Shown here one piece after another: positions 1 to 64,000 of a DNA stretch of 64,000 bases. Each line of letters opens with the position of its first letter. The stretch's first letter is position 1. This DNA is from Ilex aquifolium (lineage: Eukaryota > Streptophyta > Magnoliopsida > Aquifoliales > Aquifoliaceae). Where the stretch lies: contig OX637398.1 in the NCBI GenBank assembly GCA_951799425.1, forward strand, positions 15,720,270 to 15,784,269. Reading direction: 5' to 3'. Position numbers and translations under genes: made by a program. The notes under the pieces were generated by a model that worked only from the letters and a program-made list of their open reading frames with translations, was not told where the DNA came from and did not search any database.

Positions 1-250
1 GGAAGGGTAACTTTGTCCTTAGACAACAAAATTTTTCTGCTAAAGCAAACCATAAGAACATAAATTAGGTCCTCGTCCTTCATACCCAACTTCTTGAACA
101 AACCAATGCACATAATTTCTAAAGAACTCCCTTGATCTATCAAAATCCTTTTCATATAACTTCACGATGCTGAGGACTAGGATCAGGGCATCATTGTGGG
201 GGTGGTGGATCCTCGTTAAGTCCTCATCTGAGAAGTTGATCAACTCTTCA
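1..250 (-). pseudogene. Fragment of Ty3/gypsy (Tat-like) retropepsin
   Basis: Read on the minus strand, this stretch gives a partial aspartic-protease region. It opens with NFSDEDLTRIHHPHNDAL, which matches the pre-protease segment of the other gypsy elements here (FS.DLE..YPHDDPL). After a frameshift near 150 it continues with ILIDQGSSLEI, the active-site D-x-G-S motif of Tat-type proteases, then GLFKKLGMKDEDL. The fragment runs off the left window edge and has no LTR in view. It is a different element from the complete one starting at 487, because its sequence is clearly diverged. The protease assignment rests on motif recognition only. Confidence 0.7.
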
Positions 251-481
251 TTCTGCTCGCTTCAAGGGTTCTTGGCTATCTACTCGATTGTGTTTCCAAT
301 CTTTGTTAGCCTCCCTAATGGCGATCTGCTCACTTTATTTGTGGCCATATTCTTCTCAGTGATTGCATGAATCACCTTTATTTGTGCTGTAGAAAAAGAA
401 AACTCTTACGTTTTTTTTTTTAGTCTTGTTTTACAACCAGGATTTATAATTGCTATTACTAAGTTTTTTCAAATATTATAA
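251..481. other. Unassigned stretch before the first complete element
   Basis: The first part may continue the gypsy fragment upstream of its protease, but stop codons prevent a secure reading. The end is AT-rich with a poly-T run. Positions 482-486 (CTTTT) are the left target-site duplication of the element that starts at 487. Confidence 0.4.
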
Positions 482-486
482 CTTTT

Positions 487-1347
487 TGATGATGCACAAA
501 TCGGTATTGCGCAAGATCAACAGTCAAGAATATAAATGGGTGCAGTCGATGAGCGATAAACAGATAATTAAAGGCGGGACAATAAATAACAGTGAACGCA
601 AAGATATATAGTGGTTCGGTCCGGATGACCTACTCCACTCTCAAAAACGGCAGCGGTGACCGGAGGTGTTTTATTGATGAACAATGTAGCCAGGAGAGTA
701 ACTCCGGGAGTATTACAGTGTTTGGGGAAGAGAGAGAGCAATGTGTGTAGTGAAGTATGTGAAGTATTGGAGGCATGCCCTTACTCTTGAGAGGGCTTAC
801 ATTATATAGTTAGGGTAAGGCGGTGAGGCGGTGACGTGAGGAAGGGGTCTTCCACTATTTTTGTAAGTACAATTTTAGTAGGAATAGATCTCTTTGGTAA
901 GCACAGTTAAGGTAAGAATATATCTCCGTATCCCGGTATTCTTTCCTCATGCTTCTATTCAGTCGGAGGATGATCCTGAGCTGGACTGAGCTTGATCCTG
1001 AGCCTGGGCTTTGAGTTGGAGTGGTTGGACTTGAGTTGGAGTGGCCAGCAGAAGAGAGCGAAGGAGGAACCAGGAGGGATAGCCCTTGGCGGCGCCCCCT
1101 GGGCTGCGCCTGGCTTGGGGATGACTTGGGCGACACCCTCTGATGCCTTGGGCGGCGCCCTCTTGGGTGCTTCCTTTGGCTCTCGCTCTATTTGATTCCT
1201 TCTTGATTTATGAGCAAGTCCAACTTCCTTTAGACTCCGGTGATTTGGACTCCTTTTAATGGGTTGACCCAGCTACGATTGGGCTTTCCTTTGGGCTCTC
1301 TTGGTTTATTCAAATAGGGCTTGGCCCAGTAAAATTCGGGCTCATCA
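487..1347 (-). repeat. Tat-1 3' LTR
   Basis: This is 861 bp and starts TGATGATG and ends TCATCA. It aligns along its length with 10304-11129. The main differences are an extra roughly 20-bp duplication of GAGTTGGAGTGG near 1015-1050 and an extra GC-rich block near 1085-1105. It contains copies of the motif GGGCGGCGCC. Confidence 0.95.
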
Positions 1348-1358
1348 TTTGCCCCCCA
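1348..1358 (-). other. Tat-1 polypurine tract
   Basis: On the minus strand the sequence is TGGGGGGCAAA, directly abutting the 3' LTR start. This is the expected position and composition of the plus-strand priming site for a gypsy element transcribed leftwards. Confidence 0.75.
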
Positions 1359-1765
1359 TGCCCTGAGCCTCTGACTGTCTTCATAAGGAAGGGGTCGAGG
1401 GCATGTGCTTCGTTTTATCCGGGTGAGTCAGAATTTCTCTTGCTCCCCACAGTATCTTTTCATCCTGGGGGACTCGTTGAATTTTTCGATATCGAAATAT
1501 ATATATATATATATATATTCTTGCTGGTTATTGAGCTATTTAATCTCTCCTTCCTCATCCTATTTTCAATTCCTCCTGAGGCTTCCTTAAGAAACTATTC
1601 CTTCAAAGCTTCTCCAAGAAGCCATTTACCAAGCTTCCCCAAGAAGCTACTCACCAAGCTTCTTCAAGAAGCTATTTTTCCTCTATTTAAAGGCTTCCTT
1701 AAGGAGTTACTATTCACCTCTCAGTTTTCATTCAATCTATCCTTCCCCAAGTTCCCACAAAAATC

Positions 1766-4396
1766 ATGGAGACGAGGAGTTCAAAGAAGGTGGCTCCCAT
1801 GGGCGAGACGAAGAAAGGCCCAAGAGTGGGCGCCGGTGCATTGGGCGGCGCCAATGATGAGGTGGGCGACGCCCCAAGGGGCTGCCATGGTGACGGCGGC
1901 GTAGTGGACAGCGGGTCAATAGAGCATGGCCCCTTTGGTGTGGAGTTGAGAGGTGACCGCAGGCCACAAAGCAAAGGGGAGCTCACAGGCAGCGCCCGTG
2001 GTGCCTCGGGCGGCGCCCATGCCATGGGTGGTACCAAGCTTGATGCGGACAGTGGATTTCTTGGTCTTGATGAAGAATAGAGAGAAGGAGGTGCGCCAGA
2101 GGTCCCCCTGGGCGACGCCCCCTTGGGTGGCGCCAGGGGCTTGGGTGACCCCCCTTCGGGCTTCGGTTACTCGGGCCTTTCTCCTCGTGGTGGTTTTGGC
2201 GTGGTTTTGGTAGCTGGTGAGAGACCTTTTGGAACTATTGGCGTGAGATTAGGTACAAGCAAGAAGGCTTCAAACAACTCTTTCAGCGCAGTGGGAGTGA
2301 CCCAAGGTGTCGGAGAGCGACAGGGAGGGTCCTTAAAAGAGACAGGCGGCGCCTCAGGCACCTCAGGGGGTAACTCAGGCATGGTGCAGTCCCTACTTCG
2401 CGAGTCCAGGAAGAGATCGACCACCGATTTGGACAGAACTAGCTCTCAAGGTATATTCCCATTATTCTTTTTACTCTTCTGTTTGCACAATTATTCTCTT
2501 TAGCAATGGTCTGAATTTGCTTTTGCGGGTGTTCACCCAGTCTAGAATAAGACTGCTGGGGACTCCGATAGAGGTTCGGGTACTGAGGCAGACAACGTTT
2601 CCAAGGTAGCTTCTATATTTAGCTTATTTGATCGTGATGAAGATATTGCTGCCATAGTGTTTTCATATCGTATTCCACCCTGCGTGACTTGTCGTCGTGC
2701 TAAGGCCGACGAGACTGCATGCTGTGACTCTCTGGGCGAGATGGCTGTCTACGAGGGCATGTTGGAGGCGGGTCTATGGTTTCCTATTCCTGGGCCAATA
2801 TGTCGGGTTCTCGGGCACTTGTCACTGGTTCTAGGGAGACTGGCTCCCAATGGTTGGAGGGTGATTTTTGTATTTTTTGCATTGTGGCGGTTGGTACACC
2901 TCGATACCGTCCCCCCGCCATTTGAAGAATTTCTAGCTACATATGCGCTTCATGAGAACCCTGCTCCCCACTAGGGATGGTACCGCTTTGCCCCGAGATC
3001 GAGAAAATTCATTATCGGGCTTACATCTAATCTACATAAGTGGAAGAGGAAATTCTTCTTTGTCGGAGGTGAGTGGGCTTCCGAGTCCGACCGTGGCATG
3101 GTACCCACTCGATGGGATACAGTCCCCAAGACCAAGCAAGGTGAGAGTTTTACCTTTGACTTCTGTCTCAATCATCTTGTATTTTTTCTCATAGTGCAAC
3201 TGTCTCTTTATAGCTTCGCCGACTCTGTCTGAGGATCAAGAGAGATTGCTTGAGATGGTTCGTGTCAATCCAACGAAAGAGTTTTCGGAGATTATGTCGG
3301 CGTCTGGTATTTCTGCGGCTCCCTCCAGGCCGGGGAAGAAAGGTACTTGACTCCTCCTATTGAAAACACAATATTGTAGACTTTTTATCTTACACTGGCT
3401 CTGCAGGTCCATCCATTAATAGGTCGATAGTGGGGGAAGTCCTTACTTCCAGGGTGGCATCCTTTCCTCCTCCTCCTTCCAAGAAGGCGAGGACTAGTGC
3501 CCCCCGTTCTTCTCAGCCAGGGCCCACTGGACAGGTTGGTCTCATAGAGGCCGAGCTTGGTGATGTTCCTCCTCCCTCTTTAATTGATGCCTCCTCATTC
3601 CTAAGAGATTGTTCTAGCACCGCTGCGGGGGCTGACGCTCCGGTGCCATCTTCCGCCAGGACTGAGAACCCGCCAAGCTGTCCCACTTCGGGTGATGCCC
3701 TAGCGTCTATGTTGTGGGATGTGATGTTGGCTAGGGAGAGACTTTGTGATTTCGTGACTGTCACGGAAGCCCAAGAGGTTGCCTCTCGAGGTCTAGTGGG
3801 TGTAGTTAATGCTACTGTGGAGGGCTTTGCATTGTTATATCTTGCATTCCTACTTCGCATCTTGGATTTCTTTGCATTCTTTGGCTTAGTTCCTGACTTT
3901 CTTTGTACTTTTACCTTGGAATGTTTGTAGGTGGCCGCTGCCTTGCCTTGTTTGTTTGATAACACCCTGAGGATTGGGGAGGCAGTCAGTGGCCAAGCAA
4001 GGGAGAGGCAGGCACGTAAGGCTGCTTAGGCTTGAGCGGCAGACACGAGAGGATGCCACGGAGCTTGCACGGCAGGCACGAGAGGATGTCGTGAAGCAGC
4101 TGAGGCTCGAGCGGTAGGCACGAGAGGATGTTGCTGAGGAGTTGAGGTGGGCGCAAGAGAGGGCTGCTTAACTTGAATCTGACCTTCGTGTAGCACTTGA
4201 GAGAACTACCAGGGCAGAGGCTCAGATGGATGTTGCTGAGAGGGGCAGGGCCGGTGCCTTCATTGACGGCTACGAGGAGCTCAAGAGGAAGGTCACAGTA
4301 GCATACTCTTTCAATGACTTCTCTATCTTTCAGCCTCATGAGGCTCCAGAGACTGATGATGAGGACTATGTGAGTGGAGGTAGTGAGAGTCACTAG
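1766..4396 (+). pseudogene. Tat-1 antisense ORF (gypsy-type putative transposase-like protein), decayed
   Basis: This is a spliced reading frame on the strand opposite to gag-pol. Proposed exons are 1766-2449 (Gly/Ala-rich, starting METRSSKKVAP, with one in-frame stop at 2078-2080), about 2562-3140, 3214-3351 and from 3407. The exons are bounded by GT-AG signals: donor at 3141, acceptor before 3214, donor near 3352, acceptor before 3407. Exon two carries the diagnostic domain: EGMLEAGLWFPIPGPICRVL, then APNGW, and after a TAG at 2973-2975 KWKRKFFFVGGEW. This pattern resembles the family called transposase (putative) gypsy type, which I believe is Pfam PF04195. The 3' part (3990-4180) is a degenerate repeat of AGGCACGAGAGGATG that would give a charged helical tail. 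Biochemical function is unknown for the whole family. At least two nonsense codons in conserved exons make this copy a pseudogene. Confidence 0.7.
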
Positions 4397-4625
4397 GAGT
4401 GTGGTGCCTTTGCATTTTTTGTTCCGTTGACAGACTATGTGTCAATTTTTATAAAGAGTTCATGGACTTGAATGAAATACAACTCTTTTTTTTTTGAGAA
4501 AATATTGAAAATTTTATTTCATCGTTCAAAGTAAATATTTGAAGGAAATCGACTAACATAGAAAATTAACAAACAAGGTAAATAGCCTAAACAGTGGACA
4601 CTAGCTCATGACTTACTGACCCTAG

Positions 4626-7600
4626 CTACTGGTAGTATTTCTTTAGATGCTCCGCATTCCATGGTGGGCCAGGACATTTCCTTCAAAATTTCAGATTTTA
4701 TAGGTACCCGGCCTTACTACGTCCGTGACCGTGTAGGGTCCTTCCTAGTTGGGTCCCAGTTTTCCTTCCCATTAGTCTTTGGTAGACAGGATGACCTTTT
4801 TTAGGACCAGGTCCCCGGGTAAAAAGGACCGAGGATTCACCCTCGAGTTGTAGTACTTGGTCATATGATGCTTGTACTCTGCATTCCTAAGTATGCATAT
4901 CTCCCTCTCCTCCTCCACCAAGTCGAGGTTGATGCAGAGGCCTTCTTCATTACTGGTAGGGTCATGGTGCTGGACCCTAAGGGAGTGTACCCCGATTTCA
5001 ACGAGTATCACTACCTCTGTCCCATAGGCTAGAGAGAAAGGGGTCTCACCCGTAGGACTTCTTGGTGTCGTCCGATAGGCCCATAGTACTCCTGGAAGTT
5101 CGTTTACCCACTTCCCTTTTGCAGTCTCTAGTTTGGCTTTCAGGTTGCGCAGTATGGTCCTAACAGTGACATCTGCTTGCCCGTTCGCCTGTGGATGGAC
5201 GGGGCTGGAGTGGGGCTGCTTGATCTAGAGGTCTGCGTTGTCACTTACGATGGCGTGTGGTATCCCAAAACGGTAGAATAGACTTCTCCATATAAAGCCC
5301 TTTATTTTCTGGTCTGTGATTCTGGCTAAGGCTTCGACTTCTGCCCACTTAGTGAAGTAGTCGATGGTTATGACTACAAACTTGCACTGGCCTCAACTCA
5401 CAGGGAGGGGACCTAGGATGTCGATCCCCTACATGGAGAAGGGCCATGGGCTCTGGATGGTGGTGAGCTCTTCAGGTGGCTGTCTGAGCACAGTTGCAAA
5501 GCGCTGACACTTGTCACATCTCTTGACAAAGTCTCGGGTGTCTCGGATCATGGTAGGCCAATAGTATCCCTGCCTAACTGCTTTATGTGCCAATGCATGC
5601 CCTCCCGAATGATTCCCGCATATTCCCTCATGGTATAGTCAGCCTCCTCGGGGGTGAGACAATGGAGCAGTGGGAGAGAATGACTTTTCTTGTAGAGGGT
5701 GTTCTGTAGAATGACATACATGGACGCTCTCATCCTCAACCTTTTGGCTTCCGCTGGGTTATCTAGGAGAGTGCCCTCCTCTAAGTAAGCTCGGATATGA
5801 GTCATCTAGTTGGACTCCGAGGATGCGAAGTGGACCTTGTCTTCCTCTGGCTTGGTGGTACTAGGCTTGAACTGATGACCTGTCAGCGCTAGGCCCTGAG
5901 TATGTTGGCAGAGGCAAACTTGGCGAGGGCGTCTGCCATAGCATTCTCCTCTCGGGGCACATGGTGTATCTCAAAGCAGACAAACTTCATGAGTAGGGCT
6001 TGGACCACCGAGAGGTACTCTTGCATCCTTTCCTTCTTTGATTCGAAATGCCCCCTCACCTGGTTGACTATGAGTTGCGAGTCACTGTAGGCTGTCAGGT
6101 TGAGGGTCTCCATCTCCAATGCCAGTTTCAAGCCTGATATGAGGGCCTCATACTCAGCCTGATTATTTGATGTGGCAAAGTTGAGTGAAACAACGTACTT
6201 CAATGGAGTGCCATACAGATTGATCAACACTAGTCCGGCTCCGCCACCCTCGTTGGTGGAGGACCCATCAACATAAAGCTTCCAGCATGGGGTATCAAGT
6301 GATTGGGGCGACACTTGGGTATAGGAGTGGGTGGCATGTGGTGTGGGCAGTGAAGGCAACGCCCTAGGCAGGCTGGGCGGCGCCCCGGGCTACCCAGTCT
6401 GCGGGGCTGCGTCCGGCTCCTTCTCTGGTTCGTGGATTTTTCCTTGAGGTGCATCTAGACTGGTCTCCTGGAGGGTGGAGTCAGTGTGCACTGAACAGGT
6501 GGGCGCAGGGGGCGCCTGGTGCTTCCTCCTCAAACTCTTGCGGTGGGGTAGACTCGGCAATGAAGTCTACAAGTGCCTGTGCTTTGATGGCAGCCCTCGG
6601 CTGGTACTGCACATCGAATTCGCTCAACTCCCCAGCCCACTTGAGTAGTCTCCTTGAGACATCAGTCTTCCCCAAAATCCTTTTGAGTGGTTGATTTGTG
6701 ACAACCACAATGGCATGGATCTGGAAGTAGTGACGTAGGCGTCTGGCTGCAGTGACAAGGGCGAGAGCCAATTTTTCAAGCTCTGAATGCCTCACCTCTG
6801 CTCCCCGATAGGCTCTGCTTACATAATATACGGGCTTCTGGATGCCTTCATCCTCTTTGATGAGGACCGAGTTTACAACGGATGATGAGGAGGAGAGGTA
6901 AAGGTAGAGAGTCTCTCCTGGTACAGTATGGGTGAGAAGTGGCGGTTTGGCGAGGTAGGCCTTAAGCTTCTGGAATGCCTCCTCTACGTCTGAGCTCCAC
7001 TAGAAAGACCTGCGAAGGATTTTAAAAAATGGTAGGCACTTATCTGCAGACTTAGAGACAAACATGTTGAGGGCTGCTATTCTCCCGTTAAGGCGCTGAA
7101 CATCCTTTGTTGAAGCGGGGGACCTCATCTCCAAGACGTCTCGGATTTTGTCGGGGTTGGCTTCAATACCCCTTTTGTGGACCATGAAGCCTAAGAACTT
7201 CCCTGAGCTGACGCCGAAGGCGCATTTTTCAGGGTTCAACTTCATCTTGTAGGTTCTCAGCATGTCAAAGGCCTCCTGCAGATGTGCTACATGATCATTC
7301 GCTACTGTACTTTTCACCAGCATGTCGTCTACATAGACCTCCATCGTCTTTCCAATCTGGGCCTCGAACATCTTATTGACAAGGCGCTGATATGTGGCTC
7401 CGGCATTCTTGAGCCCAAAAGACATTACCTTGTAATAGTAAGTACCTCTCGGGGTGATGAATGAGGTTTTCTCCTGGTCTGGAGGGAACATACTGATTTG
7501 ATTGTACCCATAGTAGGCGTCCAGAAAACTCAGGAGTTCGTGTCCAGCAGTGGCGTCAATGAGGAGGTCGATGCGTGGGATAGGAAAGCTTTCCTTGGGA

Positions 7601-8586
7601 CAGGCTTTGTTGAGCTCCGTGAAGTCCAAACAGAGTAGCCACTTCCCATTGGCCTTTGTTACCATCACCATATTGGACAGCCAGTCTGGGTAGGCTACCT
7701 CCCTCACTGATCCATTTGTCAGCAGCTTGTCTACTTCATCCTCCATGGCTTGCCCCCTTTCTGCACTTACACTTCTCAACTTCTAGCGGATTGGCTTGTA
7801 TCTGGGATTAACATTGAGTCGGTGGGAGGCCACTTCAGGGTTGATGCCCTCCAAGTCTTCGTGGGACCAAGTGAAGACGTTTGCGTTCCTCCTGAGGAAG
7901 TCTACCAAGGCAGATGCCCGCTCCTGGGAGAGTGAGGAGCCTAGGTAGACCTTCCTTTTCGGAAGGCCGTGATCTAGTATTACTGGGCGGAGTTCCTCTA
8001 CTCGTTCACCCCTTTCCACGGTACTGTCGTCTCTGGGGTCAAGGACTTCGACTTGGAGAGTCTCTTGTGGTGTCCTAGCCCTCATGGAGGCCACATAGCA
8101 TTCTTTGGCCGAGACTTGGTCTCCGCTGATTTCCCCAATCCCGTTGGAAGTTGGGAAGCGGAGGAGAAGGTGATAGGTTGATAGCACTGCCCTTAGGGCG
8201 TTGAGGGCAGGACGTCCAAGTATTATGTTGTAAGCGGAAGGCCAATCAAGTACAAGAAAGTTTACCATGATAGTAGAGCTCCTCGGTGCAGTCCCTGCTG
8301 TGACAGACAGGGTGATAGACCCCAAGGGATGAACTCTCTCTCCTGAGAAACCAACCAAAGGAGTCCCGACTGGCTGTAGTCTCTCTTTGCCGAGATGAAG
8401 GCTATTATAGGCTGTGGCAAATAGGATGTCGGCGGAACTGCCACTGTTGACTAGGACTCTCCTGACCTGGTAGTTGGCCACCATCAAGGTTAAGACCAGA
8501 GGGTCGTCATGTGGGACCTGGATCCATTCAAGGTCTCTGTTTGAGAAGGTGATGACCTCCTCCTCCCCATGTCGGGGTGTCTTCAT
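4626..8586 (-). pseudogene. Tat-1 pol: protease, RT, RNase H, second RNase H, integrase
   Basis: The order on the minus strand is protease (8586-7783), where the active site reads VLVNSGSSADI with N in place of the catalytic D; reverse transcriptase (7779-7000) with EVYVDDML and GLKNAGATYQRLVN; the classical gypsy RNase H (about 6795-6480); a second, archaeal-like RNase H (6359-5889) with LYVDGSSTNEGG, NNQAEYEA and YSDSQL; and integrase (about 5805-4626) ending AEHLKKYYQ-stop. Stops separate protease from RT (7780-7782), split the RNase H linker, and interrupt integrase several times, so no polyprotein can be made. The second RNase H places the element in the Tat group. The C-terminus matches those of the two other Tat elements in the window. 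Confidence 0.9.
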
Positions 8587-8788
8587 TGGGCGAGAGTCGT
8601 GTGACTCTGCCTGTCTGGCTTTCCAAGCGTGCGCCTTCCTGACGGAGTTGTAGTCACCTCCTCCTCCTAACCCCCCTACGATGGTCTGAATCTCACCGAG
8701 GGGCTGTTGGCGCTCGCGTTCCTCATGTGGTGGAGCTGGTCCTCGACCAGCAACATATTGCCTTAGTTGGCCTCGCTGAATAAGTTCC

Positions 8789-10245
8789 TCAATCTGTTTC
8801 TTTCAACTGGAAGTTGTCGTCTGTGTCACGGCCGTGGTCGCGGTGGAAATGACAGTACTTGCTGGGATTCCGACGCTTGGGGCCGGACTTCATTTTTTCG
8901 GGCCAACGGACGGCGGGGTCATCCTGTATCTGGAACAGGATGTCTTCCACTGAGGCGTTGAGTGGTGTGAAAGGCTGTCGGTCTCTCGGAGGTAGTGGAC
9001 CGAGATGGTCCTTCACAGGCACTCTGTCGGCTTTCTTCTTCTTATTCTCAGTCTCCCTTCTGTCTTCACGGGTTTCTTTCCTCTTCTCCCCTCCTCGGGA
9101 GGACTCACCCCGGCGGGCCTTGGTGACGTCCTCAGCGTTTATGTATTTATGTGTCCTGGACAGCAGCTCGGGCATGCTGGAGGGCGGTTTCTTGAGTACT
9201 GAGAACATGAAACTGGAGGAGCGGAGTCTAGCGATAAAAGCGGCCAAAGCCACCTTATCATCCGGTTCCTCAACCTAAAGAACCTCCTCGTTGAAGCAGG
9301 CAAGGTAGTCTCTGAGGATTTCATCCCTGTCCTACTTGATAGTGAGCAGGTGGGTTACTGGTTTCTGATGGCGACGCCCTCCAATGAAGTGAGAGACGAA
9401 GGCTCTGCTAAGCTCTGCGAAAGAGCGGATGGAGGAGGGCTTTATTTTGGAGAACCACTGTCGAGCAGACCCCTTCAAGATGGTAGAGAAGGCTCTACAC
9501 ATGATCTCCTCAGGCACGTTGTGGAGTTGCATGAGGGACTTGTATGTGTCAAGATGGTCAAGGGGGTCTTTAGTGCCGTCGAAGATCTCGATGGTGGGCA
9601 TCTTGAACTTCGAGGGCAAAGGATAATTGACGATATCAGAAACAAAAGGCGTATCGGTACGTCTTACCAGGTAGTCCACGGCTTCAGGCGCTTGTGCCTT
9701 GATGACGTTGAGGGCATCACCAAGTTGGTTTTGCACCTCCTTAATCTTTTCGTCCTAATGATTGGGGACCTCCTTAGCCGGATGGTGGTACTGGCTATCA
9801 TGGTCTCCATATTGGCTTTCTCCATCTTTGTGCTCCTGCACAGGTACGTGTGGAGGGGGTACACGTGAGCTCCCTACGCGCTAAGGAGGGACTGCTGGGC
9901 GAGGTGCGCCATGGTATGGCCTTGGGGCATTCTAGCGAGGACCTCATGGTGAGGGGGTGCCTGATGCCCAGAAGGAAGGGGTTGCTGCTCTTTTACTGTT
10001 GGAGGGAGTGGTGTTCCTCCTACAGGGTGAGGAGTGACGCCCCCTTGAGTGAGCATTAACTGGATGATCTGCTGGTTTTGTTTTACTAGCAGCTGCACAG
10101 TCTGAAAGAACTGTTGCTGTTGTCCAACGATGGGAGTTGCCATGGTAGAGGGTTCTGAAGGTGCGAGGGGAGGCGGAGCCTCCTCCCGGTGGGCCGGGTT
10201 GTTGTCTCCAGGTTGTTGAGACCTCGATCTAGTAGTGATTGCCAT
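8789..10245 (-). pseudogene. Tat-1 gag
   Basis: The start is the ATG at 10243-10245 (MAITTRSRSQQPG), about 60 bp inside the 5' LTR, as in Tat-2 and Tat-3. A glutamine/proline-rich N-terminal part ends with a frameshift near 9880. The capsid-like core follows at 9736-9332 (PTIEIFDGTKDPLDHL, CRAFSTILKGSARQWF, FVSHFIG), then a stop, then 9253-8789 with a basic Arg/Lys/Glu region and a C-x2-H-x4-H-x4-type zinc-knuckle relic (KYCHFHRDHGRDTDDN). The last Cys of that relic is replaced by N, so the nucleocapsid motif is broken as well. The protein would have packaged the element RNA. Confidence 0.85.
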
Positions 10246-10291
10246 GGATTGAAAGAGTAGGAAAGTAGTAGAATCTAAGTCTTTCCCACAG

Positions 10292-10300
10292 ACGGGGCCA
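10292..10300 (-). other. Tat-1 primer-binding site
   Basis: The minus strand reads TGGCCCCGT two to four bases inside the 5' LTR. The other two Tat elements have TGGCGCCGT at the same place, which matches the 3' end of plant tRNA-Asp. Tat-1 differs by one base. Confidence 0.65.
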
Positions 10301-10303
10301 AAT

Positions 10304-11129
10304 TGATGATGCACAAATTGGTATTGCGCAAGATCAACAGTCAAGAATATGAATGGGTGCAGTCGATGAGTGATAAACAAATAATTAAAGGCGGGACAAT
10401 AAATAACAGTGAACGCAATGATTTATAGTAGTTCGGTCCGGATGACCTACTCCACTCTCAGGAACGGCAGCGGTGGCCGGAGGTGTTTTATTGATGAACA
10501 ATGTAGCCGGGAGAGTAACTCCGGGAGTATTACGGTGCTTGTGGAAGAGAGAGAGCAATGTGTATAGTGAAGTATGTGAGGTATTGAAGGCGTGCCCTTA
10601 CTCTTGAGAGGGCTTACATTATATAGTTAGGGTAAGACGGTGAGGCGGTGACGTGAGGAAGGGTCTTCCACTATTTTGGTAAGTACAATTTTAGTAGGAA
10701 TAGATCTCTTTGGTAAGCACAGTTAAGGTAGGAATAGATCTCCGTATCCTGGTATTATTTCCTCGTGCTCCTATTCAGTTGGAGGATGATCCTGAGCTGG
10801 ACTGAGCTTGATCCTGAGCTTGGGCTTTGAGTTGGAGTGGCCAGCAGAAGAGAGCGAAGGAGGAACCCGGAGGGACAGCCCTGGGCGGCGCCTGGCTTGG
10901 GGATGACTTGGGCAACGCCCTCTTATGCCTTGGGCGGCACCCTCTTGGGTGCTTCCTTTGGCTCGCGCTCCATTTGATTCTTTCTTGATTTATGAGCAGG
11001 TCCAACTTCCTTTAGACTCCGGTGATTTGGACTCCTTTTAATGGGTTGATCCCGCTACGATTGGGCTTTCCTTTGGGCTCTCTTGGTTTATTCAAATAGG
11101 GTTTGGCCCAGTAAAATTCGGGCTCATCA
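10304..11129 (-). repeat. Tat-1 5' LTR
   Basis: This is 826 bp, and starts TGATGATGCA and ends CTCATCA. On the minus strand a TATATAAT box lies at 10618-10625. An AATAAA signal lies about 130 bp further along (complement of TTTATT near 10486-10491), so the repeat has a plausible promoter and polyadenylation layout. It is followed at 11130-11134 by the right target-site duplication CTTTT. Confidence 0.95.
10618..10625 (-). promoter_or_regulatory. TATA box of Tat-1 5' LTR
   Basis: TATATAAT on the minus strand sits mid-LTR, in the orientation needed to transcribe gag-pol. The assignment is by sequence and position only. Confidence 0.55.
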
Positions 11130-11134
11130 CTTTT

Positions 11135-11927
11135 ATTATGTATTTTTTCTCAAGAATAATTTTCCAATTATAGAAATAAATTTAATGTGAGAAACACATT
11201 CAACATAGTGTTCTATTTTTCAATTATAAGAACACTTGTATATTTCAATTTTAGGGAATGACCCGAAAATTTAGTTTTGCAATTTCTCAAGAACCGAAGC
11301 TAACCCGAAAAAGATTAAACATCAACTCTAATTTTCTTCCCATAACTTCTTCACTGTTTACCTAGCAAAAGAATGGTTCTTCATTATGTCCTTATTCATA
11401 TACACTCACATATTTATACATGGGAAACTAAACATGGGTCAAGAGGGCCCCATTTGCAAATGATATACCAGCTAGGTCCATATTTATCAGGGAACTATTT
11501 TTATGGGGATTCTCCAATACCACAAAACTTTCATTGATGCACTCTCAAAGTCGATGCGAATTTTCACTCATTAAGGATTATTCATTTTAAAGATTTTTGT
11601 TTCTGTGAAAAGTAATTATTTGAACATCATTTGCTGGTGTAATTCATTGTCAAATTAACAGTGAATTCGATCAACTAAAGTCGAATGAATCACTGTTTGT
11701 CGAATACTAACAATGAATTAGACAAATTTGGGGGAGTATTCTTGTACGATTAGATTGACTTCATATTGATTTGGACCCTTTTTTATGGTTTATGTGGGAG
11801 ACATATTTTAAAATTTAAGGATGTAATGTTCGAAAGATGCATCGAGTTACCCTTTAAATAAGTCTTAACTAGCTTTCAAATTAGCCTGATGATTGAGCAG
11901 CCTTTGTCTATCCTTATAATCTTGTGA
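11135..11927. other. AT-rich intergenic DNA
   Basis: No coding region, RNA gene or clear repeat was recognised on either strand. Confidence 0.5.
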
Positions 11928-12310
11928 CTTGTTTGGATGGATTTTTGGGGAGTAATTAAATTGACTTTTCCAAATTTTTTCAAACATAAACCCTTTTTAT
12001 AAAGATGAGATTCAATATTAAATTCAGCTCATACCCATATTTGGTATGCACCACACACATATATGTAGGACCCACATATATAACACTATTATCATAATAT
12101 ATTTATCCTATAAATGACTATATTACCTATTATACTCATGTTTGTTTAACTCAAGGGTACAAATGACATTTGCCTCACTAATCCAGATATGGTTTGATCG
12201 AAATCCACCCTTCCATGGGTTTGATGAAACCCATATTCAAGAGTTTAAGGTGTCGGATCAACTACAGGCCGGAATTACTGTTTATGGCTTGAAAAAGCCA
12301 TCCAAACAAA
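11928..12310. mobile_element. Putative MITE, copy 1 of a two-copy family
   Basis: The left end CTTGTTTGGATGG and the right end CCATCCAAACAAAG (12298-12311) are inverted repeats. The interior (from AGATGAGATTCAA near 12004, then CCCATATTTGGTATGC and CCACCCTTCCATGGGTTTGATG) is clearly related to 30480-30790 in the MATE intron. No coding capacity is seen. The target duplication was not resolved, so the superfamily is left open. Confidence 0.55.
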
Positions 12311-14476
12311 GATTTTGGGGATCTATTGTACTATTTTTTCCCAAGGGCAACCTTCCTCCCCCACTTATCCCTCCACCGCAACCCCTGACCCCATGCACCC
12401 TCATACACGTGGATAAAATATGGATCAACAAAAAAAAAACCCGATCATTAATTTTAAAATCTTCCATAATCTAGTGCATCACAGCTTTTGCCAGCTTCTA
12501 CTACATTTTTATATTTAACACCTAACGGTAACATCCATTAACCTAACTTCAAAAAAAAAAAAAACCACGATTGGCCCATTGTGACTGTTGGTGCATGGAA
12601 GGGCAATACAATCAACACCTCAGCTTGCAATCTGACTGCCAAAATATACCCCCCGAAGGACACGTGTCATTTAAACAAAGCAGGTGTGGTGAGTTAAACT
12701 ACCCCTGTTCTATAATTAGCATTCCCCATTTACTAAATTGTCTGGTACAAAAAACAAGACAGCAAAGACATGCAAAGTGGAACTATTATTGGACAACGTT
12801 CTGAAATGAACATGTTGGTTGTTTTCCATGCTGATTTGTGTTCTTTAATATTTTCTCTCTCCCCAATTATGTTTGATAAAAACTGCTATAATACAGCTAA
12901 TCTAACCACGACAATTAAAATAATGGCAAATGAGATTTTGCAGTTCAATTTTTTTTTAAATTTTGAAATATATATATTGAATATTTCAAATTATACCCTT
13001 AATCATAGAAAAGTATAGTACTATGATCTACATTGAGAAAATAGAGAACAAAATTCTCACAAAAAAATACTTTAAATTTAGTACTACACAAAAAAATTAT
13101 GTACAAAACTAAGAAAATTTAACAAAAAAAAGCAAAAAACTAGTCGATTAAAGCAATTGAAGATTTATTTTGGATCACATTATTACTTTTTTATTTGATT
13201 GACGGTAAAATAAGAAAATTTGAAGTGTCTAATGGGTAAATTGAGAATTAAAAATCTTTTAAGGTACAAAATATTATTAATCATAAAGAGAATTTATTAA
13301 TTAGTCCTTGATGAACGTGTTTGCCAATATTTCTTTCTTCTTTTCAATAATAATTGATAAACCCACAACATTGATCCATAATCTGTGGTCGTTGACGTGA
13401 CATTTTCATTATATAATCTTTCTCAATAAAATATGATTCAATTAACAATGACATATCAATTACTGGTCAGCCGCCTAAGGAGAAGAAAAATGTAAGTCAC
13501 GCTTGTGAGTTTGTATAGCATTGTTTTTGGTTGAATTATGCATTTTGAACAAATCACCAAATGGACAGTAAAATTCCATAAGGCCATTTTGCCTTTGAAG
13601 CTATTTATTTCTTTTATTTTGTCCCATTAATTGTTTCAAATTACTTGTGTGGCACGTGAATGCCACCTATTGAAAAAATATTATTCCTTTTGGCTAATCG
13701 GATATATTACCAACATCTAAATTTCTTTAATGTAGTGTGAGACTTTTAATCTATTAGAATATGAAGTAAATACTCTAAAATCAATCAAATAACAAAGTGT
13801 CTATTGTTTCTGTAAATAAAAATTATCTTTCATCCCTGTTTAAAATATAAAAATTTCACTCCATTTATTTCCCTATGTATGGATCTCTAATCCATTTAAA
13901 AAAAAATATCCAAAAAAACCATTTAAATTTTTTCTTTATAACTGGATCGGGGAGTAAGATCTCTTTCAATACATTTTTTCTTTTCGACAAATCACATACC
14001 ATGCATTTAAGTGGGGTCACTTGTATAAAAGTGGGTCCCTTATTTATTAATGGTAGATAATTTATTAAAAAAAATATTAGAAACACTCTAGAATCAATAA
14101 TTAAGATAAAATTATGTTTCTCAAATTTATTTATCAAATATTATGATGTGTCAAAATCTTATGCATTGAATATTTAGTGACAGTTAGTAAATTCCCCTGA
14201 TCCAACTACCTACACTAATTTAGAATATAAAATTTGATAAATAATTAAGTAAACATAAGATTACTCCAGTAATTAACATCACTCGTTTAGTTGTCATTGA
14301 CCAATCACGCGCAGTGTTTGAAAATGTTAACGCGTAGGACAGACTGTGATTTACTCGGCAAGAATACATGCCCAAAACTTATGTATGTGACAATCGAAAA
14401 GCAAAAAAATATATAAAATAAGGAAGAAATGGTTTTGGAGTGGGGGGATAATATATGTGAGATATACAAAATAACT
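12311..14476. other. AT-rich intergenic DNA without recognisable genes
   Basis: Very AT-rich, with short poly-A and poly-T runs. The open frames here are short and lack recognisable motifs. The sequence around 13860-14160 has low-complexity K/N/F-rich frames on both strands, which I treat as chance. Confidence 0.5.
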
Positions 14477-14484
14477 GTTTAATA

Positions 14485-15326
14485 CAGTGTTATTAAGACC
14501 GGACCGGCCGGTTCGACCGGTTGAATCGTGAATCGGGACCTAAAACGGTTCGATTTTGTAGTTAGATCGCATAAGGAAGTAAACCGCTGAAAAATCGCTA
14601 AACTGGCCAGTTTTGGACCAAACCCGTGAACCAGACGGTTTGAATTTCAGGACTCCATATAAATAAATAAATAAAACTTTTTTTGGAGCATTTGCACTAA
14701 ATCGAATATCTCCTTCGCAGCTCAGGCGACTACCCACCACTCAAGCGACCACAACTCAGGCGACCACCATCCACCCACCACTTTTTTTTGCGTGTGGCTT
14801 CGAAGAGAAGGCGGCGAGAGAGGTGATGGTCAAGATTGTTTGATCTGATTGTTTCTTCTTGCCCTCAAAGATTGTTTTTTGGCTTGTGGCTTCGGATTTT
14901 CTCTCAGGATTTAAAGATTCCATTGCAAGCCAAGATTCTTTGATTCTTGTAATTTTTTCTTCTTGCTTGGCTTGATAAGAAAGCAAGATTGTTTGCGTTT
15001 TTTTTCCAAAAATGTAATTTGTCTTTGATACTTGAAAATGTAATTTTTTCAAAGAAGACAATATTCTTTGATACTTGAAAATACTTTGTTATGTCTCTTT
15101 TTTAATCTGCTTAATACTTAATTTCATTAATTTTATTGACAAATTATATACATTGTGAATATATTTCATATTTTTTTGCTAAATTATTATATTTTATAAT
15201 ATTTATAATTTTTTATAATTTTTTATTATATAACCGGTTCGACCAGTTGACCCGACGGTTGAACCAGCGAACCATTGACCTGATCCCCTTACCGATTCGA
15301 TAGCCGGTCCGGTTCTGATAACATTG
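14485..15326. mobile_element. Non-autonomous hAT-like element (ACCGG-rich family), copy 1
   Basis: The left terminus CAGTGTTATTAAGACCGGAC and the right terminus GTCCGGTTCTGATAACATTG form imperfect inverted repeats. An exact 8-bp target duplication GTTTAATA flanks them (14477-14484 and 15327-15334). Size is 842 bp. Subterminal regions are rich in ACCGGTT/AACCGGT words. There is no transposase. The 8-bp duplication fits hAT transposition. A relative lies at 27312-28068. Confidence 0.8.
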
Positions 15327-15579
15327 GTTTAATACACTGTCACTATTAGATTAATAGCAGGTTCTGGTATTAAATAATATTCGTTATCAATCTAATAATT
15401 ATAATGTATTAGATTTTCAAAATTAGATTATTAAATTAAGTATAAATAATATTTTTCTTGTTGAATAAACTAACGTCGGACCAAAAAATAATTTTTAGTA
15501 ATGGACTTCATATTCTTAGAAACCTATAGGAGATATCAGACTATATATCTTCCTTTTGCTAGTCTTGTGGTAGTTCGGT

Positions 15580-15926
15580 TAGGGGTGACAATTTTTGATT
15601 TAAGACGATAATATGACTCGAACTCGACACAAGTTTTATGACACGAATTCGATTATAATTCGACAAAAACTAAAAAATAATCCGATACGCGAATACGAAA
15701 TATAAACGGGTCATATTTGGGTTCAACCCGTCAAACCCAAAATTGACACGATCAACTCGTTTGTTTAAGAATGGACATTTTATCTATTTTCTCGTTTGTA
15801 TTGTAACACGAACAACACGAAATTAACATGTTTAACATGTATTATAGAAATAAATGTTAATTATTTGTAACTATTTATTAAGCACTTACATTATTATATA
15901 AAAAATATATTTTTATTTATTTATTA

Positions 15927-15960
<34 letters not shown>

Positions 15961-16210
15961 TTATTAAATTAATTTTTAATTTGTAGAAAAAATATGAGCA
16001 TGTATTCAATTAAGTGAAAATAGAATATTAACGTTAAATTTTTTATTCAAAGTTTATGTGGGTCAACACGAATATGAACACGAACACGACACGAAATTAA
16101 ATAAGTCAACTCGACACGACACGATTAGTTAAATGGGCTGGGTTAGGATTGACTAATTTTCGACACGAACCTGTAATGACCCGACACGAACTCAACTCGA
16201 TTGCCCCCTA
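15580..16210. mobile_element. Non-autonomous hAT-like element rich in GACACGA words
   Basis: The ends are TAGGGGTGACAA (15580) and TTGCCCCCTA (to 16210), a short imperfect inverted repeat. The flanking 8-mers agree at only 5 of 8 positions, so the duplication is degenerate. The interior carries many GACACGAA and CAACACGA words near both ends and a (TTA)n microsatellite at about 15929-15959. The same word composition and terminus occur in the element hosting Tat-3 (47403-60780). No coding capacity is seen. Confidence 0.6.
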
Positions 16211-16804
16211 GTTTCGATGCCCTTTCACCTCTCGATTTTAGACAGGGTTTCCCAAAGAGCAATGCTATTAGGACCTAATTTATTAACCTAATTTGTTAAC
16301 CTAATTCACTATGACATTTAGATTGACTATGAGCTCAATGGTTTCACTAAAACCACATCATTATATCAACAAATTAAATCAAATTTTTGGTCCACATAAG
16401 ATTAGTGTAATGGAAATCTCAGTTATTCCATATTTTGTTCTTTTTAATACGATCAACAAAGGGCTGAATTAGTGCTGTCCACGTGAAATCAGATTGTGAA
16501 CAGGACAAAGTGGGTACACATATTGCTTGTTCAACTACCAAATAATACTAAAATAAGGAAAATATCCTCCTCATTTGGACAAGTTTCTGCGTATGATTAG
16601 TGAATTTGGTGTTCCATCTATTCTCTCTTTTCATGAAACTTCAAGGAAACAGAACCAAAACACCACCCCATTCCCACACCAAAATTCATTAATCATGACT
16701 TATTCTTTGCTTTGCTGTTTCTCTATTTATTAAACTCCATCCAGCAACCTCAGCATAAAATTCATTAGACTCTGTCAACCTCCATCACTTTCTCTCTCCT
16801 CTTC
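16211..16804. promoter_or_regulatory. Upstream region of the AGP gene
   Basis: No coding region is seen. The part at about 16257-16420 (AGCAATGCTATTAGGACC and, at the far side, GGTCCACATAAGATTAG) may be a degenerate MITE. The last 200 bp before the TATA box are CT- and CA-rich, as is common for plant core promoters. Confidence 0.4.
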
Positions 16805-16811
16805 TATATAA
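16805..16811 (+). promoter_or_regulatory. TATA box of the AGP gene
   Basis: TATATAA lies 90 bp before the ATG, followed by a pyrimidine-rich stretch where transcription could start near 16835-16845. Confidence 0.65.
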
Positions 16812-16845
16812 CCAACCTTTACAGTCTCCCTTCATCCCCCAAACC

Positions 16846-16846
16846 C

Positions 16847-16885
<39 letters not shown>
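16846..16885 (+). repeat. (CT)n(CA)n microsatellite in the AGP 5' UTR
   Basis: A pure CT run changes into a pure CA run ten bases before the start codon. Such leaders are common in plant genes and can bind GAGA-type (BBR/BPC) factors. The role here is inferred. Confidence 0.75.
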
Positions 16886-16894
16886 AACTTGAAG

Positions 16895-17314
16895 ATGGGT
16901 TCTTCTTCAGGTCTCCAACTCTTCATGCTTTTGGCTCTTTTCGCCACTTCATGCATAGCACAAGCTCCAGGAGCAGCACCAAAAATCTCACCCACCGCCA
17001 CACCATCACCGTCCCCAGTGGTTGCGCCACCAACTCCGACACCATCTCCGACACCAGTCCCCGCACCGGCTCCGTCACCCAAATCACCATCTCCATCTCC
17101 GACCCCTACACATACCCCATCACCATCTCCTTCTCCCAAGTCACCATCTCCAGGTCCTAGTGTGGTTTCACCGCCGGCACCAACCATTGCTGCTCCAACT
17201 CCGTCGGCGGAGCCAACCCCCAATGTTCCGCCGAGTGGTGCCTTCGGGTTTAGCAGGGCTGTCATTGCTGGAACTGCACTCACCGGAACATTTATTGCCA
17301 TGGCTTTGATGTAA
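16895..17314 (+). CDS. Classical arabinogalactan protein, GPI-anchored
   Basis: A single-exon gene encodes 139 residues. I chose the ATG at 16895 because it opens directly into a signal peptide ([20 protein letters not shown], cleavage after IA at about residue 22, leaving QAPGAAP, the usual mature AGP start). Residues 23 to about 110 are almost entirely Pro, Ala, Ser and Thr in SP, TP, AP and VP dipeptides. These are the substrate of prolyl hydroxylation and type II arabinogalactan attachment. The C-terminus ([18 protein letters not shown]) is a hydrophobic GPI-addition tail following a small-residue region. Length and layout match classical AGPs, with no fasciclin domain and no Lys-rich insert. 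The product should sit on the outer face of the plasma membrane or in the wall, with roles in signalling or wall organisation that cannot be read from sequence. TATA box and CT-rich leader are in place, and no defects are seen. Confidence 0.93.
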
Positions 17315-18117
17315 AGCTTGGTTTTTCATCCACATGGAGGATCATCGGCTATAGATCTGTATTTTTTATGGTTGGATTAATATTTATTTTGTTATTTTTT
17401 TTTTTTGATTGAGTAGTTTTTAATTAATTTCTTTCTTCTTGTGTTTTGTTGATTTCATTGGTGGATTTGTATGTTGATTATTTGGGTGAGACATGACTCT
17501 TGTATTGACACGTTCATACTGTACATGAGTCCCATCTACATGAAATAATGAGTACATTCAGTTCTTATTCTTTTACTTTGTTTTCGAATCTCACTGATAG
17601 ATATTTTTTTTTTTCTGCATTAAATGGCATTAGCAATATATAATGTGCTTGTGTGTCCAATGTTCCAAATCTCATTGAATTTTTTATTTTATTTCCCCAA
17701 CGGTTGGTTGTTCGAACCAATTTATACGTATTTTGATTAATTTTCTCATCAATTTGATCAAAAACAGGCCATTCACGCTAAAACTAAAATATTTATAAGA
17801 GATAAATCTCTCTGCCTGATACTAGATATATCTGTTCTGGATTTTAAAATCTTTCAACAAAATAAAAGAATCAAATTGTGTAAGAGAGAGTTTGGAAACT
17901 TTTTTTTTTTTTTTTTGGACAAATGCCTAATTCTTATATTTTTTTTATTTTTCAACAAACCACCCATTCAAATTATTTCAAATACTCAAACAAAAAAAAT
18001 ATTTATTTGACATACAATATTATAATTATTCCTCTACCTTCTCATCCCTTTTCGTTTTTAACATCTCGTTTTCCACTTTTCTTCTTCATCAAACCCTGCT
18101 AAACAAACTAAGCAGTA
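17315..18117. other. AGP 3' UTR and downstream AT-rich DNA
   Basis: The first 200-300 bp after the stop are T-rich, with several possible plant polyadenylation contexts (for example AATAAT near 17543). The rest shows no gene. Poly-T runs occur at 17394-17405 and 17900-17917. Confidence 0.5.
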
Positions 18118-18137
18118 GGGGGGGGGGGGGGGGGGGG
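18118..18137 (+). repeat. G20 homopolymer
   Basis: An uninterrupted run of 20 G on the plus strand in otherwise AT-rich DNA. It could form a quadruplex, or its length may be an assembly artefact. Confidence 0.8.
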
Positions 18138-18705
18138 TATGAAATGGGGAATATAAATTTTGTATATCACATAGATCTATCTCTAGTACTCGCTAAAACA
18201 AAGTTGACGGGAAATGCACTAGACCTACTATCTATACATAAAGTTAATGGGCTGATAATGGTTACTATATTATATGCTTTGAATCCTCGTGGTGACAGCC
18301 ATTATCAAGATCTCAAGCCAGCACAGAAAGAACCCTAGCACATGGAGCACTGACGGTGGGTGACATTGCTGAAAAAGGCGATATACCTAATGCTTTGTTT
18401 TTTTGCGAGGACATAAACTAACTGTTTTGATGCTTTTTTTACTGCCTATGGCACCATAAAAAAAAATTCATGTATCATTGCTGTTGGATTTATCTAAGAA
18501 AGCACATATATTATTTTATATCACGAAATTATCGAGTAGAAACGGTCCAATTGGTGATATGATAACAACTTGTTGCCGACCATTGACTAGCTCCAGAGAT
18601 AATAGTAATTTTTTGGGCTCATCAAAGGGGGACATTTGGAGCTACCAGGGGGGTTGCTTATGGGAGCTGTAACGCCTAGGATCTCATCAATTGTATAACA
18701 CTAGA
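18138..18705. other. Unassigned sequence
   Basis: There are short open frames on the plus strand (18144-18338 and 18478-18672) without recognisable motifs. Composition is less AT-rich than the neighbours. It could be a relic of a gene or of organelle DNA, but I recognise neither. Confidence 0.35.
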
Positions 18706-18713
18706 GTAACTTC

Positions 18714-19322
18714 TAAGGGCGGAGCTACTTGACGACTAGGGGGCACATGCCCACCCGCAAATTTTTTTTTTTTTTTAAAATATTACTTATGTATATTTCA
18801 AATAATTTGAAGTATATTTAAGTGTGCCCACTTTATCATTTTTTGTTCTATCAATTAGTATAGTCCCCATACTTAAATAATTATGAATTTTTGGACACAC
18901 TTTGGACACTTTAGAGATACATCTATATAAGTTTTTGACATGTCGAACTCATTTTTTTTAAACTATAGAGATTCCAATTAAAAAAAAAAGCTATAGAGAT
19001 TATGACAACTAGGTTACTTAATTAAATGAGTGATCAATGACTAATAGTTTGATCATATATATGGAGAAATACTATAGTATCTTTTATGCAGTTTGTTTCA
19101 TTTGTTATAAAGGGTTATAATTAGCCTCTCTTTTTTGTTTGTTTTTATTTATGTATGTTATATTTATCAAAATTTGACTCTTTCGTATTTTATGAATTTT
19201 TAAATATCGAATACAATATAGTAAATTTGAATATATTATTTTATTTTTATTGATTAGAAGAAAAAAATTAAATTTTTTTAGTAAAGTGTCCACCCTAGAC
19301 ATAATTTCTGGCTCCGCCCCTA
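18714..19322. mobile_element. Non-autonomous hAT-like element (GGGCGGAGC terminus)
   Basis: Termini TAAGGGCGGAGCTA and TGGCTCCGCCCCTA are inverted repeats. An exact 8-bp target duplication GTAACTTC lies at 18706-18713 and 19323-19330. The 609-bp interior is AT-rich with no transposase. Elements with this kind of GGGGCGGAGCCA terminus are widespread in plant genomes and are assigned to hAT. Confidence 0.85.
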
Positions 19323-19330
19323 GTAACTTC

Positions 19331-20881
19331 ATGCAATGCATTCTTTTATTTTAGTGATCAAAATATTAATATTTATTTTGATTAAAATATGAATCGAAAG
19401 ATAAGCAGTTGGAACGTAGCTCTCTCAATTAGTCATTAAATATTTTTTGTGGTTAAAATGCAAGTTGAGATTATACATTGAACAGTAATTCTAGATGATC
19501 TAGGTCATTGTTCTACTTTATATTTTAAAAACTTTGCCTTTGATTATATAGATTGGTGGATTTATTAGGTCGGCATGGTTTCAAATCCCGTTTTATAATT
19601 AGGATTCAAAGCTCAAACTTACCAAAACGTGACTCCATCAGGACTGAGTCAAAACCAGTATTTTCTTGGATATCTCCTTGTGAAGTTTTGGTTACAAAAC
19701 TCCTACATTGGGGTTCTTTGTTCACCTTTACAAGCAATAAAGAGATAGTCTCATGTACACAGTTTCTATGGCATGAGGCACCCAAAATGTAACAAAGGCA
19801 TGTAAACTGCATAGATTTCTTGGATTGGAAGAAGATTAACCCTAGAGTATAAAATAAGTTCCAGACCTTCTTATATATAAAGCAAAAAAAAATTACTTTA
19901 TTTAGAGTTTTGCAAGCGGCCTCGATCCTATAAAATATTATGGCATACCTTTTAGCCAAAAAAATCAGATGAAATTCCTTGAAGATAAAAAATTTTCATC
20001 TTGGGTTTCTATCATACATTAGAATCCAATGCTTATTCTACATATATTACGCTTAAGGTTGTTGAAAAGGTGGCCTGAAACAAATTCAAAGCAAATCAAC
20101 TCAAGATATTTTAGATATACATGGAAGTGGATCACAATCCAACCTTTCGTGTTTTCCTAGGACAAACGTTTATGACTTATCAATGAATAATAAGCAAAAT
20201 TGGAAATGCTTAGTGGTAGTTAGGCTGTGGACTTCGGATTGAAAAGAAGAAATTTGTCATTAAATTCCAAAAAAAAATAAAATATGTGGGGATACAAAAG
20301 GAGAAAAATAGCTTCTAGTTTCTTTCTTTTCCTTTCTTTGTTTAATATGATATTAATTGTCAATATCTTGTAGCTAATGATTTCGATTTTTTGAAACCGA
20401 GTTGGGATTAATTGTAACATTGATAAAACTTTATATATGTGTATTGTAATATTGATAAATAGTCGTTTGCTATAACACTACAACTTTTGCTTAATGTCAA
20501 TATTGGAGGAAAACGAGTATGATGTTAGTGTTTTTATGACATAGTCGAGTGGTAGTAGGTGAAAGTAGGTGAACGAGAAAAAATATGTAACAATTACGCC
20601 AAAAAGCACCATTTGCTTCATTTGGTAGAATAGATTGAACTATTCAAATCACAAAGGAAAAAATCTTTGGGCAGAGGCAAAAATATAGTATTCAATTAGG
20701 GCTCTTTGTGAAAACGAATCTGACATTAGTTGGCATGAAATATCTTTCTTTTACAACTTCTTTTTTATGTTATTACTTTTTCTGTGCCCATGAAACCCCA
20801 TCATAGCCTACTAATTAATCATATAAGTGATAATAGGTACAAGAGGGAGAAGAAATTAATTCCTCAAAATTAATTACATGA
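19331..20881. other. AT-rich intergenic DNA
   Basis: No supported coding region. Short frames at 19553-19792 (+) and 19606-19959 (-) overlap each other and have no recognisable motif. Confidence 0.45.
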
Positions 20882-21214
20882 TGTTGAGAAATTGATTATT
20901 TTTAGATTGATTACTAAGTTAAATGGTTTAATTCCTGCAAATTTTTGCTGTCACATGATGCTTGAGTTCGACTTGAATGCTTGCAAATTTCTATTTTTTG
21001 AAAATTGGATCGGGTTAGGATCTGATCCTCAGCCCATGGGCGTCCAAATGGATTGTGAGTAGTTAGATTACAATAGAAGTCCATCTATCCATCTTTGAAG
21101 TTGAATTGAATTGGAAGCAAGAGTCCTACAAGGATTGGACTCAATAACTTGCCTTTATTTAATGGACTCATTACATTAGAAAGAGACACACAATTCTATA
21201 CCAGAAAACATCAC

Positions 21215-21275
<61 letters not shown>

Positions 21276-21493
21276 AATCTCTCTCTTCAAGATGCTCTCT
21301 CTAGGGAGCATCATCTTAATCCCTAGGATTTGGATTGTAAAAATCAAGTGGAGGACTCTAGTAGCCGCTCTACGGACGAAGGAAGAGATTGTGGTGATTT
21401 AAAGGCTAGTAACACAAGTAGAAGATTTGTCATCTCGAATTGAGTTTGAGATCAAGGTAACCCGAACACCCTTATGTGTTTATGTGATCTGCA
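20882..21493 (+). repeat. Copia copy 1 5' LTR
   Basis: It starts TGTTGAGAAATTG and ends GATCTGCA, 612 bp, and aligns with 62348-62896. It includes a long (TC)n run at about 21219-21272, which is much shorter in the other copy. Confidence 0.75.
21219..21272 (+). repeat. (TC)27 microsatellite in the Copia LTR
   Basis: A pure TC dinucleotide run of about 54 bp. The homologous place in copy 2 (about 62661-62675) holds only about seven TC units, so the run has expanded or contracted after the copies separated. Confidence 0.9.
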
Positions 21494-21497
21494 TTAA

Positions 21498-21506
21498 TAT
21501 CAGAGC
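21498..21506 (+). other. Copia copy 1 primer-binding site
   Basis: TATCAGAGC lies four bases after the LTR end. It matches the core of the initiator-tRNA-Met primer site TGGTATCAGAGC used by most Copia elements; the first bases have diverged. Confidence 0.75.
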
Positions 21507-21536
21507 TAACAAGAAAATCTTTATAGGATATTCATT

Positions 21537-22904
21537 GGTCAGCAGGTTATGTTCACAACACTTTTCATAAGTTTGGGAAACTAAGCCCTAAAGCTAACAA
21601 GAAAATATTTATAAGATTTTCTAAAAGCTTAAAAGGCTATATGATGCTTGGGGAACATCATGATAGAGGAATGACTGAAGTAGAGCCACAAGATGTTAAT
21701 TTCATTGAGAATGATTATCCAAGCGTAAGTGAAGCTAAGCAGAATCTTGGGTTTTATGAGATGCAGGAACTTGAGGGTTTCACGTATCCTCTCAACGAGG
21801 GTGGGGAAGTATTACCTCATCTTGTAATAGCCGAAGAGAATGGGAATGATCTTCCACCTAGTGGGAATACACCACCAGTGCTTCAAGATTCTCAGGTTCA
21901 TTGGACTATCATAGAATCATAACTCGTCATCGTTTTGAGATTGAGGGGGGAGACTTTCATGTGTACTCCATTGGAGCTAGATGAACTAGCTTCATATAAT
22001 GAAGCGCTCACTTCACCTACTTGTGGTGAATGGATGACTATTATGAAGAATGAAATGAGCTCAATGATCAAGAATCAAGTTTGATAGTTAGTTTATCTTC
22101 TGCCTGGGTGCAAGACCATTGTTAATAAATGGGTCTTAGAGATTAAGCGCAAGACAGATGAATCGATTGACAAGCATAATGCCCGGCTGTGGCGAAATGA
22201 TATACCTAAAAGGAGGGTATAGACAATGAAGAAACATTCTCCGCAGTGGCGAGGTTTACCTCTATTCATCTGATCCTAGCTATTGTTGCACAGATAGATT
22301 CGAAATTATTCCATATGGATGTTAAACAACATTTCTCAATGGAGAACTAGATCAAGAGATTTATATGACTCAACTAGAGGGTTTTGAAGTCAAGGGACAA
22401 AAGCACAAAGTTTGCCGCCTAAAACATTCTATTTATGGTCTCAAGCAATGATCTAGGCAATGGAACCTCAATTTTCATAATGCCATTACCTCTGTCGATT
22501 TTGGAATGATGTCTACTTCTGTCTATGCATTCATGCTCTAAGGAAGAGCTATTTCATGGTGTATTAAGAAACAGTCATGCATTGCCCAATCTACTATGGA
22601 GTTTGAATATATTACTTGTTTTTCAACAGTACATGAGGTAGTTTGGTTGAGGAGGAGATTCTTGCAGCATCTAGACATCACGCCCCATCGGCATGATGTT
22701 GTGCTGATTCATTATGATAGCATGGCTACTCTAGCATATGAGTTAAGATGGATGGTTGTCACCAAAGTGGTCCATTCTTTAAAATTTGTAGATTGTTTTC
22801 ATGCTTTTGTTACAGGATGGTCTCTAAATTATAATATACAATTACCTGCTCAAAGAGGATTATTGTGTATTATAATTTGGAGATGTCATGAAACATTGTG
22901 TTAG
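21537..22904 (+). pseudogene. Copia copy 1 pol relic (integrase C-term, partial RT, RNase H)
   Basis: The readable start is the integrase C-terminal region (SAGYVHNTFHKFGKLSPKA, then GYMMLGEHHDRGMTEVE and VNFIENDYPSVSE). The RT N-terminal part follows at about 22020 (CGEWMTIMKNEMSSM, NKWVLEIKRKTDESIDKHNA) and is broken by stops and frameshifts. At about 22545 the frame joins GRAISWCIKKQSCIAQSTME, the start of the Copia RNase H, and continues to 22904. The RT palm and YVDD are absent by deletion. The relic cannot encode a functional enzyme. Confidence 0.8.
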
Positions 22905-23169
22905 AGGTGCAATAGTCTAGAAGGTTTATCTGCCTAAAGGAGATAAATTGTTCGAAATTTGAGCATTCTAATTGGTTAATTTTATGAAAGAGATGACCCA
23001 TAGCATATTGCATTCTCTACCCAAAAGGGAGTTTGTAGTGATGTATTTGAATTCTTTTAATAAAATATGACTTTTTATATTCAAAGCATATTTTATTTAT
23101 TGCTCAATTTTGTTACCTATTTATATTCTCGTTATCTTGAACAATCTCTTTTGTTGTGAATAATAATAA

Positions 23170-26100
23170 TGTCAACATTGAAGTCTTGACTGGTTCTAAT
23201 TATAAGAGATGGAAACAAGATAGTGAGTTTACCTTGGAAATTGTTGATATAGACTTCGCTTTGAAAAAAAATGAAACTCCTAAACCTACTAGTGAGAGCT
23301 CCCTTTAAGAAAATGAACTTTATACAAAGTGAGAGAAATCTAATCGGCTGAATATAATTGAAATGAAAAGGTCTATCTCTAAAAACCTTATGAGTAGTTT
23401 GCTTGAAACCAAGAATTCAAAGGAGTTCTTTATTGTTGTAGGCGAGAGATACAAGGTATCCAATACGACTGAATCTGGGGGCCTAATGAATAAATTAACG
23501 AGTATGAAATATGACAATGTAGATGATGTTAGAGAATATGTCCTTAAAATGGTTCATGTTTGAACCAAGTTCAAAGCTTTCAAAATTGTTCTTCCTGATA
23601 GATTCATTATTCATCACACTCTTAACTCTTTGTCTCCTGAGTTTAGTCAAATCAAAATTGCCTATAAAATCCAAAATGAGTCCTGAAAAATAAATGACCT
23701 CCTAGTGTGATTCTGAGGAAGAAAAACTTAGAAAAGAAAAGAGTAAAATTGTCTTGTTTCTTTCCCAGCCTAAATCTAGTTTCAAAGGTGGTTATTAGGA
23801 AAATAATAGAAAACCTAATCATAATGCTCTAAAAAATGGTCAGTTTTCAAAAGGTATGATACTGGTCAGAATGTGAGAGGTCCTAAAGCTATCATTCGAA
23901 AAGATGTTAAGTGTTACTTTTGCAAGAAACAAGATCATAAGAAAAGTGAGTGCACTCGATTCAAGTCTTGGTTAGAAAAAAAAATAAAGAAGAAGGCAAC
24001 TCACTAGCCTTTGTTTGCTTTGAATCCAATTTAGTTAATGTCCCATTAAATTCTTTATGGATTGATAGTGGGGCTTCTGTTCATGTTGCCATGACTTTGC
24101 AGGGATTCATAAGCAAACGGAAAACAAGTGAAAGGGAAGCCAAGCTTAAAGTAGGAAATAATAATGAAGTCCATGTTGAGTTTATAGGAACTGTTAGGTT
24201 GAATTTAGACGCTGGTTTTCAACTTGTTTATTTTATGTGCCGTCATTTAAGCAGAATTTGATTTCAGTTTCCTTACTTGATAAATTGGATATGGTTTTAA
24301 TTTTAGTAATGGTAAAACTCAATTGTCTTTAAATTCCAAAATTGTTGGTCATTGTATTTTATCAGATGGTTTGTATAGTATATGTTTGGCTGTAAATAAT
24401 GAAAATGGTCTATCAGATATTGTGAATGTTGTATCTAAGAGACCTCTCATTAAAGAAAAATCTTCACAGTTGTGACATAAACGTTTGAGTCACATTTCTA
24501 GAAAAAGAGTGGAAAGAGTAATAAAGAATATATTCTTCCTCCCCTTGATTTTGGAGACCTTGGAACTTGTGTTGACTGCATTAGGGGTAAATTGATCAAG
24601 ATTAAGAAGAAAAGTACAACTCTCAGTCTAGATCTTTTAGAAATCATTAACACTGACATTAGTGGACTTTACTCATGTACCTTGTGTGGTAATGAACACT
24701 TTATTACATTTATTGATGATTTCTCTCGTTATGGATATATTTATTTAATTAATGAAAAATATGATGCTCTTAAAAAGTTTAAAATTTTCAAGATTGAGGT
24801 AGATAAACAATTAGAAAAATTCATTAAAATTGTTAGGTCTGACTGTGGTGGTGAGTATTATGGCAAACATGACGTTTCTGGACTATATTTGGGACCGTTT
24901 GTCAAGTATTTGTAAGATTGTGGGATTGTTACTCAACATACCATGTCTAGTAGTCCCGAGTAGAATGGTATGGCTGAAAGACGTAATCGCACTCTTAAAG
25001 ACATGATAAGTAACATGATGAACAAGTGTAACTTATCTGATTATCTTTGGGGAGAAGCCATTAAAACAGCTTCATATATTCTTAATAGAGTTTCAAGCAA
25101 ATTTGTTCCAAAAATTTCTTTTGAATTATGGATCAATAGGAAACTAAGCCTTAACCATTTTCGAGTCTAGGGTTATCCTGTTGAGGTCAAAATTTATCCC
25201 TTTTTGAAAAAAGACTGATCCTACAACTATTCATTATTTCTTTATAGGTTACCCAAAACATTCGAACGGATACCGGTTCTATTGTCTTACACGTGGTGCT
25301 AAACTTGTTGAGTCCTTGACAACAAAATATTTGGAGATTAATATTGTTGATGTTGGTTGCTCGCAGCCTATTACTGAGCATGAACAAGATAAATTTGTTT
25401 CTATTCCTTTACCTATTGTGTAAGAGAATATTATACATGCTCCTGTTGCTAATTTTTTTATTCCAGTTGTTGATCCTCCTATTTCTATAATTGACTCTTC
25501 TGGTCCTATTGAGACTCTTCAAGCTTTAGAGCCTATTACTGAAATTTCCTTGAGAAGGTCTACAAGACCAAAGAGACCTGTTATTTCTGATGATTATTAT
25601 ATATACCTTGGTGAGAGTGATTATGATATTGGTGATATTGATGTTCCTGTAACATATTATGGCGTTGTTACTTGTCCTTAATCTAATATGTGAGTAGGTG
25701 TCATTAAAAATGAGATACATTCTATAGCAAACAATGAAGTGTGGAAGCTTATAGAAATTCCTGAGCGATGTAAAGCCATTGGTTACAAATGGGTGTTTAA
25801 AATTAAGATGGACTCTAAAGGCAAGATTGAAAGATTTAAGGCTAGATTGGTAGCAAAAGGGTATAGCTAGAGGGAAGATATAGATTTTAATGAAACTCTA
25901 TTCCTTGTCTCTACTATAGATTCTTTCAGAATCATCATGACATTAGTTGTTCATTTTGATCTAGAACTTCACTAGCTGGATGTGAAGACAACTTTATATG
26001 ATGCAGCCTGAGGGTTTTAAGGAGAATGAAAAAGAATAATTAGTGTGCAAGTTGAAGAAGTTTATCTATGGTCTCAAACAGAATTCTCATCACTGGTACT

Positions 26101-27180
26101 TGAAATTTGATGAGATAGTCAGTTCCCTTGGTTTTGTTGAGAATAAGATGGATCAATGCATATATCTTAAGGTCAGTGGTAGCAAATTTATTTTTCTTAT
26201 TCTTTGTTGATGATATTTTGCTTGTAAGTAATGATTTGAGCTTACTTCATGAGATTAAGCAATTGTTGAGCAAAAGATTTGACATGAAAGATCTTGGGGA
26301 AATATCTTTTGTGTTAGGCATTAAGATTCATCGGGATAGGAGTCGTGGATTGTTGGGACTTTCGCAAATGGCATATATAAATTGTGCACTTGAAAGATTT
26401 AATATGCATAATTGTAAGTTTGGGAATGTATCTGTTGTAAAAGGTGATAAATTCAATCTAAGTCAATGCCCCAAGAATGATCTTGAGGAGGATTCTATGA
26501 AGAATATATTTTATGCGACTGATGCTGGCAGTTTAATGTATGCACATGTTTGTACCAGGCCTGACATTGCTTTTACAGTTAGTGTTCTTGACAGATATCT
26601 TTCTAAACCAGGATTAGATCATTAGGTGGCAGCTAAGAAAGCTATGAGATACTAACAAAGAATTGTTTATAGGAGAGTTGATAGCTTTGAGGTGATTGGT
26701 TACTCATATTCAGATTTTGTTTGATGTCTGAATGATTTAAAATTCACTTCAAGATATATTTTCATATTAGCTGGAGGAGTAATAACATGGAAGAGTATTA
26801 AACAAACTCTCACAACTTCTTCCACTATGCAAGCTAAATTTGTAGGTTGTTATGGAGATGTAACGCAAGCTATATGACTAATGAATTTTATTTTAGGACT
26901 TATGTTTATTGATTCCATCTCTAGACCACTAACATTTTTTTGTGATAATAGTGCAGTTGTGTTCTTCTCAAAGAACAACAAAAATTCTAGTGAATCTAAA
27001 CATATGGAAATTAAATATCTTTATGTCAAGGATCTTGTGAAGAAAAGTGAAATTGTGATTGAACATATTAATACAGAATCAATGTTTGTTGATCCTTTAA
27101 CCAAGGGATTGAGACTTGCAATTTTGAAGAAACATGTTGACAACATGAACATTTTGGGGTCTTTTGATGTACTTGGTTAG
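23170..27180 (+). pseudogene. Second Copia element, decayed gag-pol
   Basis: The readable order is gag from about 23172 (VEVLTGSNYKRWK-like opening NIEVLTGSNYKRWKQ); a zinc knuckle at about 23910 (CYFCKKQDHKKSEC); protease at about 24057 (LWIDSGASVHV); integrase at 24592-25170 (HFITFIDDFSRYGYIY, VRSDCGGEYYG, MAERRNRTLKDM); RT from about 25700 (AIGYKWVFKIKMDSKGKIER, KARLVAKGYS) with the catalytic LFVDDILLVSND at about 26200; and RNase H to 27180 (STMQAKFVG, FFCDNSAVVFFSKN, HINTESMFVDPLTKGL). Dozens of stops and frameshifts break it. It differs from the copies at 20.9 and 62.3 kb and belongs to another Copia lineage. No LTR pair or primer site was found on either side. Confidence 0.85.
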
Positions 27181-27311
27181 TGAGAGTTTATTTATGTTAA
27201 AAACTTTAATATTGATTTAATTCCATATGTAATATTTGATGCTCAATATGGTTGAAATACATCTATTTGATGAATAATAAATATTTGGATGATCATCCTT
27301 ATTGTTAGCAC

Positions 27312-28068
27312 TAATGTTATCAGAACTGGATTGGACATCGAACCGACAAATGGATTATGTCAATCGTTCACTGGTTCAACCGTTGGGTTAACTGGTCGAA
27401 CCGGTCGTATAATAAAAAATAAAAAAAATATAAAATATAATAATTTAACTATTAACTATTTAACTTATATTCAATTACTCATATTTAACTTATAAAATAT
27501 TATGAAATATAATGATTGTTGAATGTGTGTGTGTGCGTGTAGATAGAGATAGAGATAGAGAAAGAGAAAAAGAAAGAAGGAAGACCCAGCAAGCATGTGA
27601 GAGAGAGAGAGAGAGAGAAAGGACCCAGCATGTGAGATAGTGAAAAAAGACCCAACAAGCCAACTTTTTTTCCTTCATTTTTTGTGGGTTGTGTTTGTTT
27701 AGGTAGGGGGAGCGAGAGTGGAGAAGAAGAAGAAGACTTACACAACTTAGGAGATCTAGATCTGTTGTGTTCGAGATCTAGATCTATGATGTTCGCCACT
27801 GTTTGAGATAGAGAAGACAAAGTGGGTGTTCGTCGTTGTTCATCTGGAAGGAGACAGAGAAGATGATGGTTGTCAGCTGATTTTAAGCTTTGAACCGGCC
27901 GATTTTAGAAAATTCAATTCACCGGTCCTGGCCAAAACTGCCCGGTTTTCTAGTTCTCCAACGGTTCAATTCCTTAGGCGGTCTAACTAAAGAACCGGGT
28001 CGTTTTAAGTCCCAGTTCATGGTTCAACCGGTCCAACCATTCGGTCTTATCCGGTTTTAATAACACTA
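27312..28068. mobile_element. Non-autonomous hAT-like element (ACCGG-rich family), copy 2
   Basis: Terminal sequences TAATGTTATCAGAACTGG and CCGGTTTTAATAACACTA are inverted and match the family at 14485-15326. The target duplication is GTTAGCAC (27304-27311) versus GTTAGTAC (28069-28076), 7 of 8 matching. The interior contains a GA-rich low-complexity stretch at 27540-27625. There is no transposase. Confidence 0.75.
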
Positions 28069-28486
28069 GTTAGTACGATATTCTTACTATGTTATATATA
28101 TGTACGTTTATGACATGTTGCCGTTAACCACACAAACAAATGCTTAACAAATTCAAATCATATCTAAAAAAATTCTAAATTTTATTTTTTTGACGTACTA
28201 AAATAAAATTGAACTTAATTGAATATATATATAATTTTTATTTAAACATTATATTTAATTAAACATCGATAAAATGAAACCCTAATTATTCGGGGGCAAA
28301 AACAACCAATTCAATGACTATGCCATTGAGCCGCCCTGAACAAGTTGAACTCGTTTGACATCTCTGCTGTCCTTTGCCACATGAACCGACAAATAATCAT
28401 GATCGATTAATATTATGTTAGCCATGCACATTAGAACGAATCACAAGTATTCCATATAAATGCTTGCTTATTCTTGGGGAGTTCTA
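28069..28486. other. 3' flank of the MATE gene
   Basis: AT-rich sequence; it includes the presumed 3' UTR of the minus-strand MATE gene. Nothing else was recognised. Confidence 0.4.
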
Positions 28487-31400
28487 TCAGGTTGTGTGTG
28501 ACCACTTCTTCACACGCATGGTTGCTTTCGCTGCCTGCATTTTCAACACACAAATTTGATTAGATGGAATGGCTTCATTGCACATAGAGCCACTAATAAA
28601 AATGCCTAGAGTTAGTATATTCTTACCTCTTTTTCCCAGTCGCATCGAATGGTAAGAAACAGCAATACTATGGTCTGGAGTGCAGTTCCTCCGAAAATCA
28701 TTCCAGCCCAAATGCCCTAATCATTATTTTCATAAGATTCAAAATGTTAAATGTCTGACTTGATAACTGAAGATATGCAGATTTTAAACCATGATAATAC
28801 CTTATAAATATTAATTTGGAGTTAAAATACTATAAGACACGTAATATATGAACAAGTTCAGATCCTAATCCTATCCAATATATTTTTGGGCGAATTATAC
28901 TTTGCAGCGTGAAAGATTTTAAGATTCACTTTGGGCTCTAAAAGATTAAGTTTTCTACATTATACCATCGATATATCAAAAGTGTTGTAATGTGATCCTT
29001 ATGTTATCTTTCGTTAGTTTTTTAGTCAATGACAAATGGGTAGATTTTTACGGAAAAAAAATAACCGAAACCAACAAAAGGGTCACACTATAACATTTTT
29101 GATATATTGAGAGTACAATGTGAAAAATTTAATCTTTGAGAGTATAACATAAAAATCTTAAAATCTTTTAAGGTATAAATTGCGATTCGGCCTATATTTT
29201 TTTCAAAATCCGTTAACGATAAGGCATGCATGGGCTTTGGCTTAGGCCCGGTGATCGGCTTGTGAACCCATTCAAGCCTGACAAATATGAATTTTCTTTA
29301 CATTGATTTTATTTCCGGTTGTTTTATTTTTAAATTTGGACTAGCTGGCAAGTAAAACCTGTCTCATACCAATTCCTTCGAATAGATTTTCTTTCAATTT
29401 CTCTCAATAATAAATTTATTATTTTATCTATAAAAAAAAATTTATCTAAATATATTGAAGAAAATCTTAATCCCCAAATGTGGGGCCTATAACCCGACTC
29501 ATTCTTCCATTGGATAAGCCTAGACCAGATGACACCCAACCCCTCCCATCCTAAGAATAGTTTTATGTGAGTCTGATTCGGATTCATGTTCATGTTAGAT
29601 GTTGATCTAACATTGAAATGAATTATAATTTTTTTTTGGTTTAATGGTTAGTGGTATCTGTATTAACTTACGCACATGTCGACTAATCTCTTTTTTTGTT
29701 CGGTCAAAAGCAGTTCATCCACGTCGGAACTAAGATATTCATGAAGAATAAATTTTTCATGGCCTCGTCTCAAAGGGTTGTTAAGATTCGAACTCAAAAA
29801 ATTTTGGTTTATAGCTCGTTTATCTCGTCATTTGAATTACCATTTGAAATTAAATAAAATATAATAAAATGTCTTAAAAGAGATTCAACGTACGCACCTT
29901 AACTCCTAGGTTGAAAACCCAGCCCATTATAATTCCAAGAGGGATACCAACCACATAGTAGCAACCTAGATTTACATAGGCCACATACGATTGCCAACCA
30001 GATCCAACAGCAACTCCTACAAAGTTCAAGGGAAATAAAAAAAAAATATAAAAACAGTAATATAAAAGAGTAACAATTATATAATAATAGTAATGTGAAA
30101 AGGAAGAAAAAAATGAAGTAGCATTGGACATAATAGTTGAGTACCAGAGAGAACTGGTTGAACACTATTTAGGAGAATGGTGAAGGCTAAGAGAATTGAG
30201 AGATCGTTTACTGCTTCTAAAACTGGTGTGCTGGTTGAGAAAATTAAGGCGATTTTGTTGTGAAAAATCATGATCAACGTCCAGAAGAAGAGACCGATCA
30301 CCAACGATGTCGTTACGGACACTACTGTTGAAAATTTTGCTGCTTTTCCATTCCCTGCTCCTAGCTCATTTGCAACCCTTACTCTGTATCAAATTCATCA
30401 CAAAACAATTACAGTATGAGTCTGTTTGGTATGTTTTTTGGGAGGGGTTTGGATTGGATTGTCCAAACCCGGGTTTGACCCAAAGATGAGATTCAAAAAT
30501 GAGATTCAACAATACTGTCTATACCCATGTTTGGTATGCGCAGGGATATATTACTATTATGATAATATATTTGTATATAAATGATTATTGTGCCCCTTAA
30601 CCAATTTGTATATGTAGAGTATATAGGATATATAGGGGTATAAATGTCATTTGTACCTTAAACCCATTAACCCACATATGAAACCCACCCCCCTTGGGTT
30701 TCATGAAACCCAAATATGTAGGTTTCATGACCGGGCCATAACCGTGCCGGGTTTCAAATCCTGTCCATACTTCATAGTTATCAAATATGGATTTAAGGGG
30801 GTTTATACCCCAACTCATGTTCCAAAACCCCCCCCCAAAAAAAAAATGTTCCAAAACCCCCCCCCCCCCCCAAAAAAAAAAAAAAAAACTCTCATACCAA
30901 ACAACCCCTAAGAGAGTGTGGTCAAATCTTGATTATACGAGTATTATGGTATGATTTTGTTAAATCATTAATCTTTAGTTCAAGTAATTATTCTACTAAA
31001 ATAAAATAAATTAATCATTAAAATAATGATACTAGAAAGTAACTTTTCCATCCTACCATTGGTCAAAGAGAAGTACAATAATTTGCTACCGGAGCAATGA
31101 CATATTGGCAACATTTATTTGCTTCGTACAGTTAGGTGGTGGCAGATAGTAATCTTTTTTTTGGTACCACAATCGTACCATGAGATTAATTGTGCCCAAA
31201 TTATCACCCATTGTGTACCACAATCATACTTTGTCTAAAACCTTTCAATTCGAGCCAACCCCACACCATAGTATTTGACTTCATTGAGTTAATATTCAAC
31301 TCAACTTCAATAAAAAAAAAACACTATTTTTAGAAAATTCAGCAATAAATACTTTTAAAAAATCATTTCTTGACTTATAAACGAGGATAATGCTACGATT

Positions 31401-33529
31401 TTTTTTTTTGGGTACAGTGCAAAACACATACAACTTTTTAGAATTTTTTTGTACAATTTTTTAGGATTATTTATAACTCCTTGGACTTTTGCAATCAATC
31501 CTAAAACATTTACAATCGATTCTAATAATTTTAGGATTAATCCTAAAATTATTAGGATCAATTGCAATCTCTCAAAAAATTATATGTTCCCTGAAAAATT
31601 ATAACTAAAACAATAAAAATTATAGAATGATCTTTTTAAAATCACTCCTAATTAATACCCAAAATTTATATAATAAACCACAAAAATTATAAATTTAAAT
31701 ATCATACCTCCTGTACTACTAAACTCAACCTCTTGTACTACTAAAACCAAATGCTAATAAAAAAAAAGGGAGAATTACACCCAAACTTCTTGAATTTTGT
31801 CACTTAGTCACTCAGACTGTCCGATATTTAAAATATTACACATAAATCCCCTAAAATTTATACGCGCATAACATTTAAACCCCTGCCTTCAATGTCCGTT
31901 AGTATCTTCCTTAGTAAATTATACTCAAATCCCTTGAAGTTTATAAACGTATAATAAATAGACTCTTCAAGTTTAAAATGTTATACTTAGACTAAAAATA
32001 TTCAAATCAAATATCAAATATCAAATATTCTAAATTTTATAACAAAAATTCATGTTCTATTATGAAATTTATTGAAATAAAATTAAAAATAAAAATCCAA
32101 TTTTTTTCTTAAATAAATTATAATTAGTATACAATTATACTATCTTTGGAATATAATTTGGTTCTTTAAACAATCAAATTAAACTATCAAATTATCCCAA
32201 TTAAAGCTAGAAGATATTGTATCAATTACACTTTTTCCCTTTTTTTGATTTTTTAATTTTATTCTAATAGATAGTATAATCGTATACTAATTACGAATTT
32301 TTAAGAAATTTTTTTTTTTTTTAATTTTATTTCAATAAATGATACAATAGAACATGAATTTTAGTTTAAAAATTAAAATATTTGATATTCTATGTTTAAT
32401 TAGAATTTTTGTGATCTAAGTATAATATTTTAAACTTGAAATTTTTAAGTACTATACGTCTACAAATTTCAAGGAGTTTGAATATAATTTACTAACAGAT
32501 ATACTAATTGACATTGACGACAGGGATCTAAGTGTTACACACTATAAACTTTAGGGAATTTCTATATAATATTTTAAATATTAAGGAGTATGAGTGATTA
32601 AATGATAAATCTTAAGGAGTATGTGTGTAATTTCCCTAAAATTTTAAATTTTAGTTTTAGACTACCGTCCCACAATGTCCACAGAAAACAAAAAAAAGGC
32701 AAATCTATAACAGGTTGTGGGCCGGAAAACAAATGAAATATATAAAAATGGAGTAAAGACAAGAAAATGTTACCCAGCTCCAGCAAAAAAGGCAAGTGGA
32801 ATCATCAGCTCCCACCCATTTATATTCATGCTGCAAAAAAAGACAAAACAATACATATAACAGATTAAATATAAACTTTGAAGAATAAGTACTAAAAGTT
32901 TAACCATCTTTTTCAAATTATTTTCAAACGAAAAATTATCAAAAATAAAAACGGTTTAATTATTTTTTTTACCAAAATAACTATATGAAGATTAATGCAT
33001 GAATAATATTTGTGTGTTACGACAAAAATAATAATAATAATATGTGTGTATGTGTGCACACGCGCGTGCATATATTCTACTAAATATGAGCTTAAATTTG
33101 AGAAGAGAGAACAAACCCAAATAGCAAAACAAACGCTATTTTAGAGAACATAAAAAAAGAAAAATAAACGCTATTTTAGAGAACAAAAACAAACGCTATT
33201 GTAGGATTGCACTTGGGTACCCCACATTGACCCGCGTAACAACCAAGAGTTGGTGGACAAATTGAAGACGGAATGAAAAAGGGAAAGCGAAAGCAAAATC
33301 AGTCAATTTTGTTATATATAAGCAGACATTGTTGAATGTAACAATAACAATAACAATAATAAATGAATAAAATGATTATAATTATGGATAAGCATAAATT
33401 GCTGACCATATGGACAAAGCATCCACTGCAATTTCGGCATTCTCCAAGTTTCCGGTCATCACTACCAAGATTCTGTAATACCAATTCTCCAAGCTGTTTC
33501 AGACAGAAAGAAAATTGACATCGTCATAG

Positions 33530-33572
<43 letters not shown>

Positions 33573-34674
33573 AGAGAGTACCAAAGCATGACCCCGGAAG
33601 AAGCAGAGAGTTTAACAAACTCCCAGAGACCAGAAAAAGCTTCAATGGAGAATCCAGTCCAAGTATGAGGACACCCACCAAAAACAGTGTAACCAAACAA
33701 TCCAAACACAATAACCCACCAAGATAAATTTAAAGTGATGGCCGTTCCCACCAGTCCAAACTTAAAACCATACACAACCAACCAGCTCAACGCCACATGC
33801 ACCAGCAGCGCCACCAATGTCACCCAAGCAATAACCGAATTCTTCAACTGGCTCTGCAAGAACCTCTGAAGTGGAAACTGAAAAGCAAAGCTAAAGTGAA
33901 GAGGAATGAACATTTTGGCCACAAACCCAGATAGCTCAGCCACGTCCGATGGTTGTCCCAATAGCTTCAAAATCGGAGTAGCAAATATGTATACTGGCGA
34001 AAGCAATACACAACACGAGAAGAGAACAATCCAAGAACGCTGCAGATATACACCCAACATGTTGTAATTCTTTGCCCCAAAAGCTTGCCCACACAGTGTT
34101 TCTAAAGCACTTGCCATTCCCAACTGATTACACGGCCAAAATTAGACAAAAAGAAAACATTGTTTTAGAGATTAAACATGTGATGATTAAGAAAAAAAAA
34201 AATGAAAAACCAGCTGAAGTAGGAAAATTAAAACCATTTTATTTACCCATATAATGCCCATGACCAAATATTCTAGTCACATTCCTAATTAGTAATGACT
34301 AATTCAAAAAACTTTATAAAATCATAATTGTATTTCAACTGATATAAGATAATGTTTTAGTAATCTGTTTTTATAGAGAGAGGAAGTACCAAGAGGCCAA
34401 AGCTGAAACCGAGTACAACAGTGCTGGCGATGGACATGGCGGATAGCTCAAGGTCACCAAGGTGGCCGGCAAAAGCTTGGGTGATGACGAACATGGAGTA
34501 GGATGCGATGCGACTGAAGATTGCTGGGCCCACTACGCGCCATAACTTTTTCGATTCGATCCATACCTTCATAGAAAGACTTTGATTTTGTTGCTCATCT
34601 TCATCTTTAGGTGTTGAAGATGAATAGTCTAACAAGGGTGCTGATGGATCCTCAGCACTGCCATTACTTGCCAT
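28487..34674 (-). CDS. DTX27-like: MATE efflux transporter (DETOXIFICATION family, DTX27-like), 8 exons
   Basis: Exons in transcript order are 34674-34390, 34123-33582, 33493-33407, 32830-32774, 30383-30145, 30016-29898, 28716-28627 and 28534-28487. All introns have GT-AG ends and the frame is continuous, giving 1467 nt and 488 residues with no stop, the usual length for plant MATE proteins. The start codon at 34674 opens an acidic, Ser-rich cytosolic N-terminus ([15 protein letters not shown]). Family motifs are [16 protein letters not shown] near residue 97, CLENWYY near 276, [16 protein letters not shown] near 326, and [15 protein letters not shown] near 403. Twelve membrane helices are expected in two six-helix bundles. 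MATE proteins export or sequester small organic compounds using a proton or sodium gradient; the substrate cannot be read here. The sequence around CLENWYY and [15 protein letters not shown] resembles the Arabidopsis DTX27 group from memory. The intron between exons 4 and 5 is 2.4 kb and filled with repeats. Confidence 0.95.
28888..29192. mobile_element. Foldback MITE in intron 6 of the MATE gene (Mutator-like)
   Basis: The ends GGGCGAATTATACTTTGCAG and, from the other side, GGCCGAATCGCAATTTATAC start imperfect inverted arms of roughly 120 bp each; the arms share AAAGATTTTAAGATT and ATATATCAAAA. An exact 9-bp target duplication TATATTTTT flanks it (28879-28887 and 29193-29201). A 9-bp duplication with long inverted repeats fits Mutator-type MITEs. 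It lies between exons 6 and 7. Confidence 0.8.
30422..30907. mobile_element. MITE copy 2 in intron 4 of the MATE gene
   Basis: The ends GTTTGGTATG (from 30424) and CATACCAAAC (30893-30902) are perfect inverted repeats. The interior shares AAAGATGAGATTCAA, CCCATGTTTGGTATGCGC and the AAACCC-rich segment with the element at 11928-12310. It includes long C and A homopolymers at 30824-30888. No coding capacity is seen. Confidence 0.6.
31522..31555. repeat. Perfect 34-bp palindrome
   Basis: The half-site CTAATAATTTTAGGATT is followed at once by its exact reverse complement, with no spacer. It lies in intron 4 of the MATE gene, in a stretch rich in AATCCTAA words. Confidence 0.9.
31768..32636. mobile_element. 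Large foldback element in intron 4 of the MATE gene
   Basis: The left arm, 31768-32144, is matched in inverted orientation by the right arm, 32270-32636, along nearly the whole of about 370 bp. Shared blocks include GAATTACAC/AAATTACAC at the ends, ATTTAAAATATTA, TTAGTAAATTATA, AAGTTTAAAAT, AAAATTCATGTTCTATT and AATTAGTATAC. The loop is about 125 bp. No clear target duplication was found because the left flank is poly-A. No coding capacity. The structure fits a MITE of the long-inverted-repeat kind. The arms are estimated by eye at 75-80 percent identical. Confidence 0.85.
33534..33564. repeat. (GA)n microsatellite in the 88-nt intron 2 of the MATE gene
   Basis: The repeat fills about a third of the short intron between exons 2 and 3 (33494-33581). 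On the transcript strand it reads (CT)n, making the intron strongly pyrimidine-rich. Confidence 0.9.
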
Positions 34675-34716
34675 TTCTGGAGTGCTTTCTTGCTTCTCTC
34701 TTGGAGCTCTCCAATG

Positions 34717-34719
<3 letters not shown>

Positions 34720-34756
<37 letters not shown>
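34720..34756. repeat. (GA)n microsatellite in the MATE 5' UTR
   Basis: The run lies 46 bp upstream of the MATE start codon; on the transcript strand it is (CT)18. It falls between the putative TATA box and the ATG, so it should be in the leader. Confidence 0.85.
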
Positions 34757-34759
<3 letters not shown>

Positions 34760-34785
34760 AGCCTTGAGCGTTCAGTTCATGTCAT

Positions 34786-34795
34786 GTATTTATGG
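34786..34795 (-). promoter_or_regulatory. Putative TATA box of the MATE gene
   Basis: CCATAAATAC on the minus strand lies about 110 bp before the ATG, just upstream of the CT-rich leader. No better TATA-like sequence was seen nearby. Confidence 0.45.
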
Positions 34796-35130
34796 AGAAA
34801 CTATTCATTGCAACAGTCCAACCATATCATCACTGTCACGGTATTATTCTCAAAATTAAAAGATAATAAATAGGAAAACCGAATTCACTAATCTTATGTG
34901 TTTTGAAAGCGGTGGTTAATGCTAGTTATAGAAATAGTGGGGTTTATTTTATTTATTTCTATGTTTTTAATTAAATGATGACATCACGTAACAATAATGA
35001 TATAATATCACCGTTATATTAAATATTTACTCGTATTTATGTAAACAGCAATGGCAATTTAAATGTAGTTTGGTGGGGGCATTGAGTAAATTTAGGCAAC
35101 TCAAAGACAATAATGTCGTTTCAATGACAA
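34796..35130. other. Upstream region of the MATE gene
   Basis: AT-rich non-coding DNA likely to include promoter sequence. No recognised element. Confidence 0.4.
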
Positions 35131-35138
35131 TTTAATAA

Positions 35139-35308
35139 GAGTAATGCTAGATGGACTTAAAAATTAGACTTAAAAACTAAACTCGATAATCCCAACCATT
35201 GAATAGGTAGTGGGTTCCAATAAATGCTGGGACCCACTGTAAAATCAATGGTTATAATTATCAAATTTAATTTTTAAGTCTACTTTTTAAGTTCATGTAA
35301 CATTGCTG
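35139..35308. mobile_element. Short foldback MITE (170 bp)
   Basis: The ends GAGTAATGCTAGATGGACTT and, inverted, CAGCAATGTTACATGAACTT extend into arms sharing TAGACTTAAAAA, GATAAT and AACCATTGA, so almost the whole element folds back. A 9-bp duplication ATTTAATAA lies at 35130-35138 and 35309-35317. Size and duplication suggest a Mutator-like MITE. Confidence 0.8.
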
Positions 35309-35317
35309 ATTTAATAA

Positions 35318-35895
35318 ACTCAACTACTTTGTTACTTTTCTTGTATTTTAAATGGTCCCAACCAACCCCAATTAGCTTTAAAAGGGACTAATTGAAGTTT
35401 GGATTTTGGTAATTTTTAAGGATTAGACCATAAGATATTTATCTCTCATGAATATCTTAATTTAGGTGTGAATTGTCTATATTTGACTTGACCAGATAAA
35501 AGATTAGTAGATATTTACATAAATTGATCCGAATACAATTAATCATTAAAGTAAATAAATAAGTAAAACGAGTCCCAACCCATATATCAGTATTGTTATC
35601 ATCGAATGATAATTACTAATTAGATCAATGAAAAAACATTTTAAGTAATTATAGTGAACCAAAAAAGAGTGATTTGGGAGATCTACTGATATGACCCGAT
35701 GTAATAAAGTTGATTAGCAAAATATCGATTTCAACAATAACAGGACAAGGCTACGGTACATCTTACACGCTTTTTAGTAAATAATAAGATACGATCGAAA
35801 TTAAAAATAAGAAAATATTATGTAATTCAAATTTATAACTTAAATTTACATCTCGGACACTATTGGATGAGTGAATTCCATCAATTTTTTAAATG
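35318..35895. other. AT-rich intergenic DNA
   Basis: No gene seen. The segment TATTGGATGAGTG at about 35862-35874 is inverted relative to CACTAATCCAATG at 46646-46658 on the far side of Tat-2, so Tat-2 may have inserted into an older inverted-repeat element. AGAAT at 35896-35900 is the Tat-2 target duplication. Confidence 0.4.
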
Positions 35896-35900
35896 AGAAT

Positions 35901-36285
35901 TGATGGTGTAAATCTACGCGAATGAGCTATGGAACATGATTATTTGATATGAACGATCTGTGTAGAGCTAAGTACGGTGTCTGAGCTACAAGGCTCGTGC
36001 TTGATAGAGCAGGTTAATGCTTTGGGAACTGGGGAAAGAGGAGGATAACAAGATTATAGTGGTTCACCGGCCTGAGCTCGGCTAGTCCACTCTGCAACGG
36101 AGTCTCTGACTCCTCTCTTTCTTATTGATCAAGTTGAACGTGTTACAGTAGTATATTTTGGGTTTTAGAGTTTCTCCCTCCCTCTTTATAGCCTCATGCT
36201 TACCTCTAATTCAAAATCATCCCCTTTATTGAGGGGATTGTGCCCTATCTTCATCTATAATTTCGGAGTTACCTAAACTTCTATG
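35901..36285 (-). repeat. Tat-2 3' LTR, truncated
   Basis: It matches 45963-46347 at about 98 percent by eye and then stops matching after CTATG at about 36285. The remaining 290 bp of the full LTR are absent. Confidence 0.9.
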
Positions 36286-37296
36286 CCCCTTGAGGAGTCC
36301 ATCTCTTCAGCTCTTCAGGGAGCAGCTGTTGTAAGTGCTAGCACTTTCCCCCCTTTACTTGTTTTTATTTCGTGGTCTGGCGCAATTTACTGAACTTTAT
36401 ATTCTCAGGCTGCCCTCCATGCGAAAGATCTGCTGCACCGGGTTCGGTCTCAAGAGAGCTCTTTCAAGGTTCTGAAAACGTATAAGGTCAAGGTTTCTGA
36501 ATTATCCCTTGAGAATGAAGGCCTCAGGGCTCAGAACGAAGACCTCAGGGCTCAGGTGGAGAGCCTCAAAGAGCAAACGGTGAAGCAAGCCTCCGACCTC
36601 AAACACACATTAACCGTCAAGGTCAGAGCTGAGGAAGGGGAGAAGAAAGCTCGAGATGAGCTAAGGCTAGTTAAGGAGGACCTGCAGCTTAAGGTTGAGG
36701 CATGGTCCAAAGCTAGCCAAGAGGCTTTTGATGCCAAGAAAGAGCTCAGCCAGGTCAATCAAGATTATCTCGCCCTCAACGAGGCTAATGGCAAGCTCTG
36801 CGAGGAGCAGAAAGGTTTGGTCCAACAGAGGGACAAAAAGATTGCTGAGCTAAGAGATGAGGCCACCACATTGTGGGCTACTGGATGGCTTGCCTTTAAG
36901 CGCAAGGCTGTCAAAGCTTTCCCTGACCTTGACTTCAATTTCTCTATCCCCACCGAAGAAGAAATGGAAGAGTCTGTCTCTGATGATGAGGAGGATGTCT
37001 CGGTTCCCTCAGCTGCAGCCTTGAGTCAAGACATACCTGCCCCTGGGAGCTCTGGAGCTCTTATCGTGCTTCTTGAGCCTCCAACGGCGACTCCTGAGCT
37101 CATTGCTGCAGATCCTGCTGTTCCTGTTTCTGCACCATTTTCAGCTGACTTGGTGGCTGAAACCCTTGCTCAAGATCCGGAATCAACGGAAGCAGGGACC
37201 CAAGGCATTTCTGGAAGCTCTTCCCTTGCTTCTGTTGCTGAGGGCTCATCTACTGAGCTGCGAGATCCTTCAATTACTCCCCCTCCAGAAACTTAG
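36286..37296 (+). pseudogene. Tat-2 antisense ORF A, C-terminal half (coiled coil)
   Basis: Two exons, 36286-36330 (LEESISSALQG) and 36409-37296, are separated by a GT-AG intron with donor GTAAGTGC and acceptor TTCTCAG; the frame is kept in phase 0. They align with the last two exons of the Tat-3 aORF-A (LESSINSALYG, then a long coiled coil). Visible blocks are a heptad-rich, Glu/Lys-rich coiled coil over the first 180 residues or so, then GWLAFKRKAVKAFPDLDFNF, which matches Tat-3 GWLAFQGAAEEDYPELDFDF, then an acidic segment and a Pro/Ser/Ala-rich tail with SAPFSADLV. The upstream exons, including the gypsy-type domain and the start codon, were lost in the LTR deletion. Confidence 0.75.
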
Positions 37297-38287
37297 GACT
37301 TTTTAGTTGTAATTTCTTTGTAATCTTCATCTTGTTTTTCTTTTGCTGGTTTAGCACATATATATCTTCGAATTTCGAACTGCTCACTTACTTGTTTTGC
37401 TTTATATGCGCTTTGCTTTGTATACTACTCCCCTTGCCCCCTTTTGCTTTGAGGGGTGTTGTGCACTTCTTGAAGCAAGATTACTAGATTTGAAGAGTAT
37501 AGAAGACTTAGTGTTATGCTTCAATGGATTCTCCTGAGCTATTGAGCTCGGTAGTTGGTATCCTAGGGATCCCTTCTCTTTTCTTTTCCATTCTGAGCCA
37601 CACAGCTCGATATTGTGAACTTGGGAGTTTCTGCTGAGTTATACAGCTCTTCTTGTGAACTTAAAAGCTCTTACTGAGCTCCTTGGCTTTTCTGTGAACT
37701 TGAAAGTTCTTACTGAGCTTCATGGCTTGTTTAATGGACCCTTTCTGAAATAGATAACAAATTTCATTGCTCTATTTTTCTGAACTTTCTTCTGTGTTTT
37801 GAGAAGTACTTCAGCCCTTCTTCACGCAAGACTATGGACTTTATGAGTCGTTAAGTTCTTTTGATGAACTGGGGAGCCCATCAGGAGTTTTATCATTCTG
37901 ATGTGGGCAAGGCTCTAGGAGCCGCAGGTCTGGGAGATCATTCTGAGGTGCAATGTTGCCAACCGGGCTGAGCTCCAGTATGAGGAATATTTTGGTGGGG
38001 TCAGAACTTTCTTCGGTCGTTTTGAGTGCGATAGGAGGGTTGATCTTGTGCTGATTCCTTTTCCCGCCTTTTTTTTTCAACCGTTTTCCATAACCATAAC
38101 CGCCTTTATTAATTAAGAAACAAAAAAGACAACCGATTTCCTTTCGCATGTCTCTTGGTTTCCTAAAAACTTACAGCCTTCTTTAAGTTTCCTCTAACCT
38201 GCTAAGTTTCTTTCTCCTTTGCCCAAAACACCTCTGAGTTTCTTCTTGGTTTTTCGTGGTTATCCTCTGCTTTTATCGTGCTTTTTG
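37297..38287. other. Tat-2 spacer between aORF-A and aORF-B
   Basis: The spacer holds a degenerate array (about 37520-37740) built on TGAGCT and AGCTCTT words, for example TGAACTTGAAAGTTCTTACT. No coding region is accepted here. Confidence 0.6.
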
Positions 38288-39356
38288 ATGGCTGCCCCTA
38301 CTTCTTCTCTGTCCAGGAACGGACTTCCTTCGGGATCGAATGGAAGTGGCATCACCGCTATTTGTCAGCTTCGAACTTAAACTCTTCTGATCTGGAAATC
38401 ATCAAGAAACGGTTCTTTCCTTATCTTGACTTGCCTTTGCGGGTTCCTACCGCGGACGAGCCCTGTAACTACCTTCCTCGAGGGAAAGTCTGCTTTTTCG
38501 AAGGTGCCATGGATATGGGACTTTGCCTTCCCATTCACCCTGCCATAGGGCGAGTTCTTGCCTACTATGGCCTATGCCCCTCTCGCCTTTCCCCACGAGG
38601 ATGGGCCACTTTGGTGAGCTTCTTCCTGTTCTGGCGCCTACATGGCGTTGGCAGGTTCCCCTATGTCTCCGAGTTTCTGTACTTCTTCGAGATAGAGGAA
38701 GATGATGCCCCCTGCTTCAGCTTCTTCCGTTGGAGGAATTTTAAATTACGCCCTTTGGTTCTAGGCTTTCCCCCCAATCCTGAAGGGTGGTCTAAACGTT
38801 TCTTTTTTGCTTCCGGGGAGTCTTGGCGGTCTCCTGAGGATCGTTGTCGTGAGGCTAGGATTCCTCGATCCTGGAAGAGCTTCTCTCGCATTAGTAAGTT
38901 TTAGCGAAGCTCTCTTGTGTATGTATTGTTCTTGAAGGTATATTCTTATTGCATTCTTGTTGCTCAGGTCCATCTGATGTGGATGTGCCAGAAAGGGTGA
39001 CCATTGACGAGATGCTGCTGGTGGAGTCTAAGTCTTACTCTGAATTGATGACAAGTGCAAACCTCTACTTGCTAGGGACCGAGGCTACTGAGTATGAGTT
39101 CTCCTTCGTTCCCTACTCTTCCTGGACTTCTTTTTCTGATTCTGACGAGGAAGATGATTCCGACGAGGAAGGGGACACTGGCGTGAGCTCAAAGAGGCGT
39201 AGGAGGGATGGCTCTTTTTCCCCTGACTCTCTGTCCACTATCTTCCTCTCCCCGGCAGGTCAGAAGCTTCTTGATTCACTTTATAAAGCTCAGCAAGAAA
39301 GAGACGAGTTGAAGGAAGAAGTGGCTGAGCTGAAGTCCCAGCTTAAGAAGGACTAG
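38288..39356 (+). pseudogene. Tat-2 antisense ORF B (gypsy-type domain protein)
   Basis: Exon 1 is 38288-38893 and exon 2 38968-39356, with GT-AG ends (donor GTAAGT, acceptor TGCTCAG). The product matches Tat-3 aORF-B throughout: FPYLDLPLRVPTADEPCNYL, FEGAMDMGLCLPIHPAIGR, YYGLCPSRLSPRGW, FFFASGESW. Exon 2 has an acidic run, then KRRRR, then a short leucine-zipper-like end (ERDELKEEVAELKSQLKKD). Compared with Tat-3, one base is missing near 38310, so the original ATG is out of frame with the conserved domain. The exons are otherwise open. The function of the family is unknown; the basic patch and zipper suggest a nuclear, dimerising protein, which is inference. Confidence 0.75.
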
Positions 39357-39839
39357 GAGCTCTTCCCCCTTGTACTTTCTTCTTTACTTGAGTGATGCCA
39401 AGCTATGACTTTCCTTATATTTTTTCTGAACACTTGTACTGTTGGATACTCTGAATACCAGATCTTTTATTTTTGAATATGCAATTCTTTATGAGCTGAC
39501 GGGCTCGTTCCGAACTCTGTAAGGTTATTTTAGCACGCTCTTCGTGTTCAGAACACGAACGTGGATGGAAAACAGAAGGTCATGTTTGCACTGCCCTTAG
39601 TTCCTGACTTATTCCACTGGTCGAACCACGAACATTGATGGAAAACAGAAGATCATGTTTGCACTGACCTCAATTCCCAACTGATTTCGTAGCTGATCCC
39701 TGCTGTATCAAATATATTGGGGTCTTCGAGTACGTAGGCAGTGCACAAGGACTACTAGTCGTGGAGGAAAGACTGTTGGTGTCTCCAAGAAGAGACCAGC
39801 TTTGAATTCTATGAGCTTAGAGGCTTGTTGCTTGTGTAC
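39357..39839. other. Tat-2 spacer with a 73-bp duplication
   Basis: A segment beginning ACGAACGTGGATGGAAAACA at 39555 recurs at 39628 (ACGAACATTGATGGAAAACA), a period of 73 bp. No coding region is seen. Confidence 0.7.
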
Positions 39840-40333
39840 GGGCTGAAGGGCTCGTCTTGTGTTTTATAAGCTGAGGAGCTTATCGTTTATTTATGAGCTG
39901 AAGAGCTCATCTTGTATTTTATAAGCTTAGAAGCTTATCGTTTATTTATGAGCTGAATAGCTCATCTTGTATTTTATAAGCTTAGAAGCTTATCGTTTAT
40001 TTATGAGCTGAAGAGCTCATCTTGTATTTTATAAGCTTAGAAGCTTATCTTTTATTTATGAGCTGAAGAGCTCATCTTGTATTTTTAAGCTTAGAAGCTT
40101 ATCTTTTATTTATGAGCTGAAGAGCTCATCTTGTATTTTATAAGCTTAGAAGCTTATCTTTTATTTATGAGCTGAAGAGCTCATCTTGTATTTTATAAGC
40201 TTAGAAGCTTATCGTTTATTTATGAGCTGAAGAGCTCATCTTGTATTTTATAAGCTTAGAAGCTTATCTTTTATTTATGAGCTGAAGAGCTCATCTTGTA
40301 TTTTATAAGCTTAGAAGCTTATCGTTAGCTGTA
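39840..40333. repeat. Tat-2 minisatellite: nine 55-bp hairpin monomers
   Basis: Unit starts are at 39840, 39895, 39950, 40005, 40060, 40114, 40169, 40224 and 40279; one unit is 54 bp. Each monomer contains GAGCTGAAGAGCTC (5-bp stem, 4-nt loop) and ATAAGCTTAGAAGCTTAT (8-bp stem, 2-nt loop). The array lies between aORF-B and the end of integrase, where Tat/Ogre elements are known to carry variable tandem repeats. Confidence 0.93.
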
Positions 40334-40427
40334 GAGCTTACTGCACATTCCTTTACTTTGGAAACCATATAAGGGTTTATAAAAGACTCGCTTATTCTTA
40401 TTAAAACAGCTCTACTACAAGTAACAC

Positions 40428-43400
40428 TTACTGAAAGAACTTCTTAAGGTGTTCGGCATTCCAAGAGTGTGGTAGGACCTTCCCCTCCTCTGTTTGCAAC
40501 TCATAGTTCCCTGGTCTGATCACCCGTGATACGATATAGGGTCCTTCCCAGTTGGGTCCCAATTTCCCATGCGTGGGATCCTTCCTTGCAAGCAGAAGCC
40601 TCCTAAGTACCAAGTCTCCAACCTTGAAACTTCTGTGCCTTACCTTCCTGTTGTAGTATTTTGCAGTTTTCCTTTGGTAAAGTCGGACACGATGCAGAGC
40701 TCTTTCTCTCTTTTCATCCAGGAGATCGAGGTTTAATAAGAGAGACTCATCATTGTGTTCGGCATCTGCAAATTCCACCCTTGGTGATTGGAGCCCCACC
40801 TCAACAGGGGCTACTGCTTCGGTCCCAAAGGCCAAAGCGAAGGGGGTTTCCTGAGTTGCTGACCTGACGGTGGTCCTGTAGGCCCACAATACCTCAGGGA
40901 TGTACTCCACCCACTTGCCTTTTAGGTTTTCTAATTTAGTCTTCAGAGCTGTCTTTATGGTTCTGATTGTGACCTCTGCTTGCCCATTGGATTGAGGATG
41001 TGCAGGAGCTGAGAAATAGTTCTTTATCCCAAGCTCAGCATAAAAGCTCTTAAACTTTGAGTTGTCAAACTGCTTCCCATTGTCAGACACGACTGCTCTG
41101 GGAACCCCAAATCTGCAAACTATCGACTTCCAAACGAAGTTTTGGACTTTTTGTTCGGTGATTGTTGCCAAAGGTTCGACCTCTGCCCATTTGGTGAAGT
41201 AATCCACCCCTATGATAGCAAACTTGCATTGCCCCACACCGGTGGGAAGGGGTCCAAGAATATCCAAACCCCACTGCTGAAAGGGTCATGGGCTTACCAC
41301 CGAGGTTAGTAGCTCGGGGGGACAATGGGAAACATTGGCATGTTCCTGGCAAGTCTTGCATCTTTTTACTAAATCGGTGGCGTCTTTGAGCATGGTTGGC
41401 CAATAATATCCTTGTCTCAGTACTTTTCCTGCCAAGGCCCGAGCTCCTATGTGATTGCCACATATCCTTTCATGTACTTCTCTGAGTATATAGTTGGCAT
41501 CTTCATCCCCCACACACTTAAGGAGAGGCGTTGAGAACCCCTGTTTGTACAGATTTCCTTGCAACAAGGAAAATCTGGCTGACCTGGTCCTCAGCTTGGA
41601 AGCCTCCTTGGCATCGCTTGGCAGAGTCCCACTCTGCAGGTACCCAATGACGGGGTCCATCCAACTTGGCTGAGCTCCGATTGATAGTATGTTTTCTTCT
41701 TCGATACTTACTGAAGGCTCTGGAAGGTGCTCCACTGGTATTAGCCTATCCAAATCTTCTTGTGAGGTCGTTGCTAACCTCGCCAGTGCATCTGCTCGTG
41801 CATTCTCTGCTCTAGGCACGTGTCTGACTTTAACCTGCACAAATTTCTTTATTAATTCTCGTACCTTTCTGAGGTATAGAACCATCTTTTCGCCTCTCGC
41901 TTCGTAGGAGTCCTCTATCTGCTTTACCACCAGTTGAGAGTCACTGCAGATCTCCAGCTGCTCTGCTTCCATATAATACGCAAGATTGAGCCCAGCGATG
42001 ACAGCTTCATATTCTGCTTCGTTATTTGAAGCCTTGAACCCAAATCTAAGGGCATACTCGACATCTATTCCTTCTGGGGAGGTCAAGATCATTCCTGCAC
42101 CGCTTCCCTGAGCATTGACAGCTCCATCTACTGAAAGTCTCCATATGGGGAGGTCTGGTATTAAATCTGTGGTCTCCATAGGCGCCGCTGCTGTGAACTC
42201 TACAATGAAATCCGCCAAAATTTGCCCTTTGATGGCAGTTCTTGGCTTATATCTGATGTCAAACTCACTGAGCTCTATGGCCCATTTAACCAACCTCCCC
42301 GAGGACTCTGGCTTATGTAGCACTTGCTTCATCGGCTGGTCTGTTGGAACCTCGATAGTATGAGCCTGGAAATAGGGCCTGAGTCTTCTGGCTGTTGTCA
42401 CCAGCGCTAAGACGAGCTTTTCCATTTTTGGATATCTCTCCTCTACCCCCCTCAGAGCTCTGCTACAGTAGTAAACTGGTTGCTGAGCTCTGTCTCGCTC
42501 CCTAACCAGCGCTGCGCTTGTCGAAAAATCTGAAACCGCCAAGTAGAGAGTAAGGACCTCCCCTTCTAAAGGGCTCACCAGAACAGGAGGAGAGCTCATA
42601 TAATCTTTCAGGGCTTTAAATGCTTCTTCACACTTGGCATCCCACTGGAACGCCTTTTTTAATATCTGAAAGAATGGCTGGCATTTATCACTTGATCTAG
42701 ACACGAAACGGCTCAAGGCAGCTATCCTGCCTGTCAAACGTTGTACCTCCCTTGTGTTGGATGGTGATTGCATCTCCACCATTGCCCTAACCTTCTCCGG
42801 GTTGGCTTCAATTCCTCGGCTGCTAACTATAAAACCCAAAAATTTCCCTGCCGAGACCCCAAATGTGCATTTTGCAGGGTTGAGCTTCATTTTGTACTCC
42901 TTCAGGATCTGGAATGACTCGGCTAGGTGCGCGATGTGGAGCTCTGCCTTTAGTGACTTTACAAAACATGTCATCGATGTAGACCTCCATGGATGCTCCT
43001 ATGTGTTTTTGGAACATCCTATTCACCAATCGCTGGTAAGTGGCTCCAGCGTTCTTTAATCCAAAAGGCATGACCTGATAGCAATATGTTCCTTGTTCAG
43101 TTACAAAGGAGGTCTTCTCTTGGTCATTGGGATCCATCCTAATCTGGTTGTAACTTGAGAAGGCGTCCATGAAGCTAAGCAGCTCGTGTCCGGCTGTGGC
43201 ATCTACTATTAGGTCGATCCGAAGTAGGGGAAAACTATCTTTGGGGCATGCTCGGTTGAGATCAGTGAAGTCGATGCACAGTCGCCATTTGCCATTGGTT
43301 TTCTTGACGAGAACCACATTCGCCAACCAAGAAGGGTAGTCAACTTCCCTGATGGCCTTAGCATGGAGGAGTTTGATGACCTCCTCATTAATTGCCCTTT

Positions 43401-44300
43401 GCCTTTCGGAGGCAAAGCTCCTCCTCTTCTGTTTGACGGGCTTGCAAGTTGGGTTCACGCTTAGCTTATGGGTAATAACCGAAGGGTCAATTCCTTCCAT
43501 GTCTTCTTGCTTCCAAGCAAACACTCCTATATTCTCTTTTAGGAACCGGATGAGGAGACTTTTGAGCTCAGCATTCAGTCTGGAACCCACATAAACGAGG
43601 TGTTCCGGCTTCCCATCAAGCTGAATTGGTTCCAGCTCTTCTGAGGGCATTGGTCTTGTCTCCATTTCATCTCTCATGTCGAGTTCATCCAATTGGATGT
43701 TCTCGACCTCCTTCCTTTTTACAGAAGCCATGTAGCATTCTCTTGCTATGCGCTGGTCTCCTCTGACTACCCCAATTCCATTTTCTGTCGGGAATTTGAC
43801 GACCAAGTGATAGGCAGATGAGATTGCCTTCATAGAATTAAGGGATGGCCTTCCAAGCAAGATGTTATATGCAGAGGGCGCATCGACCACTAGGAATTTC
43901 ACGGTTGTGGTGGCTTGGCAAGGTGGGTCCCCTAGGGTGAGCACGAGTTGGATCGAGCCTAGGGGGAACACCCTTTCTCCAGAGAATCCCAGCAAGTGAG
44001 TGTTTACAGGTTCAAGTCTCTCCCTTCCTATGTCCATCTTGTCAAATGCAGGTGCGAAAATGATATCTGCCGAGCTCCCGTTATCGATTAGAACCCGATG
44101 AACGGTTCTATTAGCTACCACAGCTCGCACCACCAATGGATCATCATGAGGGTACTGGTATCCCTCCAAGTCAGCATATGAAAAAGTGATAGCTGTATCT
44201 AAGCGTGGTGCTTTGGATACAACGTGCACTTCGAGAGCTTCTTCGGCTCTGATCCGGCGGAGGTGTGCTTTCCTGGCTGAGCTAGATTCTCCACCTCCCG
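40428..44300 (-). pseudogene. Tat-2 pol
   Basis: Protease (about 44300-43700) has the active site VLIDNGSSADI at about 44072-44095. RT (about 43500-42800) has FGLKNAGATYQRLVN and MEVYIDDM (about 42969-42990). The RNase H connection (QILADFIVEFT) and a second, archaeal-like RNase H follow (RLSVDGAVNAQGSG, NNEAEYEA, CSDSQLVVKQ). Integrase has a zinc-binding H-H-C-C region near 41500 and a DDE core (DYFTKW, VSDNGKQFD, SNGQAEVTIR), ending AEHLKKFFQ. Defects are a frameshift directly after YIDDM (about 42960) and a TGG-to-TGA change at 41286-41288, where Tat-3 keeps tryptophan. The copy is therefore not autonomous, though the domains are well preserved. Confidence 0.92.
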
Positions 44301-45899
44301 CGAACCCTCCAGATATCACTCTGATCTCACCTAGAGGCTGCTGATGTGGTGCAGGTGCCTGCTGTTGTGGTGGTGGAGGTGGAAGAGCTCGGTTCTGGTT
44401 GTCATGGGCTACGAAACGATGCAACTGACCTCGCTGGATTAAGAACTCGATTTCCTTTTTCAGTTGAATGCAGTCATCAGTGTGGTGACCATGATCTCTG
44501 TGGTAATCGCAGTACTTTGTGGGGTCTCTCTTGGCTGGATATGCCTTCATCCGAGGTGGCCATCTCAAGAACTTCTCATTTTGGACCTCATACAGAACTT
44601 GTGACACAGCGGCAGTGAGTGGGGTGAATCGTTGAGGTCCGTATCTGGGCTGTAGATCAGGCTGCATGGGACCCAGGCGATCTTTGACATTTCCTCTTCT
44701 CTTTGGTGAGCGGTCTCTATCCCTTCTTGGAGACCTCTCTCGCCCTTTCTCCTTCCTGGGACTCCTGTCCCTTCTCTTTTCTTCTTTTTCCTTCTCCTTT
44801 CGTGAGGATGTACCCCCTACTTTGGAAAGGAGTGCCTCTTCACCATTTATATACTTCTCTGCCTTGGCTAACACCTCAGCCATGCTTGCCTGAGGGTTCT
44901 TCGATATGGAGAACATTAGATCATTTGATTGCACTCCCAACCCTGCAATAAAGGCAGTTATGGCGAATTTTTCGTCTGGAACGTCTACTTTTAGTGTCTC
45001 CGAGTTGAACCTTTGGACATAAGACCTCAGGTTTTCTTGGGGCCCATGTTTCACGTTCAGTAGGTGGTAGCTCGACTTTCTGTATATTCGGGCTCCTATA
45101 AAGTGAGATACGAAAGCTATGGATAGCTCTTTAAAGGATGAGCTCGAGGCTGGTGGGAGCCTGTGAAACCAAGCTAGGGCGGAGCCTTTCAGTGTGATGG
45201 CAAAAGCTCTGCAACGTACAGGATCCTGGTATCCATGCAGCTCCATCTGGTTCTTGTAAGTGTTGAGATGATCTACGAGATCTTTTGTTCCGTCAAAGAC
45301 CTCTATTTGTGGCATCCTGAACTTTGGTGGGAGAGGAAAGTGCAACACTCCAGTGGTGAATAGGGACTCGGTTTGTTGCACCAAGACGTCCATTGTAACC
45401 GGAGCCTTGCTCTTTACAGCCTCCTTCATGTGGCTGAGCTCTTGCTGGATATCTTTGAAGCGTTGCTCCCAGTGTTGCTCCCTCCTGTCTTGCGGGTAAG
45501 GGAGAAAATCGTTCCTCTCACCCTCATGGTTCTGACTTTGCACTTCGTCGTTATGGCCATTCCTAGGGGGTAGGTAAGGAGCATGCCCCCTGGTCTGGCT
45601 GTTTTCTCCTCCTTCGTTGACCTCTCTAAGGGGGTCCCAGTGTCGTTGTTCCCTATGGGGGGATTATTCTGGCCTTCTTGGGCCGGTCGTGCCTCCTGTG
45701 GGCGTTGTATGAGCTTTGATAGCTCTGCATTTTCCCTTAACAAGCGTTGGTTGACGAGGCGAAGGGCCTCCATCTCGTTATTAATGGGGGAATTTGCCTC
45801 CTGTATGTTCCCGGGTTGTCTGTCGTTGGTAGCTTCCTGCTGATCTTGCATTCGTGGTAAGTTCGTTTGACTTCTGCTCATATTTCGAGTTGTTACCAT
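44301..45899 (-). pseudogene. Tat-2 gag
   Basis: The start is MVTTRNMSRSQTN at 45897-45899, about 60 bp inside the 5' LTR. A frameshift near 45570 separates this leader from the rest, which is then in one frame with protease. The capsid-like core has MPQIEVFDGTKDLVDHLNTY, CRAFAITLKGSALAWFHRLP and AFVSHFIGARIY. A long Arg/Lys/Glu/Ser-rich region is followed by a zinc knuckle of the form C-x2-H-x4-H-x4-C near 44470-44515 ([15 protein letters not shown]). There is no stop between gag and pol, so a single polyprotein is expected in an intact element. Confidence 0.88.
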
Positions 45900-45950
45900 C
45901 AGTCACTGAAAAATCAGCTTATTTGTAAATAGGAACAGTCGTTCCCACAG

Positions 45951-45959
45951 ACGGCGCCA
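45951..45959 (-). other. Tat-2 primer-binding site
   Basis: TGGCGCCGT on the minus strand, three bases inside the 5' LTR, matches the 3' end of tRNA-Asp as used by Athila and Tat elements. Confidence 0.75.
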
Positions 45960-45962
45960 AAC

Positions 45963-46640
45963 TGATGGTGTAAATCTACGCGAATGAGCTATGGAACAGG
46001 ATTATTTGATATGAACGATCTGTGTAGAGCTAAGTACGGTGCCTGAGCTACAAGGCTCGTGCTTGATAGAGCAGGTTAATGCTTTGGGAACTGGGGAAAG
46101 AGGAGGATAACAAGATTATAGTGGTTCACCGGCCTGAGCTCGGCTAGTCCACTCTGCAACGGAGTCTCTGGCTCCTCTCTTTCTTATTGATCAAGTTGAA
46201 CGTGTTACAATAGTATATTTTGGGTTTTAGAGTTTCTCCCTCCCTCTTTATAGCCTCATGCTTACCTCTAATTCAAAATCATCTCCTTTATTGAGGGGAT
46301 TGTGCCCTATCTTCATCTATAATCTCGGAGTTACCTAAGCTTCCTATGGCTGGCTTCAAACGGCGAGATCTTTGCCTGTTATCATGGGATCCTCTCCTTG
46401 GTTCTAGGAGAGGATCCTGGTTAGTTACGGGTTTCACGCCTTGGATCGGCTTAATTCCCATTACGACGGTATCTGTTGTCATCTCGCTGCCCTCTTGTCA
46501 TTTCTCAGTTCGGGTCTTTAGCTGGGAAAAAATATTATGAGCTCAGACCATGGCTGGGTGAGCTCTGCCTATTATGCCTGAGCTCCTAAGCTGAGCTCAC
46601 TTTCTAAGCTCGTGACTAAGGTTTATTTTAGGTATCATCA
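45963..46640 (-). repeat. Tat-2 5' LTR
   Basis: 678 bp, TGATGGTG to TATCATCA. On the minus strand a TATAAA box lies at 46247-46252, and AATAAG (a poly-A-like signal) about 65 bp further on. It shares the segment CAAGATTATAGTGGTTCACC with the Tat-3 LTR. Confidence 0.93.
46247..46252 (-). promoter_or_regulatory. TATA box of Tat-2 5' LTR
   Basis: CTATAAAGAG on the minus strand lies mid-LTR in the gag-pol orientation; the same sequence is present in the truncated 3' LTR. Confidence 0.65.
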
Positions 46641-46645
46641 AGAAT

Positions 46646-47394
46646 CACTAATCCAATGATTTTTATTGATTTGAGATGCTATTTAGGATCTCAAATTTGA
46701 GTTACATAGCATTTCTCTTAAAAATATATTTGGTCATCCAAATGATATTATTTACTCTATTAATTTCATCTCAACATCTATAAAATAAATCATATGAGAA
46801 GTTGAATTTTACTTCCTATATATTTTTTCTCTCAATTTCACCGCATCACCCATCTGATCATATGCTCAATTATTTAATATTTAATTAATTAATAATTTAA
46901 TATAATTTTTATTTCAGTTATTATGTACATATGATAATATACACATATTGAGAAAAAATTTGTCGAATTATGTTTTTGAGAAAATTTTGTTGATATTTTT
47001 AAGAAAATAATTGATAAAAATAAATTTTAAATGATGTAATTAAATAAATGAAATAAAAAAAATATTATTTAATATAGTGAAATTAATTTTTTTGTCGCTC
47101 AAAATTTATGTTTTTTTGTGTTTTCAAACACGGAATATGACTAGCCATTTTGTATGATTCTAGGTGAAGAGACGGGATATACTATTCACATATTTATGTA
47201 TCACTTGGTCGTCCTCCAACCACTGATGCCCTTGGCCATTGGCAAACTAGAGTACAAAAGTGTGGTTGGCATGTTGTGCACAGTCACATACCTATCATAG
47301 AATCCTTAACTTTATAAATTGTCAAGAGAAATTAAAATCATTAATTGAGTGGTAAGAATATGTACCACTCAACAGCCCGCGTGGCACAGTCACT
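46646..47394. other. AT-rich sequence between Tat-2 and the hAT-like element
   Basis: It begins with CACTAATCCAATG (see the left flank of Tat-2) and has a small hairpin around GAGATGCTATTTAGG/TAGCATTTCTC at 46671-46715. No gene seen. Confidence 0.45.
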
Positions 47395-47488
47395 CTCGTG
47401 GGTGTCAATTTTTTACCCGAAACACGAACCCGATTCGAACCGAACCCGACACGAACTCGAAAAAAACACGATTAGTTGACACGATAAT

Positions 47489-47997
47489 TGATGATGTAAT
47501 TCTACGTGCTCCACAGATATGCGAATGCTAGGTTTGCCCCTAGTGTACCCGATGTAAAACAACAAGATTATAGTGGTTCACCGAGCTTCAGAGCTCGGCT
47601 AATCCACTCTGCAATGGAGATATCGGCTCCCTTTTCTTTATTGATCGTTCAAGCTGATTTTTCTCTTATTTTGCTACTGGGGGTCTCCTCTCGTATTTAT
47701 GATGATCCCCTTAACCCTAGGGAATCCCCACGGAGATTGTACCCTCTAATCATGGGATTTCCCTAAGACGAAGGAGAGGATCTCGGGTTGGTTGAGAGTC
47801 CTATGCCTAAATTCACGGCTTGACTGTTACCCTGAAGGCGCCAGCTGTTTTCAAATGATTTCACCGCAACGTTAGTTACGAACTCTTTTAGACTAAGCTC
47901 GGGTCTAGGTCCTCTGAATTTAAGAGTTCTAGGCTGAGCTCCTTTACTGACCTACCGGGCTGAACTAAAACCTGGGATTAATTTTCAGACATCATCA
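47489..47997 (-). repeat. Tat-3 3' LTR
   Basis: 509 bp, TGATGATGTAATTC to AGACATCATCA. It is followed on the plus strand by GTTTGCCCCTAG, the complement of a short purine tract that should serve as polypurine primer. Confidence 0.95.
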
Positions 47998-48617
47998 GTT
48001 TGCCCCTAGTTCAAGTAAACTTGGGTAGGGGCTGAATTTAAATTAAGATAGAGCTGACGACCTCGGTTCTCGTGTAAATAGGTCCCTGACGGTTATGGGT
48101 TATCATTCTTCTGCCTCGTTTCCTGCGCACGTTCTCCACTCGGTGTGATGGGTTTTAAATGCTTTGATTTGACTGCAACGGCCTCTTTTCCCTCTTGAAG
48201 CTTCAAACCCCCCATCTTCCTTTACCCCTGTGAATTCAGACTCTTCAATTCTTCGGCCAATCTAGGGTTCCGCTGGAAGCATCCTTTCCTTCGAATTTGT
48301 ATGGGTGGCTTGCTCTCTCCGACCTTCGGCTTGCTTCTCGTCCTTGATTAGGTACGCTCCTCGTGTCTTTCCCTCTTTTCCTCGCTCTGGATCCCTCGAG
48401 TTCGAGGTGGTTGTTGCATTTCTGGGCTTTTCGATTCTTTTATTTCTGGAACCGCGATTACTACTTGTCTCCTCTCCCTGGTTTCGTGGATTGGCGTTCT
48501 ATCGTACATATACTTGATGTAGGGAGTTACTGTGTTGACCCTTGGGTTATTAAGGAGAGCTTAAGCGACATTCCTCTTCTTTATCGTTCTTTCCATTTGC
48601 CCTTTTCCTGTCCAACT
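47998..48617. other. Tat-3 region between 3' LTR and aORF-A
   Basis: It begins with the polypurine tract (complement of GTTTGCCCCTAG). A short plus-strand leader frame starts at 48301 (ATGGGTGGC) and may be an upstream exon or uORF of aORF-A; its splice site was not settled. This stretch would hold the aORF-A promoter, but no clear TATA box was seen. Confidence 0.4.
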
Positions 48618-51382
48618 ATGTCTGCTTCCTCTGGAGCCACTCCTTCCTCTATTTCTCTTTTAGGGGATCAATCAATCGAAGAGGATTCTGATCTAGGGGC
48701 TGTGGGTGAAGAGATTGATAATTTCCCTGGTGTTGACTCCGTCGACGTTAAGACCCCTACTGTTGAGCCCCCTTCTACGTCCTCCCCCGTAGTTCCGAAT
48801 AAAGGGAAGGGCAAAGTGAGTGGTGTAGGTGTTACTGCTCCTGAGGTGTCGTCTGCTTTTAGCTATGCCGAGAGTGTAGGCCGTAGTGAGGCTAGTCCTT
48901 CCCTTATGAAGATCTTGAGTGCTCGTTACGGTTTCCCTCCAGGGGTTAGATACTGGTGTCCTGATGAATATACCCCCTATATCTCTCAAGTTCATAAGAA
49001 AGTTTGTTACTTCGTTGCCGCTTTTGAAAATGGGCTGCGATTCCCACTCCATCCTTTTATAAAGGGCGTTCTCCAACATTTCAATGTCTGCCCCGCTCAG
49101 CTTCCTCCCAATTTCTGAGGGATTTTGGTGGGATTACTTGTTTTCTTCAAAATTCACAAGCTCGGGGTCTCCACCATTCCCTTGCTTACTCATTTTTTCA
49201 ACGTTAAGCACAATTCTTCTGAGGGCTTTCTGTATATTTCCAGACGTACTAAGGTTAAAGTGCTAATTTCCGACCCCCCGAGCTCCCACAAGCATTGGAA
49301 AAAATAGTTCTTTTTCGTGGAAGGCTCGCAGTGGGAATACGATCCGGCGGATAGGACCGACACTCTTCCGGTTCCTAGGGACTGGTCCAACCCGGACAAT
49401 CTGGGTGAGTTTTTTTTTTTTTATTGTGTCCAGGCTTCACGACCTTCTCTGATCTTACTTTTTTATTGGTTCCTAGGTAGGAGGCTTAAGCTTGATCCGA
49501 AGGATGAGGAAGTGTTACTGAAGTTAGAGGAGTGCCCTTCAGCGAGGTATTCTGAGCTTATCAGACCTCGTGTCCTTATAGCTCAGGGGCTTAGTCTTCC
49601 AGGGGTAGTTATAGAATCCCCTACTCCTCTTTCCGTCGAAGCTCCAATTCCTTTCTCTGTAGCTTCAACCGAGGTGTCAGGTGGTGGTTCTTCCCTTTAC
49701 CCGTTTCAGATCTTTTGAACTTCTACGGTTTATTGCGGCTGACGATGAATTTCCTTTTATGATTTTCAGGTTCTCCCTCAATGGAGCCCTCCTCCCAAGA
49801 AATTAAAGCCAAGATAGTTCAATTGAAGAAGGGCCAGAGTGGGAACAAGCGCAAGGTTGAGGTCACTTTAGATAGTAGGCCTGTTACCAGAGCTAAGTCA
49901 CATCCGCCGGGACTACCCCCGAAAAGCTCTGGCCCAGCTACCGGGGTCCTTGTAAAGAGACCGAGCTCCCTTGCTTCGGCTTCTGAGGGTCTTGCTCCCT
50001 CCTCGAGTTCCGATCAAGTTCCCCAGATCCCTTCCTCCGGAGGTATTCTGCTGGATTCTTGTAGAACCCGAGCTCAGGATCAGACTTTTCCCTCATCGAC
50101 CGAGGTCGAGAATGCTCTGGGATTAATCCCGCAAATTCAGACTATTAGCTCCCCTCTTGGACCATCTGAAAATCTCTCCCTAACAACTACGCTGAGTTCC
50201 AAACCGGAGAAGGAGAGGCGACTTAAAACAGAAGGAAGTGAGGACTCTCTCTTGGACAACATTGAACTTGCTGCCGGCGCTATAACTTCCATCATTCCTG
50301 ATTCCGACGTTATCAGGGCTGCCACTATGTCTTTAGAGAGTTCCATCAATTCAGCCCTTTATGGAGCCACTGCGGTATGCACATGTTGTTTCTCCTTTCG
50401 TTTCTATCTTCTGCCTGTTTTCTTATTCATTTCTGACCATACTTCCCTTCAGTTGGCTATTCATGTGAAGGGTTCATTGAGTCGGATCCACTCTATGGAG
50501 AGCTCGGTTAAAGCGTCCAAGGCCTGGGAGGCTAAAGCGGCTGAGCTGACCTTCGCTAATGATGAGCTCCAAGCTCAACTTCAGAGCCTCCGGGAACTTT
50601 CTGAAAATCAAGCCTCCGTTATCCAGAACATGGAGACAGAGAAAAAGAAGGCCCTAGAAAGAGAGATGAGGGGTAAGGATGAGCTGACAAAGGTCAAAGA
50701 AGAGCTCAAGCTTAAGACCGAGTCTTGGGTCAAGGTAAACCAAGAAAAATTTGAGGCGCTGGCCTCTGTTAATGAACTGAAAAGTCAACATAGTATCCTT
50801 GCAGAGGCGCACGATGTCATGCTTGCTGATCTTGAAACTCATAGAGCAATTATTAGGGAGAGGGATGCTCTGATCGCCAGGTTAAAGGACGATGTCGTTA
50901 CTAAATGGGCAAAAGGGTGGTTAGCTTTTCAAGGGGCCGCTGAGGAAGATTATCCCGAGCTGGACTTTGATTTTGACGTTCTAGCTGAGGAAAATGAGGG
51001 AGCTTCGGCTGAACAGGAGGCAGAGGTGCCTGGCCCATCTACTGTTCTTGAGGGGGCTCCTGCGGGCTCAGAGCTGCCGACTGGGGTTGAAGTTCAGAAT
51101 CTTCTACCCGCTGCACCTGTTTCTTCCTCGGATACCCTTGAAATTCCCCTGCCCCCTGCTCCTGTCGACCGGCCTGCCTCGGCTCCTTTCTCTGCTGATC
51201 TGGTAGTGAGGGCTTTAACCGAAGCTGACGTTTCTGTTCCCTTAGCTATGCCAGGGACTTTGTCCACTTCCTTTCTAGAAGCTCCATCTGCCATTCCACC
51301 CACGAATTCGCCTGTAGATCCAGCCAATACTTCTACCGCAGACCTGCCAGTGACTTCTCTTCCTGCCCCTTCCAAATCATAG
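48618..51382 (+). pseudogene. Tat-3 antisense ORF A (gypsy-type domain plus long coiled coil)
   Basis: The start is the ATG at 48618 (MSASSGATPSSISL). Proposed exons are 48618-49404, about 49480-49690, 49771-50374 and 50453-51382; the last intron has donor GTATGC and acceptor CCTTCAG, and its 78 bp are also open in frame. The first exon has an acidic, Ser-rich leader and then the shared domain: VCYFVAAFENGLRFPLHPFI, LQHFNVCPAQLPPNF, then (after a TGA at 49116-49118 in the place of a tryptophan) GILVGLLVFFKIHKLGVS, and (after a TAG at 49305-49307) FFFVEGSQWEYD. Later exons give basic linkers, then a heptad-rich coiled coil (ELTFANDELQAQLQSLRELS onward), GWLAFQGAAEEDYPELDFDF, and a Pro/Ser/Ala-rich tail. 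Two nonsense codons mark it as decayed. Its function is unknown. Confidence 0.75.
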
Positions 51383-51816
51383 GGGTTTTTACTATTTTCC
51401 CTGTACTTTTTAAATACTTTCAATCTGTTGGCGTACATGCTGCTCATTTTAAACGTTGAACAAGGCCTTTTGCTTTTGTCTCTGCCTCCTCTGTGTTTGA
51501 CATGCTCTTGACACCTGATCTGCCCTGACTGAACTGCTAGCTATTGCGCTCTTCTTTATGAGCAAGAGTATTCGCCGTGCGTTATAGAAGTCTTTTTATG
51601 AGCTCGTGAGGTATAGAGGTCTTTTTATGAGCCAAAGGTCTTCTCACAAGCTAACCGTCAGAGCCGATTTCACCGAAGGCTGCAAGGCTCTTTGTATCAG
51701 CCAGTTGATTCATCTCGAGCTATTTGGATGAGCTGCTTGTCGTCATAAGCTGCTAGGCCCCTGGTCTTGTACCCCTTGCTCCAAGAAGTACTTTTTACGA
51801 ACTAAAATATTCATCG
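51383..51816. other. Tat-3 spacer after aORF-A
   Basis: T-rich sequence containing degenerate copies of ATGAGCT/AGGTCTT words that grade into the array that follows. No coding region. Confidence 0.6.
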
Positions 51817-52390
51817 TGAGCTGAAGAGCTCTTTTCATGAATTCAGAGAGCTCATCTCTTTTCATGAATTTAGGGAATTCATCGTGAGCTACAGAGTTCT
51901 TTTGAATTTAGGTAATCCAGCACGAGCTACAGGGCTCTTTTGAATTTAGATAATCCAGCATGAGCTACTGGGCTCTTTTGAATTTAGATAATCCAGCATG
52001 AGCTATTGGGCTCTTTTCATGAATTATAAAATTCATCGTGAGCTACGGAGCTCTTTCCATGAATTATAAAATTCATCGCGAGCTACGGAGCTCTCTTCAT
52101 GAATTTTATAACAACTCATCGCGAGCTACAGAGCTCTTTTCATGAATTTTATAACAACTCATCGCGAGCTATAGAGCTCTTTTCATGAATTTTATAACAA
52201 CTCATCGCGAGCTATAGAGCTCTTTTCATGAATTTTATAACAACTCATCGCGAGCTATAGAGCTCTTTTCATGAATTATAAAATTCATCGTGAGCTACGG
52301 AGCTCTCTTAATGAATTATAAAATTCATCATGAGCTACAGAGCTCTTTTCATGAATTATAAAATTCATCATGAGCTACGGAGCTCTTTTG
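51817..52390. repeat. Tat-3 minisatellite: about 14 hairpin monomers of 40-43 bp
   Basis: Monomers begin GAGCT(A/G).. and are spaced mostly 40 or 43 bp apart (for example starts at 52040, 52080, 52123, 52166, 52209). Each holds GAGCTACGGAGCTC or a variant (5-bp stem) and either ATGAATTATAAAATTCAT (7-bp stem) or a longer form with TTTTATAACAACTCAT. It sits between aORF-A and aORF-B. Confidence 0.92.
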
Positions 52391-52714
52391 GCTGTATCGA
52401 ATTGCTTCCCTTATACGAGCACCGAGATGGTTGTCACTTCGAAAAAAGAGGGACCGAACGCGGTCCTCTCTTCGAATAACTTGACCCATAGTCGGTTCGC
52501 TTTTCCCCATTTATCATCGCCTTACTTGCTAGTAACCGCCATCATTTTTCAGGAAACCGAAAAGGCAGTTAACCTTCTTCCTTTCCTATTCCTTCTTTCT
52601 TGATTCTTTCAAAAGGCTCTACTCCCCCATCGTCTCTAATTTCAAAAAAATTTCAAGAGACTTCACTTTCCTTTCGAATCTGAAGGTTTACCTTTTACCT
52701 TTTCTTTGATCCCA

Positions 52715-53807
52715 ATGGCCGCCCCCATTTCTTCTCTGTTCCAGGAGCGTATTTCTTTCGGTATTGAATGGGAGTGGCACTCTCTCTACTTGACTCCGTC
52801 AACGGTGTCTCCTTCTGACTTGGAAGGCATCCAAAAAAAAAAATTTCCTTATCTTGATTTACCTTTACGTGCCCCTACTGCAGACGAGCCGTGCAACTTC
52901 CTACCAAGGGGGGAGGTTTGTCTTTTTGAAGGTGCCCTGGAGTTTGGCCTTTGTCTTCCCATACACCCTTCCATAGGGCGTATCTTGGTGTACTATGGTC
53001 TGTGTCCGTCCCGTCTTTCTCCTAGTGGTTGGGAGGCCATGGTCAGCTTCTTTTTGTTCTGGCACCTAAATGGTAATGATAGGTTCCCCTTTGTCTCCGA
53101 ATTCCTTTACTTTTTCGAGATTGAGGAGGATGATATCCCCTGTTTCAGTTACTTTCGTTGGAGGCACTTTAACATTTCCCTTTTGGTCATGGGTCTTCCC
53201 CTCAACCCTGAGGGATGGTCACAGCGCTTCTTCTTTGTTTCCGGGGATTCCTGGCGGTCTCCCGAGCTGCGCTGTCCCAGTACTAGGGTCCCAAGGTCCT
53301 GGAAGAGCTTCTCTGGCATTAGTAAGATCAATCCTGAGTTCTTTTCAGCCTCTTTTGGCCTAAGATTGATTCTCATTATGCCTTTCTATTTCAGGTCCTC
53401 CTGAGCTGAATTTGCCTGAGACGCCCAACATTGAAGAACTACTGGTCGCTGAGCCTATGAATTTTTCAGATCTGATGACGAAAGAGAACCTTCATATGCT
53501 TAGTGCTGAAGCCGCTGAATACGAATTCTCCTTAACCCTATTCTCGCCTTGGGCTTCATTTTCCGAGTCTGGTGACGAAGTGGATGCTGATGAAGAAGAA
53601 GACTCTAGGGGGGAGGACGCAGGTACTTCTTCCAGGAAACGTAAGAGGCCTCCTCATTTGCTTTCAAATACCTGTCTTACCCCGGCTGGTGGCAAACTAC
53701 TGGCAGTGCTCCACGAGGTTGAGCAAGAGAGGGACGCACTGAAGGAGGAGAATGCCCGCCTCAAGGACGAGGTGGCTGAGCTGAGATCCATTATCAAGAG
53801 GAATTAG
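52715..53807 (+). CDS. Tat-3 antisense ORF B (gypsy-type domain protein), intact
   Basis: Exon 1 is 52715-53321 and exon 2 53395-53807, with GT-AG ends (donor GTAAGATC, acceptor TATTTCAG). Spliced length is 1020 nt, 339 residues, with no stop. The ATG at 52715 is chosen because MAAPISSLFQERISFGIEWE leads directly into the conserved domain and the homologous ATG exists in Tat-2. Domain signature: FPYLDLPLRAPTADEPCNFL, FEGALEFGLCLPIHPSIGR, YYGLCPSRLSPSGW, GWSQRFFFVSGDSW. Exon 2 adds an acidic stretch, the basic patch SRKRKRPP, and a final heptad segment (VEQERDALKEENARLKDEV). It resembles the plant family called transposase (putative) gypsy type. No catalytic residues are apparent. It reads against gag-pol and ends 670 bp from the convergent integrase stop. 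Confidence 0.8.
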
Positions 53808-54479
53808 GAAACTTCTTTTATCGCAGTTTGCTGTGATGCTTTCCGAATGTTTTCTTCGATCAGCTGAACCCCTTTTTTTTTTTTTTTAAAACTCTGTGGG
53901 CCTATTGTTGGTTTTCTTGCCTGTTGCCTTTCACCTCGTGATTGCTTATTTTGATCTGATGAGCTTACTTCCCATTAGCTTTGGAGATCCCTGAGCAGAA
54001 TAGCGGTATCTCTCGCTCAATTATGAGCTTCGGTGTTCCGCTGGGCTGTAGAGCTCATCCGAGCTGTTGAAGCTCAACAAATGGTTTCATAAGTTTTAGA
54101 GCTCGGAAAATGATCACATAAACTTAGAAGCTCACCCGAGCTACTAGAGCTCGGTTACAGAGATGGGCTTGTGAGCTCCGTTGTAGGACTACCCGATCAT
54201 TCCTTAGGTTTAGACTTTGAATTGAATGTATGTGTCTGGGCTACAAGGCTTATCCAAGCTACAGGGCTTGTTGAGCCTTTATGAGTTTTCGCGCTCATCT
54301 GACGCTTGTAATAAACCAGAACTCCAAGAAACATGTAATGAACAGTTACCACAAATAGTCACAGATTCCACAATAAAAAGTGGCACTATCAGCAGGAGGT
54401 CTTGGCCCATAAGTTTTGAAAAGTTTCCCAAGCTTCGAAATATTACTTTTATTGAGAATAATTTTATTACAAAGAAAGC
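53808..54479. other. Tat-3 spacer between aORF-B and integrase
   Basis: The spacer contains a T17 run at 53871-53887 and a loose series of GAGCT/AGCTC word pairs between 53998 and 54300 (GCTGTAGAGCTCATCCGAGC, CTACTAGAGCTCGG and others). Transcripts from both strands would end here. Confidence 0.65.
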
Positions 54480-57400
54480 TTACTGATAGAACCTTTTAAG
54501 GTGTTCAGCATTCCATAAGTGGGGTAGGACCTTCCCTTCTCCCGTTTGCAACTCGTAATTTCCAGGTCTGATTATTCTTGAGACAATGAATGGGCCTTCC
54601 CAATTTGGGCCCAATTTCTCGTGGGTGGGGTCCTTTCTTGCGAGCAAGAGCTTCCTGAGCACAAGATCTCCTACTCGGAAGCTCCTAGGTCGGACCTTTC
54701 TGTCATAGTACCTGGTTGTCTTCCTTTGGTAACACTGAATGCGTTGAAGAGCTGTCTCCCTTTTTTCCTCTAGGAGATCGAGGTTTAGCAAGAGTGACTC
54801 ATCATTGAGCTCGGCCTCCATCAACTCCATTCTGGGCGATGGTAATCCTATTTCCACAGGAGACACGACCTCCGTTCCGAAAGCCAACGCGAACGGGGTT
54901 TCTTGAGTTGCTGACCTGGGGGTTGTCTGGTATGCCCAGATCACCTCGGGGATATATTCAACCCATTTCCCTTTTAGTGATTCGAGCTTGGTCTTCAACG
55001 CTGACTTGATTGTTCTGATTGTCACCTCTGCTTGCCCATTGGATTACGGATGTGCTGGAGCTGAGAAATAATTCTTTATTCCAAGGTCTGCGCAGAACTT
55101 CCTGAACTTCGGGTTGTCGAACTGTTTTCCATTGTCAGAAACAATAGCTCTGGGTATCCCGAACCTGCAGATGATTGACTTCCACGTGAAGTTCTGAATC
55201 TTCTGCTCCGTAATTGTTGCTAAGGGTTCTATTTTCGCCCATTTGGTGAAGTAATCTACCCCGATGATGGCGTACTTGCATTGCCCTACCCCGGTGGGAA
55301 GAGGTCCCAGAATATCCAACCCCCATTGTTGGAAAGGCCAAGGACTTATTACTGACGATAGAAATTCTGGTGGACAGTGCGAGATGTTGGCATGTACTTG
55401 GCACGTTTTGCATTTTCTTATCAGATCGGAGGCATCCTTCAACATCGTGGGCCAGTAGTATCCCTGCCTCAGGACTTTTCCTGCTAGCGCTCGAGCTCCT
55501 ATGTGATTCCCACAAATTCCTTCATGGACTTCCCTAAGTACATAGCTTGCATCTTCCTCTCCCACACATTTAAGGAGAGGTACCGAAAATCCCCTTTTAT
55601 ACAAGTTTCCCTGTAGAATGGTGAATCTGGCGGACCTTACTCTTACCTTTGTCGCCTCTTTCTGCTCTCTTGGCAAAGTTCTGTTCTGCAGATATTCTCT
55701 AACGGGGTCCATCCAAGTTGGAGAGGAAAAGACTAGGAACACTTCAACCTCCTCAGTCTTCACTGATGGCTCTGCTAGATGCTCTACCGGTATCAATATG
55801 TCGAGTTTTTCTTGGGAAGCAGTTGCTAATCTAGCCAATGTGTCTGCTCGGGAATTTTCTGACCTGGGGACGTGTACTATTTTTACCTGCACAAATTTCT
55901 GGATTAATTCCTGTACTTTTCTGAGGTAAAGTACCATCTTCTCTCCCTTGGCTTCATAAGACCCCTCTATTTGCTTTACCACAAGCTGGAAGTCACTGAA
56001 GATTTCAAGCTGCTCTGCCTCCATTGAACGGGCGAGATTTAGACCTGCTATGACGGCCTCATATTCTGCCTCGTTATTAGAAGCTTTAAAGCCGAACCTG
56101 AGCGCATACTCAACATCTATCTCTTCAGGTGAAGTTAAGATCAATCCAGCACCACTACCTTGAGCGTTGGCCGCTCCATCCACTGAAAGTCTCCAGGTCG
56201 GGAGGTCAGGTATCATCTGCGCTGCTTCCAAGGGTGTTTTCGTCGTGAATTCTGCGATGAAGTCGGCCAGTATCTGCCCCTTGATGGCAGTTCTTGGCTT
56301 ATACCTGATATCAAATTCGCTGAGCTCTATAGCCCATTTTACCAACCTTCCTGAAGATTCTGGCTTATGCAGCACTTGTTTCATCGGCTGATCTGTTGGG
56401 ATCTCAATGGTATGAGCCTGGAAATAAGGTCTGAGTCTTCTAGCTGTTGTGACCAAGGCTAACACAAGTTTTTCCATCTTTGGATATCTCTCATCTGCTC
56501 CCCTCAGAGCTCTGCTGCAGTAGTAGACTGGTTGCTGGGCTCTGTCTCGCTCCCTAACCAGCGCTGCGCTGGTTGAGAAATCTGAAACTGCTAGGTATAC
56601 AGTAAGTACTTCCCCTTCTAGAGGGCTGACTAGAACGGGTGGGGAGCTTAGATAATTCTTCAATGCCTCGAATGCTTCTTCGCACTGTGTATCCCATGAG
56701 AAAGCCTTCTTTAGAATTTGAAAGAAAGGTCGGCATTTATCACTTGATCTCGACACAAAGCGATTCAAGGCAGCTATTCTCCCAGTCAGACGTTGTATCT
56801 CCTTTGTATTAGAGGGCGGCTGTATATCCAGAATTGCTTTGACTTTTTCTGGATTGGCCTCTATTCCCCTGCTGTTGACTATGAAACCTAGAAATTTCCC
56901 GGCTGAAACTCCGAAGGCGCACTTGGCTGGGTTGAGTTTCATCTTGTATTCCTTTAGAACCTGAAAGGACTCTGCCAAATGTTGGACGTGGAGTTCTGCC
57001 TTCAGCGATTTGACCAACATGTCATCGATGTAAACTTCCATGGTGGCCCCGATTTGTTTTTGGAACATTCTGTTCACTAAGCGCTGATATGTTGCTCCAG
57101 CGTTCTTCAATCCGAAAGGCATGACCTGGTAGCAGTAGGTCCCCTGTTCGGTTATGAATGAGGTCTTCTCTCGATCACTGGGGTCCATCCTTATTTGATT
57201 ATATCCCGAAAAGGCATCCATGAAGCTGAGGAGCTCGTGTCCGGCAGTAGCATCCACGATCAAGTCTATCCGAGGTAAGGGGAAACTATCTTTGGGGCAG
57301 GCCCGATTGAGATCAGTAAAGTCTATACAGAGGCGCCACTTGCCGTTGGTTTTCTTTACGAGGACGACGTTAGCAAGCCACACCGGATAATCTACTTCCC

Positions 57401-57700
57401 TGATGGCCTTAGCAAGGAGAAGTTTGCTGACTTCCTCGTTGATGGCATTTTGTCGCCCTGGGGCGAAACTCCTCCTTTTCTGCTTAATCGGCTTGCAGTC
57501 GGGATTTACACTAAGCTTATGTGTGATGACTGTTGAGTCGATTCCCTCCATATCCTCTTGCTTCCAGGCAAATACTTCTGTGTTCTGCTTTAGGAAATGG
57601 ATAAGAAAATCTTTTATCTCGCAGCTCAGCTGGGACCCCACATAGACCAGATGTTCGGGCTTATCGTCTAGCTGTATAGGTTCTAACTCTTACGATGGGA
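54480..57700 (-). pseudogene. Tat-3 pol: RT, RNase H, second RNase H, integrase
   Basis: A nearly continuous frame runs from 57641 to 55044 and on to 54480. It has RT with ATYQRLVNRMFQKQIGATME and VYIDDML at about 57019-57040; a gypsy RNase H; a second, archaeal-like RNase H (RLSVDGAANAQGSG, NNEAEYEA, FSDFQLVVKQ, with F at the position where Tat-2 has S); and integrase with an H-H-C-C region near 55450-55560 and DYFTKW, VSDNGKQFD, NGQAEVTIR, ending AEHLKRFYQ. Nonsense codons separate protease from RT (about 57688-57690) and interrupt integrase just before SNGQAEV (55041-55043, where Tat-2 has Gln). Confidence 0.92.
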
Positions 57701-59957
57701 TTGGTCGGGTTTCCAGCTCGTCTCTCATGTCCAATTCATCCAGTTGGATGTTTTCAACCTCTTTTGCCCTTACCGAGGTCATATAACACTCTCTGGCTAC
57801 ACGCTGGTCTCCTCGGACCATTCCCACCCCGTTTTCTATTGGAAACTTGACCACTAAATGGTAGGCAGATGGAATAGCTCTTATGGAGTTGAGCGAATGT
57901 CTCCCAAGCAGAACATTGTACGCAGAAGGTGCGTCGACCACTAGGAATCTCACTGTCGTAGTTGTCTGGCATGGCGTATCTCCTAAGGTGAGTACTAGTT
58001 GGATTGCCCCCAAGGGGAGCACTCTTTCTCCTGAGAATCCCAACAGGTGGTTATTCACAGGCTCTAGCTTTTCTCTCCCAATCCCCATTTTATCGAAGGC
58101 GGTAGCAAAAATGACATCTGCTGAGCTGCCGTTATCAACTAAGACTCGATGGACGGTCCGGTTAGCTATCAACGCCTTTATCACCAAGGGGTCATCATGA
58201 GGATACTGACGCCCCTCCAAGTCTGAATCCGAAAAAGTGATGACTGTGTCCAAGCGTGGTGCCTTGGTCACGACATTCACTTCGAGAGCTTCTGCGGCTC
58301 TGATCCTTCGTAGGTGGGCTTTTCTTGCTGAGCTAGACTCTCCTCCTCCGGCGAAACCTCCAGAAATTACCCTGATTTCTCCCAAAGGTTGCTGATGTTG
58401 CGGTGGCGCCTGCGGTAGAGGTGGCGGAGGGGGAAGAGCTCGGTTTTGATTTTCATGAGCCAAAAAATGGCGCAACTGGCCTCGTTGGATCAAAAACTCG
58501 ATCTCCTTTTTTAGCTGAATGCAGTCATCGGTGTGGTGTCCGTGATCTCGGTGGTAGTCACAGTACTTGTAGGGGTCCCTCTTTGCGGGGTCTGCCTTCA
58601 TCCGTGGTGGCCACCTTAAAAATTTTTCATTCTGGACCTCGTACAAGACTTGGGATACTGTAGCAGTTAGTGGAGTGAAAGGCCGAGGTGCGTATCTAGG
58701 CTGTAGTTCGGGCTGGGGAGGTCCTAGGCGGTCCCTCACGTTTCCCCTTCTCTTTGGGGAAGAATCTCTGTCTCTCCTTGGAGACTTTCCTTGTTCTCTT
58801 TCCTTCCGGGGACTTCTGTCTCTTTTCTTTTCTTCCTTTCCTCTCTCCTTCCGTGAGGAGGTGTTTCCTACTTTGGATAGGAGTGCTTCTTCACCATTGA
58901 TATACTTTTCTGCTTTGGCTAGCACTTCTGCCATGCTAGCTTGAGGATTCTTTGATACAGAAAACATCAAATCTTTTGACTGCACCCCCAATCCCGTAAT
59001 GAAGGCGGTGATGGCAAATTTTTCATCTGGGATGTCTACTTTCAGAGATTCGGAGTTAAATCTCTGCAATAGGAGTGCAGGTTCTCGTCAGGTTTTTGTT
59101 TTACATTTAGCAAATGGTAACTTGGTTTTTTGTAGATCCGAGCCCCTATGAAATGAGACACGAAAGCAATGGAGAGTTCCTTGAAGGAAGAGATCGATGC
59201 CGGGGGAAGTCTATGGAACCATGCTAAAGCTGTTCCTTTCAACGTAATGGCGAAAGCCCTGCACCGCACCGGATCCTCCATGCAATTCCATCTGATTCTT
59301 GTAGGTATTGAGGTGGTTTACAGGATCATTCGTCCCATCGAAGACCTCCATCTGAGGTGGTCTGAACTTCGGTGGTAGAGGGAAGTGCAGTACTCCGGCG
59401 GTAAATGGGGATTCCGTTTGCTGCACCAGGGTGTCCATGGTCACTGGAGTTTTGGCTTTTACTGCCTCCCTCATATGGCTGAGCTCTTGTTGAATGTCTT
59501 TGAAGCGATGTTCCCAATATTGCTTCATTCTCTCCTGCGAAAAAGGGGGAAAGTTGTTTCTTTCAACTCCTTCGTTCCGGCTTTGTGCTTCTTCCTCCAT
59601 TCTTCTTCTAGGCTGCAGATGAGGTGCCTGACTGTTCTCTCTCCCCTCATCCGCTTCTCTGAAGGGGTCATGGTTCTGCTGCTCTCTTCGGGGGGGGGGG
59701 GGGTCGTTCTGGTTTTGTTGAGGAACTTGTAAGAGCCTCGTGAGCTCTTCGTTTTGCTGGAGTAATCGTTGATTAACCAGACGCAGGGCGTCCAGTTCGT
59801 TGTTTGGGGGCGGATTCATCGTGGGTGGATCGTTCCCGGTGGCGGGTATAAAATCACGAAGGTCTTCTGTCTGTCTCCTATCGACGGCTTCTAGCGGATT
59901 CTGCACCCTTGGGGGACTCCTCTGATTCTTGCTCGTGTTACGTGTAGAAACCATCAA
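57690..59957 (-). pseudogene. Tat-3 gag and protease
   Basis: gag starts at about 59954-59957 (MVSTRNTSKNQRS). The capsid-like core (FDGTNDPVNHLNTYKNQMEL) is broken by a 5-nt deletion near 59277 relative to Tat-2 and by a 1-nt loss near 59066. From 59069 the frame is open through the basic region, the zinc knuckle ([15 protein letters not shown]) near 58545-58590, and the protease with [14 protein letters not shown] near 58115-58150, ending at a stop at 57690-57692. The gag leader is Pro/Gln/Asn-rich and includes a homopolymeric G/C run at 59690-59702. Confidence 0.9.
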
Positions 59958-60006
59958 TCACTGAGAAATCAGTATATTTGTTTAACGAGAAGTGTTGTTC
60001 CCACAG

Positions 60007-60015
60007 ACGGCGCCA
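60007..60015 (-). other. Tat-3 primer-binding site
   Basis: TGGCGCCGT on the minus strand next to the 5' LTR, identical to Tat-2; it fits tRNA-Asp priming. Confidence 0.75.
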
Positions 60016-60018
60016 AAC

Positions 60019-60526
60019 TGATGGTGTAATTCTACGTGCTCCACAGATATGCGAATGCTAGGTTTGCCCCTAGTGTACCCGATGTAAAACAACAAGATTA
60101 TAGTGGTTCACCGAGCTTCAGAGCTCGGCTAATCCACTCTGCAATGGAGATTCGGCTCCCTTTTCTTTATTGATCGTTCAAGCTGATTTTTCTCTTATTT
60201 TGCTACTGGGGGTCTCCTCTCGTATTTATGATGATCCTCTTAACCCTAGGGAATCCCCACGGAGATTGTACCCTCTAATCATGGGATTTCCCTAAGACGA
60301 AGGAGAGGATCTCGGGTTGGTTGAGAGTCCTATGCCTAAAGTCACGGCTTGACTGTTACCCTGAAGGCGCCAGCTGTTTTCAAATGATTTCACCGCAACG
60401 TTAGTTACGAACTCTTTTAGACTAAGCTCGGGTTTGGGTCCTCTGAATTTAAGAGTTCTAGGCTGAGCTCCTTTACTGACCTACCGGGCTGAACTAAAAC
60501 CTGAGATTAATTTTCAGACATCATCA
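60019..60526 (-). repeat. Tat-3 5' LTR
   Basis: 508 bp with about 8 differences from the 3' LTR. On the minus strand CATAAATACG at 60221-60230 is TATA-like, and AATAAA (complement of 60167-60172) lies about 55 bp downstream, suggesting a short R region. Confidence 0.94.
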
Positions 60527-60873
60527 ATAATAAATGGGTCAAATTAAGGTTCGACACGAATAACACGATTAATGGATACTGTAGATAGAAAATAATTATT
60601 TAACGAATATTATATTCTTAAATAAGAATTTTATAATTTTTTTATAATTTTGTATAATTTTTTATTAACACGAATATTGACACGAACCCGACACGTACCG
60701 AAATGACACGACACGAAAATAACACGATCGAAAGTGACACGACACGAAACCGACCCAACCCGACACATTTGACACCCCTACTCGTGGGTCAGTTGTCAGA
60801 CCTCATTGGGTCAGAGCTTTTCCCCAAACCTATTCCCCCTCATAACTTATTTCCTCAACCCAGTCTTTTTTAA

Positions 60874-61125
60874 AAAACGTCATTTGAAATGACGTTTTCT
60901 CGCCTTAAAACGTCATTCCAAATGACGATTTTAATTTCAAAATTTTTGTATGAAAACGTCATTCCAAATGACGTTTTTAAAGTCGTCATTTAAAATGACG
61001 TTTTTTAGCCTGAAATTTAAACGGAGCGTTAACAGACGTTAAGAAAATAAATGGACAGAAGACGTCATTCCAAATGACGTCTTCTTCCCAAATTTTTTTT
61101 TTTAACTTCTCATTCCAAATGATTT
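60874..61125. repeat. Cluster of ACGT-core palindromes
   Basis: Five strong palindromes and one degenerate one occur in 250 bp: 60874-60898 (AAAACGTCATTT, G, inverse), 60907-60930, 60953-60978, 60982-61004, 61058-61084 (GAAGACGTCATT, CCA, perfect inverse), and a remnant at about 61109-61124. The shared core is CGTCATTCCAAATGACG. Each carries two TGACG sites facing each other. No transposon boundary was recognised. Confidence 0.85.
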
Positions 61126-61135
61126 TGTCTTAGCC

Positions 61136-61600
61136 AAAATCACCACCACCAACTTGTAATAAAGTTTATAAAAAGCTAATAACTCCACCTTATATCTCAC
61201 ATCATGATTCACCAGACAAAAAAAAAATTTAAATAAATTTTAGAATTTAATTACCTTTTCATAATAAATATGAACTTATTTTATAATTGAAAATAAAATA
61301 TAAAAGCATAATTTAATTTCATATTTTTCAATATAAAAACATATTTATAAAACATATATTTAATAAAAAAAGTTAAAAACGTGTGTTTTGAAAACTCACT
61401 TTTTATATGAAAAAGTATGTAAACCCATGATTTACTAAGATGCTATAAAAAGAATCTCAATATTATAATCTCACTTCTCATGTCATAAAAACATATCAAT
61501 CTGGAGGAGCTTTTCCCCAAACCAAGCCGGACCTAAAATTTTATTTCTCAAACTCAGTATATTTTTTCCCCAAACCATGATTTATTGGTCAAAAATGAAT
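61136..61600. other. AT-rich sequence
   Basis: No gene or repeat recognised; several poly-A/T tracts. Confidence 0.45.
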
Positions 61601-62290
61601 TTTAGTCCCCTGAAAAGGAGATCGAAGAGCTCGAAGGCACAATCCCTTGAAAAGAGTGTTGATGAGCTCGAGTCTTCTCCCCAAGCCTTCCTTCGACTGC
61701 TAATGAATCTGCTGATGAAGAGCTCTCCAAGTTGAGAGAATGAGTTAATTGACCGTGGTTGCTGCCTATGGAGCTAGGCCAATGCTGCTCCTTTTAAAGG
61801 TTGGTTGCAAATGCTCTGCACCTTAATGCAGCACGTCCTCCTTGGAGAGCCATGGTGTGGTGAAAATAACAGGTGTGATCTGTAGGATATGAGCTACCAT
61901 CGTATTGCTTGAATTTTGGGGGAACAAACTTCCTAGGTAGCTTTTTCATCATGATTTCTTTGGTGAAAAGATGTTCAATGAGTAATGCATCGGTATTTAC
62001 CTGTGTCCCCTGTTTCCCTTTAATTGCTTGGAGCTAGGCATCTAGTTGATCCATTCGCCCACAGAGATCAAGATCCTCATGTTTAGATGCTTGATGGTCA
62101 ATCCAAGTTGCATAGTTAGTGTAGGAGTAACTGGGATCGTCGCCAGAATAATCTGTTGGGAGGTTTGGATCCATTTGATTTATGATCCTGCCCCCCATTA
62201 TGTTGGTCCGCTTGAGGTGGGAGAGGTGGTTGATGTGCTGGTGGAGGAATCAGATGTTGCTGCTGCCCTTGATGTAATATGTCAACAAAC
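61600..62290 (-). pseudogene. Relic of a gypsy gag
   Basis: On the minus strand there are a Gln/Pro-rich stretch (QQQQHLIPPPAHQPPPP near 62240-62270) and, after frameshifts, a capsid-like region: LPRKFVPPKFKQYDGSSYPT, then TMALQG and CRAFATN at about 61940-61800. The pattern PKF-x-YDG..P...H followed by CRAF is typical of Ty3/gypsy gag. Several stops are present and no LTR was found. Confidence 0.65.
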
Positions 62291-62380
62291 CATTTAACTT
62301 AGTAATCAATTTAATTGTGAATGATTCACCCAAAATTAATTACATGATGGTGACAAATTGATTACTAAGTTAAATGGTTT
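62287..62380. repeat. Perfect 26-bp inverted repeat with 42-bp loop
   Basis: The arm 62287-62312 is the exact reverse complement of 62355-62380 (AAATTGATTACTAAGTTAAA plus six more bases). The right arm is part of the Copia copy 2 LTR; the left arm lies outside it. Confidence 0.9.
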
Positions 62381-62900
62381 AATTCCTGCAAATTGGATCA
62401 GGTTAGGATCCGATCCTTAACCCATGGGGCGTCCAAATGAATTATGAGTACTTAGATTACAATAGAAGTCCATCTACACATCTTTGAAGTTGAATAGAAT
62501 TGGAAGCAAGAGTCCTATAAGGATTAGACTCAATAACTCGCCTTTATTTTATTTTATTTTATTTTTTTTTTTTTGGAACCTCGACGGTGCGAGGGAGATT
62601 TATTAATGTACTCATTACATAAGAAAGAGACACACAATTCTATACCAAAAAATTTCACATCCTCTCTCTCTCTCTCAATAATCTCTCTCTTCAAGAAGCT
62701 CTCTCTAGGGTCATCATCTTAATCCCTAGGATTTGGATCGTAAAAATCAAGTGGAGGACTCTAGTAGCCGCTCTACGGACGAAGGAAGAGATCGTGGTGA
62801 TTTAAAGGCTCGTAACACATGTAGAAGATTCGTCATCTCAACTTGAGTTTGAGATCAAGGTAACCCGAACACCCTTATGTGTTTATGTGATCTGCATTAA

Positions 62901-62909
62901 TATCAGAGC
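62901..62909 (+). other. Copia copy 2 primer-binding site
   Basis: TATCAGAGC, the core of the initiator tRNA-Met primer site, four bases after the LTR end. Confidence 0.75.
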
Positions 62910-62939
62910 TAACAAGAAAATCTTTATAGGATATTCATT

Positions 62940-64000
62940 GGTCAGCAGGTTATGTTCACAACACTTTTCATAAGTTTGGGAAACTAAGCCCTAAAGCTAA
63001 CAAGAAAATCTTTATAAGATATTCTGAAAGCTTAAAAGGCTATATGATGTTTGGGGAACATCATGATAGAGGAATGACTGAAGTAGAGCCACAAGATGTT
63101 AATTTCATTGAGAATGATTATCCAAGCGTAAGTGAAGCTAAACAGAATCTTGGGTTTTATGAGATGCAGGAACTTGAGGGTTTCCCATATCCTCTCGGCG
63201 AGGGTGGGGAAGTATTACCTCATCTTGTAATAGCCGAAGAGAATGGGAGTGATCTTCCACCTAGTGGGAGTACACCACCAGTGCTTCAAGATTCTCAAGT
63301 TCATTGGAGTATCATACAATCATCCCTCGTCGTCGTTTTGAGATTGAGATGGGAGACTTTCATGTGTACTCCATTGGAGCTAGATGAACTAGCTTCATAT
63401 AATGAAGCGTTCACTTCACCTACTTGTGGTGAATGGATGACTATTATGAAGAATGAAATGAGCTCAATGGTCAAGAATCAAGTTTGGTAGTTAGTTTATC
63501 TTCTGCCTGGGTGCAAGACCATTGTTAATAAATGGGTCTTAGAGATTAAGCACAAGACAGATGAATAGATTGACAAGCATAATGCCCGGCTTGTGGCAAA
63601 ATGATATACCTAAAAGGAGGGTATAGACTATGAAAAAACATTCTCCCCAATGGTGAGGTTTGCCTCTATTCATCTGATCCTAGCTATTGTTGCACAGATG
63701 GATTTGAAATTATTCCATATGGATGTTAAACAACATTTCTAAGTGGAGAAATAGATCAAGAGATTTATATGACTCAACCAAAGGGTTTTGAAGTCCAGGG
63801 ACAAGAGCACAAAGTTTGCCGCCTAAAACATTCTATTTATGGTCTCAAGCAATGATCTAGGCAATGGAACCTCAATTTTCATAATGCCACTACCTATGTC
63901 GATTTTGGAATGATGTCTACTTCTGGCTATGCATTCATGCTCTAAGGAAGAGCTATTTCATGGTGTATCAAGAAACAGTCATGCATTGCCCTATCTACTA
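62940..64000 (+). pseudogene. Copia copy 2 pol relic
   Basis: An open frame runs at 63044-63490: integrase C-terminus (GYMMFGEHHDRGMTEVE) into RT N-terminus (TCGEWMTIMKNEMSSMVKNQV), ending at a TAG where a codon for the next RT residue is expected. Beyond it the RT is frameshifted. At about 63930 it jumps to RNase H (GRAISWCIKKQSCIA) with the YVDD region missing, exactly as in copy 1. It is less decayed than copy 1, which has an extra stop after WTIIES. Confidence 0.8.

Follow-up and report, generated by a model that had tools for sequence, protein, structure and literature searches.

In a group of LTR retrotransposons of Ilex aquifolium, the region between pol and the 3' LTR appears from its sequence to be organised as an antisense cassette, in which two genes coding for a TRP28 domain, A and B, are accompanied by what is usually a single tandem array of short palindromes. 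Within this cassette, the substitution pattern among open copies supports purifying selection on both genes. We describe it here in Tat-3, an element lying within a window of 64,000 nt (the whole stretch of DNA analysed; assembly GCA_951799425.1, contig OX637398.1, 15,720,270-15,784,269, forward strand), where the following features were annotated.

47489..47997, minus strand: Tat-3 LTR, 3' relative to gag-pol (self-alignment, LTR ends, TSD ATAAT)
47581-47598: LTR palindrome with 7-bp arms, CCGAGCT-TCAG-AGCTCGG (palindrome scan)
48618..51382, plus strand: gene A, with TRP28 domain, coiled-coil-like region and acidic/Pro-Ser-rich C-terminus (ORFs, Pfam, HMM pieces)
49405-49476, plus strand: predicted intron of gene A (donor site by motif, acceptor by eye)
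51856..52389, unstranded: tandem array of a ~40-bp unit between A and B, with GAGCT-N4-AGCTC and GAATT-N4-AATTC palindromes (TRF, palindrome scans)
52715..53321, plus strand: gene B exon 1, TRP28 domain, open (Pfam; donor GT at 53322)
53322..53394, plus strand: predicted phase 1 intron of gene B, at the codon equivalent to that of A's first intron (donor motif, acceptor by eye)
53395..53807, plus strand: gene B exon 2, with acidic run, RKRKR patch and short leucine zipper (ORF, dN/dS, sub-cut-off HALZ/bZIP matches)
53808..54479, unstranded: B-pol spacer, without an array in Tat-3 (palindrome scan)
54480..59957, minus strand: gag-pol (ORFs)
60019..60526, minus strand: second LTR, 5' relative to gag-pol (self-alignment, ends, TSD)
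from 60113: the same CCGAGCT-TCAG-AGCTCGG palindrome in the second LTR (palindrome scan)

Tat-3 is classified as a young Retand-like LTR retrotransposon of the Tat lineage on the basis of its antisense TRP28 ORFs together with its LTRs and target-site duplication. The two LTRs are 98.4% identical across 512 columns of a self-alignment, and ATAAT flanks the element at both ends, matching the 5-bp duplication of Retand elements, as does the presence of antisense ORFs with above-cut-off TRP28 matches, A and B, between pol and the 3' LTR. An earlier, sequence-only reading had proposed two plus-strand genes opposite to gag-pol within one element; both indeed lie inside the LTR pair bounded by ATAAT.

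The same reading held that A and B carry one and the same domain. In a Pfam search, PF04195 (Transposase_28, TRP28) matched gene A with 28.8 bits and gene B with 32.2 bits, against a gathering cut-off of 26.2 bits, and in the profile-profile comparison that had been suggested the two did not fail to align (hhalign 99.3%, E 1.3e-20), the profiles of their relatives sharing 32% identity over 133 columns. Both genes are also predicted to be spliced, as had been claimed, with the first intron at the same place and in the same phase: 21 A genes and nine distinct B genes identified through a motif have the donor 19 nt past the same Trp codon, in phase 1, and the same donor position was found in T-type genes (6/11 by script and four more by eye). 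Profile comparison and common intron position and phase thus together support the view that A and B are distant paralogues.

In Tat-3, the reading frame of B is open. By contrast, two in-frame stops interrupt the TRP28 domain of A, where one ORF ends at 49118 and the next open segment spans 49119-49304, so that, of the three shared motifs described from the sequence, the second and third run across stops in A, although its TRP28 match stands. At the level of the group, a frame of at least 350 aa is open at A in 38 of 56 Tat-3-like copies among the matches listed. Downstream of the domain, the charged, coiled-coil-like stretch of A is present, as are the acidic run, basic patch and short zipper of B; the heptad scores of both proteins lie above the shuffle mean, but in each case at least one of 200 shuffles scored as high or higher, which leaves the proposed long coiled coil of A, and the zipper of B, as candidates. 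B resembles bZIP transcription factors in combining a basic patch with a leucine zipper and differs from them in that the two are set apart in the sequence and that its Pfam bZIP matches fall below cut-off (bZIP_2, 13.9 bits vs 22.3; bZIP_1, 12.7 vs 27.6); its HALZ matches are weak and likewise under the Pfam cut-off. An AlphaFold model of B, made from an alignment of window rows only, had a mean pLDDT of 43, too low for use. No convincing match came from a PDB sequence search, in which the B profile reached E 0.034 at best and the A profile gave no match up to E 1, and scans of viral_contigs and genome_contigs for relatives found none.

Given the stops in Tat-3 A, and those found in 8/52 Tat-3-like B exon-1 matches among the matches listed, the antisense ORFs might be thought functionless passengers in decay. 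This is very improbable, as it is contradicted by the substitution pattern: among open copies, dN/dS ranged from 0.10 to 0.24 in exon 1 of A (pairs with dS > 0.1), from 0.09 to 0.19 in exon 1 of B and from 0.11 to 0.36 in exon 2 of B, with one pair undefined. Values for both genes are thus mostly 0.1-0.2, including between subfamilies, and many open copies hold both genes, as would be expected if selection acts to maintain the two proteins.

The paired arrangement, for which a survey of the genome had been proposed, turned out to be common. Among the matches listed, 52 B copies count as Tat-3-like (identity of 86% or more), and for 48 of them the list also gives an A lying upstream in the same orientation, at a median A-to-B offset of 3988 bp; in 29 of these 48 listed pairs the A frame reaches at least 350 aa and both matches are stop-free. 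These figures rule out Tat-3 as one freak element. A further 13 A/B pairs, picked by eye, are held by another subfamily, and related elements possess both genes, A alone, or B alongside a truncated A. The last of these states is seen in a second element of the window, Tat-2.

36280..37296, plus strand: remains of A in Tat-2, reduced to the coiled-coil part and beginning at the LTR edge (tblastn 36% over 354 aa; LTR end)
38314..39356, plus strand: Tat-2 gene B, with an open exon 1 at 73% to its Tat-3 counterpart, plus exon 2 (similarity to Tat-3 B)
39802..40326, unstranded: tandem array of Tat-2 in the B-pol spacer, 55-bp unit, AAGCT palindromes alternating with GAGCT ones (TRF, palindrome scan)

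The pair may have arisen by an ancient duplication in one element or by acquisition from another TRP28-bearing element. The sequence-only reading favoured an internal tandem duplication followed by divergence. The homology that this entails was recovered, whereas a duplication inside the element was not demonstrated, and a recent one is unlikely: in a tree, A and B each form one clade, and the synonymous distance between Tat-3 B and the B genes of other subfamilies already amounts to 1.3-1.7, both of which indicate that the split is old. Tat-3 DNA upstream of A and upstream of B showed no similarity at E 1e-10. That B (or A) was acquired from a different Retand element bearing TRP28, through recombination, is a real possibility, if somewhat short of probable. 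It would fit the deep separation of the two clades, with a separate lineage, L035, joining the A side, as well as the A-only state of the more divergent element L050, which sits on a long branch. It would also fit the A-only element L017, whose A is nearest in dS, among the 10 A rows compared, to those of the L022 and L027 pairs, while its pol groups with A-only elements, so that element parts seem to recombine. Against it, no potential donor carrying B by itself beside an unrelated pol came to light, and just four of the 52 Tat-3-like B copies lack an A among the matches listed. A single clade for all B-bearing elements was not rejected (p-AU 0.156), and the A-only state may be either ancestral or derived.

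In most elements of the group, a single tandem array of 5-4-5 palindromes lies close to A and B. Sites of the form RARYT-N4-complement numbered 186 in 25 spacers, compared with a mean of 0.74 and a maximum of 3 in 100 dinucleotide shuffles, a raw count that is inflated by tandem amplification and refers to a pattern picked after the arrays had been viewed. With duplicates removed, arms matched 51 times at a spacer of 4, and no other spacer length between 0 and 15 gave more than 6 matches; where both arms were RARYT, 51/89 matched, versus a shuffled value of 19.5 (maximum 32). When each distinct combination was counted once per spacer, the arms matched in 35/78, a figure that has no control. 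Palindrome arms change together across sites. Among the spacers examined, arrays were found in 1/10 A-B spacers (that of Tat-3), 6/7 B-pol spacers and 8/8 A-pol spacers, a distribution implying about one array per element rather than one per gene. The array mostly lies right before pol, the B-bearing elements examined having AAGCT/GAGCT palindromes there with the exception of Tat-3, in which it is found between A and B.

Such arrays could be mutational by-products, arising through hairpin slippage, template switching in reverse transcription or quasi-palindrome correction, with A and B functioning separately from them. Tandem arrays are reported as common and variable in copy number in Retand elements (PMC11963269, in the sections considered here), palindromes are absent from 5/5 spacers of T-type elements, which keep TRP28, and 9/10 A-B spacers hold at most three perfect sites. 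However, arrays from different subfamilies, with units of 40, 41 or 55 bp, share both the spacer of exactly 4 and a small set of arms, and we regard this explanation as somewhat unlikely. Alternatively, the arrays might act as RNA: the 5-bp stem and 4-nt loop, which have tetraloop geometry, would then serve in genomic or antisense RNA in packaging or dimerisation, or be bound by A/B as RNA-binding proteins. When a 259-nt segment of the Tat-2 array was folded, it outdid each of 200 shuffles, both on the minus strand (z -6.9) and on the plus strand (z -4.2). Since a palindrome can by its nature fold on both strands, this result is no specific pointer to RNA, and a hand count of mismatched arms, excluding the repeated GAGTT/AAGTT combination, gave no clear one-strand G-U preference. 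A role as RNA seems improbable.

The reading we prefer, albeit tentatively and by analogy, is that A and B may bind DNA as dimers and regulate the element that carries them, acting on the palindrome arrays as VANC proteins do on VANDAL repeats. VANDAL elements are DNA transposons. Under this proposal, which is compatible with acquisition of either gene by recombination, A and B would be made as spliced antisense mRNAs, their proteins would enter the nucleus and dimerise, and the dimers would recognise the palindromes of the element that encodes them, regulating transcription or countering silencing in a sequence-specific manner, perhaps with divided work, in which case A-only lineages could persist. 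Several observations count against regulation by A/B through the arrays: T elements keep TRP28 and lack palindromes, the LTR palindrome of Tat-3 was not found in a palindrome scan of the Tat-2 LTR, coiled-coil scores are not above the best shuffles, and arrays occur about once per element rather than per gene. A GAGCT palindrome lies shortly 5' of A in 1/16 A-bearing 10-kb relatives (L022). The broader idea, that a two-protein, antisense-encoded control or anti-silencing system on a fast-evolving docking array forms the LTR-retrotransposon counterpart of VANC, is rather unlikely as things stand. Nevertheless, selected paralogues next to site-like arrays pose a concrete biochemical question, namely whether TRP28 binds the arms, and hint at a way in which plant retrotransposons of high copy number might control their expression or defend it.

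Antisense TRP28 ORFs in Retand elements have already been published: a survey recorded 57 with TRP28 among 104 antisense ORFs, with 63 clusters, tabulated the domain as present or absent per cluster, and gave it as predicted to bind DNA (Vicient 2025, PMC11963269). Those elements resemble Tat-3 in their gag-pol, long pol-3' LTR region, antisense TRP28 ORF and tandem repeats in that region, whereas two TRP28 paralogues per element, introns, selection and palindromic repeats, as found in the Tat-3 group, do not feature in the sections of that account considered here. Maize Grande (gene23), rice RIRE2 and Silene Retand likewise carry an antisense gene between pol and the 3' LTR, and the gene23 product is nuclear; a paralogue pair goes unmentioned in the corresponding sections (PMC7264820). 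The role of these antisense genes is unsettled (PMC7264820, PMC11963269). Within the parts of the literature on these elements that were covered, no description of an A/B pair or of palindromes was found, and both are apparently undescribed. The motifs bound by VANC proteins lie in tandem repeats (PMC5735166), and the portion of that text considered never uses the word palindrome, whereas the arrays of the Tat-3 group are palindromic. What the two systems have in common, as far as the sections considered go, is an element-encoded protein together with short motifs in fast-evolving noncoding tandem repeats (PMC5735166, PMC10398659), binding having been seen for VANC and A and B being known from their sequences.

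Tat-3, a Tat-lineage retrotransposon of the window (which also contains Tat-1 and Tat-2), is flanked on both sides by ATAAT and carries two genes, A and B, antisense to gag-pol:

47489-47997, LTR, 98.4% identical to the other LTR over 512 aligned columns
48618-53807, plus strand, antisense region, opposite to gag-pol
54480-59957, minus strand, gag-pol ORFs
60019-60526, second LTR, paired with 47489-47997

A sequence-only reading had proposed that A and B contain the same domain and arose by duplication. Both ORFs match the Transposase_28 domain (TRP28, Pfam PF04195) above its cut-off of 26.2 bits, A at 28.8 and B at 32.2 bits. The two also align by profile-profile comparison (B against A: 99.3% probability, E 1.3e-20, 32% identity over 133 columns; six B and ten A rows), the A profile being built from relatives only because the window copy of A is broken. 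In this copy of Tat-3 two in-frame stops cut the A domain, whereas B has an open frame. Among the Tat-3-like A rows listed genome-wide, 38 of 56 have a stop-free match and a frame of at least 350 aa, which is enough to cover the domain; four have a 256-aa frame like that of the window copy.

Tat-2 and Tat-3 are enclosed between the copies of a 1.6-kb direct repeat (20999-22596 and 62387-64000, about 90% identity, 41 kb apart, the second copy reaching the window end), which may represent either the LTRs of an older element hosting the Tat insertions or two copies of it. Between the copies lies a reverse-transcriptase-like ORF (26128-26625), copia-like by eye.

The genes also share a predicted intron. 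A script that located the Trp codon of the end motif and took the first GT-like donor downstream placed the donor 19 nt past that codon, in phase 1, for 21 A genes as well as 10 B rows (nine distinct places); seven other A-motif matches were unrelated frames or loci, and acceptors were assigned by eye. Since donor position and phase are the same, the most likely ancestor of A and B is a single gene that already had the intron. The same donor was found in T, a third TRP28 gene type, in 6 of 11 rows by script and in four more by eye, where the script had stopped at an earlier GT; in the Tat-1 T gene the donor lies elsewhere, at nt 25. This gene (2546-3230) is the single TRP28 gene of Tat-1, lies in two frames and has no palindromic array.

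A tree of 47 TRP28 domains, excluding near-copies (L001-L008) and short pieces, placed A (24 domains; support 98/94), B (10; 100/99) and T (12; 100/99) each in one clade, with a tool warning of long branches meeting between B and T. The A/B split is old. L035, a fourth type, joins the tree on the side of A (98/89); it lies in pieces at L049:2157-2750, and RARYT palindromes (described below) are absent from the surrounding 8.5 kb. In a tree of pol C-termini (27 rows, 446 columns), five A/B pairs cluster with Tat-2 (96/98), 14 A-only elements cluster together (86/85), and Tat-3 groups with L050, a long branch (93/94); a single clade of all B-bearing elements was not rejected (p-AU 0.156). Among ten A rows compared, the A of the A-only L017 is nearest to those of the paired elements L022 and L027 (dS 0.23-0.24), but its pol falls with A-only elements, which suggests recombination within the antisense region.

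We surveyed 20 loci of 10 kb, chosen non-randomly for variety from the 150 best Pfam matches. Sixteen carry A and four only the T type. Of the 16, eight have A and B (L009, L011, L012, L022, L024-L027, with B exon 1 partly deleted in L025), and eight have A only, namely L013-L019, in which pol directly follows A, and L010, whose status was judged from 28 residues of the end of pol. Seven of eight further A matches are A-only, the remaining one, L052, being unclassed; L050 has A only. In Tat-2, B is present and only the coiled-coil part of A is left: A homology (36280-37296) begins with that part at the LTR edge, its start and TRP28 domain missing, yet B exon 1 is open.

Genome-wide queries with B exon 1 and with residues 1-166 of A, each giving the best 150 of more than 6000 loose candidates, showed that the paired arrangement recurs. 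Among the matches listed, 48 of 52 B rows at 86% identity or more have an A upstream on the same strand, 2.6-5.1 kb away, and 48 of 56 A rows (taken from 57 with at least 88% identity) have a B downstream. Both matches are stop-free in 37 of the 48 pairs, although the A match does not extend as far as the first stop of the window copy; 29 pairs remain when the A frame must reach 350 aa. The B match contains a stop in 8 of the 52 rows. At least 13 further pairs, picked by eye, belong to another subfamily.

The Nei-Gojobori dN/dS calculation was restricted to open copies: ten of A, six of B exon 1, seven of B exon 2 and three of T. Stop-bearing copies such as A of L011, L013 and L019 and B of L022 and L026 were omitted from the exon 1 sets. 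A exon 1 gave 0.10-0.24 among pairs with dS above 0.1, B exon 1 gave 0.09-0.19, B exon 2 gave 0.11-0.36 with one pair undefined, and T gave 0.18-0.60. The A genes of L009 and L024, which differ very little, gave an uninformative 1.37 at dS 0.011. Both A and B look maintained as proteins.

The tandem repeats adjoining these genes are largely alternating 14-bp palindromes with 5-bp arms and a 4-bp spacer (5-4-5). GAGCT alternates with GAATT palindromes in the Tat-3 A-B spacer (40-bp unit) and with AAGCT in the B-pol spacers of Tat-2, L009, L022, L025, L026 and L027 (steps of about 27 bp), while A-only elements have GAACT and a near-palindromic GAGCT...GGCTC downstream of A (41-bp unit). The A-only L056 has the GAATT form; in L050 a decayed GAGYT version was recognised by eye. 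Arrays of at least five perfect sites were seen in one of ten spacers between A and B, six of seven between B and pol, and all eight between A and pol, or about one array per element.

Across 25 spacers, 186 sites with arms of the pattern RARYT have a matching partner, against a mean of 0.74 and a maximum of 3 in 100 dinucleotide shuffles, the pattern having been picked after the arrays had been seen and tandem copies being non-independent. With duplicates removed, a spacer of 4 gives matches for 51 of 469 left arms, and none of the other spacer lengths between 0 and 15 gives more than six; where both arms are RARYT, 51 of 89 sites match, against 19.5 when shuffled (maximum 32 of 2000). By distinct combinations per spacer, a figure without control, 35 of 78 match. 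None of five T spacers has RARYT sites. In gag-pol, counts of 5-4-5 palindromes of any sequence are only slightly above those in mononucleotide shuffles (Tat-3, 6 against 4.6; Tat-2, 8 against 4.5; Tat-1, 8 against 5.2), and 22 kb outside hold 54 against 38.5. Each Tat-3 LTR has one such palindrome, with 7-bp arms, and the Tat-2 LTR none; a GAGCT palindrome lies within 1 kb upstream of A only in L022 among the 16 A-bearing loci. As rivals to a role as binding sites, the arrays may be a mutational by-product or may work as RNA hairpins. RNA of the arrays folds well whichever strand it comes from, as expected of any palindrome.

Extra ORFs were reportedly described by Steinbauerova 2011 and could include A/B-like pairs. 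In the titles and abstract openings searched, we found no account of two TRP28 paralogues per element or of palindromic arrays. According to PMC11963269, PMC7264820 and PMC6317226, nearly all Retand clusters carry antisense TRP28 ORFs and many have tandem repeats; the terms palindrome, paralogue, intron and hairpin led to nothing on point in the text of PMC11963269, whose Figure 3 and supplements could hold pairs. DNA binding by TRP28 is predicted there (PMC11963269).

We take A and B as putative dimer-forming, DNA-binding regulators of the element that encodes them, comparable to VANC, the anti-silencing proteins of VANDAL transposons. On this reading both would be expressed, enter the nucleus and bind DNA; the motifs of VANC proteins, according to PMC5735166 and PMC10398659, sit in fast-changing tandem repeats.
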